Below the pieces are notes generated by a model. It was given only the letters and a program-made list of their open reading frames with translations. It did no database searches and was not told the DNA's origin. A program made the translations under genes and the position numbers. From positions 3,906,001-3,970,000 of the forward strand of contig NC_014666.1 of assembly GCF_000166135.1 (NCBI RefSeq): a stretch of DNA of 64,000 bases, in the 5' to 3' direction. This document shows, piece after piece, positions 1 to 64,000 of this stretch. How positions within the stretch are numbered: the stretch's first letter is position 1; each line of letters opens with the position of its first letter. The stretch is from Pseudofrankia inefficax (GTDB taxonomy: Bacteria; Actinomycetota; Actinomycetes; Frankiales; Frankiaceae).

Positions 1-1
1 C

Positions 2-232
2 ACGGCGGCGATTTCCGCCACGCTGATGGTGGCAACCGGCCTGGCGAGCGCCCGTTTCTGGAAGCGGCGTATCGCCAGTGACCCGAGCGCCACCCGCGTC
101 AGATTCATGCACAGTACACTCGGTGTCATCACGGCCCTGACCGCATGCCTGCTGCTACTCATGACAGCGGCCAGTGCATTCTCGGCGCTCGAACCCGCCA
201 CCTCGCTGCTCGGCGTCATCGGTGCGGCCTGA
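2..232 (+). CDS. C-terminal part of a membrane protein (truncated by window edge)
   Basis: The frame is open from the first bases of the window to a TGA at 230-232, giving 76 residues with no start, so this is the end of a longer gene. The visible part has a basic loop (residues FWKRRI) between a weakly hydrophobic start and one clear membrane helix (ITALTACLLLLMTAASAF). It ends 37 nt before the preferred start of the downstream sensor kinase on the same strand, so the two may be co-transcribed. I do not recognise the family; a small integral membrane protein or the last segment of a transporter would both fit. Confidence 0.45.
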   Translation, partial: TAAISATLMVATGLASARFWKRRIASDPSATRVRFMHSTLGVITALTACLLLLMTAASAFSALEPATSLLGVIGAA

Positions 233-269
233 CCCGCTCCTCCAGCTGCTGCGTCGAAGGGTCGTGACC

Positions 270-1508
270 GTGGAGACGAGCGTGTGGCGGGCGATGGCGG
301 GCAACCCCGTCCGATTCGTCCTGTCGCGATGGCCATGGCGCAGCCTGGCCTATGTGGTCAGTAGCGTGGCGGTCATCTCGATCGCCTGGCTGGCCATCAT
401 GCCGCTGGTGCTGTTTCCGCCGCTGCTGCTGCTCGTCGGCATACCGATCGGGGCGCTGGAGCGCCACCGGCTCGGCTTCATGGAGCCGCTGGCGGTCCCC
501 GACCCGCACGCACCCGCGCCCCCGAGCGGCTGGGCGTGGGTGCGGCTGCGGGTGACCGAGGCTGCCACCTGGCGCGAACTCGGCTATTGCGCATGCCTGC
601 TGTCGGTGCTTGCGCTCCTCGACCTCGCCGCGGTGTTCGTTCTGTTCATCTGCCTCCTCCTGCTGGCGTTGCCGCTGTTGGTCGGGTTGGGCGCGAACGT
701 CCATATCGCGGTGGGCACCTGGACGGTCGAGACCGTCGGGCAGGCGTGCGCCGTCGCCGGTCTGGCCGGGGTGCCCGCGACGGTGGTCACCCTGTACGGA
801 ATCGGCGTGCTCGGCGGTGCCCAGGCAGCCTTCGCCAAGTGGCTGCTCGCGCCCACCGGCACCGAGCTGAACCGTCAGGTCGAGGAGCTGGCCCGGTCAC
901 GCGGCCGGTTGGTCAACGCGTTCGAGGCCGAGCGCCGTCGGATCGAGCGAGACCTGCACGACGGCGCGCAGCAACATCTGGTGCTCCTGACGATGAAGCT
1001 GGGCCTGGCCGAGCGGCATATGGCCGACGCAGATGGACGCGCCGGTGAACTCGTCGGCGAGGCCCACGAGCAGGCTCGGCTGGCACTCACGACCCTCCGG
1101 GACCAGATCCGCGGCATCCATCCTCAGATCCTCACCGATCTCGGGCTGGCCGAGGCGGTACGCGAACTCGCCGAACGGTGTCCGATTCCGGCCGAGGTCG
1201 ACCTCGACCTGCCCGGCCGGCTGCCGCCCGAGATCGAGTCCACCGCCTACTTCGTGGTCTCGGAGGCCCTGACCAACGCGGTACGACACGCTGCAGCCAC
1301 TCGTATCCAGATCAGTGGCAGACTCGCTGAGCAACGGCTGGCGCTGACAATCGTCGATGACGGTAGGGGCGGCGCTGAACCGTCACTGGGCACGGGCATG
1401 CGGGGGCTGGCCGACCGAGTGGCCGTCGTGGCTGGCGCCCTGGAGATCAGCAGCCCACAAGGAGGGCCCACCACAGTGCGGATCGACCTGCCGTGTCGCT
1501 ACGAATAG
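270..1508 (+). CDS. NarL-type sensor histidine kinase with membrane sensor domain
   Basis: Two-component sensor kinase of about 412 residues. The N-terminal half holds several hydrophobic helices (residues about 30-70 and 105-190), arranged like the membrane 'putative sensor' domain of many actinobacterial kinases. A HisKA_3 dimerisation helix follows, with the phosphoacceptor motif ERDLHDGAQQ, then a HATPase domain with an N box (SEALTNAVRHA) and G boxes (DDGRGG, GTGMRGLADR). I chose the GTG at 270 because GAAGG lies about 9 nt upstream. An in-frame start at 174 would overlap the upstream gene and add a low-complexity arginine-rich leader. The end overlaps the response regulator by 16 nt, so the pair is translationally coupled. 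The signal sensed cannot be read from sequence. Confidence 0.9.
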   Translation: METSVWRAMAGNPVRFVLSRWPWRSLAYVVSSVAVISIAWLAIMPLVLFPPLLLLVGIPIGALERHRLGFMEPLAVPDPHAPAPPSGWAWVRLRVTEAATWRELGYCACLLSVLALLDLAAVFVLFICLLLLALPLLVGLGANVHIAVGTWTVETVGQACAVAGLAGVPATVVTLYGIGVLGGAQAAFAKWLLAPTGTELNRQVEELARSRGRLVNAFEAERRRIERDLHDGAQQHLVLLTMKLGLAERHMADADGRAGELVGEAHEQARLALTTLRDQIRGIHPQILTDLGLAEAVRELAERCPIPAEVDLDLPGRLPPEIESTAYFVVSEALTNAVRHAAATRIQISGRLAEQRLALTIVDDGRGGAEPSLGTGMRGLADRVAVVAGALEISSPQGGPTTVRIDLPCRYE

Positions 1509-2143
1509 TGCTTGCCGAAGACGCCACGCTCATGCGGGCCGGACTCGTCAGCCTGCTCGAAGGACTGGGTCACACCCTGGCGGCGGCGGTCGGCGACGGT
1601 GACTCGATGTTGGCGGCCGCCCGGGAGCACCGACCCGACCTGGTCATCACCGATGTCCGCATGCCGCCCAGTTTCACCGACGAAGGGCTGCGTGCCGCGG
1701 TGACACTACGCGCCGGCGACCCGAGCGCGGCGGTCCTCGTGCTGTCGCAGTACGCGGCCACCGCGTACGCCGCTGAACTGCTCGGCCCGTCCGGACGGGC
1801 CGGAGTTGGCTACCTACTCAAGGATCGCATCGGCGAGGTCGCCGACTTCTCCGACGCGGTGTCGCGGGTCGCGGCTGGCGAGACCGTCATCGACCCCGAC
1901 GTGGTACGGCAGTTGCTGAACCGCCCCCGCACGACCAACCCACTCGACCGGTTGACCGCACGGGAACGGGAGGTGCTCGGGCACATGGCCGAAGGACACA
2001 ACAACCCGTCCATCGCCCGAACGCTCGGAATCAGCGACGCCGCGGTGGCCAAACACATCGGCAACATCTTCACCAAACTCGACCTCCCCGAGGCCGACGG
2101 CCACCGCCGGGTACTCGCCGTCCTGACCTACCTGCGAAGCTGA
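1493..2143 (+). CDS. LuxR/NarL-family response regulator
   Basis: DNA-binding response regulator of 216 residues, partner of the overlapping kinase. The receiver domain (about 1-125) has the acidic pair E9/D10, the phosphorylated aspartate D54 in the strand DLVITDVRMP, and the conserved lysine in YLLKDR. The C-terminal LuxR-type helix-turn-helix is clear (LTAREREVLGHMAEGHNNPSIA followed in the text by the recognition helix around DAAVAKHIGNIF). The GTG start lies inside the kinase stop region, the usual arrangement for actinobacterial NarL pairs. No target operon is evident; no strong repeat stands out in the short stretch downstream. Confidence 0.93.
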   Translation: MSLRIVLAEDATLMRAGLVSLLEGLGHTLAAAVGDGDSMLAAAREHRPDLVITDVRMPPSFTDEGLRAAVTLRAGDPSAAVLVLSQYAATAYAAELLGPSGRAGVGYLLKDRIGEVADFSDAVSRVAAGETVIDPDVVRQLLNRPRTTNPLDRLTAREREVLGHMAEGHNNPSIARTLGISDAAVAKHIGNIFTKLDLPEADGHRRVLAVLTYLRS

Positions 2144-2254
2144 CCGCACCCGAGTCGGCGACGGCAGCGACGGCGGCGGCAGCGACGGCGCAAACGGCGC
2201 GCGCGAGCGGCGAACTGTGCGTGCATCCGGAGCCACTACCCCTCACCTCGGTAG

Positions 2255-2491
2255 ACACCGAACAGGCGTCGAGGTTGGAGGCCGCACCAGACAAAGATCA
2301 ATCCCTCGTCGTTGTTCTTCGCTGGAACCAAGGCCACGACCGGAAAGTTCGAACTGACCATCCACCCCAACGGCTGCTACGAAGCCGGCGGACCCACCAA
2401 GGTCGTCGGCCCGATCACGATCCGCGCCGCCAACGGCACGAACGTCACCAACCCGGTCTTCGATTTCGACGCCTGCTTCGACACCACCTGA
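2255..2491 (+). pseudogene. Remnant of a small secreted or beta-rich protein
   Basis: From about 2297 to the TGA at 2489-2491 one frame reads like a real protein end (FFAGTKATTGKFELTIHPN, then NGTNVTNPVFDFDACFDTT): balanced composition and a natural C-terminus with two cysteines. Upstream, the frame continues only to a TAG at 2252-2254, with no ATG or GTG start and arginine-rich nonsense, so the N-terminus is missing. I read it as the 3' end of a decayed gene, possibly a secreted protein. The rest of 2144-2739 shows nothing coding that I can support, apart from a short GC-rich repeat (GGCAGCGACGGCG-like) just after the response regulator. Family unknown. Confidence 0.35.
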
Positions 2492-2739
2492 ACAACCCGG
2501 CCCGCCCGGACGGGCAAGGCGCCCAGGCAGGCCACGGCCTCCGAGGCCGCCCGCGGCTAGCGAAGCCACGAGTCTCTCCGCGCAGAGGACCGAACGCAGG
2601 CCGGCCGTCGGCGTTGGACCGCCCTTCGGGTCGACGCCGTCATGGCGTGCGACCTCGGAGGCCTGCGGCCCGCTTCTGGGTCCCGGCCCAGGCCGGTCGT
2701 GCTCCGGCGAGCCCTGGGCTGCAAGGCGGGGGAGCGGCG

Positions 2740-3171
2740 ATGGACCACAGTGACCGCGAGCTGGCCGAGATCCAGCGCCAGCACCGGGAGCAGACCTACG
2801 ACGCGCTCCCCGGCATGTACGGAGACCAATTCGCCGAGCTCCGCACACGCGGACACGACATTGACCTGGCACCTGACTGGAGTGAAGGCTTCGTGTCGGC
2901 AGCCGAAATCAACGAAGACCAGGGATCAGTCGAAGCCGGCCCTCACCCCACCCAACCCACCCACCAACCCGCCCGAACCACGCGAATGGACACCGACCAG
3001 CTAGACCCCGACACCGCGCGGGACGCCTGGCGTGTCACCGCCCGATCGGCCCGGGACCGGATCGTCCACGGGACGTCCGGTTCACGGTCCCCGGCACCAG
3101 ACCCCTACCGGGCGGGGTTGGGGCGGATGGCGTCCGCGACCGCGCTCAGCGTGCCCTCGACGACCCGGTAG
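2740..3171 (+). CDS. Small hypothetical protein
   Basis: Candidate gene of 143 residues starting at an ATG preceded by GGGGGAGCGG, a good ribosome-binding site. The first 65 residues look genuine: an acidic, helical, charged sequence (MDHSDRELAEIQRQHREQTY) followed by DIDLAPDWSEGF. The second half is proline- and threonine-rich, low in complexity, and overlaps the end of arsR on the other strand by 67 nt, so the true protein may be shorter or frameshifted. The frame is open upstream to 2221, but that part is arginine-rich and has no ribosome-binding site. No family recognised. Confidence 0.4.
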   Translation: MDHSDRELAEIQRQHREQTYDALPGMYGDQFAELRTRGHDIDLAPDWSEGFVSAAEINEDQGSVEAGPHPTQPTHQPARTTRMDTDQLDPDTARDAWRVTARSARDRIVHGTSGSRSPAPDPYRAGLGRMASATALSVPSTTR

Positions 3172-3467
3172 TAGGCCCACCTGCCGCGCTGCTCACGGGT
3201 GATGAGCTGGGCGTCGGCGAGGATCTTCATGTGATGCGACACGGTCGGCTGCGACAACGCGACCGGCTCCGTGAGGTCACAGATACACGCCTCACCACCC
3301 TCGGCGGCGGCGATCATCGACAGCAGGCGCACCCGGGTCGGGTCGCCGAGGGCTTTGAAGACGCGGGCGAGGCGTTCGGCGGTGTCGACGTCGAGCACGC
3401 CGCCGGTGACCGGTGAACAGCAGACGGCCAGGTCCTCGCTGATCAACGGGAGTGTTCTGGTGGGCAT
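3105..3467 (-). CDS. arsR: ArsR/SmtB-family metalloregulator, arsenic type
   Basis: Winged-helix repressor of 120 residues. The helix-turn-helix is typical (DPTRVRLLSMI, then LSQPTVSHHMKIL). Cysteines C16 and C17 (AVCCSP) lie near the N-terminus and C61/C63 (ACICDL) before the recognition helix. As I recall, actinobacterial ArsR proteins of the Corynebacterium type bind As(III) through an N-terminal CC pair plus a further cysteine, which this matches. The ATG at 3467 was chosen because the domain begins here; the upstream frame is antisense to arsO and has no function. It is divergent from arsO, and the 52-bp palindrome between them is the obvious operator, so it should repress both sides until arsenite or a related trivalent compound binds. 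Confidence 0.88.
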   Translation of the reverse strand: MPTRTLPLISEDLAVCCSPVTGGVLDVDTAERLARVFKALGDPTRVRLLSMIAAAEGGEACICDLTEPVALSQPTVSHHMKILADAQLITREQRGRWAYYRVVEGTLSAVADAIRPNPAR

Positions 3468-3487
3468 ACGCCCAGTCTGCACCCCTG

Positions 3488-3539
3488 ATTGACATCCGTC
3501 GATACATCGAAGAGAGTCGATGCATCGACAGGTGTCAAT
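3488..3539. promoter_or_regulatory. 52-bp palindromic operator between arsR and arsO
   Basis: An inverted repeat with two 23-bp arms (3488-3510 and 3517-3539) around a 6-bp AGAGAG spacer, with only three mismatched positions. Outer boxes ATTGACA/TGTCAAT and inner GTCGATaCATCGA/TCGATGcATCGAC are each themselves nearly palindromic, so two ArsR dimers could bind side by side. It ends one base before the arsO ribosome-binding site, so a bound repressor would block transcription directly. Sequence observation; binding by ArsR is inference. Confidence 0.8.
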
Positions 3540-3552
3540 GGGAGGAGTGGGT

Positions 3553-4878
3553 ATGGACGGGTTGCCGGTGGCGGTGATCGGCGCCGGGCCGCAGGGTCTC
3601 GCAGCCGGGGCGCATCTGCTGGAGCGTGGCCTGGAGCCGGTGGTCTTCGAGGCCGGGGACGGGCCGGGCGCGGCGGTGGCCGCGTGGGGGCATGTGCGGC
3701 TGTTCTCCGCCTGGCCCGAGCTCATCGACCCAGCCGCCGCCCGACTGTTGGCCCCGGCGGGGTGGGTCGCGCCGGGGAGTGGCTATCCGACCGGTACGGA
3801 GTGGATCGGTTCGTATCTGGCTCCGCTGGCCGGGGCTCTGGGCGAGCGGGTCCGGTATGGGACGCGCGTGGTCGGGGTGTCCAGGCAGGGCCACGACCGT
3901 CTGGTTAGTGCGCACCGCGACGAAGCACCGTTCGTGATCCACGCCGTCGACCCCGACGGGGTCGAAACGCGCCGCTTGGTCCGCGCGGTGATCGACGCCT
4001 CGGGCACCTGGCGGCAACCGAACCCTGCCGGCGCCGACGGTCTGCCAGCACTCGGCGAGCAGGCGGCGGTCGCCGCCGGTGTGCTGTCCTACCTGCCCCC
4101 GACTCCTGCGCAGGCTGCGGCCCTCGCCGGAGGGCACGTGGTGGTGGTCGGTAGCGGCCATTCGGCGATGACAACGATCATCGACCTCGCCGCGGTCGCC
4201 CGCGAGGCGCCCGGCACGAGGGTCAGCTGGGTGCTGCGCCGTGGGACGGTCGGTGACACGTTCGGCGGCGCGGCCGACGCCCTGCCCGCCCGCGGCGCTC
4301 TCGGAATCCGCTCCCGCCAAGCCGTCGACGACGGGCTGGTCGAGTTGGTCACCGGGTTCCGCGTGAACCGGGTCGATCTGGAGGGCGGGCAGGTCGTACT
4401 GGTCGCCGAGGACGGCCGCGCCCTGCCGCCGGCCGACCTGGTGGTGGCGGTGACCGGGTTCCGGCCGGACCTGTCGTTCCTGTCGGAGATGCGCCTCGAC
4501 CTGGACCCGATCCTGCAAGCCCCCGTCCGGCTGGCACCGGAGATCGATCCCAACGTGCACTCGTGCGGCACGGTGATGCCGCATGGCGCCCGCGAGCTCG
4601 CCCACCCGGAGGCGGGGCTGTTCCTGGTCGGGATGAAGTCCTACGGTCGGGCCCCGACGTTCCTGGCGATGACCGGCTACGAGCAGGTCCGCAGCGTCGT
4701 CGCCGCCCTCGCCGGCGACCACCAGGCCGCCGCCCGCGTCGAACTGACCCTCCCGAACACCGGCGTCTGCTCCGGTGGCGGCCTCGCCGACGAGACAGCC
4801 GAGGCCGCCGGCAGTGGGGGTTGCTGCGCGCCGCCGGTCGAGGTCCTCTCGATCGGCCGCGCTCCGGCGTCGGCGTAG
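3553..4878 (+). CDS. arsO: ArsO-like flavin-dependent monooxygenase
   Basis: FAD/NADPH oxidoreductase of 441 residues. An FAD-binding Rossmann motif opens the protein (VAVIGAGPQGLAAG, residues 6-19) and a second dinucleotide motif lies mid-protein (VVVVGSGHSAMT), as in flavin-containing monooxygenases. The C-terminus carries cysteines in CSGGG and GGCCAPP, a possible trivalent-metalloid site. ArsO-type proteins are repeatedly found in actinobacterial ars operons, but their reaction is less settled than that of ArsC or ArsM. The ATG at 3553 has GGAGGAG six bases upstream; a start at 3520 would lie inside the operator. It is the first gene of the arsR-controlled unit and is followed after 8 nt by an MFS pump, with no arsenate reductase or Acr3 beside it. 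Confidence 0.8.
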   Translation: MDGLPVAVIGAGPQGLAAGAHLLERGLEPVVFEAGDGPGAAVAAWGHVRLFSAWPELIDPAAARLLAPAGWVAPGSGYPTGTEWIGSYLAPLAGALGERVRYGTRVVGVSRQGHDRLVSAHRDEAPFVIHAVDPDGVETRRLVRAVIDASGTWRQPNPAGADGLPALGEQAAVAAGVLSYLPPTPAQAAALAGGHVVVVGSGHSAMTTIIDLAAVAREAPGTRVSWVLRRGTVGDTFGGAADALPARGALGIRSRQAVDDGLVELVTGFRVNRVDLEGGQVVLVAEDGRALPPADLVVAVTGFRPDLSFLSEMRLDLDPILQAPVRLAPEIDPNVHSCGTVMPHGARELAHPEAGLFLVGMKSYGRAPTFLAMTGYEQVRSVVAALAGDHQAAARVELTLPNTGVCSGGGLADETAEAAGSGGCCAPPVEVLSIGRAPASA

Positions 4879-4886
4879 GTGGTCTG

Positions 4887-6176
4887 GTGGTCGACATCTC
4901 CACCGGCGAGGGGCCTGCGGCGGTCGGTCCCCGGCGGGCGCTGATAGCGCTGTGCGTGACCACGATCGTCAGCTACGGCGTGCTGTACTACGCGTTCCCC
5001 GTCCTCGCTGGGGGGATCGCCGCCGACACCGGCTGGTCGCGCACGGCGGTGACCGCGGCGTTCTCGGCGGGGAACCTGCTGGGCGCGGTGGCTGGCGTGC
5101 CGGTCGGGCGGGTTCTGGGCGGGCGCGGCCCTCGGCCGGTGATGACCGCGGGCTCGATCCTGGCCGTCGCCGCCCTGGCAGGGGTCGCCGAGGCGCCGTC
5201 GTATGGCTGGTTCCTCGCCGCCTGGCTGACCGCCGGGGTCGCGATGGCCGGGGTGTTCTACCCACCCGCCTTCGCCGCGCTCACCGGCTGGTACGGACCC
5301 CACCGCGTCCGCGCCCTGACCACACTCACCCTCGCCGCGGGCTTCGCGAGCACGATCTTCGCGCCGCTGACCGCCGCGCTCGCGGGCCATCTGGACTGGC
5401 GGGAGGTCTACCTCGTCCTCGCCGCGATCCTCGCCGTGATCACGATCCCCGCCCATGCCTGGGCACTCAGTCCGCCCTGGCATCCCGAGCAGCACGCCAG
5501 CACCGGCCGCGACCGGGCCCGCCACGAGACGAGCCGGCGCAGCGATCGCGAAGTGCTGGCCAGCCGGGAGTTCCTGTTGCTCGTCGCGGCGCTGACGTTC
5601 AGCGCGTTCGCGCTCTACGCCGTCGTGGTCAACCTCGTCCCCCTGCTGACCGGTCGAGGCCTGTCCACGACCCTCGCCGCCTGGGCCATCGGCCTCGGCG
5701 GCGTCGGCCAGGTCGCCGGCCGCCTCTGCTACCGACCACTGGCCGCACGCCTGACCGTGCGAGGCCGCACCGCCACGGTCATCGGCGCCGGCGGACTCGC
5801 GACCCTCATCCTCGGCACCCTGCCCGGCCCGGGCTTCGCACTGGTCGCGATCGCGGCACTCGTCGGCGCGATCCGCGGGATGTTCACCCTCGTCGAAGCC
5901 ACGATCGTCGCCGACCTGTGGGGAACCGCCCGCTTCGCCCGACTCAACGGCGTCTTCAACGCCCCCCTGACCGCCGCGACCGCACTCGCGCCCAGCATCG
6001 GCGCCGCCCTCGCCGCAGCGCTGGGCAGCTATCCACTGCTGTTCGTCGCCCTCGCCGCCGCCGGAGGCCTCGGCGCGGCACTCGCGATCGCCGCGACCTC
6101 CCGGCCCCACGCTGCTGTCTCTGCCGAGAACCGCCCGGACGGCGCCGCGACGGACGGCCACACCGCCGCGGCCTGA
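4887..6176 (+). CDS. MFS transporter of the arsenic unit
   Basis: Major facilitator of about 429 residues with twelve predicted membrane helices and a long charged central loop (about residues 195-225, HPEQHASTGRDRARHETSRR region). It starts at a GTG 8 nt after the arsO stop with no clear ribosome-binding site, which suggests translational coupling. Position under the same operator implies efflux of a metalloid or organoarsenical species. ArsK- and ArsJ-type MFS pumps are known precedents, but I cannot assign it to either by eye, and ArsJ's usual GAPDH partner is absent. Substrate is therefore inference. Confidence 0.8.
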   Translation: MVDISTGEGPAAVGPRRALIALCVTTIVSYGVLYYAFPVLAGGIAADTGWSRTAVTAAFSAGNLLGAVAGVPVGRVLGGRGPRPVMTAGSILAVAALAGVAEAPSYGWFLAAWLTAGVAMAGVFYPPAFAALTGWYGPHRVRALTTLTLAAGFASTIFAPLTAALAGHLDWREVYLVLAAILAVITIPAHAWALSPPWHPEQHASTGRDRARHETSRRSDREVLASREFLLLVAALTFSAFALYAVVVNLVPLLTGRGLSTTLAAWAIGLGGVGQVAGRLCYRPLAARLTVRGRTATVIGAGGLATLILGTLPGPGFALVAIAALVGAIRGMFTLVEATIVADLWGTARFARLNGVFNAPLTAATALAPSIGAALAAALGSYPLLFVALAAAGGLGAALAIAATSRPHAAVSAENRPDGAATDGHTAAA

Positions 6177-6623
6177 CGACACAAGGCCAGCCTGCCAAGC
6201 GAAACGGTGAAGCCCGTCGGCGTGCCTCGCTGCCGGCTGCTCCCAAGCGTGGATCGGCCGCCGGTCGCCCACCCAGCATGGGCCGGGCGGTGGGCCGTCC
6301 AAGATGTGCGAGACGGTCCCTCGGAGACGCGATACGCGTGGCGTGCGCGCCGCGACGTCTCCGCGACAAGCACTGTTCGCCGGCGATGGCGATCAGGCCG
6401 AAGGCGCCGAACCCGGACCGGAGCCGTAGGCACTGACCGCGTACGCGGCCCACAGCCATCCGAACTGCCGCCCGAGCTGCCTGCGTGCCAGGTCGTTCCT
6501 CCATCTCGTGTATCCACAACCGTCCGTACTGCTCGGGATCTGCAATCCCCAGTGGCGAAGCGGGAGGTAACAGCCGATCTGGCGGCGCGCCACAACTCCC
6601 CGTTGTGCCACTACGGTGAGTGT
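6177..6623. other. Intergenic stretch with no supported gene
   Basis: 447 bp between the MFS gene and the LysR gene. Frames across it are arginine-rich and lack credible starts. The LysR promoter should lie here, but I see no convincing -35/-10 pair and no divergent target gene. Confidence 0.5.
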
Positions 6624-7571
6624 GTGGATCTCGTCGCGGTGCGGACCTTCCTCCAGGTCACTTCGAAAGGACAGTTCCAGAGCGCGGCCGACGAGTTGGG
6701 CGTCACTCAGCAGGCTGTCTCGAAGCGCATCGGCGCCCTCGAGCGCGAGCTCGGCGTGGTTCTCTTCGCCCGCGGGCCTCGCGGCGCCACGCTGACGGTC
6801 GACGGCCAGGCGTTCCTGCCGCACGCCCGCGAGCTGCTCCAGGCCGAGGATCGCGCCATCGCATCGGTGGCGCCCGGTCGCCGTGCCCTCCGGGTCGACG
6901 TACGGAACCGGCGGACGGCGCCGGCTACCGTCCTTCATGCCTTCTATCAGCAACGCCGCGCGCTCGACCTGAACGTCGTCGCATTGGCCGACCTCAACCT
7001 CGAGGCGGCGCTCGCGGCGGTCGCGAGCGGCACCGTCGACGCCACCTTCCGCGGCCTGACCGACCCGAAGAGGCAACTCTCAGGCACGGGACTCTCCAGC
7101 GCCCTGGTCATCGAGGACCGCCACGAGCTACTGGTCGGTCCGGAGCACCCGCTTTCGGGTGCTCCGTCTGTGACCCCACGCCAGCTGGCCGATCACCCGA
7201 TCTGGATGCCAGGGCTGCCCAGCGGGGACGAAGTCTCGGCCTACTACGACGAGCTCGCCGCCACTTTCGGTATCACCATCGATGTCCTGGGTCCTGCGTT
7301 CGGGGCCGAGGTGCTGGTGACCGAGATCGCCGAGTCGGCGACACTCGCGAACCTCGTCGGCGAAGGCTCCCGCTATCTCTGGCCCGCGCACTACGACCTT
7401 CGACGAATCCCGATCGTCGACCCGACACCGGTCTTCCCGCTTTGGGTCATCTGGCGTACCGACAACCGGCAGCCCGATCTGGCCGAGTTGCTCGCCTTCC
7501 TCAAAGCCGACTTCGCTGGCCGACAAGTCAGCGACAGCTGGCGTCCGTCCTGGGCGCGCCACGGCCATTAG
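6624..7571 (+). CDS. LysR-family transcriptional regulator
   Basis: LysR regulator of 315 residues. The N-terminal winged helix is standard (VRTFLQVTSKGQFQSAADEL, then TQQAVSKRIGALERELGVVLF), followed by a linker helix and an effector domain with the usual alternating segments (ELLVGPEHPL, PIWMPGL). The start is GTG at 6624, where the domain begins; the frame is open further upstream but that part is not LysR sequence. LysR proteins normally sit divergent to a target, but here the upstream gene points the same way and the downstream gene is convergent, so the target may be distant. The convergent gap to the nitrate reductase (7572-7828) contains a perfect 12-bp palindrome GACCGGCCGGTC at about 7580. 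Confidence 0.9.
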   Translation: MDLVAVRTFLQVTSKGQFQSAADELGVTQQAVSKRIGALERELGVVLFARGPRGATLTVDGQAFLPHARELLQAEDRAIASVAPGRRALRVDVRNRRTAPATVLHAFYQQRRALDLNVVALADLNLEAALAAVASGTVDATFRGLTDPKRQLSGTGLSSALVIEDRHELLVGPEHPLSGAPSVTPRQLADHPIWMPGLPSGDEVSAYYDELAATFGITIDVLGPAFGAEVLVTEIAESATLANLVGEGSRYLWPAHYDLRRIPIVDPTPVFPLWVIWRTDNRQPDLAELLAFLKADFAGRQVSDSWRPSWARHGH

Positions 7572-7828
7572 CGTGCCGGACCGGCCGGTCACTGCCTGCT
7601 GAACGAGGCCACCTTCCAGGAATTCGGCCGCGACCTGTCTGGCACGAACCCCTGATCGTGGGCCTCCGGCTCCACCTGAGGCAGTTCTCGATCAGGCCGC
7701 TCTCCCTCGTCGCCCATGCGGGACGGGGACGTCACCCAGGCCGTGCTGCTCATCGCCTACACGTCCCGCGCGGTCCTCAGCCCGCCGATTTCCCCGAGCG
7801 AGCCGCGGACCCCGACCGTTGGCGGCGT

Positions 7829-10800
7829 TCAGTAGACGTCGCGCAGGTAGCGCCCCTCTGTCGCCAGCCGGCGCACATAGGCGTCCGCGTCGGCGCCCAG
7901 GCCACCGTCGCGCGCGACGATGTCGCGCAGCGCGCGGTCCACGTCGATGGCCATGCGGCGCGCGTCGCCGCAAACGTACACATGCGCGCCGTCGCGAAGC
8001 CACGACCACAGCTCGGCGCCGTTCTCCCGCAGCCGATGCTGGACGTAGACCTTGGCCGGCTGGTCCTGGGAGAAGGCCAGGTCGAGCCGAGCCAGGATCC
8101 CGTCGGCGCGCAGTGCCGCCAGCTCGTCGGCGTAGTAGAAGTCGGTGCCACGACGCCGGGCGCCGAAGAACAGCCAGGTCCGGCCGCCGCGTAGCCCACG
8201 GGCCCTGCGGTCGTTCAGGAAGGCGAGGAAAGGGGCGACGCCGGTGCCCGGCCCGATCATCACGACGGGTGTGTCCGGGTCGGTCGGTGGGCGGAAGTGG
8301 GCTGTCGGGCGGACGGCGGCCAGCACGGTGCTGCCCGGCGTCGTGTCGGTCAGGTACGTCGAGCAGACGCCTTGGCGAGGCTGGCCGTTCCGGCCACGGA
8401 AGCGGAGCGCGGACACGGTCAGGTGAATCCGTTCCGGGTGCGCACGGGGGCTGGAGGAGATGGTGTACGAGCGCGGCCGTAGCCGTGGTAGGACGTCGAC
8501 CCAGTCCTGGGCCGTGGCCTGGACGGGGAACTCGTCCAGAACGTCCAGCGCCTGCCGGTCGCGGGTCCAGCGTGCCCATTCCTCGCGCGCGTCCGAGTGC
8601 GTCAGCTTCGCGAACGGGTGCGCGTCGCTGCGGCGTGCGACGAACCGGACGAGATCGGGGCTGATCGTCGTCACGTCGAGATGGTCACGGATCGCGTCGG
8701 CCAGTCGCATCCCGGCCGGATGGCCGCTGAGCGAGACTGGTGTCTCGCCGGCGAGCCCGGTCAGGCCCAGCCACTCGGCGACGTGGCGGGCGGCGTTGAC
8801 CGGCCAGACCCGCAGGCTGTCACCGACCTCGTAGGACAGGGCGCCGGCGTCGAGGACGATCTCGCGGGTCTCCCGTGCGGAACCGGGCCCGCTGAGCGGC
8901 CGGTTCCCGACGACGGTGATCTGGGTGGGCACGATGGCCGCGGGACCTGGCGGCCCAGTCGCCGGAGGTGGGGGAACGGCGGTGGTCGCCGGAGCGGGGC
9001 GGGCCGCGGGGTGGGGCCGCCCGGTCACCGGGAGGACGGTGTCGAGCCAGCGCGCGGCGTCCGCCTCGTAGTCGGGCTCGCAGTCGACGCGAGGGGACAG
9101 CCGGGTGGCTCCCAGTTCGGCCAGGCGTTCGTCCAGGCGGCGGCCGTGGCCGCAGAAGTCGTGGTAGCTGGAGTCGCCTAGGGCCAGGACCGCGAACCGC
9201 ACCCCGCGCAGGTCCGGCGCGCGCGGCTCGCGCAGCGCGGCCCAGAAGGCCGTTCCGTTGTCGGGCGGCCCGCCGTCGCCGAAGGTGCTCGTGACGGCGA
9301 GCACGTCCGTGTCCTCGTGCGCCAGCCGATCAAGGTCCTGCTCGTCCATGGAGCGCAGCGTCGCCTCCCGGCCGGCCTCGGCCAGCCTGCTCGCGGCGGT
9401 GGCCGCGACAGCCTGCGCGTTGCCGGTCTGCGACGCCCACAGAATCGTGACCGGGCGATCGCGCGTCGCGGGCGGCTCGTCGGACGCGTGCGGCCGCGCG
9501 GAGCCGACGGTCGCAGGGCCCGCAGGCGCGCCGGCGCGGGCGAAGACGCCGGCGAGCAGGCCGCGCAGCCAGTCTGCCCGGTCTGGTGCGATCGGGGCTG
9601 AGGCCGGCAGGACCGGCGCGTCGGCGGCACCGGTGGGCGGCGCCACCCGCAGGCCGGCCAGGAATCCGGCGACGTAGCGGCGTTCGTGCTCGTCGAGATC
9701 CGGGGGTGCCTGCGGTCCGACCGACAGCAGGTCGGCCAGCCTCGCGACGGCCTCCGAGACGCGCTCCCGGCCCGCCGCCGGCTCGTCCGGCTCGGTCGGC
9801 GCGTGCGCGCGATGGGCCGGGACCGCGTGCCGCGGGTCGGCGCCGTCCGCGCCCGACTGCTCGTCGGCAACCGTGCGCGTCGCGGCCGGCGGGGCCTCCC
9901 GTGGTGCGTGGACCTTGGTGAGCGAGACCGCGCAGTACTTGAACTCGGGCTGGAACGAGATCGGGTCGACCGCGTCGTTGGTGACGGCGTTGATGCTCAG
10001 GTACTCGCCGAACAGGTCGTTCCAGTGGAACGGTGCGAAGCAGACGCCGCGCTGGACGCGGTCGGTCACGGCGGCGGGCAGCACGGCGCGGCCCCGGCGG
10101 GAGGCGACCTCGACGCCGTCGCCGTCCGCGATGCCGAGCGGCGTGGCGTCCTCCGGATGAATCTCGACGAACGGCTTGGGGTTCAGCTTCGTCAGCCGGC
10201 CGATCTTGCCGGTCTTCGTCATCGTGTGCCACTGGTGGGCCAGCCGGCCCGTGTTCAGCAGGAAGGGATAGTCGTCGTCAGGGCTCTCCGCGGCGGGTAC
10301 GTGCGGGCGCGGGTAGAAGACCGCGCGGCCGTCGGGCGTCGGGAACGACGGCCGCCCGGTCGCGTCGAGATAGCGGATCGGGTTGCGGGCCGGCCCGTCC
10401 GGCGCGGCGGCCGGCCACTGGACCGGACCGCGGCGCAGCCGCGGGTAGCTGATCCCCCGCAGGTCATAGCCCGTCCGCGGATTGGCGAACGCCTTGATCT
10501 CGTCGAAGATCTCCTCGGCGTCCGTGTAGGAGAACGCGTCGGCGTAGCCCATCTCGCGGGCGACGTCCGCGATGAGCCGCCAGTCCGGACGGGCCTGCCC
10601 GGGCGGGTCGAGCGCCGGCTGGGCCAGCGTCACGTCGCGCTCCGAGTTGACCATGACGCCGGTCGACTCCGCCAACATGGCGCCGGGGAGAATCACGTCG
10701 GCGTAGGCGGTGGTCTCGGTCTCGGCGAAGACGTCCTGGACGACGACGAACTCGGCGGCCTCCAGCCCCCGGATGGCGGTCCGCCGGTTGGCCAGCGACG

Positions 10801-12058
10801 CGACCGGGTTCGTGCAGATGATCCAGCACGCCCTGATCTCACGGGCCGCCATCCGGGCGAACAGGTCGACGGTTCCCTGGCCGGCGGTGGAGCGCACGCT
10901 GCCCGGCGGCAGGCCCCAGCGTTCCTCGGCGAACCGCCGGTCGGCCTCGACCAGCACCGACCTCTGGCCGGGCAGGCCCGCGGCGAGGTAGCCCATCTCC
11001 CGGCCGCCCATCGCGTTGGGCTGGCCGGTGAGCGAGAACGGCCCGGCTCCCGGTCGGCAGATCGCTCCAGTGGCCAGATGCAGGTTGCACAGCGCGTTGG
11101 TGTTCCAGGTGCCGTGCGTGGACTGGTTCAGCCCCATCGTCCACAGGCTCGTCCACGCTCCAGCCTGGCCGATCCACTCGGCGGCTCGCCGGATGTCCGG
11201 TTCGGCGACGCCCGTGACCGCCGCGACCCGGTCCGGCGGGTAGTCGGCGAGGAAGGCGGGCATCTCGGGCCAGCCCCGGGTGTGCTCGGCGATGAACTCC
11301 TCGTCGACGGCCCCGTCCGCCACCAGCAGGTGCAGGATGCCGTTGAGCAGGGCCAGGTCGGTGCCCGGCCTTATCTGCAGGAACAGGTCCGCCTTCGCGG
11401 CCGTGTTCGTGCGCCGGGGGTCGACCACGATCAGTCTCGCGCCGCCGTCGCGGATCCGGTCCAGCAGGCGCAGGAACAGGACGGGGTGACAGTCGGCCAT
11501 GTTCGACCCGATGACCAGGAAGAGATCGGCGCGATCGAGGTCGGCGTAGGACCCGGGTGGCCCGTCCGCCCCGAGCGAGAGCTGGTAGCCGCTGCTCGCA
11601 CTGGACATGCACAGTCGGGAGTTCGACTCGATCTGGTTCGTCCGCACGAAGCCCTTCGCGAGCTTGTTCACGAGGTACTGGGCCTCGAGGGTGAGCTGGC
11701 CCGACACGTAGAACGCGACCGCGTCGGGGCCGTGCTCGTCGACGATCGCGCGCAGCCGCCGAGCGGTGCGGGAGACCGCCTCGGCCACGTCACACTCGGC
11801 GGCCGGGCCAGCGCGGTCGGCCCGCGCGAGCGCGGTGGTGAGCCGGCCGCCGGCGGCGAGCAGATCCGCGCTCGTGGCGCCCTTTGTGCACAGGCGCCCG
11901 GCGTTCGCCGGGTGGGACCGGTCGCCGGCGGCCTTGGCCGCGTGGCGCAGGCCGGCCTCGTCCCGCCGGACGTCGAGGACGAGGCCGCAGCCGACGCCGC
12001 AGTACGAACACACGGTCTTCACCGACGTGGCCGCGGACTGTTCGGCCCGAACGGTCAT
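7829..12058 (-). CDS. Assimilatory nitrate reductase fused to CysJ-like flavoprotein reductase
   Basis: A 1409-residue fusion. Residues 1 to about 700 form a molybdopterin oxidoreductase of the NasC/NarB type, opening with a 4Fe-4S site (C17, C20, C24, C57: [14 protein letters not shown]). From about 760 the sequence is CysJ-like: a linker ([11 protein letters not shown]), flavodoxin ([29 protein letters not shown]), FAD domain ([16 protein letters not shown]) and NADPH domain ([18 protein letters not shown]), ending in an aromatic C-terminus (RYLRDVY). The architecture predicts NADPH -> FAD -> FMN -> FeS -> Mo, so no separate electron-donor subunit is needed to reduce nitrate to nitrite. This fusion is known in actinobacteria. 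It is the last gene of an apparent operon, 36 nt after an M20 gene. No nitrite reductase lies nearby; a NarK-type carrier is at 22.3 kb. Confidence 0.92.
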
Positions 12059-12094
12059 ACCGGGACCCTTCCGGGTGAGGGGAGTGGGTGGGAG

Positions 12095-13489
12095 TCAGCG
12101 GCAGCCCAGTGCCCACGCGTCGGGGATGACGAGACCGTGGCCAGCCGGAGCGCCCTCGACGCCGACGCGGGGCCGGGCGGGCGAGCCCAGAAGGTGGTCG
12201 AGGACCTCCACGCCGAACGCGAGCGCCGCGACCGGCACCCGCTCGTCCACGCCGTGGAACATCGCCGCGAAGTCGAAGCCGGGCGGGAGCGCCAGCGGGG
12301 AGAACCCGTAGCAACGGATCCCGGCCTGCGTGAACCACTTGGCGTCCGTTCCCGCCGACTGCAGGTAGGGGACGGCGACCGCGCCCGGGTCTACCGCGCG
12401 CAGGCTCGCGCGCATCGCGTCATAGAAGGCGCCCGCTGGCTCCGTCTCCACCGCCGGGCTGTGCTGGAGGACCTCGACGGTCACCCCGGGCCCGGCCAGC
12501 TCCGTCACCGTCGCGGCGAACTCGTCGGCACGGCCGGGCAGGTAACGGCCGTCGATCGTCGCGCTCGCCCGTTCGACGCGGGCCGGGCCAGGCTCGTCGC
12601 GCACGTCGCTGGTGAGGGTGGTCGGAGCCACGGTGTCACGCAGCTGCAGGGCCATCGGCGCGAAGGTGGGGAACAGGCCGTGCAGCTCGCGGAGGTCCGC
12701 GGCAGTCCCCGCGCCGAAGTACCGACCGGTCGCCGCGCCCACCGCGCCCAGGAATGCCTCGGCGCTCGCCGGCAGGCCTGCGGGGAAGGGATGCGCGGCG
12801 ATGCGGGCGACGGCTTCGCACACCGCCACGGCCGGGTTCGGCCCGCTGCCCGCGCTCTCGGCGGTGAGCCGGAACCAGTGCACCCCCTTCTCCGCGACCT
12901 GGATGGGATACAGCCGCCGCCCGTCGGGCAGGGCACTGCTGAACCCGCCGATCTCCCCGATCGCGTCCGAGCAGTCGGCGAACAGCGCGCGGTGGTTCTC
13001 GACCAGGTACCGCGCGCCGTAGGTCCCGCCGGCCTCCTCGTCCGCGACGAACGCGAGGACCACGTCCCGGGCCGGCCGGCGGCCCGACCGGGCGTAGGCC
13101 CGGACCACTGCGAGCGTCATGGCCACCATGTCCTTCATGTCCACCGCGCCCCGGCCCCACAGGCAGCCGTCACGCAGCTCACCGCCGTACGGGTCGACGC
13201 TCCAGGCCGCGCGATCGGCCGGCACGGTGTCGAGGTGGGCGTGCACGAGCAGCGCGGGACTGTCACGGTCCCGGCCGGCCAGCCGGGCGACGACGCTGGT
13301 GCGCCCGGGCGCCGCCTCGGTCACGAACGGCTCCAGGCCCACCTCGGCCAGCAGCGCGGCGACGTACTCCGCCGCGGGGCGTTCCGGGTGCTCGCCGTCG
13401 TTGGACGTGTCGATGCGCAGCAGGCGGTGACAGATCTCGACGGCCTCCTGCGCGGCCGTCGGGGCGCCGCCCGGCGGTGACGGGTTCAC
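12095..13489 (-). CDS. M20-family metallohydrolase (ArgE/DapE type), copy 1
   Basis: Zinc-dependent amidohydrolase or peptidase of 464 residues. The M20 signature runs in order: HAHLDTVP (first metal His and Asp), WGRGAVDMKD (bridging Asp), VADEEAGG (catalytic Glu and metal Glu), and FHGVDERVPV near the end (last metal His). A lid domain sits in the middle. Members remove acyl groups from N-acylamino acids or cleave dipeptides. The gene starts 6 nt after the aminotransferase stop and precedes the nitrate reductase by 36 nt. It is clearly paralogous to the gene at 37208-38569: both share RLLRIDTSN..-LLRIDTSN.., DGCLWGRGAVDMK and RPARD(V/I)VLAFVADEE. In this operon it could deacylate a product acetylated by the GNAT enzyme; that is inference. 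Confidence 0.88.
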   Translation of the reverse strand: MNPSPPGGAPTAAQEAVEICHRLLRIDTSNDGEHPERPAAEYVAALLAEVGLEPFVTEAAPGRTSVVARLAGRDRDSPALLVHAHLDTVPADRAAWSVDPYGGELRDGCLWGRGAVDMKDMVAMTLAVVRAYARSGRRPARDVVLAFVADEEAGGTYGARYLVENHRALFADCSDAIGEIGGFSSALPDGRRLYPIQVAEKGVHWFRLTAESAGSGPNPAVAVCEAVARIAAHPFPAGLPASAEAFLGAVGAATGRYFGAGTAADLRELHGLFPTFAPMALQLRDTVAPTTLTSDVRDEPGPARVERASATIDGRYLPGRADEFAATVTELAGPGVTVEVLQHSPAVETEPAGAFYDAMRASLRAVDPGAVAVPYLQSAGTDAKWFTQAGIRCYGFSPLALPPGFDFAAMFHGVDERVPVAALAFGVEVLDHLLGSPARPRVGVEGAPAGHGLVIPDAWALGCR

Positions 13490-13495
13490 CCACCC

Positions 13496-14818
13496 TCACC
13501 GCCCCTCGGCCGAGGCCATGACGTCCGCCTGGGCGCGCAGCACCTGGCCGATGCGGTGCCCGGCCTCGCCTTGGCGGTCGCCGACGAGGGCGAACCTGAC
13601 GTGCCCAGCGCCCTCCGCGCCGAAGCCCGTACCCGGGGAGACCGCCACGGAGCAGGCCCGCAGCAGGCCGCGGGCGAACGCGGTGTCGTTCAGGCCCTCC
13701 CAGGGATCGGGCAGCCGGGCCCAGATGAACATCGTCGCGTCGGGCCGGTCGACTTCCCAGCCGCCGGTGGCGAGCTCCGCCCACAGCAGGTCGCGCCGGG
13801 CGGCGTAGCGGGCCGAGACCTCGCGGGGATAGGACGGCGTCTCGCTCAGCGCGACGGCCGCCGCGTGCTGGACCGGGCCGAGGCCGCCGTAGTTCTGGTA
13901 GGTCCGCAGCCGGGCGAGCGCGGCCAGCACCCGCGGGTTCCCGACCGCGAACGCGACGCGCCAACCTGCCATCGAGAACGACTTGGTCATCGTGTACAGC
14001 TCGACCGCGACGTCCTCGGCGCCCTCGACCTCCAGCACCGACGGCGGCCGGTACCCGTCGAACGCCGTGTCCGCGTAGGCGAAGTCGTGGACGAGGAAGA
14101 GCCGGTGGGCGCGGGCGAACCGCACCGTCTCACGCCACCAGGCCAGGTCCACGGTGGCCGTCGTGGGATTGTGGGGGAACGACAGGAGCAGTACCCGGGG
14201 GCGGATGACGGTGTTCTCCCACGCCCGGCGCAGCCGCTCGTGGAAGCCGGGCACGTCGACGGAGCCGTCCGGGCCGAGCAGGGACACCTTGATGACCGAC
14301 GCTCCCGCCAGCAGCGGCGCGTAGTGGTGCGCCGGGTAGGACGGCGTGGGGACCATGGCGATGTCGCCCGGCTCGAGCAGGATCTGCGTCAGCTGACTCA
14401 GGCCGTCCTTGGCGCCGAGCGTGACGACAACCTGCTCCTCGGGGCTGAGGGAGACGCCGAACCGGTGCCGGTAGAACCCGGAGACCGCGTGCCGCAGCTC
14501 CGCCGTGCCCCTGGGCGAGGTGTAGCGATGCGCGTCGGGCCGGTGCAGCGCCGCGGCCAGCCGCGAGACGGCCAGCGGCGGCGCCGGGATGTCCGGATTG
14601 CCGAAGCCGAGGTCGATGACGTCGTGCCCCGCCGCGGTGGCCTCGTCGACCGCGCCCTGCAACTCGGTGAGCGGGTACGGCGGGAGCTGCGGTACCCGGC
14701 GCAGGACCGGCAGATCGGCCGCCCGCCGCGCCGGGTCGAGCTCTTCGGCGCGGGAGACGCCCGGCGAGGTGACCATGGGTGGCTCGCCTCTGGTCGTCCC
14801 CGGAAGCCGGCTCACCAC
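13496..14818 (-). CDS. Class I/II PLP-dependent aminotransferase
   Basis: Fold-type I aminotransferase of about 440 residues, similar in layout to AlaT/LL-DAP-type enzymes. Visible features: DLGFGNPDIPAP near the N-terminus, YTSPRGTAELRHAVSGFY, the PLP-contact region SFPHNPT, DFAYAD, and the Schiff-base lysine in YTMTKSFSMAGWR. The start GTG at 14818 overlaps the ThiF stop by 7 nt; an internal ATG at 14776 is an alternative. It is followed after 6 nt by the M20 gene. The family interconverts 2-oxo acids and amino acids; an aromatic or branched substrate is possible given the neighbouring phenylpyruvate genes, but nothing in the sequence proves it. Confidence 0.9.
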   Translation of the reverse strand: MVSRLPGTTRGEPPMVTSPGVSRAEELDPARRAADLPVLRRVPQLPPYPLTELQGAVDEATAAGHDVIDLGFGNPDIPAPPLAVSRLAAALHRPDAHRYTSPRGTAELRHAVSGFYRHRFGVSLSPEEQVVVTLGAKDGLSQLTQILLEPGDIAMVPTPSYPAHHYAPLLAGASVIKVSLLGPDGSVDVPGFHERLRRAWENTVIRPRVLLLSFPHNPTTATVDLAWWRETVRFARAHRLFLVHDFAYADTAFDGYRPPSVLEVEGAEDVAVELYTMTKSFSMAGWRVAFAVGNPRVLAALARLRTYQNYGGLGPVQHAAAVALSETPSYPREVSARYAARRDLLWAELATGGWEVDRPDATMFIWARLPDPWEGLNDTAFARGLLRACSVAVSPGTGFGAEGAGHVRFALVGDRQGEAGHRIGQVLRAQADVMASAEGR

Positions 14819-15687
14819 CAGGTCCCGGAGAACGTCCGGGTGGTCCAGCTACGGGCGTCGAAGATCGCGTAGCCCGGCTGGACCGGCAGCGGTGTGACGC
14901 CGGGGATGTCCATGACCTCGAGCGCGGTGCGCTCGACCAGGACGCCCTCGCACAGGGGCGGCGTGCCGCCGTAGATCGGGATGGTGCGGTTCTCGATCCA
15001 CCACTCGTCGAAGGCCCGGTCGGACACCAGGTCCGGCCGCACGGGCATGAAGCGGTGAATCAGCTGGCGCAGGTTCTTCTCATCCAGCTCGGCGCCCGCG
15101 GGAAGGCCGTAGACCTCTTCCACCGGCATGGAGTCCCGCGTGTACTTGAAGACGTAGGCCGCGTGCCCGATGGTGAGCACGGTCAGGATGAAACGGGCCC
15201 GCGTCGACCGGCGGAAAGCCTCGTGCAGGGCGTAGTGCGCGTCGACCGTGTAGACGTCGATCTGGTCGAGGATCACGTCGCAGCCCTGGACGAACTCGTC
15301 CGCGGTGGCCGCGGTGATTCCGTCCGGGAACACGTCGATATTGACGTCTCTGGTCAGCGCGAACGCCATCTCGCCGACGACCTCCGCCTTATTGCGGCCG
15401 AGGTGGTCGAGGTCGGCGCCGACCTGGCGCTGGATATTGCTGACGTCGAACGAGTCGGAGTCCGCGAGCTTCAGATTGCGGACGCCCATGCGGACGAGGC
15501 GCAGCGCGGAGGAGCCGCCGATTCCGCCGGTTCCTGCGATGCCGATGACGCTGTCTCGGAGCTTCTCCTGGCGGCCGCGCTGCTCGGTAGGAGTGTCGCC
15601 CAGCCAGCCGAGGTTACGGTCCACCCTCTCCCAGTAGAAGGCATCGTCGTAGTCGCCTCGGTGCCTGATCACCCTGTTTTCGGGCAT
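14812..15687 (-). CDS. ThiF/MoeB-like E1 adenylyltransferase
   Basis: ATP-dependent adenylating enzyme of 291 residues. The Rossmann nucleotide loop is at 51-58 (AGTGGIGG), followed by the E1 motif DSDSFDVSNIQRQ (about 76-88) with the conserved Asp, Asn, Arg and Gln. Only two cysteines are present (C136, C246) and the paired CxxC zinc motifs of MoeB/ThiF are absent, so it is a divergent branch. E1-like enzymes activate a C-terminal carboxylate of a small protein or peptide (ThiS, MoaD, MccA). No such carrier or precursor is encoded beside it. The ATG at 15687 has AGGGAA upstream. It is second in the operon, 146 nt after the GNAT gene, and overlaps the aminotransferase. Function in the pathway is open. 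Confidence 0.85.
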   Translation of the reverse strand: MPENRVIRHRGDYDDAFYWERVDRNLGWLGDTPTEQRGRQEKLRDSVIGIAGTGGIGGSSALRLVRMGVRNLKLADSDSFDVSNIQRQVGADLDHLGRNKAEVVGEMAFALTRDVNIDVFPDGITAATADEFVQGCDVILDQIDVYTVDAHYALHEAFRRSTRARFILTVLTIGHAAYVFKYTRDSMPVEEVYGLPAGAELDEKNLRQLIHRFMPVRPDLVSDRAFDEWWIENRTIPIYGGTPPLCEGVLVERTALEVMDIPGVTPLPVQPGYAIFDARSWTTRTFSGTWW

Positions 15688-15776
15688 GGGAGTTCCCTTT
15701 CTGTCGGGCGTTGTTTCCGGTGGGCTGGCAAGGCCGGGCGCGCCGCGGGCCGGGGCGCCTGGCCTTGAGGTGGGAA

Positions 15777-15800
15777 CCGGGCCGCCGTGGGGCGGCCTGG
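15777..15800. other. Intercistronic hairpin between GNAT and ThiF genes
   Basis: Perfect 7-bp stem GGCCGCC/GGCGGCC with a 4-nt loop, extendable to about 9 of 10 pairs (CCGGGCCGCC gtgg GGCGGCCTGG). It lies in the 146-nt gap, so it could attenuate or stabilise the downstream mRNA. No T-run follows. Confidence 0.4.
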
Positions 15801-15833
15801 TGCCGTTGCCGTGTTTTGGGAGTGGCCGCTGGA

Positions 15834-16496
15834 TCAGGCCGTGCCGGCGATGTCCGGTACCGAGCCGGCCATGGCCAGCGCCTCCCGAAACGGCTTGCGC
15901 ATCGCGATTCCGGGGTAGCGCAGCAGCGCCGGCACGCCGGGGAGCGTGGGGGTGGGCACGACCTGGTAGCCGAGCCGCGCGTACAGCCGGCGCGCCGGGT
16001 TTCCCGCGAGGACGTAGAGCAGGGCGTCGTGGTGGCCGCCCTGGCGGGCGGTGTCCTCCATGGTGCGGAAGAGGAGTTCCCCGTACCCGTTTCCGCGGGC
16101 TCGGGGATGCACCACGAGGCTGTGGACCTGGGCCGTCATGGGAGGCAGCGGGGCGCACACGAGGTTCTGCAGCCGACTGTACGCCCAGCAGAACTCGGCG
16201 GCGGCCCGGACACCGAGGAAGGAAAGCGCCTGGGCGCCGACCATGGCCATGCTGGGCCGACGGCGCGGAAATGTCGAGGTGGATACCGCGCCGTAGGCGA
16301 TGATGCCGTCCGGTGAATCGAGGACGAGACCATCCCGAACCACCGACTCGTTTTCCCTGACCAGGCTTCTGATGAGCCTGAGACTCGCGTCGCGAGAGCC
16401 CGAGAAGATCCCGGGACATTCGTCCTCGTAGAGCTGAACCAGAAGATCGGCCACGGTCGTCAGATCATCGTCGTTGGCGGCACGTATGGAGGGCAT
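15834..16496 (-). CDS. GNAT-family N-acetyltransferase
   Basis: N-acetyltransferase of 220 residues. The acetyl-CoA-binding motif A is clear (VHSLVVHPRARGNGYGELLF), with motif B further on (NPARRLYARLGYQ). The N-terminal IRAANDDDLTTVADLLVQLY is typical of the fold. It heads the minus-strand operon, with a promoter at 16535-16563 and GAGGAG ahead of the ATG. GNAT enzymes acetylate amines on amino acids, aminoglycosides or proteins; paired with an M20 hydrolase downstream, an N-acetyl protection or self-resistance cycle is plausible but not shown. Confidence 0.88.
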   Translation of the reverse strand: MPSIRAANDDDLTTVADLLVQLYEDECPGIFSGSRDASLRLIRSLVRENESVVRDGLVLDSPDGIIAYGAVSTSTFPRRRPSMAMVGAQALSFLGVRAAAEFCWAYSRLQNLVCAPLPPMTAQVHSLVVHPRARGNGYGELLFRTMEDTARQGGHHDALLYVLAGNPARRLYARLGYQVVPTPTLPGVPALLRYPGIAMRKPFREALAMAGSVPDIAGTA

Positions 16497-16534
16497 CGGT
16501 CTCCTCGCAGCGAACGTTCATGACTCACTGAACC

Positions 16535-16563
16535 ATGTAACGTCGATGTTCCCATGAGGTCAA
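16535..16563 (-). promoter_or_regulatory. Sigma-70-type promoter of the GNAT-ThiF operon
   Basis: Read on the minus strand: TTGACC (16563-16558), a 17-nt spacer, then TTACAT (16540-16535). The -10 ends 38 nt before the GNAT start codon. The region 16564-16893 beyond it has no supported gene; a few short arginine-rich frames there look random. Confidence 0.55.
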
Positions 16564-16893
16564 GCGACCGATTCTGAATCCGAGGTTAACTTGCGGAGCA
16601 AGGTAGATCGCGTAGTGCGCCGCGATCCTTCGGCTACCCGTCCGACCTCGCGTGGGACGGCGGAGACGCGCCACCCGCCGCCGCGCGTACCAGTCCCGTG
16701 ACATAGTTCACGTTTCGATTGGCGGAGTGACTGTGCTGCTATCCCCGCAGGTCAGCGGTAGGGGCGCGAATTGTCGCGGCGACGCCGGAGAAGATCGGCT
16801 AACTGATCGAATGCAGAGGAGATCGAATGTGAAGGGAGAATGCGTGGCTGGGCGGGCCGCACGCAATGCGGTCCGCACGCATGTCACTTTCCG

Positions 16894-17742
16894 TCAGGAA
16901 CGGCGCCCGCCGGCACCCGCGGTCTCGCCGCCACCCGCACGCGCGGCGCCACCGTCACCGTTCGGGTCACCGTCGCCGTCCGCGTCCGCCGAGCGGGCCT
17001 CACCGCCGAGGACGCCCTCGGCGCGGACCGGCCGGCCGAGGAAGTCCGACAGCTCACGTTGACCGCGGGCGGTGACCCGCAGCGCCCGGGTGCCGGACTC
17101 GTGGCTCACCAGGCCGTGGCCGATCAGCGACTCCAGGACGGCGCCGCCGAGCACGCCGCCGAGGTGCGGGCGCCGCTCGGTCCAGTCGAGGCACGCGAAC
17201 GCGAAGCGGCGGCGACCGGGCTGGAGGCGCTCGAGGTCGACATCGAGCCGCCCGAACATGGCGGTCGCCGCAGGGCCCAGCGCGACGTCCTCGCGGATGC
17301 CCGCCGGCGGTCGCAGCGCGTCACCGGCGACCAGGGTGTCCATCAGCGCGACGCCCAGGTGCCCGGCCAGGTGGCCATAACAGGAGCGAGCCCGGGCGAG
17401 CGGGGACAGCGACGCCGGGACGCGTCGTCGCTCCCGGCCGCCGGAGGGTGCGGCGAGGGCCCGCAGGCTGGCGAGCGCCTCCCCGATGTGCGGCCCGGCC
17501 ACCTGGTAGATCGCGTGGCGGCCCTGCTTGCGCACGGTCACGAGCTGTGCGGCGCGCAGCCGCGCCAGGTGGTTCGCGACCCGGGGCGCCGGCATGCCCA
17601 TGGCGTCGGCGATCTCCGACATCGACTGCGGTCCCTCGCCGACGAGAAGATCAAGGACCGCGCAGCGGGTGGGGTCGGAGATCTCCCGTGCGAAGGCGAC
17701 GACGGTCTCCAGCGCGCCCTGGTCAGGCCGGGATCCAGCCAT
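16894..17742 (-). CDS. ArsR-type winged-helix regulator with C-terminal extension
   Basis: Regulator of 282 residues. The N-terminal ~95 residues are an ArsR-type winged helix (DPTRCAVLDLLVGEGPQSMS, PAPRVANHLARLRAAQLVTV, then GRHAIYQV). A further ~130-residue domain follows (RARSCYGHLAGHLGVALMD to LRVTARGQRELSDFLG) that also looks winged-helix-like, then a disordered Gly/Ala/Asp tail. The metal cysteines of classical ArsR are missing, so the signal is probably not a metal. The ATG at 17742 has GGGAGGTG upstream. It is divergent from the MFS gene at 18012 and is the likely regulator of that pump, perhaps also of the flanking operon. Confidence 0.82.
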   Translation of the reverse strand: MAGSRPDQGALETVVAFAREISDPTRCAVLDLLVGEGPQSMSEIADAMGMPAPRVANHLARLRAAQLVTVRKQGRHAIYQVAGPHIGEALASLRALAAPSGGRERRRVPASLSPLARARSCYGHLAGHLGVALMDTLVAGDALRPPAGIREDVALGPAATAMFGRLDVDLERLQPGRRRFAFACLDWTERRPHLGGVLGGAVLESLIGHGLVSHESGTRALRVTARGQRELSDFLGRPVRAEGVLGGEARSADADGDGDPNGDGGAARAGGGETAGAGGRRS

Positions 17743-18011
17743 GGCACCTCCCTCCCGCTCGACACGGCTCAGTGTAGCCACGTTTCACGCTTGGCTGATG
17801 TGTGGTAGACACCTGCTGTCGCGCGAAGCACGCAATCAGCGCCGGACCGCCGCTCGGCAGGGGCCGGCCGCACCCGAGCAGATCCGACGCAGACTCTCCC
17901 AGCCACCCACTCTGCCTGGCCTCGCGAGCACCGCATCCCCATCGGGGGCGGTGCGTCGCGCCAGGGGTGGTGTCGCGCCGCGGTTCCCGATCCTGACGAG
18001 GAGGAAAGCTC

Positions 18012-19232
18012 ATGGCGGTGGCGACGGCGGTCGACAGCCGCACGGAACGACAATCGCCCCTGGTCTTCCTGACCGTGGTCTACGTGCTCACGGTCCTGCT
18101 GATCGGGCCGAACATCCCCACCCCGCTGTACCCGATCTACCGGCACGACTTCCGCTTCAGCGCACTGACCATCACGCTGATCTACGCGACCTACGCGGGC
18201 TCGCTCATCCCCTCTCTGGTGCTGTTCGGCCCGCTGTCGGACGCGGTGGGCAGACGGCGGGTCCTGCTCACCAGCATGGCGTTCGCCGCGGCCGGGGCGG
18301 TGCTGCTCGCGTCGGCCCAGGGAACCGGCTGGCTGTTCGCGGGGCGCATCCTGCAGGGCGTCGGCATCGGCGCCGGTACGGGCGCCGCATCCGCGGCCCT
18401 GCGCGAGGCCGAGCCGCACGACAACCAGTCGCGCGCCGCCATCGCCTCCACCGCGGCGATGGTCGGCGGCAGCGCCATCGGCCCGCTGCTCGCCGGTGTG
18501 CTGGTCCAGTACGCGCCCGGCCCGCGGGTGCTGAGCTATGTGGTCTACCTCGTCCTGCTCGCCGTCGGCGTGCTGGGCGCGTGGCGCTGGAGCGAGACGG
18601 TGCCCGAGGGCTCGTGGACGCCGCGCCGGCCGCGGATCCCCGCCGAGATGCGAGGGCGGTTCGCCACCGCCGGCGCCACGGCCTTCCTGGTCTGGGCGGT
18701 GACCGCGCTGTTCCTCGCGCTGATCCCCTCGTTCATGGCGAGCGAGGTGCACACCTCCAACGCGGCCCTCGCCGGAATGGTCGTCACCCTCATGCTCGGC
18801 ACGTCCGCCTTCGTCCAGCTGAGCGGTCGGGGCCTGGCGACGCTCCATGCGGAGATCGCTGGACTCCTGATCACCGTCCTGGGCCTGATCGCCCTCAACG
18901 TGGCGGGGTCCGTCGGGTCGATCGTTCCCTTGCTGATCGCGGCCGTCGCCGCCGGTGCCGGCCAGGGCCTGGCGTTCCTCGGCGCGGCCAAGGACGTCAA
19001 CCTCCATGCTCCGCCGGCCCGGCTCGGCGAGGTGATGTCCAGCTTCTACGTCGTCGTCTACGCCGGCGTCGGGATTCCGATCATCGCGGTGGGCCTGCTC
19101 GCGAGGTCCATCGACCTCTTCACCGCCGTGCGCTACTTCTCGGTCGTCGTCGGCGTCGGGTGCCTGCTCGTCGCCCTGGCGCTGCGGGTACGCGCGCCCG
19201 GCCGTGCCAGCGGCGCCGCCGTCTCCTCCTGA
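18012..19232 (+). CDS. MFS drug-type efflux transporter
   Basis: Major facilitator of 406 residues with twelve predicted membrane helices. The loop 2-3 signature is present (GPLSDAVGRRRVLL), and RILQGVGIGAGTGAA marks helix 4-5 of the drug-proton antiporter type. ATG start after GAGGAGGAAAG. It is divergent from the ArsR-type regulator with a 269-bp shared control region. The ATP-free efflux family and regulator pairing suggest export of a toxic compound or pathway product. Confidence 0.87.
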   Translation: MAVATAVDSRTERQSPLVFLTVVYVLTVLLIGPNIPTPLYPIYRHDFRFSALTITLIYATYAGSLIPSLVLFGPLSDAVGRRRVLLTSMAFAAAGAVLLASAQGTGWLFAGRILQGVGIGAGTGAASAALREAEPHDNQSRAAIASTAAMVGGSAIGPLLAGVLVQYAPGPRVLSYVVYLVLLAVGVLGAWRWSETVPEGSWTPRRPRIPAEMRGRFATAGATAFLVWAVTALFLALIPSFMASEVHTSNAALAGMVVTLMLGTSAFVQLSGRGLATLHAEIAGLLITVLGLIALNVAGSVGSIVPLLIAAVAAGAGQGLAFLGAAKDVNLHAPPARLGEVMSSFYVVVYAGVGIPIIAVGLLARSIDLFTAVRYFSVVVGVGCLLVALALRVRAPGRASGAAVSS

Positions 19233-19333
19233 CGCGGCCCGGGACCGCCCATCGCCGCCCGGCCCGCCGGGGCCGGCGCGCGGGAAACCGCGCCGAACCG
19301 TGACCGCTCCGTTCGTCCCTCGGAAGGTGTGCC

Positions 19334-20557
19334 GTGAGCCAGACCGCCCCCACCGTCTCGTCTACGGACGTGCACTCGACCGGCGTCGTCCTCGCCGCCG
19401 TAGGCGATGTCTTCCTGGACCGTCCCGACCCCGGCCGCGCGTTCAGCGCGGTCGACCACCTCCTGCGGGACGCCGACATCGCCTTCGGCAACTCGGAGGG
19501 CGTGTACGCGCGCGACCCGGACCGCGCTCCCAGCGCCGGGGTGGCCATCATCGGGCCGCCGCAGAGCGCCGCCCCGCTCGCGCCCGCCGGGTTCGCGGTG
19601 CTGTCGCTGGCCAACAACCACATCGGCGACGCCGGGCCCCGTGCCCTGCTGGAGAACATCCGCCTGTTCACCGACCAGGGGATCGCCGTCGCCGGAGCCG
19701 GCGGCGACCAGGCCGCGGCGCACGCGCCCGCCCTCCTCGAGCGGCACGGCGTCACCGTCGCCTTCCTCGCGTACTCCTCGACCTTCCCGTCCGGCTACGA
19801 GGCGCGGGCGGCGGTGCCCGGGCTCGCGCCGCTGCGGTCGTACAACCTGTTCCGGCCCTACGAGCACGGCGAGTGGAGCCCTGGACTCGCGCCTCAGGTC
19901 GTGACCGTCCCGCACGAGCAGGACCACGAGATGCTGCGGTCCGACGTCGAGAAGGCCCGCACGGCGGCGGGCGTCGTCGTCGTCAGCATCCACGCCGGCG
20001 ACTTCACCCGCCCGTTCGTCCTGACCGACCATGAGCGCCGCGCGGCCCGGCTCGCGATCGACGCGGGCGCCGACGTCGTGCTGGGTCATCACCACCATCT
20101 GCTGCGCGGCATCGAGTTCTACCGGGGCAAGCCGATCCTGTACGGGCTGGGGCACTTCGCCTTCGACCTGCCCGACCTCGACCGGAGGCTGCGGGCGGAA
20201 GGGTACTTGGGCGAGTCGAGCCCGGCGGACTCGCTGGCCGCCCGGCGCCGGGCCGGGGAGTACCGGCTGTGGCCCCAGCCGGGCTATCCCCTGCTCCCGT
20301 TCCATCCCGACGCCCGGATGACGATGATCGCGGTCCTGCGGCTGAGTCCGGGACAGCCGGTGGCCGTCGGCCTGGTCCCGTGCACGATCGCGCCCGACGG
20401 GCGGCCCGAGCCACACCTCGGCTCGGACGCCGACGGCGCCCGCGTGCTGGACTACCTGACTCGCTGCTGCGAGGCCGAGGACCTGGCCGTACGCGTCCGG
20501 CCGGACGCCTGGGGGCAGCTCGCCGGGCATCCGGTGACGCTCGTCGAGGCGGCCTGA
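19334..20557 (+). CDS. CapA/PgsA-family metallophosphatase-like protein
   Basis: Protein of 407 residues of the CapA family (poly-gamma-glutamate capsule, calcineurin-like fold). Motifs in order: AVGDVFLDRPD, DIAFGNSEG, SLANNHIGDAG, VVSIHAGDF, and VLGHHHHLLRGIEFY with the metal histidines, then PILYGLGHFAFD. There is no signal peptide or N-terminal membrane helix, unlike capsule-type CapA, so this member is probably cytoplasmic and acts on another substrate. GTG start with GGAAGGTG upstream. It lies 101 nt after the MFS gene and 41 nt before the Ada-like gene. CapA-like proteins also occur in small-molecule clusters, some with amide or hydrolase activity. Confidence 0.82.
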   Translation: MSQTAPTVSSTDVHSTGVVLAAVGDVFLDRPDPGRAFSAVDHLLRDADIAFGNSEGVYARDPDRAPSAGVAIIGPPQSAAPLAPAGFAVLSLANNHIGDAGPRALLENIRLFTDQGIAVAGAGGDQAAAHAPALLERHGVTVAFLAYSSTFPSGYEARAAVPGLAPLRSYNLFRPYEHGEWSPGLAPQVVTVPHEQDHEMLRSDVEKARTAAGVVVVSIHAGDFTRPFVLTDHERRAARLAIDAGADVVLGHHHHLLRGIEFYRGKPILYGLGHFAFDLPDLDRRLRAEGYLGESSPADSLAARRRAGEYRLWPQPGYPLLPFHPDARMTMIAVLRLSPGQPVAVGLVPCTIAPDGRPEPHLGSDADGARVLDYLTRCCEAEDLAVRVRPDAWGQLAGHPVTLVEAA

Positions 20558-20598
20558 ACCCGTCGTCAGGCGTGGATCCGAGCCAGAGAGGCACCACC

Positions 20599-21195
20599 AT
20601 GGCCTTGTGTAACCGCGTGACCCCCCAGGGCGATCTTGTCGCGGTGCCGGCCCGGGGCACGATGCTCGGTAACCGCGGCGTGCTGCACGACGACGACCGC
20701 CACGTCGTCCGCGCGTTCCAGCACCGCCGATGGCTGCTGTGCGAGCTCGAGTTCCAGGGCCGGCGCCGCCAGATCATGAAGCCACACCGGTACACGGAGC
20801 TGTTCTTCCTGGACGAGGCGGTGGGCCTGGCAGCCGGGCATCGGCCGTGCGCCCGGTGCCGCCCGGAGGCGTACGCGAGCTTCCGCCGGTGCTTCGCCAC
20901 CGGGACCGGGCCGCCCCCCGGCGCCGACGAGCTGGATCGGGTGCTCCACGCCGAACGCCTCCTGCCGGCGCCGCCGACGCGGCCGGTCGCCGGTCTGCCC
21001 GACGGAGCCTTCGTCCTCGCCGACGGGGCCTCCTGGCTGGTCCTCGGCGACAGCCTGCTGCAGTGGGAGCCGGGCGGTTACGCCGAACGGCGGCGCCGGC
21101 CGGCCGGGCACGCGCCCGTGCTCACCCCGGCCTCGACGGTGGCCGCGCTGCGCGCCGGCTACCGGCCCCGCCTGCATGCCAGCGCGGCGGCGTGA
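20599..21195 (+). CDS. Ada-like zinc-motif protein of unknown activity
   Basis: Protein of 198 residues. GHRPCARCRPEAY (residues 80-92; C84, C87) closely matches the second CxxC of the Ada methylphosphotriester domain (RPCKRC in E. coli). The first Ada cysteine pair, which contains the methyl-acceptor cysteine, is not visible, so direct repair by that mechanism is unlikely. Other parts (LGNRGVLHDD, YTELFFLDEA) are typical of a widespread uncharacterised family. ATG start after AGAGAGG. The stop overlaps the start of the AlkA-type glycosylase (TGATG), so both are probably co-translated and work on the same type of DNA damage. Function is inferred only from motif and neighbour. Confidence 0.7.
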   Translation: MALCNRVTPQGDLVAVPARGTMLGNRGVLHDDDRHVVRAFQHRRWLLCELEFQGRRRQIMKPHRYTELFFLDEAVGLAAGHRPCARCRPEAYASFRRCFATGTGPPPGADELDRVLHAERLLPAPPTRPVAGLPDGAFVLADGASWLVLGDSLLQWEPGGYAERRRRPAGHAPVLTPASTVAALRAGYRPRLHASAAA

Positions 21196-22127
21196 TGCCG
21201 ACGGACGATCACACGGTCGCCACCGTCGAGCTCGCGGAACCGGTGGACATCGTCGGCAGCCTCGCGGCCTACGGGCGGCACGGGGACGACCTGATCGACA
21301 GGTGGGACGGGCGTGTCCTGATCCGGACCGTGCCGCACGGCGCGGGCCGGGCGGCGCTCGCCACCCGGCCCGCGGGCCCCGTCGAACGCCCGCGCCTGTA
21401 CGTGACGGGGCCGCCCGGCCTGGACACCGCCACGCTGGCCGGTCTGGCCCGAGCCCAGTTCCTGCGCGACCAGCCCGCCCTCGACGATCTCACCGCGCGT
21501 GACCCCGTCATCGCGGCCATCCCCGCGCACCGCCGGCGGCTTGCCCAGCTGACCCAGACGGACGTGCTGCACGTGCTCGCCCGTTGCGTCACCGCCCAGC
21601 AGGTCACCGGCCGGTTCGCCGCGACGCTGCGGTCCCGCCTCGTCGGGCTCGTCGGGCGTCCCGTGACCGCCGGGCCCCACACCGCGTACGCGCTCGACGC
21701 CGACCTGCTCGCCGATACCGACCCCACGCGTCTCACGGAGCTCGGCCTGTCCGGTCGCAAGGCGATGGCACTTCTCGGCGTCGCCCGCGCCGTCACGGGC
21801 TCCCTGTCCCTGTCCTCGCTGCACGAGCTCGACGACGAGGGCGTCATCGCCACGCTGACCGCGCTGCCCGGCATCGGCCGGTGGAGCGCCGAATGGTTTC
21901 TCATCCGGGCGCTGGGCCGGCCGCTCGTCGCGGCGGGCGACCTGGCGGTCCGCAAGGCGGTCGGGCATCTCTACCGCCCGGGCCTGCCGCCGCCCGCCGA
22001 GGAGGAGGTCCGCCTGCTCACGGCCCACTGGGGACCGGCGGCCGCGCTCGCGCAGACGATCGCCCTCGACTACCACCACGAGGTGACGCACCCCCCGCGG
22101 CCGGCCCGCGCCGCGATCTCCGCCTGA
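21195..22127 (+). CDS. AlkA-type DNA-3-methyladenine glycosylase (HhH-GPD)
   Basis: Base-excision-repair glycosylase of 310 residues. The helix-hairpin-helix is LTALPGIGRWSAEWF (about 221-235), followed by the catalytic aspartate D249 in AAGDLAVRKA. The N-terminal ~100 residues resemble the AlkA N-domain. It removes alkylated purines. No C-terminal iron-sulfur cluster cysteines are present, as expected for AlkA. Coupled by a 1-nt stop/start overlap to the Ada-like gene; this recreates in two separate genes a pairing that Ada-AlkA fusions make in other actinobacteria. Confidence 0.88.
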   Translation: MPTDDHTVATVELAEPVDIVGSLAAYGRHGDDLIDRWDGRVLIRTVPHGAGRAALATRPAGPVERPRLYVTGPPGLDTATLAGLARAQFLRDQPALDDLTARDPVIAAIPAHRRRLAQLTQTDVLHVLARCVTAQQVTGRFAATLRSRLVGLVGRPVTAGPHTAYALDADLLADTDPTRLTELGLSGRKAMALLGVARAVTGSLSLSSLHELDDEGVIATLTALPGIGRWSAEWFLIRALGRPLVAAGDLAVRKAVGHLYRPGLPPPAEEEVRLLTAHWGPAAALAQTIALDYHHEVTHPPRPARAAISA

Positions 22128-22250
22128 CCGCGACCCGTCCGTTCCCACCCGCGGCCCGGGCCTGGCCACCGGCCGTTCGCCTGCGGCCGGCCGCCTTCTC
22201 CTGCCGCCATCCGACGACCCGCGCACCGCGTCACGGCCGCGAGGACACCC

Positions 22251-23807
22251 ATGAAAACAGTGCTGGAGGACCGTTCCGTCGCGACTCGCCCGGTGCGCGC
22301 GCACCGCGCCCGGCGCGGTTGGATCCTCGACTGGCGGCCCGAGGACACCGAATTCTGGGCCGACCGTGGATCCCGGATCGCCCACCGCAACCTGGCATTC
22401 TCAATCCTGGCCGAGCACGTCGGGCTCAGCGTGTGGAGCCTGTGGTCCGTTCTGGTCCTGTTTCTCGGCCCGGAATACCACGTCGACGCACCCGGCCGGT
22501 TTCTCCTGACGACCGCGCCCATCCTCACCGGCGCCGCGCTTCGGCTGCCCTACATGTTCGGCGTCGCGCGGTTCGGTGGCCGGGCCTGGACCACCTTCTG
22601 CGCCACGACCCTGCTCGTGCCGACCGTGCTCACGGCGATTCTCCTACGGCCGGGAGTCCCCTATGCCGTGTTGCTCGCGCTCGCCGCGCTGGCCGGCGCC
22701 GGTGGCGGAACGTTCGCCTCGTCCATGGCCAACATCAACGCCTTCTTCCCGAAGCGCCAGAAGGGCCGCGCCCTGGGCCTGAACGCCGGCGGCGGCAACG
22801 TCGGGGTGGCGGCCGTGCAGCTCGTCGGTCTGCTGATATTCACCACGACCGGGGCGCACCGCCCGCGGCTCATCCTCGCCGTCTACATTCCCCTGGTCGT
22901 CCTCGCGGCGCTGGGCGCGTATCTGGGCATGGACGGTCTCCCGATCGCGCGCACCACCCGGCAGGCGACGCGGGAGGTCATCCGCAATCTCCACACGTGG
23001 ATCCTGTCCGCGTTGTACGTCGGCACGTTCGGCTCGTTCATCGGCTTCAGCTTCGCGTTTGGCCAGGTTCTGCAGCTGCGATTCGCCGCGCGGTTCCCCA
23101 GCCCCGCCGACGCCATGTACCTGACCTTCCTCGGCCCACTGCTCGGCTCGCTGGCCCGCCCGGTCGGTGGCGTCATCGCCGACCGGTTCGGCGGATCCAG
23201 GGTCACCGTCGCCGCCTTCGTGACGATGACGGCCGCGGCCGTCCTCGTGCTGGTGGCCTCGTGGCGCACCTCGCTCGCGTTGTTCATGGTCGGCTTCGTC
23301 GCCCTGTTCGTCGTCAGCGGGATCGGCAACGGGTCGACCTTCGCCCTGATCCCCGAGGTCGGCAGGGCGCAGGCGGCCAGGGCGGGCGACGCGGACCAGG
23401 ACGGGCGCGCCCGGTACCTGACCAGTGGGATCATCAGTGCCGCCGGCGCGGCCGGCGCGGCGGGCGGCGCGCTGGTGACCATCGCCTTCCGCGAGAGCTT
23501 CCTGCTCGGGGGTGACGGCACCCTCGCCTACGTCGCCTTCATCGCGTACTACCTGATCTGCCTGGTGCTGCTCTGGTGCTGCTACGGCCATCCGCGTGCC
23601 GTGCACCCTGGCGGGCCACCGGCATCGCATCGGCGCCAGCGTGGGGCTGGTCCTCGTCAGCCGGGACCGCGGCCCGGATGCGGCCGAATATTACACAGAG
23701 TTTCCGGAACCGGGATCGATGCTCACAGTGAGTACACCAGCTCGCAGAGTCGTTACCAGAACGATCGGGGACCTTTATCGGTAAGAAACACGAGGTTCCC
23801 AACCTGA
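22251..23807 (+). CDS. narK: NarK-type nitrate/nitrite transporter with odd C-terminal tail
   Basis: MFS nitrate/nitrite porter of 518 residues. Residues 1 to about 450 match the NarK family: an N-terminal segment (LDWRPEDTEFW), twelve predicted helices and the nitrate signature LNAGGGNVGVAAVQL. After YYLICLVLLWCCYGHP the last ~70 residues are proline-, arginine- and serine-rich, hydrophilic and unlike NarK; the frame stops inside a hairpin. This tail may be a frameshift near 23590-23640 or a real extension. ATG start after GAGGAC. The only nitrate carrier in the window, it presumably supplies the fused nitrate reductase at 7.8-12 kb, although the two are on opposite strands 10 kb apart. Confidence 0.88.
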   Translation: MKTVLEDRSVATRPVRAHRARRGWILDWRPEDTEFWADRGSRIAHRNLAFSILAEHVGLSVWSLWSVLVLFLGPEYHVDAPGRFLLTTAPILTGAALRLPYMFGVARFGGRAWTTFCATTLLVPTVLTAILLRPGVPYAVLLALAALAGAGGGTFASSMANINAFFPKRQKGRALGLNAGGGNVGVAAVQLVGLLIFTTTGAHRPRLILAVYIPLVVLAALGAYLGMDGLPIARTTRQATREVIRNLHTWILSALYVGTFGSFIGFSFAFGQVLQLRFAARFPSPADAMYLTFLGPLLGSLARPVGGVIADRFGGSRVTVAAFVTMTAAAVLVLVASWRTSLALFMVGFVALFVVSGIGNGSTFALIPEVGRAQAARAGDADQDGRARYLTSGIISAAGAAGAAGGALVTIAFRESFLLGGDGTLAYVAFIAYYLICLVLLWCCYGHPRAVHPGGPPASHRRQRGAGPRQPGPRPGCGRILHRVSGTGIDAHSEYTSSQSRYQNDRGPLSVRNTRFPT

Positions 23808-23832
23808 CCTGAGAAGAAATTCTCAGGTTGGG
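23798..23832 (+). other. Hairpin between narK and the ABC importer operon
   Basis: Perfect 8-bp stem CCTGAGAA/TTCTCAGG (23808-23815, 23820-23827) closed by a GAAA tetraloop, with a second 5-bp helix CCCAA/TTGGG across a 5-nt bulge. It contains the narK-frame stop and its 3' edge overlaps the GGGAGG ribosome-binding site of the next gene. It could terminate narK transcripts or mask translation of the binding protein. No T-run follows. Confidence 0.55.
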
Positions 23833-23839
23833 AGGTCGG

Positions 23840-24835
23840 GTGAAGCTAGGGGCAACGCGTCGCCGCCGGATGGCCGGCGCGCTACTGGGCGCGATCGGCA
23901 TGATCGGTGTGATCGCGGGTTGCGGGAGCTCGTCCGGATCGGCGACCTCGTCGAGCGCCGGTTCGGGCACGGTCAAGGTCAACATCTTCGAGGTCGCGCA
24001 AGCCGACGTCGTCACCACCCTGGAGACGGCGTTCAAGAAGGAGCTCACGGCCAAGCTGGCCGGACGGACGGTCAGCTACAGCGTCAGCAACGCGAACGGC
24101 GATCCGTCCCTGATCCAGAGCATCGCCCGCAACCTTTCCCGGTCCAATTCCTCGCTGATCGCGGTGATCGGCACTCCGGCCGTCATCGCCATGGCGCAGC
24201 AGGACAAGACGCATCCGATCATCGCGCTGGCGATGGGGGATCCGGTCGGCGGCAAGGTGGCCGACAGCCTGGACCACCCCGGCCGCAATGTCACGGGCAC
24301 TATCGACTTCGTCGACCCGGCCAAGCTCCTCGGCGAGCTGGCCAAGGTCACCCCCGCGCCGAGGCGGATCGGGACGATCTACGATCCGTCGAACGAGAAC
24401 AGCCAGGTCTGGGTCGCGCAGCTGCGGACGGCGATCAAGGCTCGGCCCGGTCTCTCCCTGGTCGAGGCGACCGTGGCGGGCGCCGGTGACGTGCAGAGCG
24501 CTGCGCGGTCCCTGGTCGGCCGGACCGACACGATCCTCGTCGGGCCCGACGCGGCCGTGGCGTCGGGCATCGCCGCGGTCGGCGCGGTCGCCCTGTCAAA
24601 CAAGATCCCGCTGTACCTGACGTCGGGAGACGCGACCACGAGCGGGGTGCTGGCCACGCTGGGGCCGAGTTACGCCAACCTCGGCTCGCAGGGCGCCGAC
24701 GTCGCCGTGAAGGTCCTCGACGGTGCCCAGCCGGCGGTCACTCCGTTCGGCCGGCCGGGCGCGCTCGAGTGGGACGTCAACCATTCGACGCTCGGCGCGC
24801 TCGGGGTCACCGTGCCGTCCGCGGCGATGGGCTAG
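23840..24835 (+). CDS. ABC transporter substrate-binding lipoprotein (TrpX/PF04392-like)
   Basis: Extracellular binding protein of about 331 residues. It begins with a basic n-region, a hydrophobic helix and a lipobox (VIAGC), so it is a lipoprotein anchored outside the membrane. The mature part has the two-lobe pattern of PF04392 proteins (VIGTPAVIAMAQQ, HPGRNVTG, RRIGTIYDPSNENS, PLYLTSGD). Some members of this family, such as streptococcal TrpX, bind aromatic amino acids. GTG at 23840 was chosen because GGGAGG precedes it and the signal peptide starts there; a TTG at 23828 is upstream. It is followed by permease and ATPase genes as one operon. An aromatic ligand would suit the neighbouring genes, but this is inference. 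Confidence 0.85.
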   Translation: MKLGATRRRRMAGALLGAIGMIGVIAGCGSSSGSATSSSAGSGTVKVNIFEVAQADVVTTLETAFKKELTAKLAGRTVSYSVSNANGDPSLIQSIARNLSRSNSSLIAVIGTPAVIAMAQQDKTHPIIALAMGDPVGGKVADSLDHPGRNVTGTIDFVDPAKLLGELAKVTPAPRRIGTIYDPSNENSQVWVAQLRTAIKARPGLSLVEATVAGAGDVQSAARSLVGRTDTILVGPDAAVASGIAAVGAVALSNKIPLYLTSGDATTSGVLATLGPSYANLGSQGADVAVKVLDGAQPAVTPFGRPGALEWDVNHSTLGALGVTVPSAAMG

Positions 24836-24837
24836 CC

Positions 24838-25899
24838 GTGCGATTCCTCGTCACCGACACCCTGATCGCCGGTCTGCCGCTGCTGCCGGTCGTCATGGGC
24901 ATCTACCTCGTGGTCCGCATCCGGCAGGACTTCGACCTCACCGTCGACGGAAGCTTCACGTTGGGCGGCGCGATCACCGCGGTGCTGCTCAACCACGGTG
25001 CGGGCGTGCCGCTGGCGATGCTCGTGGCCGTGGCCGGGGCCGCCCTCGCGGGGCTCGTCACGACCGGGCTGCACCTGGCGTTCCGCATCCCGGTCATCCT
25101 GGCCGGCCTGGTCATGAGCATCGGGATGACGACGCTGAACCTGCATGTGCTGGGACGGCCGTCGATCAGCCTGGACAGCGACCGGACCCTGTTCGGCGGC
25201 CTGATCGGCCTGGCTCCCGACGTCCAGGACTGGCTGACGATCGCGATCCTCGCCGCGTTCGCCGCCGTGTTCCTCGCCGCCGTCGGCTACCTGCTGCTCA
25301 CCGAGGTAGGCCTGGCGCTGCGGGCCACCGGGGTCAATCCCCGGATGGCCAGGGCTCAGGGCGTCGACGACCGGCGTTCCCTGGCGCTGTGCCTGGCGCT
25401 GGCCAACGCCAGCGCCGGATTGTCGGGCGCGCTGACCGTGCAGTCCCAGGGCTTCTCCGACTCATCGACCGGCACGGGCACGCTGCTGGCGGGCGTGGGC
25501 GCGGTGATGCTGGGTGAGCTGATCGCCCGGCCGGGCGGGGCGTCCCGGGTCGGCCGGGTGATCGCCGCCGTGGTCGCCGGCACGTTGCTGTACCGGTTCA
25601 TCCTGGTCGGCGCGCTGCGGGCCGGGTTGCAGGCGACCGACCTGTCCGGCATCACCGCGCTCACCCTGGTCGCGGCGGTCGCGCTCAACCGTTATCTGCC
25701 CGAGGTCGGCCGGGTACTCGGCCGGCTCGGCACGGCTGGCCGCGCCGGTACACAGGCGCCGGCGGTGGGCGGCCCGCACATCGCCGAGGTGGCGGGTGGC
25801 CGGCCGGCGCCCGACGACGGGCCGACGATCCCCCCTGCGCGCGAGCCCGCCACCGCCGGGCGGGCCTCGGCCTCAGCGACGATGAAGGAGGCTGGCTGA
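24838..25899 (+). CDS. ABC transporter permease (BPD_transp_2 family)
   Basis: Integral membrane permease of 353 residues with about eight to nine helices, of the type that pairs with PF04392 binding proteins (TrpY-like). Characteristic segments: FDLTVDGSFTLGGAITAVLL near the N-terminus, ALRATGVNPRMARAQGVD (the coupling loop for the ATPase) and LIARPGGASRVGRV. A 60-residue Pro/Ala-rich hydrophilic tail follows the last helix and is unusual. GTG start 2 nt after the binding-protein stop; the stop overlaps the ATPase start by one base (TGATG). Confidence 0.87.
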   Translation: MRFLVTDTLIAGLPLLPVVMGIYLVVRIRQDFDLTVDGSFTLGGAITAVLLNHGAGVPLAMLVAVAGAALAGLVTTGLHLAFRIPVILAGLVMSIGMTTLNLHVLGRPSISLDSDRTLFGGLIGLAPDVQDWLTIAILAAFAAVFLAAVGYLLLTEVGLALRATGVNPRMARAQGVDDRRSLALCLALANASAGLSGALTVQSQGFSDSSTGTGTLLAGVGAVMLGELIARPGGASRVGRVIAAVVAGTLLYRFILVGALRAGLQATDLSGITALTLVAAVALNRYLPEVGRVLGRLGTAGRAGTQAPAVGGPHIAEVAGGRPAPDDGPTIPPAREPATAGRASASATMKEAG

Positions 25900-26690
25900 T
25901 GCTGAGACTGGACGGTGTGCGCCTGGTCCACGGCGCGGGCACCCCGACGGAGGTCGTCGCGCTCGACCACGTCGACCTGGAGATCCCGGCTGGTCAGTTC
26001 GTCACCGTCGTCGGGAGCAACGGCGCCGGCAAGAGCAGCCTGGTCAACGTGGTGGCCGGGGTCTACCGGCCGACCCGGGGGCGGGTGCTGCTCGGCGGCC
26101 GGGACGTGACGCGGCTGGCGGTCCACGCCCGCGCCGGCGCGGTGGCCCGCGTCTTCGACGACCCGCTCGCGGGCACCGCCCCCGATCTCTCCCTGGCCGA
26201 CAACCTCGCTCTCGCCGCCGCCCGCGGCCGCCGGCGGCGGCTGTCGCCCGCCGTCACCCCAGGCCGGCGCGCTGGCATGCGCGAGGACCTCGCCGTGCTC
26301 GGCCTGGGCCTGGAACGCCGCCTCGCCGACCCGGTGACGCTGCTGTCCGCCGGGCAGCGGCAGAGCGTGACGATGCTGATGGCCGGCCTGCGGAAACCCG
26401 AGCTCCTGCTGCTCGATGAGCACCTTGCGGCGCTGGACCCCAGGACCCGGGCGCGGGTCCTCGACCTCACCCTCCAGATGCACGAACGACTGGGCTGCGC
26501 CTCGATAATGATCACCCACAGCATGCGCCACGCGATCGAAGTCGGCGACCGGCTGCTGGTGATGTCCCGCGGCCGGGTCATCTACGACGTCGCCGGGCCC
26601 GCGAAGACGGCGCTGACGCCGTCCGACCTGGTCGACATCGTGTCCGGGCTCGGGGACGCACCGTCGGACCGGCAGCTGCTCGCGGGGTGA
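25899..26690 (+). CDS. ABC transporter ATP-binding protein
   Basis: ATPase subunit of 263 residues completing the importer. Walker A is VGSNGAGKSS, the signature is LSAGQRQ, Walker B is LLLLDEH and the switch histidine is in MITHSM. The signature reads SAGQR rather than SGGQR, as in many TrpZ-like and branched-chain subunits. It overlaps the permease stop. The next gene begins 123 nt downstream and is on the same strand. Confidence 0.9.
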   Translation: MLRLDGVRLVHGAGTPTEVVALDHVDLEIPAGQFVTVVGSNGAGKSSLVNVVAGVYRPTRGRVLLGGRDVTRLAVHARAGAVARVFDDPLAGTAPDLSLADNLALAAARGRRRRLSPAVTPGRRAGMREDLAVLGLGLERRLADPVTLLSAGQRQSVTMLMAGLRKPELLLLDEHLAALDPRTRARVLDLTLQMHERLGCASIMITHSMRHAIEVGDRLLVMSRGRVIYDVAGPAKTALTPSDLVDIVSGLGDAPSDRQLLAG

Positions 26691-26813
26691 CCGGGCCGAC
26701 CGACAGACATCGAGCCTTACCGAAGCGGCGGCCGGGACACAGGCCGTCCGCTCGGCGACGTCCTGATCGCCCGGCACGGCCGCCGATCAGACAGGAGTGG
26801 AGTGGAGTGACAC

Positions 26814-28010
26814 GTGACAGCCACTGACGCCTCGACCCAGGCCGAGATCCCGCCGGCGCGGCCCACCCGGCCGCCGGACGGGACGGCCCCGACCGGGACC
26901 GACCCGAGCCCGTTCGTCTCCTTCACCTCGGCCGACCGGTTCGCCACGGTCGGGGAGATCTACGAGGAGGCCCGTCGCGCGCTGCCCCCGCAGGTGTGGG
27001 ACTTCCTCGACGGTGGTTCGGGCGGCGAGCAGACGCTGCGGGCGAACCTGTCGTCCTTCGAGCGGTGGTCGGTGCTGCCACGGCTGATGACCGGGGCCGG
27101 CGAGCCGGACCTGGCCTGCGCCTTCCTCGGCATCGAGCTGTCGATGCCGGTGCTCACCAGCCCGTTCGGCGCCGACCGGCTGCTGCACCGGGACGGCCAG
27201 CTCGCCGTCGCCCGGGCGAACGCCAAGGCCGGCGTGGCCTCGATCGTGCCGGAGGCCGGGTCGTACTCCTGGGAGGAGGTGGCGACGGCGGCGCCGGGCG
27301 CCGCGCGGATGGCCCAGCTGCACCCGATGGGCAACCCGGCGAACTTCGCCGCGATGCTGCGCCGCGCCGCCGCCGCGGGTTTCAGCGCGCTCTGCCTGAC
27401 CCTGGACTGCCCGACGGCCGGTTGGCGTGAGCGCAACATGCGCAACCGGTTCGACGTGGCCGTCGACGTGGTCAGCGGCAACTACCCGCACGCCGGGCCG
27501 GCCGACCTGGCCGACACCCTTGGCCAGCTGTTCGTCCGCAGGGAGCCGATCTGGACCTGGGACGAGCTCGCCGGGCGGATGGCGGACTCGCCGCTGCCCT
27601 GGATGGCCAAGGGCATCCTCACCGGTTCCGATGCCGAGGCGGCGGTGCTGGCCGGAGCCGCCGCGGTGCTGGTCAGCAACCACGGCGGGCGTCAGCTCGA
27701 CACGGTGCCCGCGGCCCTCGACCAGCTGCCGGAGGTCGTCGCGGCGGTCGGCGGTCGGGTGCCCATCGCGCTGGACTCGGGGATCCGCCGAGGGAGCGAC
27801 GTCGTCAAGGCACTGGCGCTCGGCGCCGACGTCGTCGTCATCGGCCGCGCCGCGGCGATGGCGCTCGCGGCCGGCGGCGAGGAAGGCGTCGGCCGCCTGC
27901 ACGAACTGCTACGCGAGGAGATCTCGACGACCATCAAGCTTCTCGGAGCGAGCGGCGTCGACGAGCTGACCGACACGATGATCAGACCGTCGGCGGTGTC
28001 GCGATGGTGA
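26814..28010 (+). CDS. FMN-dependent 2-hydroxyacid oxidase (lactate/mandelate oxidase family)
   Basis: Alpha-hydroxyacid oxidase of 398 residues with a TIM-barrel FMN fold. The active-site His and Arg are H290 and R293 (SNHGGRQLD), the FMN lysine is K266 (WMAKGI), and the phosphate region is DSGIRRGSDVVKAL and GRAA. Two usual substrate-binding tyrosines appear changed: the DYY motif reads WDFLDGG (about 62-68) and the loop that normally carries the second tyrosine reads QLHPMGNP. Substrate is therefore probably not glycolate or lactate. Relatives include hydroxymandelate oxidase of phenylglycine pathways. It oxidises an L-2-hydroxy acid to the 2-oxo acid with release of peroxide. GTG start after a GGAGTGGAG run; the end overlaps the RidA gene by 7 nt. 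Confidence 0.87.
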   Translation: MTATDASTQAEIPPARPTRPPDGTAPTGTDPSPFVSFTSADRFATVGEIYEEARRALPPQVWDFLDGGSGGEQTLRANLSSFERWSVLPRLMTGAGEPDLACAFLGIELSMPVLTSPFGADRLLHRDGQLAVARANAKAGVASIVPEAGSYSWEEVATAAPGAARMAQLHPMGNPANFAAMLRRAAAAGFSALCLTLDCPTAGWRERNMRNRFDVAVDVVSGNYPHAGPADLADTLGQLFVRREPIWTWDELAGRMADSPLPWMAKGILTGSDAEAAVLAGAAAVLVSNHGGRQLDTVPAALDQLPEVVAAVGGRVPIALDSGIRRGSDVVKALALGADVVVIGRAAAMALAAGGEEGVGRLHELLREEISTTIKLLGASGVDELTDTMIRPSAVSRW

Positions 28011-28429
28011 TCGGCGCGAGGACCGGATCCGTCGACCGGCCACGCGCGACCAGGACGACCGTGCCACTGCCGCCCGGGCTCGCCGGCCTGGCCCCGATCA
28101 GCGCCGCGGTGCGGGTCGGTGACCTGGTCGTGCTCTCGGGCTGCATCGCCCTGGACCCGGCGACCGGCCGGCCGCGCGGCAGCACGACGGTGAGCCAGGC
28201 GCGCGACATCTTCGGCCAGATCGCCGAGGTCCTGGGCCGGGCGGGCGGGCGCCTCGCCGACGTGGTGCGCTGCGTGTGCTACCTGACCGAGGCCGCCGCC
28301 GCGCCGGAGCTCGACGTCGCGTTCCGCGAGGCCTTCCCGGTCGACCCGCCGGCCCGTACGACCGTGGTCTGCGTGCTGTTGCGGCCCGGCCTGCTGGTGG
28401 AGATCGAGGCGACGGCCGTGCTCGGCTGA
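28004..28429 (+). CDS. RidA/YjgF-family protein
   Basis: Small protein of 141 residues with the RidA fold (LVVLSGCIALDP, QARDIFGQIAEVLGRAGGRL, DVVRCVCYLTE, PPARTTVVCVLLRPGLLVEIEA). The arginine that contacts the carboxylate in active RidA proteins sits in PARTTV. RidA deaminates reactive enamine/imine intermediates; paralogues act in aromatic-acid pathways. It overlaps the hydroxyacid oxidase by 7 nt, so it is expected to process an imine or keto product of that enzyme. Confidence 0.82.
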   Translation: MVIGARTGSVDRPRATRTTVPLPPGLAGLAPISAAVRVGDLVVLSGCIALDPATGRPRGSTTVSQARDIFGQIAEVLGRAGGRLADVVRCVCYLTEAAAAPELDVAFREAFPVDPPARTTVVCVLLRPGLLVEIEATAVLG

Positions 28430-28471
28430 GCGCAGGAGGCCGACGGAGCGAAGCAGCGGCACTGAGCGCCT

Positions 28472-28506
28472 GGGCGGCCGGGTAGCCGAGTGCTACTCGG
28501 CCGCCC
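28472..28506. terminator. Bidirectional terminator-like hairpin between ridA-like and tetR genes
   Basis: 14-bp stem with a single G-U type pair: arm GGGCGGCCGGGTAG (28472-28485), 7-nt loop, arm CTACTCGGCCGCCC (28493-28506). The second arm covers the last codons of the convergent tetR gene. Confidence 0.65.
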
Positions 28507-29149
28507 CGGCGGGCCGGCCGAGGGCGCGCAGCACGCTGCCGGTCAGTTCGGCCGCGATGCGCGCGGACGGCCAGCCCAGGCTGTCGTGCAGATCGACGAC
28601 CACCCGCTCGTCGAACACGGTGACCCAGAGGAGCACCCCGTATTCGGCGGGCCGGGGTGGAATGAAACCGGCCTCGGTCAGCGCGGTCAGCAGCGGCGCG
28701 AGCGCCCCGAACAGCCGGCCGATCACCGGGTCGTCCGCGCGCAGCCGCTGCAGGAAACCGCGGGAGGACCGTACGTGCACGACTGCCGGCCCCCAGCTCA
28801 CGGCCTCCCGGACCCACAGCTCGCACACGGCGACGAAACGGCGCAGCACATCCGGCGCGGCAGGCACCGCCTCCATGTGGCTGACCAGGGTCTCCACGAG
28901 CTGCGTGTAATAGGCGTCAAGGGCCGCGTCCACGTCCGGGAAATGTCGATAGGCAGTGGCGGTCGACACACCGGCCTCGGCCGCGAGATCCACGAGGCTG
29001 AACCGCCCGCCCTGTTTCGCGAGCAATCGCTCGGCCGCATCCAGAAGATCCCGCCGGCTCGCCAGGTAATCCCGCCTGATCCGGCGGCTGCCCGGTTCCT
29101 GGCCGCGGATCGAACCACCCGCCGTAGGCGTGTGAACCACCCTTTCCAT
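28493..29149 (-). CDS. TetR-family regulator
   Basis: Regulator of 218 residues. The N-terminal helix-turn-helix is clear (RRDLLDAAERLLAKQGGRFS, LAAEAGVSTATAYRHFPDVD). The C-terminal ligand domain is unassigned. It is divergent from the methyltransferase gene and convergent with the hydroxyacid oxidase/RidA pair, so it probably controls the methyltransferase operon through the 275-bp gap, which contains a TetR-like palindrome at 29207-29220. No strong ribosome-binding site is visible at the ATG. Confidence 0.88.
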   Translation of the reverse strand: MERVVHTPTAGGSIRGQEPGSRRIRRDYLASRRDLLDAAERLLAKQGGRFSLVDLAAEAGVSTATAYRHFPDVDAALDAYYTQLVETLVSHMEAVPAAPDVLRRFVAVCELWVREAVSWGPAVVHVRSSRGFLQRLRADDPVIGRLFGALAPLLTALTEAGFIPPRPAEYGVLLWVTVFDERVVVDLHDSLGWPSARIAAELTGSVLRALGRPAGAAE

Positions 29150-29206
29150 CGCCTAGTCCCGCCGAAACGAGGGAGAAATATGCACCAAGTGTAACATGCC
29201 GATATA

Positions 29207-29220
29207 GAACGTTAACATTC
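29207..29220. promoter_or_regulatory. Candidate TetR operator
   Basis: Inverted repeat GAAcGTTAACaTTC, perfect except for one opposed pair, in an AT-rich patch of an otherwise GC-rich region. It lies just upstream of the putative methyltransferase promoter. Binding is inferred from position. Confidence 0.4.
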
Positions 29221-29226
29221 CTTCGC

Positions 29227-29256
29227 TTGACACTCGGCGACCGACGTCCGCATCAT
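29227..29256 (+). promoter_or_regulatory. Candidate promoter of the methyltransferase operon
   Basis: TTGACA (29227-29232), an 18-nt spacer and CATCAT (29251-29256). The -35 is a consensus match and the -10 is weak. About 170 nt of 5' leader would separate it from the ATG at 29425. Confidence 0.4.
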
Positions 29257-29424
29257 AAATGAAAAGACATTCTCAGTTCGTTGGTCCGATTCTCGTTCGG
29301 TCAACGCCGAACCGCGGCACGCAATAGGCGCCTGCGGTAAACGCTCCCTGGTCGTGCTCATATTCGCGACGGCCCACCGCTGGTAATCCCCATTCCCCCA
29401 CCGGCTCCCAGCGAAGGAATTGCT

Positions 29425-30540
29425 ATGTGCGCCTCCCTTTCGCCACAGCCCGCTCCCTCGGCGGCCCCCACCGCGCCGCCGCCCGCGATCATCGGCCCGG
29501 TGGCCGACCTCTTCTCCTCCTACGTGGCCGCCAGCGCGATCTCAGCCGCCGTCGAGCTCGGCCTGTTCGACACGCTCGCCGATGGCGGCACCTGTCGGGC
29601 AGACGACCTGCGCCATGGCGGCGAGCCGGTGTCGCCCTGGGTCGCGCGAGCCCTGTTCAACGCGCTGGCCTGGGCCGGGATCGTCGAGCTGCACACCTCG
29701 GACCCAGCCCTGCTGGTCCGGCCCGGTCCGCGCTTCGCCGACGCGTACGAGCTGCGCGGCTACTTCTACTGGCTGGTGCGCGGCAACGGCGAGGTGTTCA
29801 CCTACGCGGCCGACCTGGCGCCCGACCGGGACGAGGTCACCTATCACCGCGACATGCGCGCGGTGGCCCTCAGCTCCCGGCTCATGGGCAACGGCGAGGT
29901 CGAGCCTCTGTTCGACCGCGTCCTGGCCGGCCTCGAGTTCAGCCGGGTCGCCGACCTGGGCTGCGGCTCGGGTGGGCGCCTGGTCAGGATCATGAAGCGG
30001 AATCCCGGGGTGACCGGGGTGGGCATCGACCTCGCCCCGGCCTCGGTCGAACTGGCCGGGCAGGTCATCGCGGCCGAGGGCCTGGCCGACCGGCTCAGCG
30101 TGCGCCAGGGCGACGTCCACCGGCTCACCCCCGCCGACGACCTGTCCGACGTCGACGTCGTCACCTGCGTGTTCATGGGCCACGACTTCTGGCCGCGCGA
30201 GTCGTGCGTGCGGGTGCTGACCAACCTGCGGATCGCCTTCCCGAACCTCCGGACGATGCTGCTCTGCGATGTCGTCCGGTCCGAGGACACACCCGGGCCG
30301 GACACGCCCATCTTCCGGCTCGGCTTCGAGGCCGCCCACGCGCTCATGCACACCTACCTGCCGACCGAGGCCGAGTGGGGCGAGGCGTTCGCCGAGGCCG
30401 GCTGGACGCCGCGCGCGGCCCACCACACCACCAGCCCGCCCGGCGGCGTCCTGTTCGAGCTGGTCCCGGTCGCGCCGGCACGCGCCGCCTCCGTGGACGT
30501 CGCGCGGGCAGCCACCGAGACCGTGTCGGCCGCGCGGTGA
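29425..30540 (+). CDS. MppJ-like 2-oxo-acid C-methyltransferase
   Basis: SAM-dependent methyltransferase of 371 residues with an N-terminal dimerisation/winged-helix region and a Rossmann domain (motif I DLGCGSGGR, 177-185). It matches, from memory, the mannopeptimycin enzyme MppJ along much of its length: FMGHDFWPRESCV (250-262), LRIAFPN, LGFEAAHALM (299-308) and YLPTEAEW. The two histidines I recall as iron ligands in MppJ correspond to H253 and H305, with the same 52-residue spacing. MppJ methylates phenylpyruvate at the beta carbon using Fe(III). ATG start after GAAGGAA. It overlaps the next gene by GTGA and is followed by prephenate dehydratase and chorismate mutase, which make phenylpyruvate. 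A plain O-methyltransferase is the alternative but would not explain both histidines. Confidence 0.82.
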   Translation: MCASLSPQPAPSAAPTAPPPAIIGPVADLFSSYVAASAISAAVELGLFDTLADGGTCRADDLRHGGEPVSPWVARALFNALAWAGIVELHTSDPALLVRPGPRFADAYELRGYFYWLVRGNGEVFTYAADLAPDRDEVTYHRDMRAVALSSRLMGNGEVEPLFDRVLAGLEFSRVADLGCGSGGRLVRIMKRNPGVTGVGIDLAPASVELAGQVIAAEGLADRLSVRQGDVHRLTPADDLSDVDVVTCVFMGHDFWPRESCVRVLTNLRIAFPNLRTMLLCDVVRSEDTPGPDTPIFRLGFEAAHALMHTYLPTEAEWGEAFAEAGWTPRAAHHTTSPPGGVLFELVPVAPARAASVDVARAATETVSAAR

Positions 30541-31961
30541 CCACCATCAGCCGGCCGGCCAGGACGGTCCCGGACGCGGACGCCCTCGCCGAACTGGCCG
30601 CCGGGCTCGCGGGCGTGGTGTCGACCCGGCCGGCCGACCTCGACACCCACGGCCGCGACGAGAACCACCTGGACAGCATCCCGCCCCGAGCGGTGGTGTT
30701 CGCCGAGACCCGTGACGACGTCGTCACCACGATGCGATGGTCCGCCCGCCACGGCGTGGCGCTCATCCCGTTCGGTACCGGCACCAGCGCCGAAGGCCAT
30801 GTGGTGCCACTCGGCGGCGAGGTGAGCCTGGACGTCTCCCGGATGAACCGGCTCGTCGCGCTGTGCCCGGAGGACTTCCGCGCGGTCGTGCAGCCGGGCC
30901 TGACCAGGAACGGGCTCAACACCCGGGCGAGGGAGTTCGGGTTGACGTTTCCCGTCGACCCGGGCGCGGACGCGAGCCTCGGCGGGATGGCGGCGACCAA
31001 CGCCAGCGGCACGACCACGATCCGTTACGGCGGCATGCGGGCCAACACCCTGGCCCTGGAGGTCGTGCTGGCCAGCGGTGACGTGCTGCGGCTGGGCCGG
31101 CCAGTCCGCAAGTCGAGCAGCGGCTACGACCTGCGCGACCTGTTCATCGGCTCGGCGGGCACCTTGGGCGTCATCACCGAGCTCACCGTCGCGCTGCACC
31201 CCGTACCCGAGGAGATCGCGGTGCTGCGGGCGTTCTTCCCCGACGTCGCCGCCGCGGTCGCCGGCGCCTTCGCGGCGGTCGGGACGGGGCTGCCCATCGC
31301 CCGCCTCGAGCTGCTCGACGAGATCACCGCCGGCCTGCTGGCCCAGGACGTGCCCGGCCTGGTCCCGGACGCCCCAGCCCTGTTCGTCGAGCTGCACAGC
31401 TCCACCGCGGCCGGCCTGGCCACCGAGCTGGACATCGCCCGCCGAGCCCTGCTCGAGGCCGGCGCGAGCACGGTAGGCACGGCGACCGCGCAGGCGGAGC
31501 GGGAGGCCATCTGGGAAGCACGCCACCGCTTGTTCTGGTCGATCCGCCGGGCCTTCCCCGGCCGGCGATACCTGATCACTGACACGGCTGTGCCGCTGTC
31601 GGCGATCGTCGAGCACGCGCAGGTGATCAGCGAGCTGCGCGCCGATCTCGGGCTGGACGTGGTCACCACCGGCCACGTCGGTGACGGCAACATCCACACC
31701 GTCGTCGCGGTCGCCGAGGGCCAGGACGCCCCGGCCGCGCTGTTCTCGGACGAGTTGGTCCGCCACGCGCTGCGCGTCGGCGGCACCTGCACCGGCGAGC
31801 ACGGCATCGGCGTGAGCAAGCGCCAGTACCTGGCCGCCGAGCACGGCGACGCGGCCCTGTGGATGGCCCGCATCAAGGGCCTGTTCGACCCGGCCAACGT
31901 GCTCAATCCAGGGAAGGTCGTCGGGCCCGACCTGCTGTCGGACGCGCTGACGGCCCGCTAG
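30537..31961 (+). CDS. FAD-linked oxidase, GlcD / D-2-hydroxyacid dehydrogenase family
   Basis: Flavoprotein of 474 residues. The FAD-binding PCMH domain shows PFGTGTSAEGHVVP, VQPGLTRNGLN and TNASGTTTIRYGGMR; the C-terminal domain has TGHVGDGNIHTV with metal/substrate histidines and CTGEHGIGVSKRQYL with NPGKV at the end. These enzymes oxidise D-2-hydroxy acids (D-lactate, glycolate, D-2-hydroxyglutarate) to 2-oxo acids. GTG start overlaps the methyltransferase stop (GTGA). With the L-specific FMN oxidase at 26.8 kb, both hydroxyacid enantiomers could be funnelled to one 2-oxo acid; this is inference. Confidence 0.88.
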   Translation: MTTISRPARTVPDADALAELAAGLAGVVSTRPADLDTHGRDENHLDSIPPRAVVFAETRDDVVTTMRWSARHGVALIPFGTGTSAEGHVVPLGGEVSLDVSRMNRLVALCPEDFRAVVQPGLTRNGLNTRAREFGLTFPVDPGADASLGGMAATNASGTTTIRYGGMRANTLALEVVLASGDVLRLGRPVRKSSSGYDLRDLFIGSAGTLGVITELTVALHPVPEEIAVLRAFFPDVAAAVAGAFAAVGTGLPIARLELLDEITAGLLAQDVPGLVPDAPALFVELHSSTAAGLATELDIARRALLEAGASTVGTATAQAEREAIWEARHRLFWSIRRAFPGRRYLITDTAVPLSAIVEHAQVISELRADLGLDVVTTGHVGDGNIHTVVAVAEGQDAPAALFSDELVRHALRVGGTCTGEHGIGVSKRQYLAAEHGDAALWMARIKGLFDPANVLNPGKVVGPDLLSDALTAR

Positions 31962-32055
31962 TCGCCCGAAGGCTTCACCCACCAGCCGGGGGCCGCTCCC
32001 GGCGGCACCGGCGGCGTCGACCCGTCCCGCGCGTGGAGACCTCCAGGAGTCGGCC

Positions 32056-32985
32056 GTGACCACCACATTCGATCCCGCCCCGGGCGCGTCCGTCGGCTAC
32101 CTCGGACCGGCGGGTACCTTCACCCACCGCACCGTGCTGGCCGATCCGGTCCTGGCCGCGCTGCGGCACGTTCCCTGCGCCGACCCCGACGAGCTCATGG
32201 CCCGGCTCAGCGACGGCTCGGTCACCTACGGCGTGCTGGCCTGGGAGAACTCGGTCGCCGGCCTGGTCGGGCCGACGGCCGACCTGCTCGCCGGCCTGGG
32301 CACCGGAAAGGCCGTGGACCCGTCCGAACGAAGCCAGGCCCGCCTGCACCGCGACGTCGTCATCCCGGTCCGGTTCCAGCTCGTCGGCCTGCACGGTGCC
32401 AGCCCCGAGGCACTGCGCACGGTCTCCTCACATCCGCACGCGCTCGACCAGTGCCGTGCCTGGCTGGCTGAGCACGCCCCGCGGTCCAGCCTGGTCCCGG
32501 CCCCGTCCACGACGGCCGCGCTCGAGCTCGCCCTGGGCGACCCGACCGGCCGAACCGCCGCGGTCACGCCAAACGCCGGCCCCGCCGCCCCGCGGCTCAG
32601 CGTTCTGGCCGACGACATAGGGGAGACCGCCACGGCGGAGACCCGGTTCGTCGTCCTCGGCCGCGACGAGCCGGCCCGCACCGGACGCGAGCGGACGGTC
32701 ATCGCCTGCTTCCAGCAGCGCGACCGGCCCGGATCGCTGATGACCGTCCTCGAACCGTTCGCCCGCGCCGGCATCGACCTGCTCCGGATCGAATCCCGGC
32801 CGACCCGCGACGGGCTGGGCCGCTTCTACTTCCTCATCGAGTGGCGCGGCCATCCCGACGATCCGCCGCCGCGGGCCGTGCTGCGCGAGCTGGCTGAGCG
32901 CGCCGTCCGGGTCCGCGTGCTCGGCACCTTCGACGAGCCCAGCCCCAGTCGCCCCACGCCCAGCCGGCCCAGGAAGGCCGGGTGA
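32056..32985 (+). CDS. pheA: Prephenate dehydratase with ACT domain
   Basis: Monofunctional PheA-type enzyme of 309 residues that converts prephenate to phenylpyruvate. The catalytic domain opens with YLGPAGTFTH, then WENSVAGLV, SHPHALDQCRAWL, and the catalytic TRF motif in TAETRFVVLGR. The ACT domain has RPGSLMTVLEPFARAGIDLL and IESRPT, the phenylalanine-binding region, so feedback control may persist. GTG start with GGAG upstream. It lies 94 nt after the FAD oxidase. Being inside a methyltransferase/exporter cluster, it may be a pathway copy that raises the phenylpyruvate supply. Confidence 0.9.
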   Translation: MTTTFDPAPGASVGYLGPAGTFTHRTVLADPVLAALRHVPCADPDELMARLSDGSVTYGVLAWENSVAGLVGPTADLLAGLGTGKAVDPSERSQARLHRDVVIPVRFQLVGLHGASPEALRTVSSHPHALDQCRAWLAEHAPRSSLVPAPSTTAALELALGDPTGRTAAVTPNAGPAAPRLSVLADDIGETATAETRFVVLGRDEPARTGRERTVIACFQQRDRPGSLMTVLEPFARAGIDLLRIESRPTRDGLGRFYFLIEWRGHPDDPPPRAVLRELAERAVRVRVLGTFDEPSPSRPTPSRPRKAG

Positions 32986-33125
32986 CCAAGGTGGACGCGC
33001 CCCGGCCCGTTGGGACTGCTGCGCCGGCCGTGGCCGCCTCCCTGCTGGCCGCGCTGGTCCGCGGGCACTGCCAGGCCGGCCCGGCCGAGACCGGCAGTCA
33101 CGAACGACGACGAAGGAGACCCGCC

Positions 33126-33173
33126 ATGCGCTTGCAGACCGGCCGAACCTGCTCTCGGGACGTGCCGCGGTGA
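33126..33173 (+). CDS. 15-codon leader-like ORF upstream of chorismate mutase
   Basis: ATG preceded by GAAGGAGAC at ideal spacing, encoding MRLQTGRTCSRDVPR, with the stop overlapping the chorismate mutase GTG (GTGA). The ribosome-binding site is the best in the neighbourhood, and chorismate mutase has none of its own, so translation of this ORF probably drives re-initiation. The same frame is open back to a GTG at 32982 that overlaps the pheA stop, giving a 63-residue alternative. It resembles the short actinobacterial leader peptides that begin MRL, but is not rich in Phe, Tyr or Trp, so ordinary attenuation is not indicated. Confidence 0.5.
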   Translation: MRLQTGRTCSRDVPR

Positions 33174-33571
33174 CGGCCGGCGAGCTCGACGCGCGACCGC
33201 ACCCGGCACCGATCCGGTCCCGGCCGACCGGCCTCGACCTGCTCGGCCCCGAGGCCCCGGACATCGCCACGATCGACTCGGTGACTGGGGGCCGCGAGAT
33301 CATCGACGAGCTCGACGACCTGATCCGCGACGTGATCGTGCTGCGGCGTCGGGTGGCCTGGCGGATACAGAAGCTGCGGATGACCGCCGGCGGAGGGCGG
33401 ATCGAGATGAGCCGCGAGTACGAGGTCACCCGCAGGTTCCTGGACGCGCTCGGCCCAGCCGGCAGCGAGGTCGCGGTGGCGTTGCTTCTGCTGTGCCGAG
33501 GGCCGGCCCCGTCGGTCGACGTCCGTCCGTCCACCGAACATGACATCGACGCCGGTCACGCCGCTCGCTGA
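33170..33571 (+). CDS. Chorismate mutase, AroQ (MtCM-like) type
   Basis: Protein of 133 residues. Residues about 42-110 match the secreted-less mycobacterial-type AroQ fold: EIIDELDDLIRDVIVLRRRV, WRIQKLRMTAGGGRIEMSRE and FLDALGPAG..VAVALLLLCRG. The pattern R..I.K.RM..GG.R...SRE..V is that of Rv0948c. It converts chorismate to prephenate, the substrate of the adjacent prephenate dehydratase. Rv0948c is activated by DAHP synthase through its C-terminus (RLGH end); here the C-terminal ~25 residues differ, so partner control may be absent. N-terminal ~40 residues are variable. Confidence 0.87.
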   Translation: MTAGELDARPHPAPIRSRPTGLDLLGPEAPDIATIDSVTGGREIIDELDDLIRDVIVLRRRVAWRIQKLRMTAGGGRIEMSREYEVTRRFLDALGPAGSEVAVALLLLCRGPAPSVDVRPSTEHDIDAGHAAR

Positions 33572-33701
33572 GAGTGTCGGGCTGTGAGGAGGACCGACGG
33601 ATGAGTGTGGCTGTCAGCGGACCAGGCGGCTGTGGAACACCTGGTCGCCCGACGCGGTCTCCGGCCCGAACGGTGCCGCGCCGGCCATGGTGGGTTAGCC
33701 G

Positions 33702-35192
33702 GTGAGCCTGCGGACGCCCAGCACGGCGGAGGCGACCGTCGCGGGCGGGAACGCCGGCGCCGACCAGCCCGTGGCTGGATGCTGGAGCCGCCGGGACTGG
33801 TCGGTGTTGCTCATCACCTGCGTCGGGCTGTTCGTCACCCAGCTGGATCTGACCGTCGTCAACGTGGCGGTCGGCGCGATCGGTCGCCGGCTGCACGCGT
33901 CCACCGGCGCGGTCACCTGGGTGGTCGACGGGTATTTCGTGACGTTCGCCGCGTTCATGATCGGTTTTGGCGACGTCGGCGACCTGTTCGGGCGCAGACG
34001 GGTCTTCCTGGCCGGACTGGCCGGCTTCGCGGCGGCGTCGACTGGTTGCGCGGCCGCGCCCGGAGTCGGCTGGCTGATCCTGTTCCGCACCCTGCAGGGC
34101 GTCGCCGGCGCTGCCATCCTCGTCTCTTCGCTCGCCATCCTCGCCGACGCCTTCGACGGGACAGACCGCACCCGCGCGATCGGCGTGTGGTCGGCCGTGG
34201 CCGGCATCGCCCTGGTCGTCGGCCCACTCGTCGGTGGTCTGGTCGTGGACGGACTGGGGTGGCGGTGGATCTTCTGGATCAACGTGCCGATCTCGTTGGT
34301 GAGCATCGCGGCCGGGCGCAGGGTGCTGCGCGAGTCGCGTCGCGGCGGCCACGACCGCCAACTCGACCGCGGCGGCCAGATCCTCGCCGTTCTCATGCTG
34401 GGCGCCCTGGCCTGGGGGCTGTCGGAGACAGCCGCGGAGCCTGGGTCGGTCATCGGGTGGCTGGCGCTCGGCGCCTCGGTCCTGCTCGCGGCGGGATTCG
34501 TCGCGGTGGAGCGCCGGTGCGCGACGCCGCTCGTGCCACTGTCGGTGTTCCGTTCGCGAACGTTCCGGGGCGCCAACCTCGCCTCGCTGCTGGTCAACTT
34601 CGCGACTCTCGGTCTGCTCTACCTGCTCAGCCTCGATTTCGAGCATGTGGACGGCCGGTCAGCCACCGCTACGGGCATCCGCATCGCTCCGCTGTTCGCG
34701 GCCTATGCCGCCGTCAGCATGCTCGCCGGGCGGATCGCCGACCGGTTCGGCCAGCGCGTCCCGGGGACGCTTGGCGGCTTGGCCGCCGGTACGGGTGTCG
34801 CGCTCGTCGCAGTCGAGCGGGCGTCGGGAGCCGCTGCCGGCGCCGGTCTGGTACTCGCGGGCGTGGGCATCGGGCTGGCGCTGCCGGCGGTGGTGTCGAG
34901 CGCGGTCACGGCCGTCCCGGGAGCGCGGGCCGGCCTCGGGTCCGGGCTGAACAACACCGCCCGCCAGATCGGCGGAACCCTCGGCATCGCGCTGCTCGGC
35001 GGAGTAGTCGCGGGCGCCGGAAGTGAGCGGGCGGGTATCGGCCGAGCGCTCATCGCGGTCGCGGCCGCATATACCGTCGCGGCCGCCCTCGCGGCTTCGA
35101 CCCTGCGGCGCCCGACCCCCGCTCGGGGCGGCCCTGCGCACATCCCGAGCCCCGGTGGTAGCGACGGTCATCACGGAAGGCAGCAGCCATGA
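33702..35192 (+). CDS. DHA2-family (EmrB/QacA-type) MFS exporter
   Basis: Fourteen-helix MFS antiporter of 496 residues. Diagnostic motifs: LDLTVVNVAVGAI in helix 1, DLFGRRRVFLAG in loop 2-3, LFRTLQGVAGAAI in helix 4, GPLVGGLVVDGLGWRWIFW in helix 5 and NNTARQIGGTLGIALLG in helix 13. GTG start. It overlaps the YciI-like gene by ATGA. Likely exports the cluster product or protects against it. Confidence 0.9.
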   Translation: MSLRTPSTAEATVAGGNAGADQPVAGCWSRRDWSVLLITCVGLFVTQLDLTVVNVAVGAIGRRLHASTGAVTWVVDGYFVTFAAFMIGFGDVGDLFGRRRVFLAGLAGFAAASTGCAAAPGVGWLILFRTLQGVAGAAILVSSLAILADAFDGTDRTRAIGVWSAVAGIALVVGPLVGGLVVDGLGWRWIFWINVPISLVSIAAGRRVLRESRRGGHDRQLDRGGQILAVLMLGALAWGLSETAAEPGSVIGWLALGASVLLAAGFVAVERRCATPLVPLSVFRSRTFRGANLASLLVNFATLGLLYLLSLDFEHVDGRSATATGIRIAPLFAAYAAVSMLAGRIADRFGQRVPGTLGGLAAGTGVALVAVERASGAAAGAGLVLAGVGIGLALPAVVSSAVTAVPGARAGLGSGLNNTARQIGGTLGIALLGGVVAGAGSERAGIGRALIAVAAAYTVAAALAASTLRRPTPARGGPAHIPSPGGSDGHHGRQQP

Positions 35193-35539
35193 TCGTACTA
35201 GTTCTCTGCCGCGACCGGCCCGGCACCCAGGAACTCCGCCGCACGATCCGGCCCGCGCACCTCGAGTACATGATGGCCGCCCGGTCGAGGCTGGTCTTCG
35301 GTGGCCCGCTGACCGCCGAGGACGGGCTCGCCATCGGTGCGGTGTTCGCGCTGCGAGTGGCCACGACGTCCGAAGCCTCGCGGTTCCTCGCGGGCGAGCC
35401 CTACCACCAGGCCGGAGTGTTCGAGTCGGTCGTCGTCCATCCCATGCGCCAGATGGTTCCCGAGGACCCACCCGGGCTGCTCGACGCCGAGCTGGACCGG
35501 GCTCGGGCGGCGGCGGCCGACGCCACCGTGTCGTCCTAG
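35189..35539 (+). CDS. YciI-like protein
   Basis: Small ferredoxin-fold protein of 116 residues: RPAHLEYMMAARSRLVFGGPL carries the conserved His and the following helix; EASRFLAGEPYHQAGVFESVVV completes the domain. YciI proteins are often found in catabolic or antibiotic clusters; some act as dehalogenases or 2-oxo-acid tautomerase-like proteins, but many have no known reaction. Coupled to the exporter by ATGA overlap. Confidence 0.75.
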   Translation: MIVLVLCRDRPGTQELRRTIRPAHLEYMMAARSRLVFGGPLTAEDGLAIGAVFALRVATTSEASRFLAGEPYHQAGVFESVVVHPMRQMVPEDPPGLLDAELDRARAAAADATVSS

Positions 35540-35742
35540 GCGCCGCCTGGAGCCGAAACCGGGCGCTATTCATCGCGGCGGCGACGGAGCGGACAACACC
35601 GTTCTGCTCGAGCCTCCTCGGTCATCCGCGAATAGCGCCTTCTCCGCGTTGACTGACACGCCAGCGTCGCCGACGCCGCTGGGTTGGCGGAGCCCGTTTC
35701 CCTGCCGCGGAAAAGCGGCTGTAGCGACCTGGAGAAAAGGCC

Positions 35743-37215
35743 ATGACATCTGCTGTCGGCGTCGGCGAACCGTCCCTGGCGGCTCGGCTCGATCGCCTGC
35801 CGGTTGGCAGGATCCACCTCGTCGCGGTCATCTGCGTCGGGCTCGGGTTCTTCTTCGACACCTATGAGGTGTTCCTGGCCGGCACGTTGTCGGTCGTGCT
35901 GAAGCGGAGCTTCGGATTCGGCGGGGATTCGCTCAAGCTCCTGCTGGCCAGTGCCTTCGTGGGCCAGTTTGTCGGCGCGCTGGTACTCGGCCGGCTGGCC
36001 GACCGCATCGGCCGCCGCAGCGCGTTCTTGCTGAACCTGCTCATCTACTCGGTGTTCTCACTGGTCGGCGGGCTGGCGCCGAACGTCGAGGTCCTCGTCG
36101 GCGCGCGGTTCCTGGCCGGGATGGGGCTGGGGGCTGAGCTCACGCTCGGCGACTCCTACCTGTCCGATCTGCTGCCACCGCGGGCGCGCGGCCGGCTCAT
36201 TGCCGTCGCGTACACGATCGGCTTCCTTGGCGTCCCGGCCGCCGGGTTTCTCGGCCGCGGGCTCGTGGCGCGCAGTCCGGTCGGCGTCGACGGATGGCGC
36301 TGGATGTTCTTCCTCGGCGCTCTCGGCGCCGTGCTGGTGTGGGCGCTGCGCCGGGTACTGCCCGAGTCGCCGCGCTGGCTGGAGTCGGTCGGGCGGCACG
36401 AGGAGGCCGACCGCATCGTCACCGCGTGGGAGACCGACGCCGTCCGGCGTGGGCACGCCCTTTCCGAACCGGCCCCCGTCCCGGGCCCGGCGGCGCCTCC
36501 CGAGACGGCACCGCGGCGCCCGCCGTTCCGCGTGCTGTTCACCGGGCCGTTCCTACGGCGCACCGTGATGGCCTGGATCATGAACGTGATGTCGGCGATC
36601 GGCTACTACGGATTCGGCACGATCGCGACCCTGGTGCTGGTCGCGAAGGGCTACACGGTGCTTACCTCGCTGAGCTTCCTCGCCCTCACCTATGTTGGCT
36701 ATCCGCTCGGCTCGCTGCTGTCGCTGCCGGTGATCGAACGCTTCGAGCGTCGCGCCATCGTGGCGGTCTCGGCCAGTGGAATGGCCGTCACCGGGCTGCT
36801 GTTCGGGTTCGCCGGTTCCGGCACCACCGTGGTCCTGTGGGGAACCCTGTTTACCTTGATCAGCAACGTCTACTCCAACGGTTACCACGTCTTTACGGCC
36901 GAGCTGTACCCGACCGCGATGCGTGCCACGGCGGTCGGCGCGGCGTACGCGCTGAGCCGGCTCGTCACCGCCGCGCTGCCATTCGTCCTCATCCCCGTCC
37001 TCGACCACGCCGGGTCGGGAGCGGTGTTCACCGTGGTCGCCGCCGCCCTGGTCATCCTGGCCCTCGACGTCCTCGCGCTCGGGCCACGCACCACGGGACT
37101 GCCGGTGGACGAGGCCGCCGCTCTGCCCCAACAGCGGCCGGCGCCAGCACCCGCCGCGCGCGAACTGACACCGGCGCTGGAACTGGACCAGCCCGGTGGG
37201 CCGCGGCATGCCTGA
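35743..37215 (+). CDS. MFS transporter, sugar/aromatic-acid porter type
   Basis: Twelve-helix MFS protein of 490 residues. RLADRIGRRSAFLLNLLIYS and FLAGMGLGAELTLGDSYLSDLLPPRARGRL resemble NiaP- and AAHS-like carriers, and LPESPRWLES precedes the long central loop. ATG after GGAGAAAAGG. Such carriers usually take up organic acids such as benzoate or nicotinate. The C-terminus overlaps the second M20 gene, so uptake or release and hydrolysis may be coupled. Confidence 0.87.
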   Translation: MTSAVGVGEPSLAARLDRLPVGRIHLVAVICVGLGFFFDTYEVFLAGTLSVVLKRSFGFGGDSLKLLLASAFVGQFVGALVLGRLADRIGRRSAFLLNLLIYSVFSLVGGLAPNVEVLVGARFLAGMGLGAELTLGDSYLSDLLPPRARGRLIAVAYTIGFLGVPAAGFLGRGLVARSPVGVDGWRWMFFLGALGAVLVWALRRVLPESPRWLESVGRHEEADRIVTAWETDAVRRGHALSEPAPVPGPAAPPETAPRRPPFRVLFTGPFLRRTVMAWIMNVMSAIGYYGFGTIATLVLVAKGYTVLTSLSFLALTYVGYPLGSLLSLPVIERFERRAIVAVSASGMAVTGLLFGFAGSGTTVVLWGTLFTLISNVYSNGYHVFTAELYPTAMRATAVGAAYALSRLVTAALPFVLIPVLDHAGSGAVFTVVAAALVILALDVLALGPRTTGLPVDEAAALPQQRPAPAPAARELTPALELDQPGGPRHA

Positions 37216-38569
37216 CGGCGCGACCCCGGCGGTCGCGGCCGCCGGGATCGCCGCGGGCGAGCGTGCCCCCCGTTCCGCGGCCGACGCCGCCGTGGCCATC
37301 TGCGCCGACCTGCTGCGGATCGACACCTCCAACTACGGCACCGACGATGGCCCGGGCGAGCGCACCGCGGCGGAATACTGCGCGACCGTTCTGGCCGACG
37401 CGGGCCTGCCTGTGGAGATCATCGAACCCCGCCCCCGACGCACCACGGTCATGGCGCGCTGGCCCGGACTGGACCGAACACGGCCGCCGCTCCTCATCCA
37501 CGCCCACACCGACGTCGTCCCGGCGGAACCGGCCATCTGGAGCAGGCACCCGTTCGGAGCCGAGCTGGCGGACGGATGCCTGTGGGGTCGCGGTGCGGTC
37601 GACATGAAGTACTTCGTGGCCCAGGTGCTTGCGGTGATCCGGGCCTGGTCAGGCAGCGGGCAGCGGCCGGCCCGTGACATCGTGCTCGCCTTCGTCGCCG
37701 ACGAGGAGAACGGCGGCCATCTGGGCGCGCGGTGGCTGGTCGAGCATCGTCGCGACCTACTGGACGACTGCACCGAGGCCATCGGAGAGGTCGGCGGGTA
37801 CTCGGCGCGGCTGCCCACCGGGCAGCGGCTGTACTTCATCGAGACCGGGCAGAAGGGCGTCCTCTGGTTCGAGGTCACCGCGCGCGGTCCCGCCGGGCAC
37901 GCATCGATGATCAATGACGGTAACAGCGTGGTGAACCTGGCCGAGGTTGTCGCTCGCATCGGCCGGCACGAGTTCCCGTACCGCCTCACCCCGACCACGC
38001 GCGCCCTGCTGCAGACCGTCGCCGACTGCGTCGGCGAACCGTTCGATCCGGTCGACCCAGAAGCGTTGCTGCGCCACCTCGGCCCGGCCGCCCGCATGAT
38101 CGCTTCGTCGCTGCGCGACGTCGCCTCGCCGACCGAGTTGGCCGCGGGCGGAAAGACGAACGTCATACCGCCGCACGCCACGGCGCGGTTTGACTGCCGT
38201 TTCCTGCCCGGCTCCGAAGAAGCCTGCGCGGCGCGCATGCGCGAGCTGATCGGGCCGGGCGTCGAGCACCAGATCGTCTACCGCGCCATCGCGGTGGAGA
38301 CCGAGTTCAGTGGGCCGGTCAGCGAGGCGATCAGGCAGGCAGTCATCGCCACCGATCCCGGCGCCATCACCGTTCCCTACCTCCTGCCCGCGGGCAGCGA
38401 CGCCAAGCACTTCAGCCAGCTCGGCATCAACTGTTTCGGATTCGCTCCACTGCAATTGCCCGACGGTTTCGACTTCCCCGCGGCCTTCCACGGCGTGGAC
38501 GAGCGTGTGCCGGTCGACGCGATCCGCGCCGGAGTCGCCATCCTGGAACGATTCCTGCAGTTGTGCTGA
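37208..38569 (+). CDS. M20-family metallohydrolase, copy 2
   Basis: Paralogue of the hydrolase at 12095-13489, about 453 residues from the ATG at 37208 (a GTG at 37196 is possible). M20 motifs: HAHTDVVP, WGRGAVDMKY, VADEENGG, AIGEVGGYS and FHGVDERVPVD. It overlaps the MFS gene by 8 nt. Likely removes an N-acyl group or cleaves a small peptide; with the carrier it could process an imported or exported conjugate. Two such paralogues bracketing the region suggest a shared origin and related substrates. Confidence 0.88.
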   Translation: MPDGATPAVAAAGIAAGERAPRSAADAAVAICADLLRIDTSNYGTDDGPGERTAAEYCATVLADAGLPVEIIEPRPRRTTVMARWPGLDRTRPPLLIHAHTDVVPAEPAIWSRHPFGAELADGCLWGRGAVDMKYFVAQVLAVIRAWSGSGQRPARDIVLAFVADEENGGHLGARWLVEHRRDLLDDCTEAIGEVGGYSARLPTGQRLYFIETGQKGVLWFEVTARGPAGHASMINDGNSVVNLAEVVARIGRHEFPYRLTPTTRALLQTVADCVGEPFDPVDPEALLRHLGPAARMIASSLRDVASPTELAAGGKTNVIPPHATARFDCRFLPGSEEACAARMRELIGPGVEHQIVYRAIAVETEFSGPVSEAIRQAVIATDPGAITVPYLLPAGSDAKHFSQLGINCFGFAPLQLPDGFDFPAAFHGVDERVPVDAIRAGVAILERFLQLC

Positions 38570-39031
38570 CTCAGGCTCCCGGCAGGAATGGCGACGTTGT
38601 TGCGTCGAAGCGGTCCGAGGCGAAGGCTCGGGCTCGACCTCCGCCCAGCCGATCAGCAGTAGCGGGCCGCGAGTCCCGGATCGACGGATGATCTTGGGTC
38701 GACCCGTGCGATGACTTCGTTGGTTGTATCGACCTAGGTCAACTGCGGGCCCAGCTCGGTACAGCTTGCGATCGGTGGATGGGTCCGGCGTCGGCGAGGC
38801 GGTAGCCGCAGGGCGGGCATCCGCCGAGGTAGCGCTGTCGATCGGCTGGGGGGCGCAATCCTTTGGTCGAGCGCGAAGGTCATCTGCCTGAGCGACCCGG
38901 CCAGCCGCAGGCCGCAGATGGTGCGGGCACCTGGCTGGGTAGAGTCGTCCCCTGTCCGCGGGGGCCGGCCCCACGCCCACCGCGCCGTTCGCACTCGTCA
39001 CCTTGCGCACTTCCGAATCGGGAGAGACTCT
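38570..39031. other. Intergenic stretch with palindrome
   Basis: 462 bp with no supported gene. It contains the perfect 10-bp palindrome GACCTAGGTC at 38731-38740, with flanking TC/AA giving TCGACCTAGGTCAA. It could be an operator for the V4R gene at 39032; this is speculative. GGGAGAGA before the ATG of that gene is its ribosome-binding site. Confidence 0.4.
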
Positions 39032-39499
39032 ATGCCCGTGAACCAGCGTCCCACCTTGGGACCGATGGTCTCCGCCACCTGCCTGCAGCAGATGAGGATC
39101 TACACCGAGGACCTGGTCGGCCGAGGGCCTGTCCTGGGTGCCGGCAGGATGCGTGGGCAGGGCGTCATCGCCGACCTCGGCCTGCAGGGTTCCCGGCTGG
39201 ACGACGACAAGCTGTTCCGCCTGTTCGTCGACACCTTCGGCATCGAAGGCACCCGCCTCTGCCTGGTCACAGGGGTGACGTCGGACGACTCCGGGGCCTA
39301 TGTCGTGCAGCTCGTCGAAGGGGCGTGTACCCACCAGATGGAGGCGACGGAGCCGATGTGTGCCTACACACTGGGTGTCTTCGTCGGGGCGTTGCAGGCT
39401 GTGACCGGCGTCGTCATGCAGGGAACGGAGACCGCCTGTGAAGCAGCCGGCGACTCGACCTGCACCTTTGTGATCCGTCCGCACCGCGCGCTCATTTAG
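39032..39499 (+). CDS. V4R (4-vinyl reductase) domain protein
   Basis: Protein of 155 residues. The C-terminal half has the V4R pattern: a cysteine-containing strand (EGACTHQME), a glycine-rich helix (GVFVGALQAVTG) and the ending ETACEAAGDSTCTFVI. V4R domains are small-molecule-binding sensors, distantly related to trafficking proteins; they occur next to signalling enzymes. Here it lies convergent to an operon encoding an MglA-like GTPase and a roadblock protein, so it may be its sensory input. Hydrocarbon- or iron-sulfur-linked binding is possible; the three C-terminal cysteines would allow metal binding. Confidence 0.7.
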   Translation: MPVNQRPTLGPMVSATCLQQMRIYTEDLVGRGPVLGAGRMRGQGVIADLGLQGSRLDDDKLFRLFVDTFGIEGTRLCLVTGVTSDDSGAYVVQLVEGACTHQMEATEPMCAYTLGVFVGALQAVTGVVMQGTETACEAAGDSTCTFVIRPHRALI

Positions 39500-39530
39500 C
39501 AACGCTCATTGCTGACGCGGGCCCGGCCTA

Positions 39531-39557
39531 CCTGGGCGTCGGGCGCAGGCGCCCAGG
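39531..39557. terminator. Terminator-like hairpin between V4R and coiled-coil genes
   Basis: 8-bp perfect stem CCTGGGCG/CGCCCAGG (39531-39538, 39550-39557) with an 11-nt loop, located between two convergent stops. Confidence 0.5.
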
Positions 39558-39566
39558 GGCCGGCTG

Positions 39567-40124
39567 TCAGCCCCGATGGTCTTCGGTTTCGAGGATGGTC
39601 GTGCGCAGGTCCGCGAGCTGAACGTCACGGCTAGCCAGCGCTGACTCGATCAACGCTGTCCGTCGGCGCTCGGCGTCCAGGTCGGCCTGCAGGACTCGGG
39701 CGGCTTCCTCGGCAGCGGCCAAGCGCTGTCGCAGGCCCGCGACCTCCTGGCGGTTCGAGGCCGCCGCCGACTCCAACGCGGCGATGGCAGCGCTCTCCAT
39801 CCTGCCCATCTCGGCCTCCGCGCGGTCGGTCATCGCCTTGGTCGTGCCGCTCATCCGCAGCACCTCGGCCTGAGCCTCGGCGAGGGCGGCTCGGGTCTCG
39901 TCGAGTTGCCGCGTCACCAGGCCCAGCTTCGCTGACGTCTCGTCCAGTCGCCGCCGCGTGGTCGCCAGGTTCGTGGACATCGCCGTCTCGATGGGCTCGG
40001 GCGTTCGGACGACGGCCGATCGGGACCGCAGCACGCGGCTGGCGACGGTACCGGCGAGCGCCCCGAACACAAGCGTCGTCACCGAGGCCGCGACGTGACC
40101 GTCCTGGTGGTTGCGAGGCGTCAT
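39567..40124 (-). CDS. Membrane-anchored coiled-coil protein
   Basis: Protein of 185 residues. A short N-terminal tail precedes one hydrophobic helix (AASVTTLVFGALAGTVASRV, about 12-31), then almost the entire rest is predicted coiled coil rich in Ala, Glu, Arg and Leu (TRRRLDETSAKLGLVTRQLD onward). ATG at 40124 has GGGAGGAAA upstream; a longer frame exists but has no site. It is the last gene of the GTPase operon, 184 nt after it, and could be the membrane scaffold or effector of the switch. No family recognised. Confidence 0.7.
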   Translation of the reverse strand: MTPRNHQDGHVAASVTTLVFGALAGTVASRVLRSRSAVVRTPEPIETAMSTNLATTRRRLDETSAKLGLVTRQLDETRAALAEAQAEVLRMSGTTKAMTDRAEAEMGRMESAAIAALESAAASNRQEVAGLRQRLAAAEEAARVLQADLDAERRRTALIESALASRDVQLADLRTTILETEDHRG

Positions 40125-40308
40125 CGGTTTCCTCCCTGACGGAGTTTCACGGGCGTCACGGCGGCCCCGAACAGACGCCCGGAAGGCGTCTGACCACGGT
40201 GTCGACGCGCTGTGGCCGCCGGGGACACGTCGCTGTTGCGCGGCATCTGCTGAGGCTAGCGGGCAGGGCTGCCGGGCGGGCCAGGAGCCCCGGAGCCCCG
40301 GTGCACCC

Positions 40309-40905
40309 TCACCAGTAGTCGCGGGCGGTGCGCTGGACGGTGTCCGACCCGGCGCCGGGTGGCGACATCTCACTGGCGAGTCCCGGGTCGATGCTCAGGA
40401 GCAGAGCCTGGACGAGAAGCGCGACGTCGCCGCGACGCCGCGCGTCGATCTCGAAGACGGGCGCGATGATGCCGACTCGTGCCAGGACCTGGCGGTAGTC
40501 GTCCAGGCTGGCGGTGCGGCGGAGGTCCATTCCGGTGACGCCGACCGCCAGCGCCGTCTCGTCGATGACCGTTCGGAAGGCGCCGACGAACTCGTGCAGG
40601 TCCGCGAGCGGCGTCGGCCGGGCGTTGGTCATCAGGAGGACGACGCCGATCGCCCCCTCGGCGAGGATGTATCGCATGAAGTCGAACCGGTCCTGGCCCG
40701 GGGTGCCGTAGAGGTGGATCCGTTCGGTACCGGAGAGCCGCAGGACACCGTAGTCCATGGCGATCGTGGTGGTCGCCTTGATGTCCCTGGTCTCGTCTGT
40801 CGGCCGGGTCTCGGTGGTGACCGGGGGAATGTCGCTGATGGACGCGATCGCCGTGGTCTTACCCGCGCCCACCGGGCCAGAGAATACGATCTTGTAGTGG
40901 GTCAC
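40309..40905 (-). CDS. MglA-like small GTPase (CvnD-type ATP/GTP-binding protein)
   Basis: Ras-like switch protein of 198 residues. G1/P-loop is SGPVGAGKTTAI (about 9-20), G2 contains an arginine-threonine run (ATTTIAMDYG), G3 is YGTPGQDRFDFMRY and G4 reads VTGMDL in place of NKxD. This non-canonical G4 is the usual form in the actinobacterial CvnD subfamily of the cvn conservons. Together with roadblock proteins, which regulate GTP hydrolysis, it forms a polarity- or signalling-type module. It lies 33 nt after the helper gene. Confidence 0.85.
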   Translation of the reverse strand: MTHYKIVFSGPVGAGKTTAIASISDIPPVTTETRPTDETRDIKATTTIAMDYGVLRLSGTERIHLYGTPGQDRFDFMRYILAEGAIGVVLLMTNARPTPLADLHEFVGAFRTVIDETALAVGVTGMDLRRTASLDDYRQVLARVGIIAPVFEIDARRRGDVALLVQALLLSIDPGLASEMSPPGAGSDTVQRTARDYW

Positions 40906-40938
40906 CGGTGTCCCTGAGAATGAGTCGGACGGCAGATG

Positions 40939-41709
40939 TCAGCCGGTGCGCAGTTTGTCGAACAGCTTGCGCAACAGAGGCCGTCTCGGAGTGGGAACGA
41001 CGGCCGGCGGCGGTGACGGCGGCGCGGCCGCGAGGAGCGAGGCCGGCCGCGACGGGAGATCCGGGCGGACGAGGTCGACCGCGGCAGCCGCGCTGTAGAA
41101 GACGAAGACGTCCTCCGGTGGCAGGTGCAACAGGTCGATCGTCTGGCGCAGCGTGCTGGGCTGTCGAACCCAGAGGGCCGCGACGCTCATCGCGCCGGGT
41201 GTCACGATCAGCCGGGTGAAGTTGGGCCACTCCCGCAGGGCGAACGGGGTGTCGAGGGACGCGTCGAGTGGCAGCCTGCCTCTCGAGGCGCTCAACGCGA
41301 GCTTCCACAGCAGGACGTCGAGCGGCACCATGTCCGGGTGGTTGACGGCGTACTGGGGTGAGCGGGAGAAGACAAGAGTGGCCTGGGTGGGGAGGTCCTC
41401 GGTCCCGGCATACGGCCGTAGGCCGCCTTCGCCGCCGTAGACGACAGCGGCGTAGCTGGTCGGGTAGACGGCGATAACCGGCCAGGGTCCCTGGATGTGC
41501 ACCGCCTGGCCGCGTTCCTCGGCGCGCCGCCACGCGGTGGCGACCAGCCCCTGCAGGAACCGCGCCGGGTCATAACGACGAACCGCGAGGGCAGCCTCAC
41601 CGCGCGCCGGTGCCACGGCGCTGAGCCATCGATCCGGGGCGGGCGGGGATGTTCCAGCGTCGTCTGGCGGCGTCCAGAGCTCCGTCGGGTTCACTCCTTG
41701 GCCGTCCAC
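40939..41709 (-). CDS. Conserved hypothetical protein of the GTPase operon
   Basis: Protein of 256 residues, not recognised by family. A hydrophobic core is broken by a glycine-rich, tyrosine-rich part (IQGPWPVIAVYPTSYAAVVY, about 75-94), then a segment (FALREWPNFTRLIVTPGAMS) and a Pro/Ala linker followed by a basic C-terminus (RRPLLRKLFDKLRTG). GTG start with AGCAGGAGA upstream. Position between roadblock and GTPase genes is where conservons carry the DUF742 gene (cvnC), but this protein does not look like DUF742. It may replace it as the adaptor. Confidence 0.6.
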   Translation of the reverse strand: MDGQGVNPTELWTPPDDAGTSPPAPDRWLSAVAPARGEAALAVRRYDPARFLQGLVATAWRRAEERGQAVHIQGPWPVIAVYPTSYAAVVYGGEGGLRPYAGTEDLPTQATLVFSRSPQYAVNHPDMVPLDVLLWKLALSASRGRLPLDASLDTPFALREWPNFTRLIVTPGAMSVAALWVRQPSTLRQTIDLLHLPPEDVFVFYSAAAAVDLVRPDLPSRPASLLAAAPPSPPPAVVPTPRRPLLRKLFDKLRTG

Positions 41710-41817
41710 CCGTCGTCTCCTGCTTCCTGGTAGGCCAGACCCGGCACGCGCGGTCCTGCCGGTCCACCGTCCGTCAGTGTCGCCCGGAACCGGGGCGACC
41801 GGGTCGACGCACGGCGT

Positions 41818-42180
41818 TCAGACGGCCTCGGCCAACGCTTCGGCGCCTCGGCGCACGTCGAGGAACGTCGTGCCCAGCTGAGCGTCCGGTCGGGTGACGA
41901 CCACCAGCACGGTTTCCGGGCCCGCCCTGGTGAGCAGCACATGACCGCGCTGTCCCCTGATGAGGATCTGGTCGAGCGCTCCCCGGGTGAGTTCCATGCT
42001 CGCCTGACTCCCCAGAGCGAGCATGGCCGCGCTCATCGCGGCCACGCGGTCATGCTCGAACCCGGCCGGCAGCAGCGACGCCATGAGAAAGCCGTCCGTC
42101 GACACAAGTGCGGAAGCCTCAATGTCATCGGACGAGGCGTTGAGCTCGCTCAGGATGGAGGTCACCGACCGTTTCTGCAC
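41818..42180 (-). CDS. Roadblock/LC7-domain protein
   Basis: Roadblock protein of 120 residues: EASALVSTDGFLMASLLPAG opens the fold and GHVLLTRAGPETVLVVVTRP forms the central strands. GTG start with GGGAGACG upstream. Roadblock proteins dimerise and act on MglA-like GTPases as activators or GAPs (CvnB type). It heads the minus-strand operon and is divergent from a second roadblock gene. Confidence 0.85.
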   Translation of the reverse strand: MQKRSVTSILSELNASSDDIEASALVSTDGFLMASLLPAGFEHDRVAAMSAAMLALGSQASMELTRGALDQILIRGQRGHVLLTRAGPETVLVVVTRPDAQLGTTFLDVRRGAEALAEAV

Positions 42181-42831
42181 GCACGTCTCCCACGTCGTCG
42201 ATGGTCCGTCCCGGGGTCACTCAGGATTTGACACACCGCGGCTCGGCTGACGGCTTCCCCCGACAGGCAGCCCGAGCCCGGCCAGCCATCGTACGGAGAA
42301 TAGTGACGATACTTGACCGGCACGTCCCTGAGCCGCTGACCAGCCACGGTGGCCCTGTGGTGCCGCGGCGTCACGCTGTGGAGCAGCGTTCACGCCGGAG
42401 TCACCTGGGGCATGGTCCCTGCAAAAGTGCACTTCGTGGGGGGTAGCCTCGTCTGCCAGAGCCGGGCCTGTCTCCATCGCCGACGTGCGCCGCCCAGGGT
42501 GGCTCGGCGAACGCTTCCCTGACGGACGAGAGAGATGACGACGGTCACGATGCAGGACGAGGGGGGCAGTGAGTCGCGGCATCGCAGCACGTCGAAACGG
42601 TCGTGGCGCCCTCGAGCCCCGGCCTCGTACCCGTCGGAGCCCGCCCAGGCCGAGGCCGACGACGTGGAGCCGATCGTCGCCGAGAGGGCGGCCGGCGACG
42701 CACGCTTCGCGGACGCCGCGATGCCCCTGTGGGTGCTGCCGACCGTGCCGGTGCCGCCGGACGAGGTAGGTCCCCACCGGAATCCAGAGCTATCCAGGTC
42801 AATCGGAACCGTTGAGTACGGAGGCGCATCG
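42181..42831. other. Divergent control region of the two roadblock genes
   Basis: 651 bp. It contains a perfect palindrome AAGTGCACTT at 42425-42434. From 42535 the frame of the downstream roadblock gene is open with an ATG and a GAGAGA site, so a 99-residue N-terminal extension is possible; its sequence is hydrophilic, acidic and not roadblock-like. Confidence 0.4.
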
Positions 42832-43197
42832 GTGAGTATCCAGTCGGAGTTGTCGCGCGTGGTGTCGGAGCTGCGGCGGTCGATTCCGGAGTTGAACGGT
42901 GCCATGGTGGCGTCGGTGGACGGGCTGTCCGTCGCACACGACTTCCCCGAGCCGGAGGCCGAACGGATGGCCGCGATGGCAGCGACGGCCCTGGGCCTCG
43001 GCAAGCGCATCTCGGACCGGACCGGGCTCGGCGAGATGCAGGAGACGGTAGTCCGCGGCGACCGCGGCTACCTGGTGGTGTACGCGGCCGGCGAACAGGC
43101 GGTGCTGGTGCTGTCCGGCCCGTTCAACTCCAACCTCGGACTGATGCGGATCGAGGCGCGCGCGGCCTCGACTGAGATCAACAAGCTGCTTGGCTGA
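42832..43197 (+). CDS. Roadblock/LC7-domain protein (MglB/CvnB-like)
   Basis: Second roadblock protein, 121 residues from the GTG at 42832 (GGAGG 7 nt upstream). Typical layout: VVSELRRSIPELNGAMVASV, GLSVAHDFPEPEAERMAAMA, GDRGYLVVYAAGEQAVLVLS. It begins at the canonical roadblock N-terminus, which is why I prefer this start to the ATG at 42535. It is divergent from the operon with the GTPase and may be the second regulator of the same switch, as MglB is of MglA. Confidence 0.83.
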   Translation: MSIQSELSRVVSELRRSIPELNGAMVASVDGLSVAHDFPEPEAERMAAMAATALGLGKRISDRTGLGEMQETVVRGDRGYLVVYAAGEQAVLVLSGPFNSNLGLMRIEARAASTEINKLLG

Positions 43198-43751
43198 GCG
43201 CGACACCAGCCACTCCGCCGTTTCCTCCGCAGCCGCCACGGGCGGCGGCGTTGCCTGCGCTCGCGCGTCCTCGGACAAGCGGTGGCGACGGCCGCCGGGG
43301 CGGCCCCGGGTGGGACCTCCAACTCGTCGCGTCGCGTGGCCGCCCCTGCGGTCCCAGGTCGCCAGGTGCGGGACGACGACGTGCCGACGTTCACCGCCGG
43401 GGCGTGAGCCGCAAGGCCTCGGCTGACCCGGCCGCACCGACAGATCTTCCGTCTCTCCGGGCTCGGGGCTTTCGCGCACTGGCGGGACGGTCGCGGCGCG
43501 GCGTGAAGGGTACCCGGCGGGCACAGATGGGGCGATCGGGGCCAAACGGGGCCGTCTAGGTGATTGTTTGTCCCCGCCCGCGGAGGGAACAAGCGGAGTC
43601 GGTGCGGAGAACCGTGGTTCGTGATGCCACCGATCCAGGGCCGGGGCTCCAGCGGGTCGCGGCGTCGTGTGGTCGGCTGGCGTGAACCGATCGCGGACGG
43701 GGGTGGCAAGCGACGGAAGGATCTCGGATCCGGTCACCCGCGCGGAGGCGC
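43198..43751. other. Intergenic stretch with no supported gene
   Basis: 554 bp between the roadblock gene and the GGDEF gene; frames are short and arginine-rich. A weak hairpin around 43566-43598 (TTTGTCCCC / GGGAACAAG) could belong to either gene. Confidence 0.4.
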
Positions 43752-45350
43752 GTGGGTCCTCATGAGGCGGAGGACGGCGTTTACTCGCCCCCGTCGCGGA
43801 GTGAACGTGTCGGACGGGTCCTGGATATCGAAAGCCTGTTCGTGGCCGGCGGCGATACGGGCCGGGTGATGGCCGCCAAGGACTGGTCCGCCACGACGCT
43901 CGGCCCGGCTCAGGGCTGGAGCCAGAGCCTGTGCACGTCAGTCGGCATCTGCTTGGAATCTCGTTTTCCGATGATAGTCATGTGGGGCGCCGACCTCGTA
44001 TATATTTACAATGACGCATGTATACCGCATCTCGGTGACAAGCATCCTGATGCCATGGGAAAGACGCTCCACGACGTCTGGCCCGAGGTCTGGGATGAGC
44101 TGCGTCCGTTGGCCGCTCAGGTGATGTCCGGGGGTGGCGCGACGTGGTCGTCGAACAAACGTCTCCTGCTCCGTCGGCACGGCTACCTGGAGGAGGCATA
44201 TTTCACCTTTTCCTTCAGTCCTGTCCGGGAGGCGTCCGACGGTGGACGCATAGCGGGCGTCCTGTCGACCTACCAGGAGACGACCCAACAGGTGATCCGC
44301 GGCAGGCGCCTGGCCTGCCAGCGAGAGCTCGCCACGACGCTGGCCAGGCTGCGGACGCAGCGGTCCGTGTGTATCCGCGTTCCATCCGTGCTGGGGAACT
44401 ACCCGGACGACATTCCCTACTGCCTGCTGCTGCTCTGGGGACGATGCCCGTCGTTGTCCGCGCCGCGGTCGATCGCGTCGTCAGGGCTGAACGGCCGACG
44501 AACCGTCCGGGCCGCGCTCGTCGAACTCGAGAACAGCGGGGTCCTGCCCAGGATCATCAATACGACGTCGCTCGGAGGCGGTCGGGCCGTCTCGGAGCTC
44601 CCGCCGTGGGGCTCCGTCCGGCTGGCGGCCGGTTCTCCGCCGCCGCGAACCGCGGTAGCGGTGGCGTTGAGAAGCCGTGGGAGCGCCACGACCGTCGGCG
44701 TTCTCATCGTCGGGATCAGCGACCTGCTCGCGCTGGACCAGGACTACCGTGACTTCATCGAAACCATCGCCAATCAGGTTTCGCTCAGTCTGATGCTGGC
44801 ACGTACGTATGAGGCGGAACGCACCCGCGCGGCTTCCGCGCAGCGGAGCTCCCTGCACGACGCCCTCACCGGGCTGCCGAACCGGACGTCATTCTTCAGG
44901 CAACTGAGCAGAGCGCTCCTCCGATCCGACCAGAAGAGCGGCCGGGTAGCCGTCTTGTTCATCGATCTCGACGGTTTCAAGGCGGTAAATGACGCCCTCG
45001 GCCACCGCGAGGGTGACCATCTGCTCCGCGAGGTGGCGGATCGGCTGCGGCGGACCCTGCGGCCCAGTGATGCTGTCGCGCGGTTCGCCGGCGACGAGTT
45101 CGCGGTGCTCTGCGAGGACATATCCACCATCGGCGCGGTCGAGGCGGTCGCCAGCCGCATTGTCGAGGCGCTTACGCTGGCCAGGTCCCGTGACAGGTTC
45201 GTGGTCACCGCCAGCGTCGGCATCGCCCTGTCCGGCCCGGAACTACTCGACCCCGAGGAACTGCTCAACGCGGCCGACCTCGCGATGTACGCCGCCAAAC
45301 GGCAGGGACGCGGACGTTACCTGTTCTACGAGGAGAGCATGCGAAGCTGA
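43752..45350 (+). CDS. PAS-GAF-GGDEF diguanylate cyclase-like protein
   Basis: Signalling protein of 532 residues. An N-terminal PAS-like sensor (about 35-180) contains WSATTLGPAQGWSQSLCTSV and VYIYNDACIPHLGDKHPDAM, as in many blue-light or redox histidine-kinase relatives. A GAF-like domain follows (about 220-360), then a GGDEF domain starting HDALTGLPNRTSFF, with active-site motif RFAGDEFAVL. The motif is AGDEF, a form still found in active cyclases. The metal aspartate is in LFIDLDGFKAVND, and GHREGDHLLREVA is normal. No inhibitory RxxD site is seen at the expected position. Probably makes c-di-GMP in response to an unknown signal. The exact start among GTG codons near 43752-43845 is unsure. 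Confidence 0.8.
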   Translation: MGPHEAEDGVYSPPSRSERVGRVLDIESLFVAGGDTGRVMAAKDWSATTLGPAQGWSQSLCTSVGICLESRFPMIVMWGADLVYIYNDACIPHLGDKHPDAMGKTLHDVWPEVWDELRPLAAQVMSGGGATWSSNKRLLLRRHGYLEEAYFTFSFSPVREASDGGRIAGVLSTYQETTQQVIRGRRLACQRELATTLARLRTQRSVCIRVPSVLGNYPDDIPYCLLLLWGRCPSLSAPRSIASSGLNGRRTVRAALVELENSGVLPRIINTTSLGGGRAVSELPPWGSVRLAAGSPPPRTAVAVALRSRGSATTVGVLIVGISDLLALDQDYRDFIETIANQVSLSLMLARTYEAERTRAASAQRSSLHDALTGLPNRTSFFRQLSRALLRSDQKSGRVAVLFIDLDGFKAVNDALGHREGDHLLREVADRLRRTLRPSDAVARFAGDEFAVLCEDISTIGAVEAVASRIVEALTLARSRDRFVVTASVGIALSGPELLDPEELLNAADLAMYAAKRQGRGRYLFYEESMRS

Positions 45351-45479
45351 CTCAGTACCGGCGACGCATCGCGATGCCGCCCGCCGCCTGAAAGCTCGGC
45401 GCCTTATGGTCGCTGGTGGCGGCCCGTTGGCGGTGGGCGCTCGGTGTGGGGCGCGGCCCCGGCACGAGACGGCGTCCTT

Positions 45480-46289
45480 CTAGCGGTTCGTTCGCCCGAG
45501 ATCGACTGGCAGCTGAATGCCGGTGATGTGGCGAGATTCGTCCGCGGCCAGCCAGGCCATGGCCTGAGCGATATCGTCGGGTGCGAGCGCCGGGTCCGGT
45601 AAGACGCCCTGGAAGAACGCGCCGAGCTTGTGGTCGCCGTCGAGCAGGGAGGGCAGTTCCGTTTTGAGACCCGTGTCGACGCCGTGCGGGTGAACAGTGT
45701 TTACCCTGATTCGGTGCGTGCCGAGTTCGTTGGCCAGGGATTTCGCTAGGCCCGTCACACCGTGCTTCGCCGCCGTGTAACCACCGATCAGCGGCAGTCC
45801 TCGCAGCCCGGCGACCGAGCTGGTGAACACGATCGATCCGCCCCAGCCCTGGGCGATCAGGATTGGTACGGCCGCCTTCACGGTGTGGAAGGCGCCGGTC
45901 AGGTTGACCGCGATCGTCTCGGACCAGTCCTCCAGCGAGATCTCCCACGTGGGGGCCACCGTCGTCATCCCAGCGTTCGCGATGACCACATCGAGCCGCC
46001 CGAGCTGTGCCACGCCATCATCCAGAGCTGCTTTCACACCTGCGAAATCGCGCACGTCGGCGACGCACGTGACCGCCCGCCGCCCGTGCTTCTCGACGAG
46101 TTGGCGGGTCGTCTCGAGATCTTCGCGGGTGGAGCCGGGATAGGAGGTTGTCGCCAGATCGGCGCAGACATCGAGTGCGATGATGTCCGCGCCCTCCCGC
46201 GCAAACCGGACAGCCGCTGCCCGCCCAATTCCTCGTGCTGCTCCGGTGATGAAGGCTACGCGGCCGTCGAAACGGTCTGCCTGCGCCAT
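45480..46289 (-). CDS. Mycofactocin-type SDR oxidoreductase
   Basis: Short-chain dehydrogenase of 269 residues. Cofactor motif GAARGIGRAAAVRF, a lengthened loop after it (LDVCADLATTSYPGSTREDL), NAGMTT and active-site YTAAKHG. The inserted loop between the cofactor strands is characteristic of the mycofactocin-coupled family, in which NAD is held tightly and electrons pass to mycofactocin. The ATG at 46289 has GAGGAGAGG upstream; a longer frame begins at 46340. It is downstream of, and 186 nt from, a TetR gene on the same strand. Probable role: alcohol or hydroxy-steroid/terpenoid oxidation in the adjacent catabolic region. Confidence 0.85.
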   Translation of the reverse strand: MAQADRFDGRVAFITGAARGIGRAAAVRFAREGADIIALDVCADLATTSYPGSTREDLETTRQLVEKHGRRAVTCVADVRDFAGVKAALDDGVAQLGRLDVVIANAGMTTVAPTWEISLEDWSETIAVNLTGAFHTVKAAVPILIAQGWGGSIVFTSSVAGLRGLPLIGGYTAAKHGVTGLAKSLANELGTHRIRVNTVHPHGVDTGLKTELPSLLDGDHKLGAFFQGVLPDPALAPDDIAQAMAWLAADESRHITGIQLPVDLGRTNR

Positions 46290-46475
46290 CTGCCTCTCCT
46301 CGGCTCGGAGTGTGAAGATCGGTCGCGAGCATCGCACCATGAGGTTGCCAGGGCCACGGCCGGTGCCGCTGATCGGGACTACGGCAGCTGCCGCGGGAGA
46401 GAGGTAATCAGGCTGGAACGGCTGGACGTCGTGGTGCCAGCTGAAGTCGAGATCAGGCTGTCCTGAGCTGTGGCG

Positions 46476-47189
46476 TCAGGCTGACGCGTTGCGCGCCAGA
46501 ATCTGCTCGAAACCGCTGATGAGGCACGACAGCGCGAACTCGAAGTCGTCGTCGGTGGTACCGGTGAGCGAATGACCGGCGGCGACAAGGCCCTCCAGCA
46601 GCGGCATCACCGTCCAGTCGGCCATCCGGTGCCTGCGCTCGTCGAGAATCGCGGCGGCGTTCAGGCCGAGAATCCGCTTGTAGACGATCGCACCGCGGGT
46701 GTAGGTCGAGATCGTGTTGAAGATCTGGAGGGCAAGCTCAGGGCTGAAACCGGCGTCCGTGAGATGCTCGACGATCGCTTCGACCGGAAGGAAGACCTGG
46801 GTGGTGGTCTGACGGCTATAGGTGGAGACCCGGGCGAGCAGGAGGTCGGAGAGGACCTCGTCCTCCTGGTGGATCCGGCGGTAGGCCGTGAAGTAGTCGT
46901 GGAGCATCGTGGGCCACGGCACGCTGCGGGCGAACTGGGGCATACGCTCGGCCAGGTTCGCCGCGGCGACCTCCGTCATCGCGTGTAGCAGGTCCTCCTT
47001 CTTCCGAAAATACCAGTAGATGCTTGTCACACCGACGCCGAGCCGTTCGGACAGCGTGGACATGCTCAGCTGGTCGAGCGATACCTCCCTGGCGATCTCG
47101 TACGCGCCCCGCACAATTTCGTCTGCGCTGATGGAGCCTCTCGGACGGCGTCGACGCCGCGTCGCCGTCTCGCTCTCAGGCATGCTCAC
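46476..47189 (-). CDS. TetR-family regulator
   Basis: Regulator of 237 residues with basic N-terminus (RRRRRPRG), helix-turn-helix (ADEIVRGAYEIAREVSLDQLS, then LGVGVTSIYWYFRKKEDLLH) and a C-terminal TetR domain (about 90-237) of the type common in catabolic regulators. GTG at 47189 has GGAG 5-6 nt upstream; an ATG lies 6 nt downstream. Probably controls the SDR gene and perhaps the acyl-CoA region; no operator is clear. Confidence 0.87.
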   Translation of the reverse strand: MSMPESETATRRRRRPRGSISADEIVRGAYEIAREVSLDQLSMSTLSERLGVGVTSIYWYFRKKEDLLHAMTEVAAANLAERMPQFARSVPWPTMLHDYFTAYRRIHQEDEVLSDLLLARVSTYSRQTTTQVFLPVEAIVEHLTDAGFSPELALQIFNTISTYTRGAIVYKRILGLNAAAILDERRHRMADWTVMPLLEGLVAAGHSLTGTTDDDFEFALSCLISGFEQILARNASA

Positions 47190-48151
47190 CGTCGCTCCTG
47201 CCGCGCTGGTTCATGACTCTCGCCCGCATCGAGCCGCTGATGGCCACAGGCCGATTTCCTCTGTATCACCCACCGGCACCATACCGGCCGCGTACCGGAC
47301 GACCGGCCGACGGCTCGGTGATCGCCGGTGTGCGGCCCAGAAAATTCTCGTCGCGCTCCTGTCGCGGTGCCCGGCTGACGAAACGCCCGGCTCGGCCGGA
47401 TGCCTTCGGCGTGCGCATCTTGTGCGTGTCGGACATACGGCAATCGGCGGTCGGCGCGGGGGCCACGGAAAGTCGGGTCGTCCTGTTGGGTAGGTGTGCT
47501 GCGAGACACGGCACGATACCTCCGCCCTGAGGCCCGACGGCTGACCAGTCCCGCTCAGTGGTCAGGCCTCGGCGGCGGCCGTGCGTCCGGCCGACTCGCG
47601 GCGGCGAGATTTCCGCTGAGCGGGAGCTGGCGGCGCGTGAACCGGCCCGGCCGGTACCTTCCGACACACCGTCTCCGACCAGGACGGACCTGGCAGAACC
47701 AGCCCGGCGACAGCGGCGGCCGCGGCAGGCTCGGCGCCGTCGTGACTGCCGGTGGGAGGTACCGGGGCGAACGTACCGGCTCGTCCCGCCTCGGGCGGGT
47801 GGGGCCAGGAGTTCTGGGGCACCTCGGTCGGCCGCGCCGGGGGCGACGATCCGCCGGGGCCTGGCGACACTGGGCGCCAGGTCGTCGCGCGCGTCGGATG
47901 CTCGGCACCGCGATGCCGGCGGAAGGTGGCCCAGCCCCGGTTCGGATGGTCAGGAGAACCGCCAAGGTCGGCTTCTTCCTTTACTGGAACGGATACCGGT
48001 ACGAAATGCTCAGTGTGAAGCTCTACGCGGCCCCACCGAACGCCCAGCCCTCCGAACCTGACAGCACCAGTCACTCCCGGGAATCTTTCGGCCCGCTCTC
48101 GGCGCCTTTCACGGCAGTGGCGACGGTCGGTCGCGGTACGGAGGCGACCCG
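47190..48151. other. Long intergenic stretch, mostly non-coding
   Basis: 962 bp upstream of the acyl-CoA synthetase gene. The last part has a 69-codon frame at 47946-48155 (start MVRRTAKVGFFLYWNGYRYE) whose stop overlaps the synthetase start by ATGA. It might be a small gene, but its ribosome-binding site is poor. The rest holds only arginine-rich frames, no RNA gene and no strong repeat that I can see. Confidence 0.4.
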
Positions 48152-50287
48152 ATGACCCGACCGTCCCTCGGTGCCGGGACGCGGAGCGATCTGGGCGCCC
48201 TGTTCCAGCCGCGGTCGGTCGCGATCGTCGGGGCGTCCTCGAAGGGCGACGGCTTCGGCAACGGGGTGGTCGGCAACCTGCTGGAGGGCGGCTACACCGG
48301 CCAGGTGTACCCGGTGCACCGCTCGGCGACGACGGTCGACGGGCTGCCGACGATCCGGTCGTTCGCCGAGCGGGCCGGCGAGATCGACTGCGCGGTTCTG
48401 GCGGTGCCCGCCGGCCAGGTCAACCAGTCGCTCAGGGAGGCCGCGGCGGCGGGCATCCGTGCCGCTCTGGTTCTTTCGTCCGGATTCGCCGAGGCCGGCG
48501 GCGAGGGCCTGCGGATGGCCCAGGAGATGCGCGACGTGGCCGCGGACCTTGACCTGCGAATCGTCGGGCCGAACTGTCTCGGTGCGGTCAGCTTCGTGGA
48601 TCGGACGGTCCTGACCTTCCTGCGCGGGGTGGGCAGGATGAGTGCCGCGATGGCCGCCTCGCAGGGGCTCGCGGTTGTGTCGCAGAGTGGCGCGCTCGGG
48701 TCGAATCTGCTGCAGGCCTATCGGTATGGCGTGCCGTTCTCGTATTTCGTCGGCACCGGCAACTCGGCGATGCTCGACGTCGGTGACTTCGTCGGGCACC
48801 TTTGCCTCGACGAGCGCGTGACCGGGATCTGCCTGCTGTACGAGGGCCTGCGCGAGAACTCGCCGCTGCTTGGGGCCCTGGAGGCCGCGCAGGAGCGCGG
48901 AACGCCGGTGGTCGCCGTGAAGGCCGGGCGCTCGGCGGCGGGCCAGCGGGCGGCCAGCTCACACACCGCCTCCGCCGTCGGCGATGACCTCGCCTGCGTG
49001 GCGGCGCTGGAGGCGCGCGGGGTCATGGTCGTCGAAGGGCCCGAACAGCTCATCGCGGCCGCGTCCTTCCTCGCCCGCAACCGCCGCCCGTCACCGCGGG
49101 TGGGCGGCGTCAGCATCGTGTCGGGATCGGGCGGGATCGGCGTCCTGCTCGCGGACAGCGCCGAGCGCCATGGAGTGCCGCTCGCGACGTTCACCGACGA
49201 GACGGCCGAGCGCCTCAAGGCGGTGCTGCCGCCGTATTCCACGGTCGAGAACCCGGTCGACCTCACCGCGGGCTCGATCGGTGGGAACGGGGTCCGAGAC
49301 GCGCTGAGGGCGCTGACCGAGGATCAGAACACCGCGGCGGCGGTCATCGCCCTGAACACGACGATCCACGACGAGTTCGGTTCGGAGCGGATGACCACCG
49401 TGGCGCAGGCGGCGGAGGCCAGCGAGGTGCCGCTCGCCGCCGTCCTGCTGGCCGAGGGACGGTCCGGACCTAGCCTCGACATCCTGGAGAGCTCGCCGCA
49501 CCTGGGCCTGTTCCGCAGCACGGATCAGTGCATGCGCACGATCGCGCACTGGATGCGGCTCGCCCGGCCAGCCGGGCCCACGCCGGAGCCGGACCGCTCC
49601 GTCGACTGGGACCGGGTCGCGTTACTGCTGGCCGGCGCACCCCGAGGAGCGGACGGATTGTTGGACGAGCCGACCAGCCAGGCGGTCCTGGCGGCCGTCG
49701 GTGTCGAGGGCCCTCGTCAGATCGTCGTCGACACTCCTGAGGCGGTACGCACCCGCGGCTGGGCCCACTACCCGGCGGTGGCGAAGGTGGTGTCGGCCGA
49801 TCTCCAGCACAAGGCACGCTACGGCGGGGTGGTCGTCGGCGTGCTGGACGAGGAGGCGTTGGTCGCGGCCTGCTCGACGATCGAGGCCAACGTGTCCGGC
49901 CAGTCGTTCCCGGTCCGGATCTCGGGCTATCTCGTCCAGGAGATGGCACTGGGCACGCAGGAGCTGCTTCTCGGCGCGTTGCGTGACCCCGTCTACGGCC
50001 CGATCGTCGTGATCGGCCAAGGCGGCGGGGGAGCAGGACGGCGGTCCTCGGCGCGTGCCACGGCGGCGCCGCTCACCCGGGCGCGCGCGGCGGAGCTGGT
50101 GGCTGGGGCGCCCGCGACCGCGGCCCTGCCCGACGGCGTCCAGTCGTCCGTCGCTCACCTCGCTGTGCGGCTCGGCGAGCTGATGACCCGGTTCCCGCGG
50201 GTCGCCGAGCTGGAGGTCAACCCGTTGCTGGTGACCCACGACAGGCGCGTCGTCGGCGTCGACGCGGTCGTGCGGGTCACGTCCTGA
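48152..50287 (+). CDS. NDP-forming acyl-CoA synthetase family protein
   Basis: Fused ADP-forming acyl-CoA synthetase of 711 residues. The N-terminal CoA-binding domain (PRSVAIVGASSKGDGFGNGV) is followed by a succinyl-CoA-synthetase-like flavodoxin domain and a region with the phosphorylated His in SSHTASAVGDD. The C-terminal ATP-grasp-like domain is present (PAVAKVVSADLQHKARYGGV, LEVNPLLV). It reversibly couples acyl-CoA and ATP synthesis; many actinobacterial members act on unusual acids or as protein-acetylating enzymes. ATG overlaps a small upstream frame by ATGA. A very strong terminator follows at 50364. Confidence 0.87.
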   Translation: MTRPSLGAGTRSDLGALFQPRSVAIVGASSKGDGFGNGVVGNLLEGGYTGQVYPVHRSATTVDGLPTIRSFAERAGEIDCAVLAVPAGQVNQSLREAAAAGIRAALVLSSGFAEAGGEGLRMAQEMRDVAADLDLRIVGPNCLGAVSFVDRTVLTFLRGVGRMSAAMAASQGLAVVSQSGALGSNLLQAYRYGVPFSYFVGTGNSAMLDVGDFVGHLCLDERVTGICLLYEGLRENSPLLGALEAAQERGTPVVAVKAGRSAAGQRAASSHTASAVGDDLACVAALEARGVMVVEGPEQLIAAASFLARNRRPSPRVGGVSIVSGSGGIGVLLADSAERHGVPLATFTDETAERLKAVLPPYSTVENPVDLTAGSIGGNGVRDALRALTEDQNTAAAVIALNTTIHDEFGSERMTTVAQAAEASEVPLAAVLLAEGRSGPSLDILESSPHLGLFRSTDQCMRTIAHWMRLARPAGPTPEPDRSVDWDRVALLLAGAPRGADGLLDEPTSQAVLAAVGVEGPRQIVVDTPEAVRTRGWAHYPAVAKVVSADLQHKARYGGVVVGVLDEEALVAACSTIEANVSGQSFPVRISGYLVQEMALGTQELLLGALRDPVYGPIVVIGQGGGGAGRRSSARATAAPLTRARAAELVAGAPATAALPDGVQSSVAHLAVRLGELMTRFPRVAELEVNPLLVTHDRRVVGVDAVVRVTS

Positions 50288-50363
50288 CCAGGGGAGCCGC
50301 CGCTCTCCCGCTCCCGGCGGGGCAGCGGCGGCCCGCCGGGGAATGCCACGGGCCACGCGGGAA

Positions 50364-50405
50364 GGCCGGCGGGCATCGCGAAAGGCCTCGCGATGCCCGC
50401 CGGCC
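50364..50405. terminator. Perfect 18-bp bidirectional terminator hairpin
   Basis: Two exactly complementary 18-nt arms (50364-50381 GGCCGGCGGGCATCGCGA and 50388-50405) with a 6-nt loop, between two convergent genes. It is the strongest hairpin seen in the window; no T-run is needed for such a stable stem in actinomycetes. Confidence 0.8.
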
Positions 50406-50428
50406 GCTGACTTCCGGGCCGGCACCCC

Positions 50429-51187
50429 CTACGGGGTCAGCACGCCGGTGATCGGCTGCCACCACCAGCTCAGGTGCGGCTCGATCATGGTGTCGGTCAA
50501 CGTGATCCTGGGTGGCCTGCCGGCCGCGACCGCCTCGGCGCGCTCGGCGCGCTGGCCGACAATGGCGTCCTGGGCGGTGGGCACGTTCCCGGCGGCGATC
50601 CGGTAGATCACCAGGTGCTGCCACTGCGGCTTCTCCAGGTACTGCGCCACCGGATCCGCGGCTGCCTCCGGCGCGGCGATGAACCGTTCCGCGGACTTGA
50701 ACCCGTCGAGCTTGAAAACGACGTCGTGGGCGTGCTGGCTGTACCACGCCTGAAACTCGTCGTCCGTACCAGGAACGTTGTTCGAGAAAACAGTGAACAG
50801 GCAGTCGTCCTCGGCGTCGGCGCTGTCCGTTGGATGATCGATCCTTTCCAGCGGTGTGTACCACGCGGACGACGCACCGACGATCCCCGGATTCGCCTGG
50901 TACAGGGTGTCCTGGGGGTCGTGGTCGCCCGACTGCTTGACTTTGCGCAGCTCACTGATCGAGGCCAGGGCGTCGGAGAGCCGGCCGGCCTGGAGCTCCC
51001 AGATGGCGATGTACCCGTAGCGGCGTTCCTTGAGCTGACGCTCGGTCAGCTCGTAGCGCTGGAGGGTGGCGTAGCCCTCCCTGCGATGAAAGACGTCGGG
51101 TGCGTGGACATTGTTGTACCAGTTGTGGTAGGCGTCCTCCTGGCCGGGCTTGGCGCTGGAAAGGACGACCATCCGGTCCGGGCGCAT
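50429..51187 (-). CDS. Duplicated EthD-like (dimeric alpha-beta barrel) protein
   Basis: Protein of 252 residues built from two ferredoxin-like repeats: first SAKPGQEDAYHNWYNNVHAPDVFHRREG (about 11-38), second VPGTDDEFQAWYSQHAHDVVFKLDG (about 137-161). Each has the W-Y/H pattern of EthD/ABM proteins. The repeats pair into a beta barrel that can bind hydrophobic ligands; related proteins assist P450-dependent degradation of ethers and polyketide tailoring. ATG at 51187 has AGGAGGGAA upstream. It is divergent from the amidohydrolase gene with a 161-bp gap. Confidence 0.75.
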   Translation of the reverse strand: MRPDRMVVLSSAKPGQEDAYHNWYNNVHAPDVFHRREGYATLQRYELTERQLKERRYGYIAIWELQAGRLSDALASISELRKVKQSGDHDPQDTLYQANPGIVGASSAWYTPLERIDHPTDSADAEDDCLFTVFSNNVPGTDDEFQAWYSQHAHDVVFKLDGFKSAERFIAAPEAAADPVAQYLEKPQWQHLVIYRIAAGNVPTAQDAIVGQRAERAEAVAAGRPPRITLTDTMIEPHLSWWWQPITGVLTP

Positions 51188-51348
51188 ACGCGTTCCCTCC
51201 TGACCCGTCGACTCAGCGGCCCGAGCGTAGGCCCGCGGAATGGATCACACTACGGGCCGTCCCGGCCACTGGGAACTGTGCTTTTGTCGCTTTTCATGCG
51301 CGGGTAGCGTCCGGCGACGAACACCCGCACTGCGTGAGGAGTCGCCGA

Positions 51349-52530
51349 ATGGCACTGGCGGATGACCTTCGAGTCATCGACACGGACACCCACGTGACCG
51401 AACCGCCGGATCTGTGGACGTCCCGTCTCTCCTCGAAGTGGGGAGATCTTCGCCCACGCGTCGCGTACAACGCCGACTGGGGAATGGACTGCTGGCTTGT
51501 CGGGAACCGCTGGCTGAACCCGGTCGGCTACTACAACTACGCGGGCTGGCACGAGCACCCCCCGGCGTTCCCGCCGGACCTCGCGCGGTCCGACGCCGCC
51601 GGCTTCGACCCGGCCGAACGGCTGCGGCGCATGGACGAGTTCGGCCTGTACGCCCAGGTTCTCTATCCCAACGTGATCGGGTTCGAGACCCAGTCCTTCC
51701 TGGAGATCGGCGACCCGGGGCTGGCGCTGGAGTGTGTGCGGGCGTACAACGACTTTCTCACCGACTTCGCCAGTGCCGACCCACGGCGGCTGCTCCCGAT
51801 CTCGATGCTGCCGTACTGGGACGTCGAGGCGAGCATCGCGGAGATGGAGCGGTGTCGGGAGAACGGCCACCGCGGCGTGCTCTGGGCGGCCAAGCTGCAC
51901 GCGCTGGGCTACCCGCGGATCAACTCCGGGCACTGGGACGACGTCTACGCCGCGGCGCAGGACCTGGAGATGTCGCTCAACCTGCACATCGGGATCGGCG
52001 CGTTCACCAACGATGACCTGAAGTTCCGGGAGCTCAACCGGGAGGACTTCAAGCTCACGGCCTACATCGCCGACACCGCGAGCAGCTTCACGAGCAACAT
52101 CCAGACCATCTCGACGCTGCTGGCCAGCGACACCTTCGACCGGTTCCCGCGGCTGCAGGCCGTCTCGGTCGAGAGCGGCTGGGGGTACCTGCCCTTCCTG
52201 ATGGAGGCGCTCGACTGGCAGTGGAAGAACTCGGCCGGCCCGACGCTGTACCCGCACCGCCGGCTCCCGTCCGAGAAGTTCTTCAGCAACATGTACGGCA
52301 CCTTCTGGTTCGAGCGCCGGACCCTGGAGTACCTCGCGCTGCACCCCGAGTACGCCGACCGGGTCATGTTCGAGACGGACTTCCCGCACCCGACGAGCCT
52401 GGCCCCCGGGCCCGCCTCCACGGCGCGGACGCCTCGGGAAATGATCGAGGACGCCTTCCGTGACGTGCCCCGGGAGATCGCGGCGAAGGTCCTGCACGGC
52501 AACGCCGCCCGGCTCTACCACGTCGCGTAG
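51349..52530 (+). CDS. Amidohydrolase-2-family metal-dependent hydrolase or decarboxylase
   Basis: Protein of 393 residues of PF04909. The metal/catalytic segments are VIDTDTHVTEPPDLWTSR (D-x-H start), MSLNLHIGIGAF (second His), WGYLPFLMEALDW and MFETDFPHPTSL (final Asp/His). The family includes ACMSD-like decarboxylases and hydrolases of aromatic or cyclic substrates, often in steroid and xenobiotic degradation clusters. ATG at 51349 with GAGGAGTC upstream. It is probably the first gene of the plus-strand operon that includes the serine hydrolase and P450. Confidence 0.85.
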   Translation: MALADDLRVIDTDTHVTEPPDLWTSRLSSKWGDLRPRVAYNADWGMDCWLVGNRWLNPVGYYNYAGWHEHPPAFPPDLARSDAAGFDPAERLRRMDEFGLYAQVLYPNVIGFETQSFLEIGDPGLALECVRAYNDFLTDFASADPRRLLPISMLPYWDVEASIAEMERCRENGHRGVLWAAKLHALGYPRINSGHWDDVYAAAQDLEMSLNLHIGIGAFTNDDLKFRELNREDFKLTAYIADTASSFTSNIQTISTLLASDTFDRFPRLQAVSVESGWGYLPFLMEALDWQWKNSAGPTLYPHRRLPSEKFFSNMYGTFWFERRTLEYLALHPEYADRVMFETDFPHPTSLAPGPASTARTPREMIEDAFRDVPREIAAKVLHGNAARLYHVA

Positions 52531-52553
52531 CCGGCTCGATGCGTGCCCACGCG

Positions 52554-52640
52554 GGTGGAAGGCGCCGTGCTGGTGGAAGGGCCGTGCTGGTCGAAGGGGC
52601 CGTGCTGGTGGAAGGAACCTGCTGGTGGAAGGGACCGTGA
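52554..52640 (+). repeat. Five tandem 17-18 bp imperfect repeats upstream of the serine hydrolase
   Basis: Units start at 52554, 52572, 52589, 52607 and 52624, each like GGTGGAAGGGCCGTGCT. They fill the gap up to the ATG at 52648. Each unit contains GGAAGG, a Shine-Dalgarno-like core, so the array offers several decoy or alternative ribosome sites. A frame open through the repeats could add 35 residues to the protein. Confidence 0.8.
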
Positions 52641-52647
52641 GGCACCC

Positions 52648-53835
52648 ATGACGAGCGGCGACGCCTCCGAGCTGGTTCGCGCGGCGCTCCCGGAGTGTCT
52701 GGAGCGCGGCGAGATCGGGCTACAGGTCGCGGTCTGGGCCGACGGGCGGCTCGTGGTCGACGAGGCGGCCGGCCTGCTCGCTCCCGACGGGGCCGCGCCG
52801 ATGACGACCGGGACACCGCTGCCGGTCTTCTCGGTGACCAAGGCGATCACCGCGACGGCGCTGCACCTGCAGGCCGAGCGCGGCCTCGTCGACTACGAGG
52901 CCCCGGTCGCGCGGTACTGGCCGCGGTTCGCGGTCAACGGCAAGGACCGGATGACCGTTCGCGACGTGCTGTCGCACCGATCCGGGATCCCCCAGATGCC
53001 CGAGGGGGTGACACCCGAGCTGATGGCGGACTGGGACTGGATGGTGGACCGGATCGCCGGCTACACCCCCGCGTTCCCGCCGGGGACGAAGAACGGATAC
53101 CAGTCGCTGGTGTTCGGCTGGACGGTCGGCGAGATCGTCCGGCGCACCGACCCGCGCGGGCGCGGCTTCGCCGGGTTCGTCCAGGACGAGATCTTCACGC
53201 CGCTGGCGATGACCGACTGCTGGATGGGCGCGCCGGCCGACGAGCTGCACCGGGTCCCGGCTCTGGTCGGCGTCGGGGCGACGGAGGTCCGCCAGCTGGG
53301 CGGCGAAGGGCCCGGCGAGCTGGCGAAGCGGGCGATGCCCGCCGCCGTGGCCCCGAGCGCCACTGTCCACAACCTGCCGGTGGTGCGCGGCGCGGTGCTG
53401 CCCGGCGCGGGCGCGATCGGCCCCGCGCACTCCCTGGTGCGCCTGTTCGCCCTGCTCGCCGGCGGCGGGGAGCTCGACGGTGTGCGGCTGCTGTCCGAGC
53501 GGCGCGTGCGGGCGTGCCTCGCGCCGCGGGAGAACCCCGACGAGCTTGACACCGTGTTCGGTGGCGGGAACCGGATCGCCCCGCCGATCGGCCGGGGCGG
53601 CTACTGGACCGCGCACGACCTGTTCGGCGGTGGGCCGGTGCTGTGCCACCCGGGCGCCGGAGCCTCGATCGGCTGGGCGAACGTGGACACCGGCCTCGCG
53701 CTGGTGGTCACGCACAACCGGATGTTCGGCTTCGACCCCCGCCTGCACGAGGTCCGTGACCACCCGTTCTTCCCGATCCTGGCAGCGCTGTCCACCGCGT
53801 ATCCCGAATCCTTCGCATCGGCGTCCGGATCATGA
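52648..53835 (+). CDS. Beta-lactamase-fold serine hydrolase (class C/EstB-like)
   Basis: Hydrolase of 395 residues from the ATG at 52648. Catalytic SxxK is S62-V-T-K65 (PVFSVTKAITA); the tyrosine motif is GYQSLVFGW; a third-strand motif is CHPGAGAS (HxG). No signal peptide is present, so it is a cytoplasmic esterase rather than a secreted beta-lactamase. Often such enzymes cleave lactones, esters or carnitine-type conjugates in catabolic clusters. It overlaps the enoyl-CoA hydratase by 4 nt (ATGA). Confidence 0.85.
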   Translation: MTSGDASELVRAALPECLERGEIGLQVAVWADGRLVVDEAAGLLAPDGAAPMTTGTPLPVFSVTKAITATALHLQAERGLVDYEAPVARYWPRFAVNGKDRMTVRDVLSHRSGIPQMPEGVTPELMADWDWMVDRIAGYTPAFPPGTKNGYQSLVFGWTVGEIVRRTDPRGRGFAGFVQDEIFTPLAMTDCWMGAPADELHRVPALVGVGATEVRQLGGEGPGELAKRAMPAAVAPSATVHNLPVVRGAVLPGAGAIGPAHSLVRLFALLAGGGELDGVRLLSERRVRACLAPRENPDELDTVFGGGNRIAPPIGRGGYWTAHDLFGGGPVLCHPGAGASIGWANVDTGLALVVTHNRMFGFDPRLHEVRDHPFFPILAALSTAYPESFASASGS

Positions 53836-54719
53836 GGACCGGCAGCATCGCCGTCGAGACCGACGGCCCGATCGCTCAGTTGGTCATCGACAAGCCGACC
53901 GCCGCGAACGCGCTGACGCCTGACGACGTGCTGGCGCTCGTCGCGGCCTACGAGGAACTCGACGCGGCCGGCGCGGCCAAGGTGATCGTGCTGTCGGGCC
54001 GGGGCCGAGGCTTCTGCGCGGGTCACGACCTGCGGCGCCCCGGCGCCGTCGAGGGATCCGCCGGCGGCCCTGAGCCGTCCGGCGCGGCAGCCGGTGCGCA
54101 GGCCGGCTCGGCCGGCGAACCCGAGTCCGGCGTCCTGGACGACTGGCGCGGGCTGCGGCGGTCGAGCCGAGCGCTGTTGCGGATGCGCGACGGCGACACC
54201 CCGGTGCTGGCCCGGGTGCACGGCTACTGTCTGGGCAGCGGAGTGGACCTGATGCTCATGTGCGACCTCGCGGTGGCGACGACGACGTGCCGGTTCTCGC
54301 ACCCGGCGATCCGGGCGGCCGGCGGTACGCCCAACGCCATGGCCTACCCGTCCTGGATCGGCACGGCGCGCACGAAGGAGTTCCTCTGGGTGACCCCGGA
54401 GCTGACCGGCATCGAGGCCGCGGCCTGGGGGATGGTCAACCGCGCCGTGCTGCCGGAGGAGCTCGACGACACGGTGGGGGAGTGGGCCGCGCGGATCGCG
54501 AGCCTGCCCAAGGACAACATCACGATCCAACGGCAGCACCTGCGCCGGATCCAGGACCTCGCCGGGTTCCGGCAGGCGATCGAGCTTGGCGCCGATCTGG
54601 ACACTCTCGCGCACACCAGCAGCGCCACCAGCGCCTGGCGGTCCGTCATCGCCGAGGACGGCCTCCCCGAGGCGATCCGTCGCCGCGACCAGGCGTTCCG
54701 TCACCCTCGCGGCGGGTGA
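53832..54719 (+). CDS. Enoyl-CoA hydratase/isomerase family protein
   Basis: Crotonase-fold protein of 295 residues. GRGFCAGHDLRRP forms the oxyanion-hole region and the second motif is ARVHGYCLGSGVDLMLMCD. An inserted low-complexity Gly/Ala/Ser loop (about 80-100, GSAGGPEPSGAAAGAQAGSA) follows the first motif and is absent in usual hydratases. The acidic catalytic residues are not obvious by eye. Probably adds water to, or isomerises, an acyl-CoA. Overlaps the hydrolase stop, and lies 54 nt before the P450. Confidence 0.83.
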   Translation: MRTGSIAVETDGPIAQLVIDKPTAANALTPDDVLALVAAYEELDAAGAAKVIVLSGRGRGFCAGHDLRRPGAVEGSAGGPEPSGAAAGAQAGSAGEPESGVLDDWRGLRRSSRALLRMRDGDTPVLARVHGYCLGSGVDLMLMCDLAVATTTCRFSHPAIRAAGGTPNAMAYPSWIGTARTKEFLWVTPELTGIEAAAWGMVNRAVLPEELDDTVGEWAARIASLPKDNITIQRQHLRRIQDLAGFRQAIELGADLDTLAHTSSATSAWRSVIAEDGLPEAIRRRDQAFRHPRGG

Positions 54720-54773
54720 CCGAGCCGCGCCCTGGACTGACGGATTACGCACGCATGCTGAACGGAGAAGAAC

Positions 54774-56036
54774 GTGGAACGAGACTGGACGAGCATCGAC
54801 AACCGCCTGAACGATCCCCTCTGGTACCGCGAGCGTGCGGAGTTCCTCGCGGCCTACCGGCTTCTTCGCGACGAGGACCCGGTCCACTGGGCGAAGGATG
54901 AGGCGTATGGCCGGTCCTTCTGGTTTCTTACCCGGCATGAGCACGTCAAGCAGGCCCTGGGCGACCACATGACCTTCAGCAGCCGTCACCTGTGGACGGT
55001 CGGGCGGCCGCCCCGGTCGCCGCGCCGGTTCACGCTGGAACAGCGGTACGAGCTGGGCCTGGAAGCCCGCGTGGTCAACGTCGACCCACCCATCCACACC
55101 TACCTCCGGCGCCCGATGAACCGCTACTTCAGCGTCCCGTCGATCGCCAAGCTGACCGACCAGATCCAGCGGTACTCCGACGAGGTCGTCGACCGGGCGC
55201 GGGGCCTGGAGAAGTTCGACCTGGTCGAGGAGGTGGCCGCCCAGCTCCCCGTCCGGGTGATCCTGGGCATGCTCGGGGTTCCGGAGGAGGACTGGGCCCT
55301 CGTGCGGAACGCGGCCGGCATGTACACCCAGAGCCACGACCCACGCTTCCTCGTGGACGACGACCCGGTGAAGACCGCCGAGACCGGCCTGCGGCAGCTC
55401 ATCGACTACGCCATGGACCTGGCCGAGGAGCGCAAGCGTGAGCCCAGGGACGACTTCGCCACGGTCGTGACCGAGATGAAGATCGAGGGCGAGAAACTCA
55501 GTACCTACGAGCTGCGCGGCTGGTTCAGCGCCCTGATCCTCGGCGGCATCGAGACCTCGCGCAACGCCATCAGCGCCGGCCTTTGGCAGCTGCTCGTGCA
55601 TCCAGACCAGCGCGAGATCTTCCTGTCCGCGCCGGCGGGCCGGGCACTGGACCTGGTCGACGAGGTCATCCGGTGGACCAGCCCGGCGCGTTCCCTGCTG
55701 CGGGTGGCCACGCGTGACGTCGAGATGGGCGGCAAGGAGATCCGGCAGGGCGACTGGGTGCTGCTGTCCCTCATCTCGGCCAACCACGACGAACGCGTCT
55801 TCGAGGACCCGGGGCGGTTCGACCTGCGGCGCGACCCGGTCGACCATGTCGGCCTGGGCGACGGGATCCACAAGTGCCTGGGCCGGAACCTGCTCCGCCT
55901 CGAGTTCACGACCCTCGCCAGGACCCTTCTTCAGGCGTTCCCGGACATGAGCTGCGCCGGCGAGCCGACCTGGATGCTGGACGTGAACGGCTCGGGGCTG
56001 GCCTCGCTCGAGGTCCGTCCCTACGCGGCGGCCTGA
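54774..56036 (+). CDS. Cytochrome P450 with altered heme-loop motif
   Basis: P450 monooxygenase of 420 residues. The heme cysteine is C368 in VGLGDGIHKCLG (359-370), where the usual first Phe (FGxGxHxCxG) is Leu361. The ExxR pair is E297/R300 (DEVIRW), and the I-helix oxygen-activation segment is LILGGIETSRN (E260, T261). GTG start after GGAGAAG. Ferredoxin and ferredoxin reductase genes follow at 9 nt and by overlap, so a complete class I electron chain is co-encoded. Likely hydroxylates a hydrophobic acid or steroid/terpenoid in the same pathway; substrate unknown. Confidence 0.92.
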   Translation: MERDWTSIDNRLNDPLWYRERAEFLAAYRLLRDEDPVHWAKDEAYGRSFWFLTRHEHVKQALGDHMTFSSRHLWTVGRPPRSPRRFTLEQRYELGLEARVVNVDPPIHTYLRRPMNRYFSVPSIAKLTDQIQRYSDEVVDRARGLEKFDLVEEVAAQLPVRVILGMLGVPEEDWALVRNAAGMYTQSHDPRFLVDDDPVKTAETGLRQLIDYAMDLAEERKREPRDDFATVVTEMKIEGEKLSTYELRGWFSALILGGIETSRNAISAGLWQLLVHPDQREIFLSAPAGRALDLVDEVIRWTSPARSLLRVATRDVEMGGKEIRQGDWVLLSLISANHDERVFEDPGRFDLRRDPVDHVGLGDGIHKCLGRNLLRLEFTTLARTLLQAFPDMSCAGEPTWMLDVNGSGLASLEVRPYAAA

Positions 56037-56045
56037 GGACTCTCG

Positions 56046-56354
56046 ATGTCGATCAAAGTGACCTTCCGCCTCGCCGACGGCTCGGCCCGTGTCGTGGTGG
56101 CCGAGCCCGGCACCAGCGTCATGCGCGTCGCCGTGGAGAACGGCGTCCCGGGCATCGTCGGCGAGTGCGGCGGCGAGATGTCCTGCGCCACCTGCCACGT
56201 CCACGTCGACCCCGACCTCGCGTTTCGGTCCATGAGCGCCGACGAGGAGGACATGCTGGAGGCCGTCGACGACCGGCTGCCGACCAGCCGCCTCGGCTGC
56301 CAGCTCATCCTGCGCGACGAGCTCGGCGAGATCGCGGTGACGGTCCCGTCGTGA
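56046..56354 (+). CDS. 2Fe-2S ferredoxin
   Basis: Adrenodoxin/putidaredoxin-type ferredoxin of 102 residues. Cluster ligands are C41, C47, C50 and C85 (GECGGEMSCATCHVH ... RLGCQL), spaced CX5CX2C and a distal C. It transfers electrons from the reductase to the P450. 9 nt after the P450 stop; overlaps the reductase start (GTGA). Confidence 0.93.
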   Translation: MSIKVTFRLADGSARVVVAEPGTSVMRVAVENGVPGIVGECGGEMSCATCHVHVDPDLAFRSMSADEEDMLEAVDDRLPTSRLGCQLILRDELGEIAVTVPS

Positions 56355-57601
56355 CGCCGAGCCCGTCCGCGGACGGCACCTACGACGTGGTCGTCGTGGG
56401 CGGTGGCCACGCGGGAACACAGGTCGTGACCGAGCTGGTGGCCGCCGGCTTCGACGGCCGGATCGCGCTCGTCGAGGCCGGCGCGCGCCGGCCGTACGAG
56501 CGGCCGCCCCTGTCCAAGGGCCTGCTCAAGGGCGACGTCGAGGAGGGCCAGCTCGACCTGCGGGCCGACGCGTTCTGGCAGAACGCGGGCGTCGAGCTCC
56601 GCACGGACCAGACAGTGGTCCTGGTCGACGCCGGCCGCGGCCTGGTGGAGACGAGCCGCGGCGCGACGCTGCGGTTCGGCCGGCTCGTCTGGGCGGCCGG
56701 TGGCAGCCCGCGCCGCCTGGACCTGCCGGGCTTCACGCTCGCGGGGGTTCACCAGCTCGCCTCGATCGACGACGCGCTTCGGCTCAGGGCGGCGATCAGG
56801 GCGGGCGGGCGGTTCGTCCTGGTCGGCGGCGGGTTCATCGGCCTGGAGGTGGCGGCGGCGTGCGCCGAGGCGGGCGTCGCGACGCACGTTCTCGAGCGTG
56901 CGGACCGGCTTCTGGAACGCGTCACCGGCCCCGAGGTGTCCGACTACTTCCGCCGGCTGCACGAAGGCGCCGGGGTCGAGATCTCCCTCGGCGCGGACGT
57001 GGTGGGCTTCGAGTCGGGCGACGGCGCGACGGTCTCGGCCGTCGCGCTCGCGTCCGGGGAGTCCGTCCCCGCCGACCGGGTGCTCGTCGCGGTCGGCCTC
57101 GTGCCCAACGTCGAGCCGCTGCGGCGGGCCGGCGCCAGCGTCACCGACGGCCTGGACGTCGACGCGGCGGGGGCGACGAGCCTCCCGCGCGTCTTCGCGG
57201 CCGGCGACTGCGCCCGGTTCCCGCACGCGCGGCGCGGTCCGACCCGGCTGGAGTCGATCAACAACGCGGTCGAACAGGCGAAGGTCATCGCCGCGAACAT
57301 CCTGGGCGGCGAGCCGCGGGCGGCCTACGCCCCGGTGCCCAGGTTCTGGTCGAACCAGTACGCGACGAGGTTCAAGTCGGTCGGGCTGGTCGGGCGGGAC
57401 GACGAGCGGCTGGTCCGCGGCGACGCCACGTCCGCCAGCTTCAGCGTCGTCTACCTCCACGACGGAGCCGTCACCGCGCTCGACTGTGTGAACAACACGC
57501 GTGACTACGTGGCCGGCGCGAAGGTTCTCGGCGCCCGGCTCGCGACGGACCTGGCCCGCGACCCGGCCCGCCCGTTGGCCGAGGCCGTGCTACCAGCCTG
57601 A
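56351..57601 (+). CDS. FAD-dependent ferredoxin reductase
   Basis: Putidaredoxin-reductase-type enzyme of 416 residues. FAD motif VVVVGGGHAGTQVV, NAD(P)H motif FVLVGGGFIGLEVAAACAEA, and FAAGDCARFP near the C-terminal domain. YERPPLSKGLL is typical of the family. GTG start overlaps the ferredoxin. It reduces the ferredoxin with NADH or NADPH to drive the P450. Two strong hairpins follow it before the convergent operon. Confidence 0.92.
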   Translation: MTPSPSADGTYDVVVVGGGHAGTQVVTELVAAGFDGRIALVEAGARRPYERPPLSKGLLKGDVEEGQLDLRADAFWQNAGVELRTDQTVVLVDAGRGLVETSRGATLRFGRLVWAAGGSPRRLDLPGFTLAGVHQLASIDDALRLRAAIRAGGRFVLVGGGFIGLEVAAACAEAGVATHVLERADRLLERVTGPEVSDYFRRLHEGAGVEISLGADVVGFESGDGATVSAVALASGESVPADRVLVAVGLVPNVEPLRRAGASVTDGLDVDAAGATSLPRVFAAGDCARFPHARRGPTRLESINNAVEQAKVIAANILGGEPRAAYAPVPRFWSNQYATRFKSVGLVGRDDERLVRGDATSASFSVVYLHDGAVTALDCVNNTRDYVAGAKVLGARLATDLARDPARPLAEAVLPA

Positions 57602-57602
57602 C

Positions 57603-57655
57603 GGCGGGCGCCGGCCCGCCGCTGCCGCTGGCTCGCTCGATCGAGCCAGCGGCAG
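57603..57655. terminator. Double terminator-like hairpin between convergent operons
   Basis: First hairpin: GGCGGGC (57603-57609)/GCCCGCC (57614-57620), loop 4 nt. Second: a perfect 14-bp stem CTGCCGCTGGCTCG (57622-57635)/CGAGCCAGCGGCAG (57642-57655), loop 6 nt. It lies between the reductase stop and the end of the minus-strand phosphotransferase gene. Confidence 0.75.
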
Positions 57656-57676
57656 GGCTTGGGGCCCTGGCAGCGC

Positions 57677-58723
57677 CTACCCGTCGACGATGGACCAGGC
57701 GCGGCTGAGCGCGTTGCGCGACGCCTGGCGGAACCGCTCGCCGAGTGGCGCTGGCGCTAGCCCGGCGCGGGCACGGGCGTAGGTGCCCTCCAGGATGACG
57801 CCCAGCTTGAAGCAGGCGAGGACCGTGTACCACTCGACGTGGCCAACCGGCCTGGTGGTGGTCCTGGCGTAGCTCTCGACCAGCTCAGCCGGGGTGGGGA
57901 AGCCGTCCCAGGGCTCGGCCCCCTTGACGCCGGGCGCCCGCGGGTCGCCGTCCGGCCAGGTCGCGAGCAGCCAGCCGAGGTCGATCAGCGGGTCGCCGAG
58001 GGTCGACAGCTCCCAGTCGATGACGCCGATGACCTCCGGGCGGTCGTGCGCCACCATCACGTTGGCCAGGTGGAAGTCGCCGTGGATCAGGCCCGGGGTG
58101 AAGGCCGCCGGCTTGCGGTCGGCGAGCCAGCGCCCGATCTCGTCGACGTGCGGCGGCCGCCGGTCCGGTGGGTAGCCCGCCAGCTCCCGGTAGGACTCGA
58201 GCTGACGCAGCCAGCGCGTGACCTGCCGGTCGAGGTAGCCCTCGGCGCGGCCGAAGTCGGCCAGCCCGATCGCCGCGTAGTCGACGTCGCCGACGCGGGC
58301 GGCCGTGGCCGCGACCTCCAGCCCCAGCTGGTGACGCCACCGCGGCTCGGCGACGTACCCGGGCGGCAGCGCGACGTTCGGGTTGGCCCCGTCCAGCGGC
58401 GCCATCAGGTAGAAGGCCGCGCCGAGGACCGCCGGGTCGGCGCAGCCGGCGACGTAGGCCGGGTGTGGCACATCCGTCCCCGCGAGCGCGGCCAGCAGCC
58501 GCATCTCGCGGCGCATCGTGTCGTCGTCGCGGGGCTTCTTGTGCACCGGCGGCCGGCGCAGCACGTAGTCGGCGCCGCCCGCGCGCAGCCGCAGCAGCAC
58601 GTTCTGCGTCCCGCCGGAGATCGCCTCGACGACCTCGACCGGCCCGGCCGCGACGCCCTCCCGGCGCAGCCAGCCGGCCAGCGCCGCCAGATCGACACCG
58701 TAGCGAGCCGCGTCGACGCTCAC
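57677..58723 (-). CDS. APH-like phosphotransferase of acyl-CoA dehydrogenase clusters
   Basis: Protein of 348 residues with the aminoglycoside/choline-kinase fold. The catalytic loop is LIHGDFHLANVMV, and the metal-binding DxW is GVIDWELSTLGDPLIDLGWLL. Relatives form the N-terminal domain of ACAD10 and occur as separate genes beside acyl-CoA dehydrogenases; the ACAD10/11 type phosphorylates 4-hydroxy acyl-CoAs before their removal, so an analogous reaction is possible. GTG at 58723 overlaps the SDR stop (GTGA). Last gene of the minus-strand operon. Confidence 0.8.
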   Translation of the reverse strand: MSVDAARYGVDLAALAGWLRREGVAAGPVEVVEAISGGTQNVLLRLRAGGADYVLRRPPVHKKPRDDDTMRREMRLLAALAGTDVPHPAYVAGCADPAVLGAAFYLMAPLDGANPNVALPPGYVAEPRWRHQLGLEVAATAARVGDVDYAAIGLADFGRAEGYLDRQVTRWLRQLESYRELAGYPPDRRPPHVDEIGRWLADRKPAAFTPGLIHGDFHLANVMVAHDRPEVIGVIDWELSTLGDPLIDLGWLLATWPDGDPRAPGVKGAEPWDGFPTPAELVESYARTTTRPVGHVEWYTVLACFKLGVILEGTYARARAGLAPAPLGERFRQASRNALSRAWSIVDG

Positions 58724-59484
58724 GAGGGGCTCCACAGCAGCCCGCCGTCGACCTTGAGGACCGCGCCGGACGTGAAGCTCGACGCGGGTCCGGCCAGGTA
58801 GAGCGCGGCGCCCACGATCTCCTCCGGCCGCCCGGCCCGCTGGAGCGGAATCTCCCGCTGGGCCCGCTCGGTGAAGGCCGCCATGTCCCACGACCTGGCC
58901 ACGTCGGTCAGGAACGGCCCGGCCATGATGACGTTCGCGCGGACCTTCGGCCCGTAGGCGTGCGCGATCCCGGTCGACAGCGCGTGCAGGCCCGCCTTGG
59001 CGATCCCGTAGGGCAGCTCGTGCGCCTTGGGCCGGCCGGCGGCGATGCTGCTGACACTGACGATGCTGCCGCCGTCCGGCAGCCCGGCCATGTGCTCGGC
59101 GGCGAGCACCGACAGCCGGAACGGGCCCTTCAGGTTGACGGCGAGCACCTTGTCGTAGAGGTCCTCGGTGACCTCGGGCAGCGACGGGTAGAGGGGCGAC
59201 ATCCCGGCGTTGTTGACCAGCACGTCGAGGTGGCCGAGCCGGTCCACGACGGTCTCGACGAGCGCCTGGCAGGCCGGCCAGTGCCCGACGTGGCACGGGA
59301 CGGGCAGCGCGGCGCGGCCGGTGGCCGCGGTGATCTCGGCGGCGACGCCGTCGCAGGCGTCGGCCTTGCGGCTGGCGACGACGACGGTCGCGCCGGCCTC
59401 GGCGAAGGCGAACGCCATGGCCCGGCCGAGGCCCCGGGTCGCCCCGGTGATCACCGCGACCTTCCCGGCCAGCTCGTCGCTCAC
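58720..59484 (-). CDS. Short-chain dehydrogenase/reductase
   Basis: SDR of 254 residues. Cofactor motif GATRGLGRAMAFAF, NNAGMSP, catalytic SVSS..YGIAKAG. The Ser-Tyr-Lys set is complete. GTG start overlaps the acyl-CoA dehydrogenase stop; end overlaps the phosphotransferase. Likely oxidises a 3-hydroxyacyl-CoA or alcohol in the pathway. Confidence 0.88.
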   Translation of the reverse strand: MSDELAGKVAVITGATRGLGRAMAFAFAEAGATVVVASRKADACDGVAAEITAATGRAALPVPCHVGHWPACQALVETVVDRLGHLDVLVNNAGMSPLYPSLPEVTEDLYDKVLAVNLKGPFRLSVLAAEHMAGLPDGGSIVSVSSIAAGRPKAHELPYGIAKAGLHALSTGIAHAYGPKVRANVIMAGPFLTDVARSWDMAAFTERAQREIPLQRAGRPEEIVGAALYLAGPASSFTSGAVLKVDGGLLWSPS

Positions 59485-60806
59485 CGCTCGTCCACGAGGA
59501 GCAGGTCCGGGACCTCGGCCGTGTACTTCGCCAGTGCCTCGGCGCGCAGCCGTGGCAGGTGGCCGGTGGGGAACAGGCCGTCGTGCGCCTCATGCTCGCG
59601 CAGCACCAGCCGGCCGAGGTTCATCCGGTGGATGTCGGTCGCCCCGTCGGCGAGCCCCAGGTAGAAGGAGTCGAGCACCCAGCGCGCCAGCGGCAGCTCG
59701 TCGGAGATCCCGAGTGAGCCGTGCAGCTGCACCGCGCGGGCGGCGACGTCGTGCACGACGGTCGGCAGAGCGATCTTCACCGCCGCGATGTCGGTGCGGA
59801 CCCGGTTGTAGTCCTGGTACCGGTCGATGCGGGCCGCGGTGCGCAGCACGAGCAGCCGGAACTGCTCGATCTGCAGCCAGGTGTCGGCGATCATGGCCTG
59901 GACGAGCTGGGTGTCCGCGAGCAGCCGTCCGCCGGAGCGGCGGGACAACGCCCGCTCGCACATCATGTCCAGGGCGCGGCGGACCAGTCCCACCGAGCGC
60001 ATCGCGTGGTGGACCCGGCCGCCACCGAGCCGGACCTGCGCGACCACGAAGCCGCCGCCGCGCTCGCCGAGCAGGTTCGCTCCGGGGATGCGGACGTTGT
60101 CGTAGCGGACGTAGGAGTGGGTGCCCGTCCCCGGCAGGTCGCCGTAGTTGGCGACGTTGCGGATGATCTCGAAGCCGGGTGTGGCCGTCGGCACGATGAA
60201 CATCGACAGCCGCCGGTGGCGCCGCGCGTCCGGCTCGGTCACCGCGAGGACCAGCGCGAAGGCGGCGAACGCGGCGTTGGACGAGAACCACTTCTCGCCG
60301 TTGAGCACCCACTCGTCGCCGTCCGGCTCGGCCCGCAGGGTGAACTCGGTCGGGTCCGAGCCGCCCTGCGGCTCGGTCATCGAGAAGCAGGAGACGATCT
60401 CGTTGTCCAGCAGCGGGCGCAGATAACGCCGCTGGTGCTCGGCGGTCCCGAACCGGGCCAGGATCTCGGCGTTGCCGGAGTCCGGCGCCTGGCAGCCGAA
60501 CACGACCGGGGCGCAGCGGGACCGGCCGAGGATCTCGTTGAGCAGGCCGAGCCGGACCTGGCCGTACCCGGGTCCGCCGAGCTCGGGGCCGAGATGGCAG
60601 GCCCACAGGCCGGCCTCGCGCACCTGCCGCTGCAGCGGGGGGACCAGCGCGGCCCGGCGCGGGTCGGCCAGGTCGCAGGGGTGGCCGAGCACCTGGTCGA
60701 GCGGCTCGACCTCGGTGCTGACGAACTCGTCGGCCCAGCGCAGCTTGGCCGCGAACTCCTCGCCGACGGCGAAGTCCAGGTCCTCGCCCTGCTCGGGCGC
60801 GATCAT
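59481..60806 (-). CDS. Acyl-CoA dehydrogenase
   Basis: FAD acyl-CoA dehydrogenase of 441 residues. FAD/substrate motifs: CFSMTEPQGGSDPTEF, WFSSNAAFAAFALVLAV, GGGFVVAQVRLGGGRVHHAM, VQLHGSLGISDELPLARW. The middle-to-C-terminal part resembles ACAD10/11 and short/branched-chain enzymes of actinobacterial degradation clusters; no obvious catalytic Glu position was fixed by eye. ATG overlaps the upstream LLM gene (ATGA). It introduces an alpha,beta double bond; the adjacent APH-like kinase fits an ACAD10-like pair. Confidence 0.88.
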   Translation of the reverse strand: MIAPEQGEDLDFAVGEEFAAKLRWADEFVSTEVEPLDQVLGHPCDLADPRRAALVPPLQRQVREAGLWACHLGPELGGPGYGQVRLGLLNEILGRSRCAPVVFGCQAPDSGNAEILARFGTAEHQRRYLRPLLDNEIVSCFSMTEPQGGSDPTEFTLRAEPDGDEWVLNGEKWFSSNAAFAAFALVLAVTEPDARRHRRLSMFIVPTATPGFEIIRNVANYGDLPGTGTHSYVRYDNVRIPGANLLGERGGGFVVAQVRLGGGRVHHAMRSVGLVRRALDMMCERALSRRSGGRLLADTQLVQAMIADTWLQIEQFRLLVLRTAARIDRYQDYNRVRTDIAAVKIALPTVVHDVAARAVQLHGSLGISDELPLARWVLDSFYLGLADGATDIHRMNLGRLVLREHEAHDGLFPTGHLPRLRAEALAKYTAEVPDLLLVDER

Positions 60807-61684
60807 GCGTCCGCCAGCGGGAGGATGTTGTCGCGGGCGAAGGCCTTGGCCCACTCGGCGAGCTGGTCGACCTCGATGGCGCCGGCGGGCGAGCGCGGCG
60901 GGTCCACGACGATCCGGGTCGCGCCGGCGTCGAAGAGCTCCTTGAAGCCGGTCGCGGCCTTCAGGAGCGAGCGGTCGGAGACGGTGACCTCGAACGGCCC
61001 GGTGCGGCCGAGCTCGGCGCGCCGGCCGTGCAGGTCCCTGACCCGCTCGCCGAAGACGTCGACGGTCCGGGAGCCGACCTCGATCCAGCCGTCGCCGAGC
61101 TCCGCGGTCCGCCGCAGCGCCGCCGCCGACTTGCCGCCGATCTCGATCGGGATCGACCTGTGCACCGGCTTGGGCCGGAACCTGGTCGGGCCGAAGTCGA
61201 AGAACTCGTCGTGGACCTCGGTGACGTCCTCGGTCCACAGCGCACGCAGCGCCCTGATGGTCGCGTCGGTGCGCCGGCCCCGGTCCTTGAAGGCCTGCCC
61301 GACCCAGTCGAACTCCGCGTCGAGCCAGCCGACGCCGATCCCGAGGACCGCCCGGCCGCCGGACAGCCGGTCCAGCGTGACCAGGCTGCGGGCCGTCGGC
61401 AGCGGATGCCGCAGCGGCAGGATGAAGACTCCGGTGGCGAGCTTGACCCGCTCGGTCGCGGCGGCCAGGTACGACAGCCACAGCCACGGGTCGTACAGCG
61501 CCACGTCGGTGCCGAACGGCAGAGTCCCGTCGGACCGGTAGGGGTAGTCGGTCGGCATCTCGACGGGCAGCGCGAGATGGTCGGGCACCCAGATCGACTC
61601 GAAGCCCGCGTCCTCGTAGATCTCCGCGATGGCTTTGCAGTCCCGCATCCGGGCGCCGGTGATGCGCACGCCGAACTTGCCCAT
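60803..61684 (-). CDS. LLM-class (luciferase-like) flavin/F420 oxidoreductase
   Basis: TIM-barrel protein of 293 residues. YEDAGFESIWVPDHLALPVE, KLATGVFILPLRHPLPTA and GIGVGWLDAEFDWVG are typical; the GGRAVLGIGVGW segment and the length match F420-dependent TIGR-type LLM enzymes common in actinobacteria. Could oxidise an alcohol or reduce an enone with F420, or be a monooxygenase. ATG at 61684; 47 nt after the SDR. Confidence 0.83.
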   Translation of the reverse strand: MGKFGVRITGARMRDCKAIAEIYEDAGFESIWVPDHLALPVEMPTDYPYRSDGTLPFGTDVALYDPWLWLSYLAAATERVKLATGVFILPLRHPLPTARSLVTLDRLSGGRAVLGIGVGWLDAEFDWVGQAFKDRGRRTDATIRALRALWTEDVTEVHDEFFDFGPTRFRPKPVHRSIPIEIGGKSAAALRRTAELGDGWIEVGSRTVDVFGERVRDLHGRRAELGRTGPFEVTVSDRSLLKAATGFKELFDAGATRIVVDPPRSPAGAIEVDQLAEWAKAFARDNILPLADA

Positions 61685-61731
61685 GAATCCTCTCAACCTG
61701 GGTAGTGGGGAGCGGTGCGCGTCGCGGTGAC

Positions 61732-62496
61732 TCAGCGCGGCGCCATGCGCAGGGCGCCGTCGAGGCGGATGGTCTCGCCGTTGAGGTAGGCGTTGCGCAG
61801 GATCGTCGTCGCCAGGTCCGCGTACTCGGCCGGCTGGCCGAGGCGCTGCGGGTTCGGCACCGTCGCGGCGAGGGCGAGCCTGATGTCCTCGCGCAGCCGG
61901 CCGAGCAGGGGGGTGTCGAGCAGGCCCGGCGCGATCGTGCAGACCCGGATCCTCCGGTTGGCCAGGTCCCGCGCGGCGACCAGCGTCATCGCGGCGACGC
62001 CGCCCTTGGACGCGGAGTAGGCGATCTGGCCGATCTGCCCGTCGAACGCGGCGACGGACGCGGTCAGCACGCACGCGCCCCGCTCGCCGTCGATCTCCTC
62101 GTTCTTCGCCATGCTCGCCGCCGCGAGCCGCAGCACGTTGTACGTCCCGACCAGGTTCACCCGCAGGATCCGCGTGAAGTCCTCCAGGGTGCCGGGCGTG
62201 CCGTCGCGGCCGACGAGCCGGATGGCGTTGCCGATCCCGGCGCAGTGCACCAGGGCGCGCAGCGGGCCGATGCCCTCCGCCGTGCGCACCGCGGCCTCGA
62301 CGTCGTCCGGCTCGGCGACGTCACCCGGCGCGAAGGTGGCCAGCGGGCCGAGCTCGGCGGCGACCTCCTTGCCGCGCGACGCCGGCAGGTCGAGGATCAC
62401 CACCCGGGCGCCCTCGTCGATCAGGCGGGCCGCCGAGGCAGCCCCGAGACCGGAGGCGCCTCCGGTGACGAGCGCGACAGTTCCGTCCAGGTTCAC
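61732..62496 (-). CDS. SDR oxidoreductase, 3-hydroxyacyl-CoA dehydrogenase type
   Basis: SDR of 254 residues resembling HSD17B10/FabG-like enzymes. Cofactor motif GGASGLGAASAARL, cofactor-specificity segment VVILDLPASRG (Asp, so NAD), VHCAGI, and catalytic YSASKGGVAAM. It probably oxidises 3-hydroxyacyl-CoA, the step before thiolase, whose gene ends 2 nt upstream. ATG start. Confidence 0.88.
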   Translation of the reverse strand: MNLDGTVALVTGGASGLGAASAARLIDEGARVVILDLPASRGKEVAAELGPLATFAPGDVAEPDDVEAAVRTAEGIGPLRALVHCAGIGNAIRLVGRDGTPGTLEDFTRILRVNLVGTYNVLRLAAASMAKNEEIDGERGACVLTASVAAFDGQIGQIAYSASKGGVAAMTLVAARDLANRRIRVCTIAPGLLDTPLLGRLREDIRLALAATVPNPQRLGQPAEYADLATTILRNAYLNGETIRLDGALRMAPR

Positions 62497-62498
62497 GA

Positions 62499-63659
62499 TC
62501 AGGCTCCCAGCAGTTCAAGGATGGTGGCGTTGGCCAGGCCGCCGCCCTCGCACATGGTCTGCAGTCCGTAGCGGATGCCGTTGTCACGCATGTGGTGGAC
62601 GAGCGTCGTCATGATCCGCGCGCCGGAGGCGCCGAGCGGGTGCCCCAGCGCGATGGCCCCGCCGTTCGGGTTCAGCGCCGCCGGGTCCGCCCCGGTCTCG
62701 GCCAGCCAGGCCAGCGGGACCGGGGCGAACGCCTCGTTGACCTCGAAGACGCCGACGTCGCCGATCCGCAGCCCGGACCGGGACAGCGCCTTCCGGGTCG
62801 CCGGGATCGGGGCGCTCAGCATCATCACCGGGTCGTCGGCGGCGAGCACCGCCGTGTGCACCCGGGCGAGCGGGGCCAGCCCGAGCTCGCGGGCGCGGTC
62901 GCTCGTCGTCAGCAGGATCGCGGCGGCGCCGTCGCTGATCTGCGAGGCGTTGCCGGCGTGGATCACGCCGTCCGGCCTGAACGCCGGCTTCAGCCCGGCC
63001 AGCCGCTCTGCCGTCGTCCCCCGGCGAATCCCCTCGTCGGTGTCGAAGACGGAACCGTCCGGCAGCGGGTACGGGGCGATCTCGGCCTTGAAGGTCCCGG
63101 CGTCGATCGCGGCCGCGGCCTTCTCGTGCGACCGGGCGGCGAACTCGTCGAGCTCGGTCCGCGACAGGCCCCACTTCTCGGCCATCATCTCGGCGCCCAG
63201 GCCCTGGTTGAAGCCGTCGACGCCATACCGGGCGCGGATGGCGTCGGTGATCGGCTGGCCGAGGCCGGCGCCGCGGGCCGAGCCCAGCGGGATCCGCGAC
63301 ATCATCTCGACGCCGCCGGCGACGACGACGTCGTAGTGGCCGGCGACCAGCCCGGCGGCGGCGAAGTGGACGCTCTGCTGGGAGGACCCGCACTGGCGGT
63401 CGACGGTCGTCGCGGGCACGGTCTGGGGCCAGCCCGCGGACAGCACCGCGTTGCGGCCGATGTTGACGGCCTGCTCGCCGACCTGCTGGACGCAGCCCCA
63501 GATCACGTCGTCCACGAGGCTCGGGTCGACGCCCGAGCGCCGCTCCAGCTCGCACAGCACGTGCGCGCTGACGTCGATGCCGTGGCTGCCGGCCAGCGAG
63601 CCGTTCCGCCGGCCGATCGGGGTACGCACGGCGGCGACGATGACCGCGTCCCGTGTCAT
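62499..63659 (-). CDS. Acetyl-CoA acetyltransferase (thiolase)
   Basis: Thiolase of 386 residues. The acylated cysteine is C90 in VDRQCGSSQQS; the general base and second cysteine regions are NPNGGAIALGHPLGASGAR and MCEGGGLANATILE. The oxidation/cleavage thiolase type catalyses the last step of beta-oxidation. ATG at 63659 with AGGAGCAG upstream. 10 nt after the acyl-CoA dehydrogenase gene. Confidence 0.92.
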   Translation of the reverse strand: MTRDAVIVAAVRTPIGRRNGSLAGSHGIDVSAHVLCELERRSGVDPSLVDDVIWGCVQQVGEQAVNIGRNAVLSAGWPQTVPATTVDRQCGSSQQSVHFAAAGLVAGHYDVVVAGGVEMMSRIPLGSARGAGLGQPITDAIRARYGVDGFNQGLGAEMMAEKWGLSRTELDEFAARSHEKAAAAIDAGTFKAEIAPYPLPDGSVFDTDEGIRRGTTAERLAGLKPAFRPDGVIHAGNASQISDGAAAILLTTSDRARELGLAPLARVHTAVLAADDPVMMLSAPIPATRKALSRSGLRIGDVGVFEVNEAFAPVPLAWLAETGADPAALNPNGGAIALGHPLGASGARIMTTLVHHMRDNGIRYGLQTMCEGGGLANATILELLGA

Positions 63660-63669
63660 GATCTGCTCC

Positions 63670-64000
63670 TCACGCCTGGTCGCCCTTCGGCCCGTTCTGC
63701 CAGGAGTCGATGTCGCGCAGCACCTCCGCGTAGGGGCGCGCGCTGTCGTAGCTGGGCTCACGCGGGAGCCCGAGGATCTGTTCGCTGATCGCGTTGCGCT
63801 GCATCTCGTTGGTGCCGCCGGCGATGCTCGGCATCCGGCAGTTGAGGTACGCGAAGACGGCCGCGCCGGCGGGACCCACCGGCGCGGCCGGGTCCCAGGT
63901 GGCCGCCGCCGCGCCGCCGATCTCCAGCGCCATCCGGGCGCGCAGCGGCGTGAACGTGCCACGCAGGAGCTTTCCGTAGGAGGCCACCGACGCGCTGTCG
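63670..64000 (-). CDS. Acyl-CoA dehydrogenase, C-terminal part (truncated by window edge)
   Basis: The last 109 or so residues of an acyl-CoA dehydrogenase, running off the right edge. KLLRGTFTPLRARMALEIGG and YLNCRMPSIAGGTNEMQRNA match the C-terminal helical bundle; the GGTNEMQRN motif is the FAD/dimer contact conserved in the family. First visible gene of the minus-strand beta-oxidation operon, 10 nt before the thiolase. Confidence 0.88.
   Translation of the reverse strand, partial: DSASVASYGKLLRGTFTPLRARMALEIGGAAAATWDPAAPVGPAGAAVFAYLNCRMPSIAGGTNEMQRNAISEQILGLPREPSYDSARPYAEVLRDIDSWQNGPKGDQA

Follow-up and report, generated by a model that had tools for sequence, protein, structure and literature searches.

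A candidate mobile operon for beta-methylated phenylpyruvate around an MppJ/SbzD-type methyltransferase in Pseudofrankia

In this work we describe an eight-gene operon or module (29425–38569) within a 64-kb window, the whole stretch of Pseudofrankia inefficax DNA that was analysed, and we propose that it is probably a horizontally moving operon dedicated to making and handling beta-methylated phenylpyruvate. The genes, their families, their conserved catalytic residues, their co-inheritance and signs of mobility were observed directly, and the operon runs past position 33571, where the initial annotation had ended it. That annotation had listed four co-directional genes, for an MppJ-like methyltransferase (MT), a GlcD-like FAD oxidase, a prephenate dehydratase (PDT) and a chorismate mutase (CM), all of which we found in place; its description of their spacing as short gaps or overlaps holds for MT and the FAD oxidase, which overlap by 4 bp, but is generous for the next gaps, of 94 and 184 bp. 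The features are listed in Table 1.

Table 1. Features of the island and the operon, in positions of the window
Feature	Position	Strand	Basis
Conserved, apparently mobile island with both modules, ~15 kb	23585..38622	.	sharply ending DNA matches
Module A ABC importer: TrpX-like binding protein, permease, ATPase	23828..26690	+	profile matches
Module A: overlapping FMN-dependent alpha-hydroxyacid-oxidase-like enzyme and RidA-type protein	26814..28429	+	profiles, PDB comparison
TetR regulator	28493..29149	-	assigned to module A by co-occurrence
MppJ/SbzD-type alpha-keto acid beta-C-methyltransferase (MT), 371 aa, predicted	29425..30540	+	phmmer, Foldseek, residues, tree
GlcD/LDHD-like FAD-dependent D-2-hydroxyacid dehydrogenase	30537..31961	+	FAD_binding_4, FAD-oxidase_C; 4-bp overlap with MT stop
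Prephenate dehydratase (PDT) with ACT domain, second genomic copy	32056..32985	+	Pfam, NCBIfam, PDB comparison
15-aa mini-ORF with GAAGGAG ribosome-binding site	33126..33173	+	kept in 4/4 island genomes
AroQ-type chorismate mutase (CM), second genomic copy	33170..33571	+	PRK07857, 5mpv alignment
DHA2-type MFS efflux transporter	33702..35192	+	efflux_EmrB 212 bits, cut-off 230 not reached
YciI-family protein	35189..35539	+	profile matches
MFS permease, aromatic-acid:H+ symporter type	35743..37215	+	NCBIfam, below cut-off
M20 hydrolase, PRK07906 subfamily (aminoacylase/deacylase-like)	37196..38569	+	profile matches, PDB comparison

Results

By sequence, predicted fold and residues, the product of the first gene is an MppJ/SbzD-type keto-acid C-methyltransferase. 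It is 40% identical to MppJ, its best sequence match in the PDB (4kib, phmmer E 1.9e-66), and its structural model (pLDDT 88.7) is also nearest to MppJ (4kib, Foldseek TMt 0.88). SgvM (viridogrisein) and MrsA (ketoarginine), which have the alpha-keto acid C-methyltransferase fold in common with MT, match the model less well (TMt 0.68–0.80), with 19–27% identity in the fold alignments, and their substrates are aliphatic or guanidino keto acids. The motifs named in the initial annotation (MGHDFWPRES, LGFEAAH and YLPTEAEW) are all present, and its two histidines hold in the alignment: H253, H305, R142 and D254 align with H243, H295, R127 and D244 of MppJ, which are its two metal-ligand histidines, the acid-binding Arg and the Asp beside the first His, and W116 is the equivalent of W99. 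These five residues of MT do not vary in any of the 82 alignment rows, and H253 and H305 are the predicted metal ligands. The metal of MppJ is iron. The corresponding two-histidine site of SgvM, H244/H296, carries zinc (PMC10502145, accessible part). MT scores 34 bits with Pfam Methyltransf_2 and 60 bits with the NCBIfam 2-ketoarginine methyltransferase profile (cut-off 425); a plant-type O-methyltransferase, the outcome on which the earlier assignment would have fallen, is ruled out by the Pfam result, the PDB sequence match and the fold match.

In the tree MT lies in a 12-row clade with a support of 100/96, which is starred, and its nearest group is formed by five MTs of SB-203208-type clusters, a pairing whose support (94/89) is below the starred threshold in a tree where several end branches are long. 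SbzD of SB-203208/altemicidin marks the nearest MT clade with known chemistry, and MT is 51–56% identical to the MTs of the five SbzD-type loci, which were taken as orthologues of SbzD from their gene content, SbzD itself being absent from the comparison. The segments RGYFYW, RDMRAVA, TCVFMGHDFWP, LCDVVRS and PPGG are common to MT and the SbzD-type MTs and partly missing in MppJ. SbzD is reported to be 40% identical to MppJ, as is MT (PMC6331615, accessible part).

The PDT gene product matches PF00800 (125 bits) and the ACT domain PF01842, falls short of the NCBIfam equivalog PRK11898 (206.7, cut-off 219) and contains ETRF, with the functional TRF motif of prephenate dehydratases; its ACT motifs point neither to feedback resistance nor to its absence. 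CM exceeds the cut-off of PRK07857 (81 bits against 73), stays below that of TIGR01808 (42.9 against 52.15) and gave no match in the Pfam search; its alignment with 5mpv retains the Arg, Arg, Lys and SRE residues, to which we assign the active-site roles of the aligned positions. The stop codon of the mini-ORF overlaps the CM start codon. Further PDT and CM copies are carried by the genome outside the island, and neither enzyme was matched at the 78 non-Pseudofrankia MppJ-like loci (flanks of up to 10 kb). Among PDB entries the FAD oxidase is closest to 8jdc, a 'probable D-lactate dehydrogenase' (E 1.2e-97). We did not retain a 34-aa ORF ahead of the DHA2 gene because it lacks conservation. 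An enzyme that would identify the product, be it an aminotransferase, a ligase or an acyltransferase, was not recognised; the M20 hydrolase and the YciI protein have no obvious pathway step.

The island DNA is 93–97% identical in three other Pseudofrankia genomes and the matches end sharply, the leftmost 104 bp being matched in two of the three; the flanks are otherwise unlike among the four genomes, and the one housekeeping locus compared is only 87–88% identical. On these sequence comparisons the island looks horizontally acquired. Nothing closely corresponding to the left flank was found in four relatives compared (three have MFS paralogues of 68–70% identity, the fourth matches over short stretches only), so that no empty insertion site can be demonstrated. 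Of 35 Frankiaceae genomes, the same four carry MT, the FAD oxidase and the MFS permease at 35743; within the genus, PDT is found in these four as well. This shared distribution, together with the constraint on MT (dN/dS 0.26–0.29 in three comparisons), argues that the gene set is not due to chance.

Neither the 64-kb window nor the flanks examined of two sister islands (G028 and G032) gave a match to an NRPS A or condensation (C) domain; at the third sister island (G030) a single AMP-binding-like place stands alone at a distance of about 14 kb. The absence of an NRPS claimed by the initial annotation therefore stands locally. Its further claim, that such enzymes normally feed an NRPS, is not general: in the DNA examined by tblastn an A/C-domain match was found at 55 of 80 MppJ-like loci and none at 25, the latter number being an upper bound, as ten of these loci are flanked by under 10 kb on one or both sides and the gene lists of L056 and L076 contain NRPS-like or carrier-like pieces, named by eye, that the queries missed. 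What is borne out of the earlier reading is an MppJ/SbzD-type keto-acid MT with phenylpyruvate-making neighbours, not the NRPS as usual consumer.

Discussion

An NRPS or ligase encoded elsewhere might still receive beta-methylphenylalanine, formed by host transamination, which would make the operon an ordinary precursor cassette apart from its assembly line. The A/C-domain matches at 55 of the 80 loci fit this explanation, as do JomM, which adjoins an NRPS (PMC6117699, accessible part), and SbzD, which occurs with an A domain and carrier proteins (PMC6331615, accessible part). We nevertheless consider it unlikely, as the operon has its own pump and as the surroundings of the island differ in the four genomes, the flanks examined being NRPS-free in three and holding the AMP-binding-like place in the fourth, so that a remote partner would have to exist in all four.

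The invariant residues recur in keto-acid C-methyltransferases with other substrates and hence are no proof that phenylpyruvate is used. Over the 82 rows the residues that bind the metal and the acid are identical, and SgvM, a member of the wider family whose two-histidine site is the same, methylates alpha-ketoleucine (PMC10502145, accessible part); MT could accordingly use another alpha-keto acid (4-hydroxyphenylpyruvate, indolepyruvate or an aliphatic one), with PDT and CM only raising phenylalanine. We find this quite improbable: PDT and CM lead to phenylpyruvate, not to 4-hydroxyphenylpyruvate, and the nearest clade is SbzD-type, the SB-203208 product bearing a (2S,3R)-beta-methylphenylalanine moiety (PMC6331615, accessible part). 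Phenylpyruvate is the likely substrate of MT because its neighbours make phenylpyruvate, duplicating genomic copies elsewhere.

The other module of the island, module A, may be unrelated to the MT operon. Its FMN oxidase-like enzyme (26814–28010) matches the Pfam family FMN_dh strongly (353 bits), and both tyrosines that serve in the active site of the lactate/glycolate oxidase group are replaced at the aligned positions, by Phe and His. Module A occurs without the MT module in other Frankiaceae (loci L126–L129), with TetR copies beside it that are 84–87% identical in L126 and L127 and 47% in L129. This recurrence weakens the idea of the whole island as one functional unit, and because of it we do not take TetR as a proven regulator of the MT operon. 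That the 15-kb island is a scavenging pathway, in which the ABC importer, the aromatic-acid permease and the M20 hydrolase would take up plant aromatics and the FMN/FAD oxidases and RidA would convert them to 2-oxo acids, with methylation as a minor tailoring step, is the least probable explanation, for although there are two importers, an M20 hydrolase, RidA and two 2-hydroxyacid-oxidase-like enzymes in a genus whose isolates come from nodules (PMC9680954, accessible part), CM and PDT are anabolic, the operon contains an efflux-type transporter, and the import/FMN-oxidase module also stands alone elsewhere.

For the dedicated beta-methylphenylpyruvate operon that we favour, we infer the substrate, the product and the roles of the FAD oxidase, YciI, M20 and the transporters as follows. 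CM and PDT would draw chorismate to phenylpyruvate apart from the housekeeping pathway; phenylpyruvate would be bound by MT on the metal at H253/H305 and enolised, and the SAM methyl group would be moved onto its beta carbon. The GlcD/LDHD-like enzyme probably regenerates the 2-oxo acid by oxidising its D-2-hydroxy counterpart, either D-phenyllactate or the beta-methylated version of it; export of the product would fall to the DHA2 pump, and the aromatic-acid permease and M20 hydrolase may move or release related acids. Since neither an NRPS nor a ligase was found nearby, we expect a free beta-methyl acid as the most likely product, of the 2-oxo, 2-hydroxy or amino type; the amino acid would require a host aminotransferase. 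More tentatively, and with somewhat less than even confidence, we suggest a self-contained mobile operon leading from chorismate to a free, exported metabolite of the beta-methylated phenylpyruvate family without an assembly line, which might serve nodule actinobacteria as an antimetabolite or signal towards the plant or competitors. If true, this would be a compact gene set that could turn primary metabolism into a source of beta-methylphenylpyruvate or beta-methylphenylalanine, of use in making non-standard amino acids, and a small molecule not yet described would be indicated in Pseudofrankia, a genus known from nodule isolates; an MppJ-like methyltransferase should then not be assigned by default to NRPS precursor supply. 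Among the matches listed in a literature search that has most subscription papers outside its coverage, no title or abstract describes the Pseudofrankia MT cluster.

Mannopeptimycin is an NRPS product and MppJ is part of its NRPS cluster; the Pseudofrankia operon shares with MppJ the fold and metal ligands of the enzyme but differs from that cluster in having its own CM and PDT and no NRPS found nearby. Indolmycin, a small molecule made without an NRPS, has an indolepyruvate C-methyltransferase with ligase and reductase clustered; this enzyme likewise beta-methylates an aromatic 2-oxo acid but differs by its indole substrate, and no such ligase and reductase were recognised at the Pseudofrankia locus. 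MppJ beta-C-methylates phenylpyruvate (PMC11496134, accessible part). JomM, from jomthonic acid biosynthesis, is an MppJ-like MT, 55% identical to MppJ, whose product has a beta-methylphenylalanine core (PMC6117699, accessible part) and, unlike the Pseudofrankia MT, sits in a PKS-NRPS cluster. The partners of SbzD, an IleRS-like transferase, a stand-alone A domain, a GNAT acyltransferase and carrier proteins (PMC6331615, accessible part), were not recognised in the Pseudofrankia island. The five SbzD-type loci have IleRS-like, AMP-binding and carrier-like genes (identified by eye, with six L036 genes scanned), as in SB-203208 (PMC6331615, accessible part), and no PDT or CM was matched in their flanks of up to 10 kb, whereas both stand beside the Pseudofrankia MT. 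For the MT-ThDP loci, carbazole biosynthesis was considered but not adopted: the review describes a ThDP acyloin enzyme, and 'methyltransferase' is absent from its main text (PMC7466098). No relative of MT was confirmed in viral contigs; in plasmid records (12 of 72,556) relatives are only 30–42% identical, and they come from Streptomyces and Embleya.

Gene content of the operon

The operon lying behind module A represents a new combination, in which the proposed formation of a beta-methyl keto acid is joined to a built-in phenylpyruvate supply, with no assembly line found nearby. The window covers bases 3906001-3970000 of one 8,815,781-bp contig. The initial annotation had read an MppJ-like methyltransferase (MT), a GlcD-like FAD oxidase, a prephenate dehydratase (PDT) and a chorismate mutase (CM) between 29425 and 33571, and all four genes are present there in one direction. 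Family searches identified gene 1 as a SAM methyltransferase whose dimerisation domain resembles that of O-methyltransferases, and agreed with the earlier reading for the other three, the PDT carrying in addition an ACT domain. The first two genes have 4 bp in common, and gaps of 94 and 184 bp follow. The operon extends past 33571 by four more genes.

Features of the island and related elements (window positions; operon genes assigned by family searches)
Feature	Position	Orientation
Island	23585-38622	
Module A (ABC importer, FMN oxidase, RidA, TetR)	23828-29149	
Gene 1, MppJ-like SAM methyltransferase (MT)	29425-30540	
Gene 2, FAD-linked GlcD-type oxidase		same direction as MT
Gene 3, prephenate dehydratase (PDT) with ACT domain	32056-32985	same direction as MT
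PDT–CM gap	32986-33169	
Mini-ORF	33126-33173	
Gene 4, chorismate mutase (CM)	33170-33571	same direction as MT
DHA2-type transporter	33702-35192	same direction as MT
YciI protein	35189-35539	same direction as MT
Aromatic-acid-type MFS permease	35743-37215	same direction as MT
M20 hydrolase	37196-38569	same direction as MT
Second M20 hydrolase	12095-13489	(-)

The mini-ORF (15 codons, strong ribosome-binding site, stop overlapping the CM start) has one variable residue across four genomes and is possibly a coupling or leader peptide. The PDT–CM gap holds a decaying transporter gene: in G032, one of the three other Pseudofrankia genomes that carry the island (with G028 and G030), the C-terminal part of an MFS transporter lies there, 54% identical to residues 338–445 of the DHA2 transporter, a shorter MFS piece is left in G030, and it is mostly gone in the window and in G028. 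The second M20 hydrolase belongs to the same subfamily (PRK07906) as that of the island, and it is matched at about 51% by the M20 copies that the other genomes carry at the right end of the island.

Family, metal site and probable substrate of the methyltransferase

The MppJ-like assignment was upheld by sequence and by predicted structure. The best solved relative of the MT (METHYLTRANSFERASE) by sequence is MppJ (4kib, E 1.9e-66), the next match after MppJ variants being the SgvM entry 8ftr (E 3.7e-19). In a Foldseek search with an AlphaFold2 model (36-row alignment; mean pLDDT 88.7, pTM 0.82), MppJ entries occupy ranks 1–15 (4kib, TMt 0.88, rmsd 2.3), followed by SgvM and MrsA (TMt 0.68–0.80). 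The family is already known, and this protein is an additional member. One pattern-based scan of species genomes gave 145 stretches and 103 relatives, of which the best 80 of 103 were used; two loci of this collection, in Pseudofrankia asymbiotica NRRL B-16386 and Pseudofrankia sp. BMG5.36, match at 96–98%. H253, H305, R142, D254 and W116 are invariant in all 82 rows (80 loci, MppJ and the window MT) and align with MppJ H243, H295, R127, D244 and W99, which we take to be functional residues of MppJ. In the SgvM structure H244 and H296 hold zinc, to which the keto acid is bound (PMC10502145). Because the residues match those of MppJ and the SgvM histidines hold zinc, H253 and H305 probably form a two-histidine metal site, for iron or zinc.

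These invariant residues do not settle the substrate. In the MT tree the window protein lies inside a 12-row clade (support 100/96) separate from MppJ, its nearest group being five Streptomyces MTs (94/89), with which it shares active-site segments rather than with MppJ. All five Streptomyces loci (L030, L034–L037) have IleRS-like, AMP-binding-like, 346-aa and carrier-like genes near the MT (by eye); six genes of L036 scanned against Pfam gave AMP-binding twice, aldehyde dehydrogenase, luciferase-like and tRNA synthetase matches, and none for the 346-aa gene, and the AMP-binding gene of L030 was scanned as well. Their gene content matches that of the SB-203208 cluster, in which SbzD shares 40% identity with MppJ and the product carries (2S,3R)-beta-methylphenylalanine (PMC6331615). 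Given the SbzD-type clade, the shared segments and operon enzymes leading from chorismate to phenylpyruvate, we infer that phenylpyruvate is the likely substrate.

Elsewhere in the SbzD clade, L038 has a PEP mutase and a TPP-enzyme gene less than 10 kb from the MT and L032 has similar ThDP-like fragments nearby (by eye); phosphonates with a beta-methyl aromatic part are possible products. At the Micromonospora loci L031 and L033 the MT adjoins tryptophan-halogenase-like and radical SAM genes (scanned in L031), and L033 contains a C-A NRPS piece.

Proposed pathway and the NRPS question

Most likely, CM would convert chorismate to prephenate, PDT prephenate to phenylpyruvate, and the MT phenylpyruvate to beta-methylphenylpyruvate. 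The nearest match of the GlcD-type enzyme is a mitochondrial D-lactate dehydrogenase (8jdc, E 1.2e-97); since this family oxidises D-2-hydroxy acids, the enzyme probably converts phenyllactate, or its methylated form, back into the 2-oxo acid. Judged from its family, the DHA2 transporter would export the product; no operon gene names the end product. The genome holds another PDT (205 bits vs 127 for the island PDT) and another CM (109 bits vs 81), and the island copies are therefore extra. A tblastn search of the 80 loci with the island proteins (E 1e-6, 40% coverage, at most 10 kb of flank) matched PDT, CM and the FAD oxidase at the two Pseudofrankia loci only. In a class-wide sample, PDT at E 1e-45 or better was found in 6/393 genomes, namely in the four carriers of the island and, at 40% identity, in two further genomes. 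Titles and abstracts among the matches listed, subscription literature being largely outside their coverage, contained no published account of this operon.

The operon had been described as lacking the NRPS that normally consumes such a product. A tblastn search using three proteins of the loci as queries (two AMP-binding, one C-A) found no A- or C-domain match within the 64-kb window, G028 or G032, so the first part stands for the window; in G030 a single AMP-binding-like place (best E 1e-16) lies some 14 kb away from the island. The second part did not hold as a rule: A/C-domain matches occur at 55 of the 80 loci and are missing at 25, an upper bound that includes the two Pseudofrankia loci, 10 other short-flank loci, and two or more where NRPS- or carrier-like pieces could be seen by eye.

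Distribution of the island

The island is 93–97% identical in DNA to G028, G030 and G032, with sharp match ends, its leftmost 104 bp being matched in G028 and G032 only. In the flanks (3.5–25 kb per side, blastn pieces of at least 60 bp), common DNA amounts to one 145-bp piece (91%, G028/G030, right side) and one 86-bp piece (74%), and protein comparison found there only weak paralogues of the window's other genes. The MT occurs in 4/8 genomes of the genus and 4/35 of the family, and the FAD oxidase and MFS permease in the same four. As a housekeeping marker, a 901-bp segment surrounding the other PDT was compared: two relatives without the MT match it at 98% and 93%, the three other MT carriers at only 87–88%. 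Because this single marker is distant in the sharers and the flanks are unlike, the pattern agrees better with horizontal transfer of the island than with vertical inheritance. G030 has an ORF resembling a transposase, judged by eye, some 0.4 kb outside the island. In comparisons of 14 island genes with their counterparts in three genomes, dN/dS is below 1 (MT 0.26–0.29, PDT 0.27–0.49, CM 0.27–0.67) except in one of three RidA comparisons (1.04).

Within the stretches compared, module A recurs without the MT genes in genomes G029 (82–90%) and G001 (41–62%), in G002 (73–80%, copy ending at a contig end) and as a second copy, this one lacking RidA, in G032 (83–89%). The MT operon is therefore a separate cassette placed behind module A, with which TetR and the short stretch preceding it travel. 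The Frankiaceae copies (the window and L126–L129, loci with module A alone) encode a TrpX-like ABC importer and an FMN oxidase, with RidA in 3/5 and TetR in 4/5 (L128 ends at a contig end). In the window FMN enzyme, Phe and His align with the active-site tyrosine pair of lactate oxidase, and RidA adjoins it; our guess would be an imine-forming oxidation with clean-up by RidA.

At 17 of the 80 MppJ-like loci (L058, L069, L071, L076, L077, L081–L092), all in one clade of the MT tree, a ThDP enzyme lies directly 3' of the MT. These enzymes are 55–100% identical to the L069 protein (three Pfam-scanned), and the pair looks like a two-gene module that may couple beta-methyl keto acid formation with acyloin or decarboxylation chemistry.
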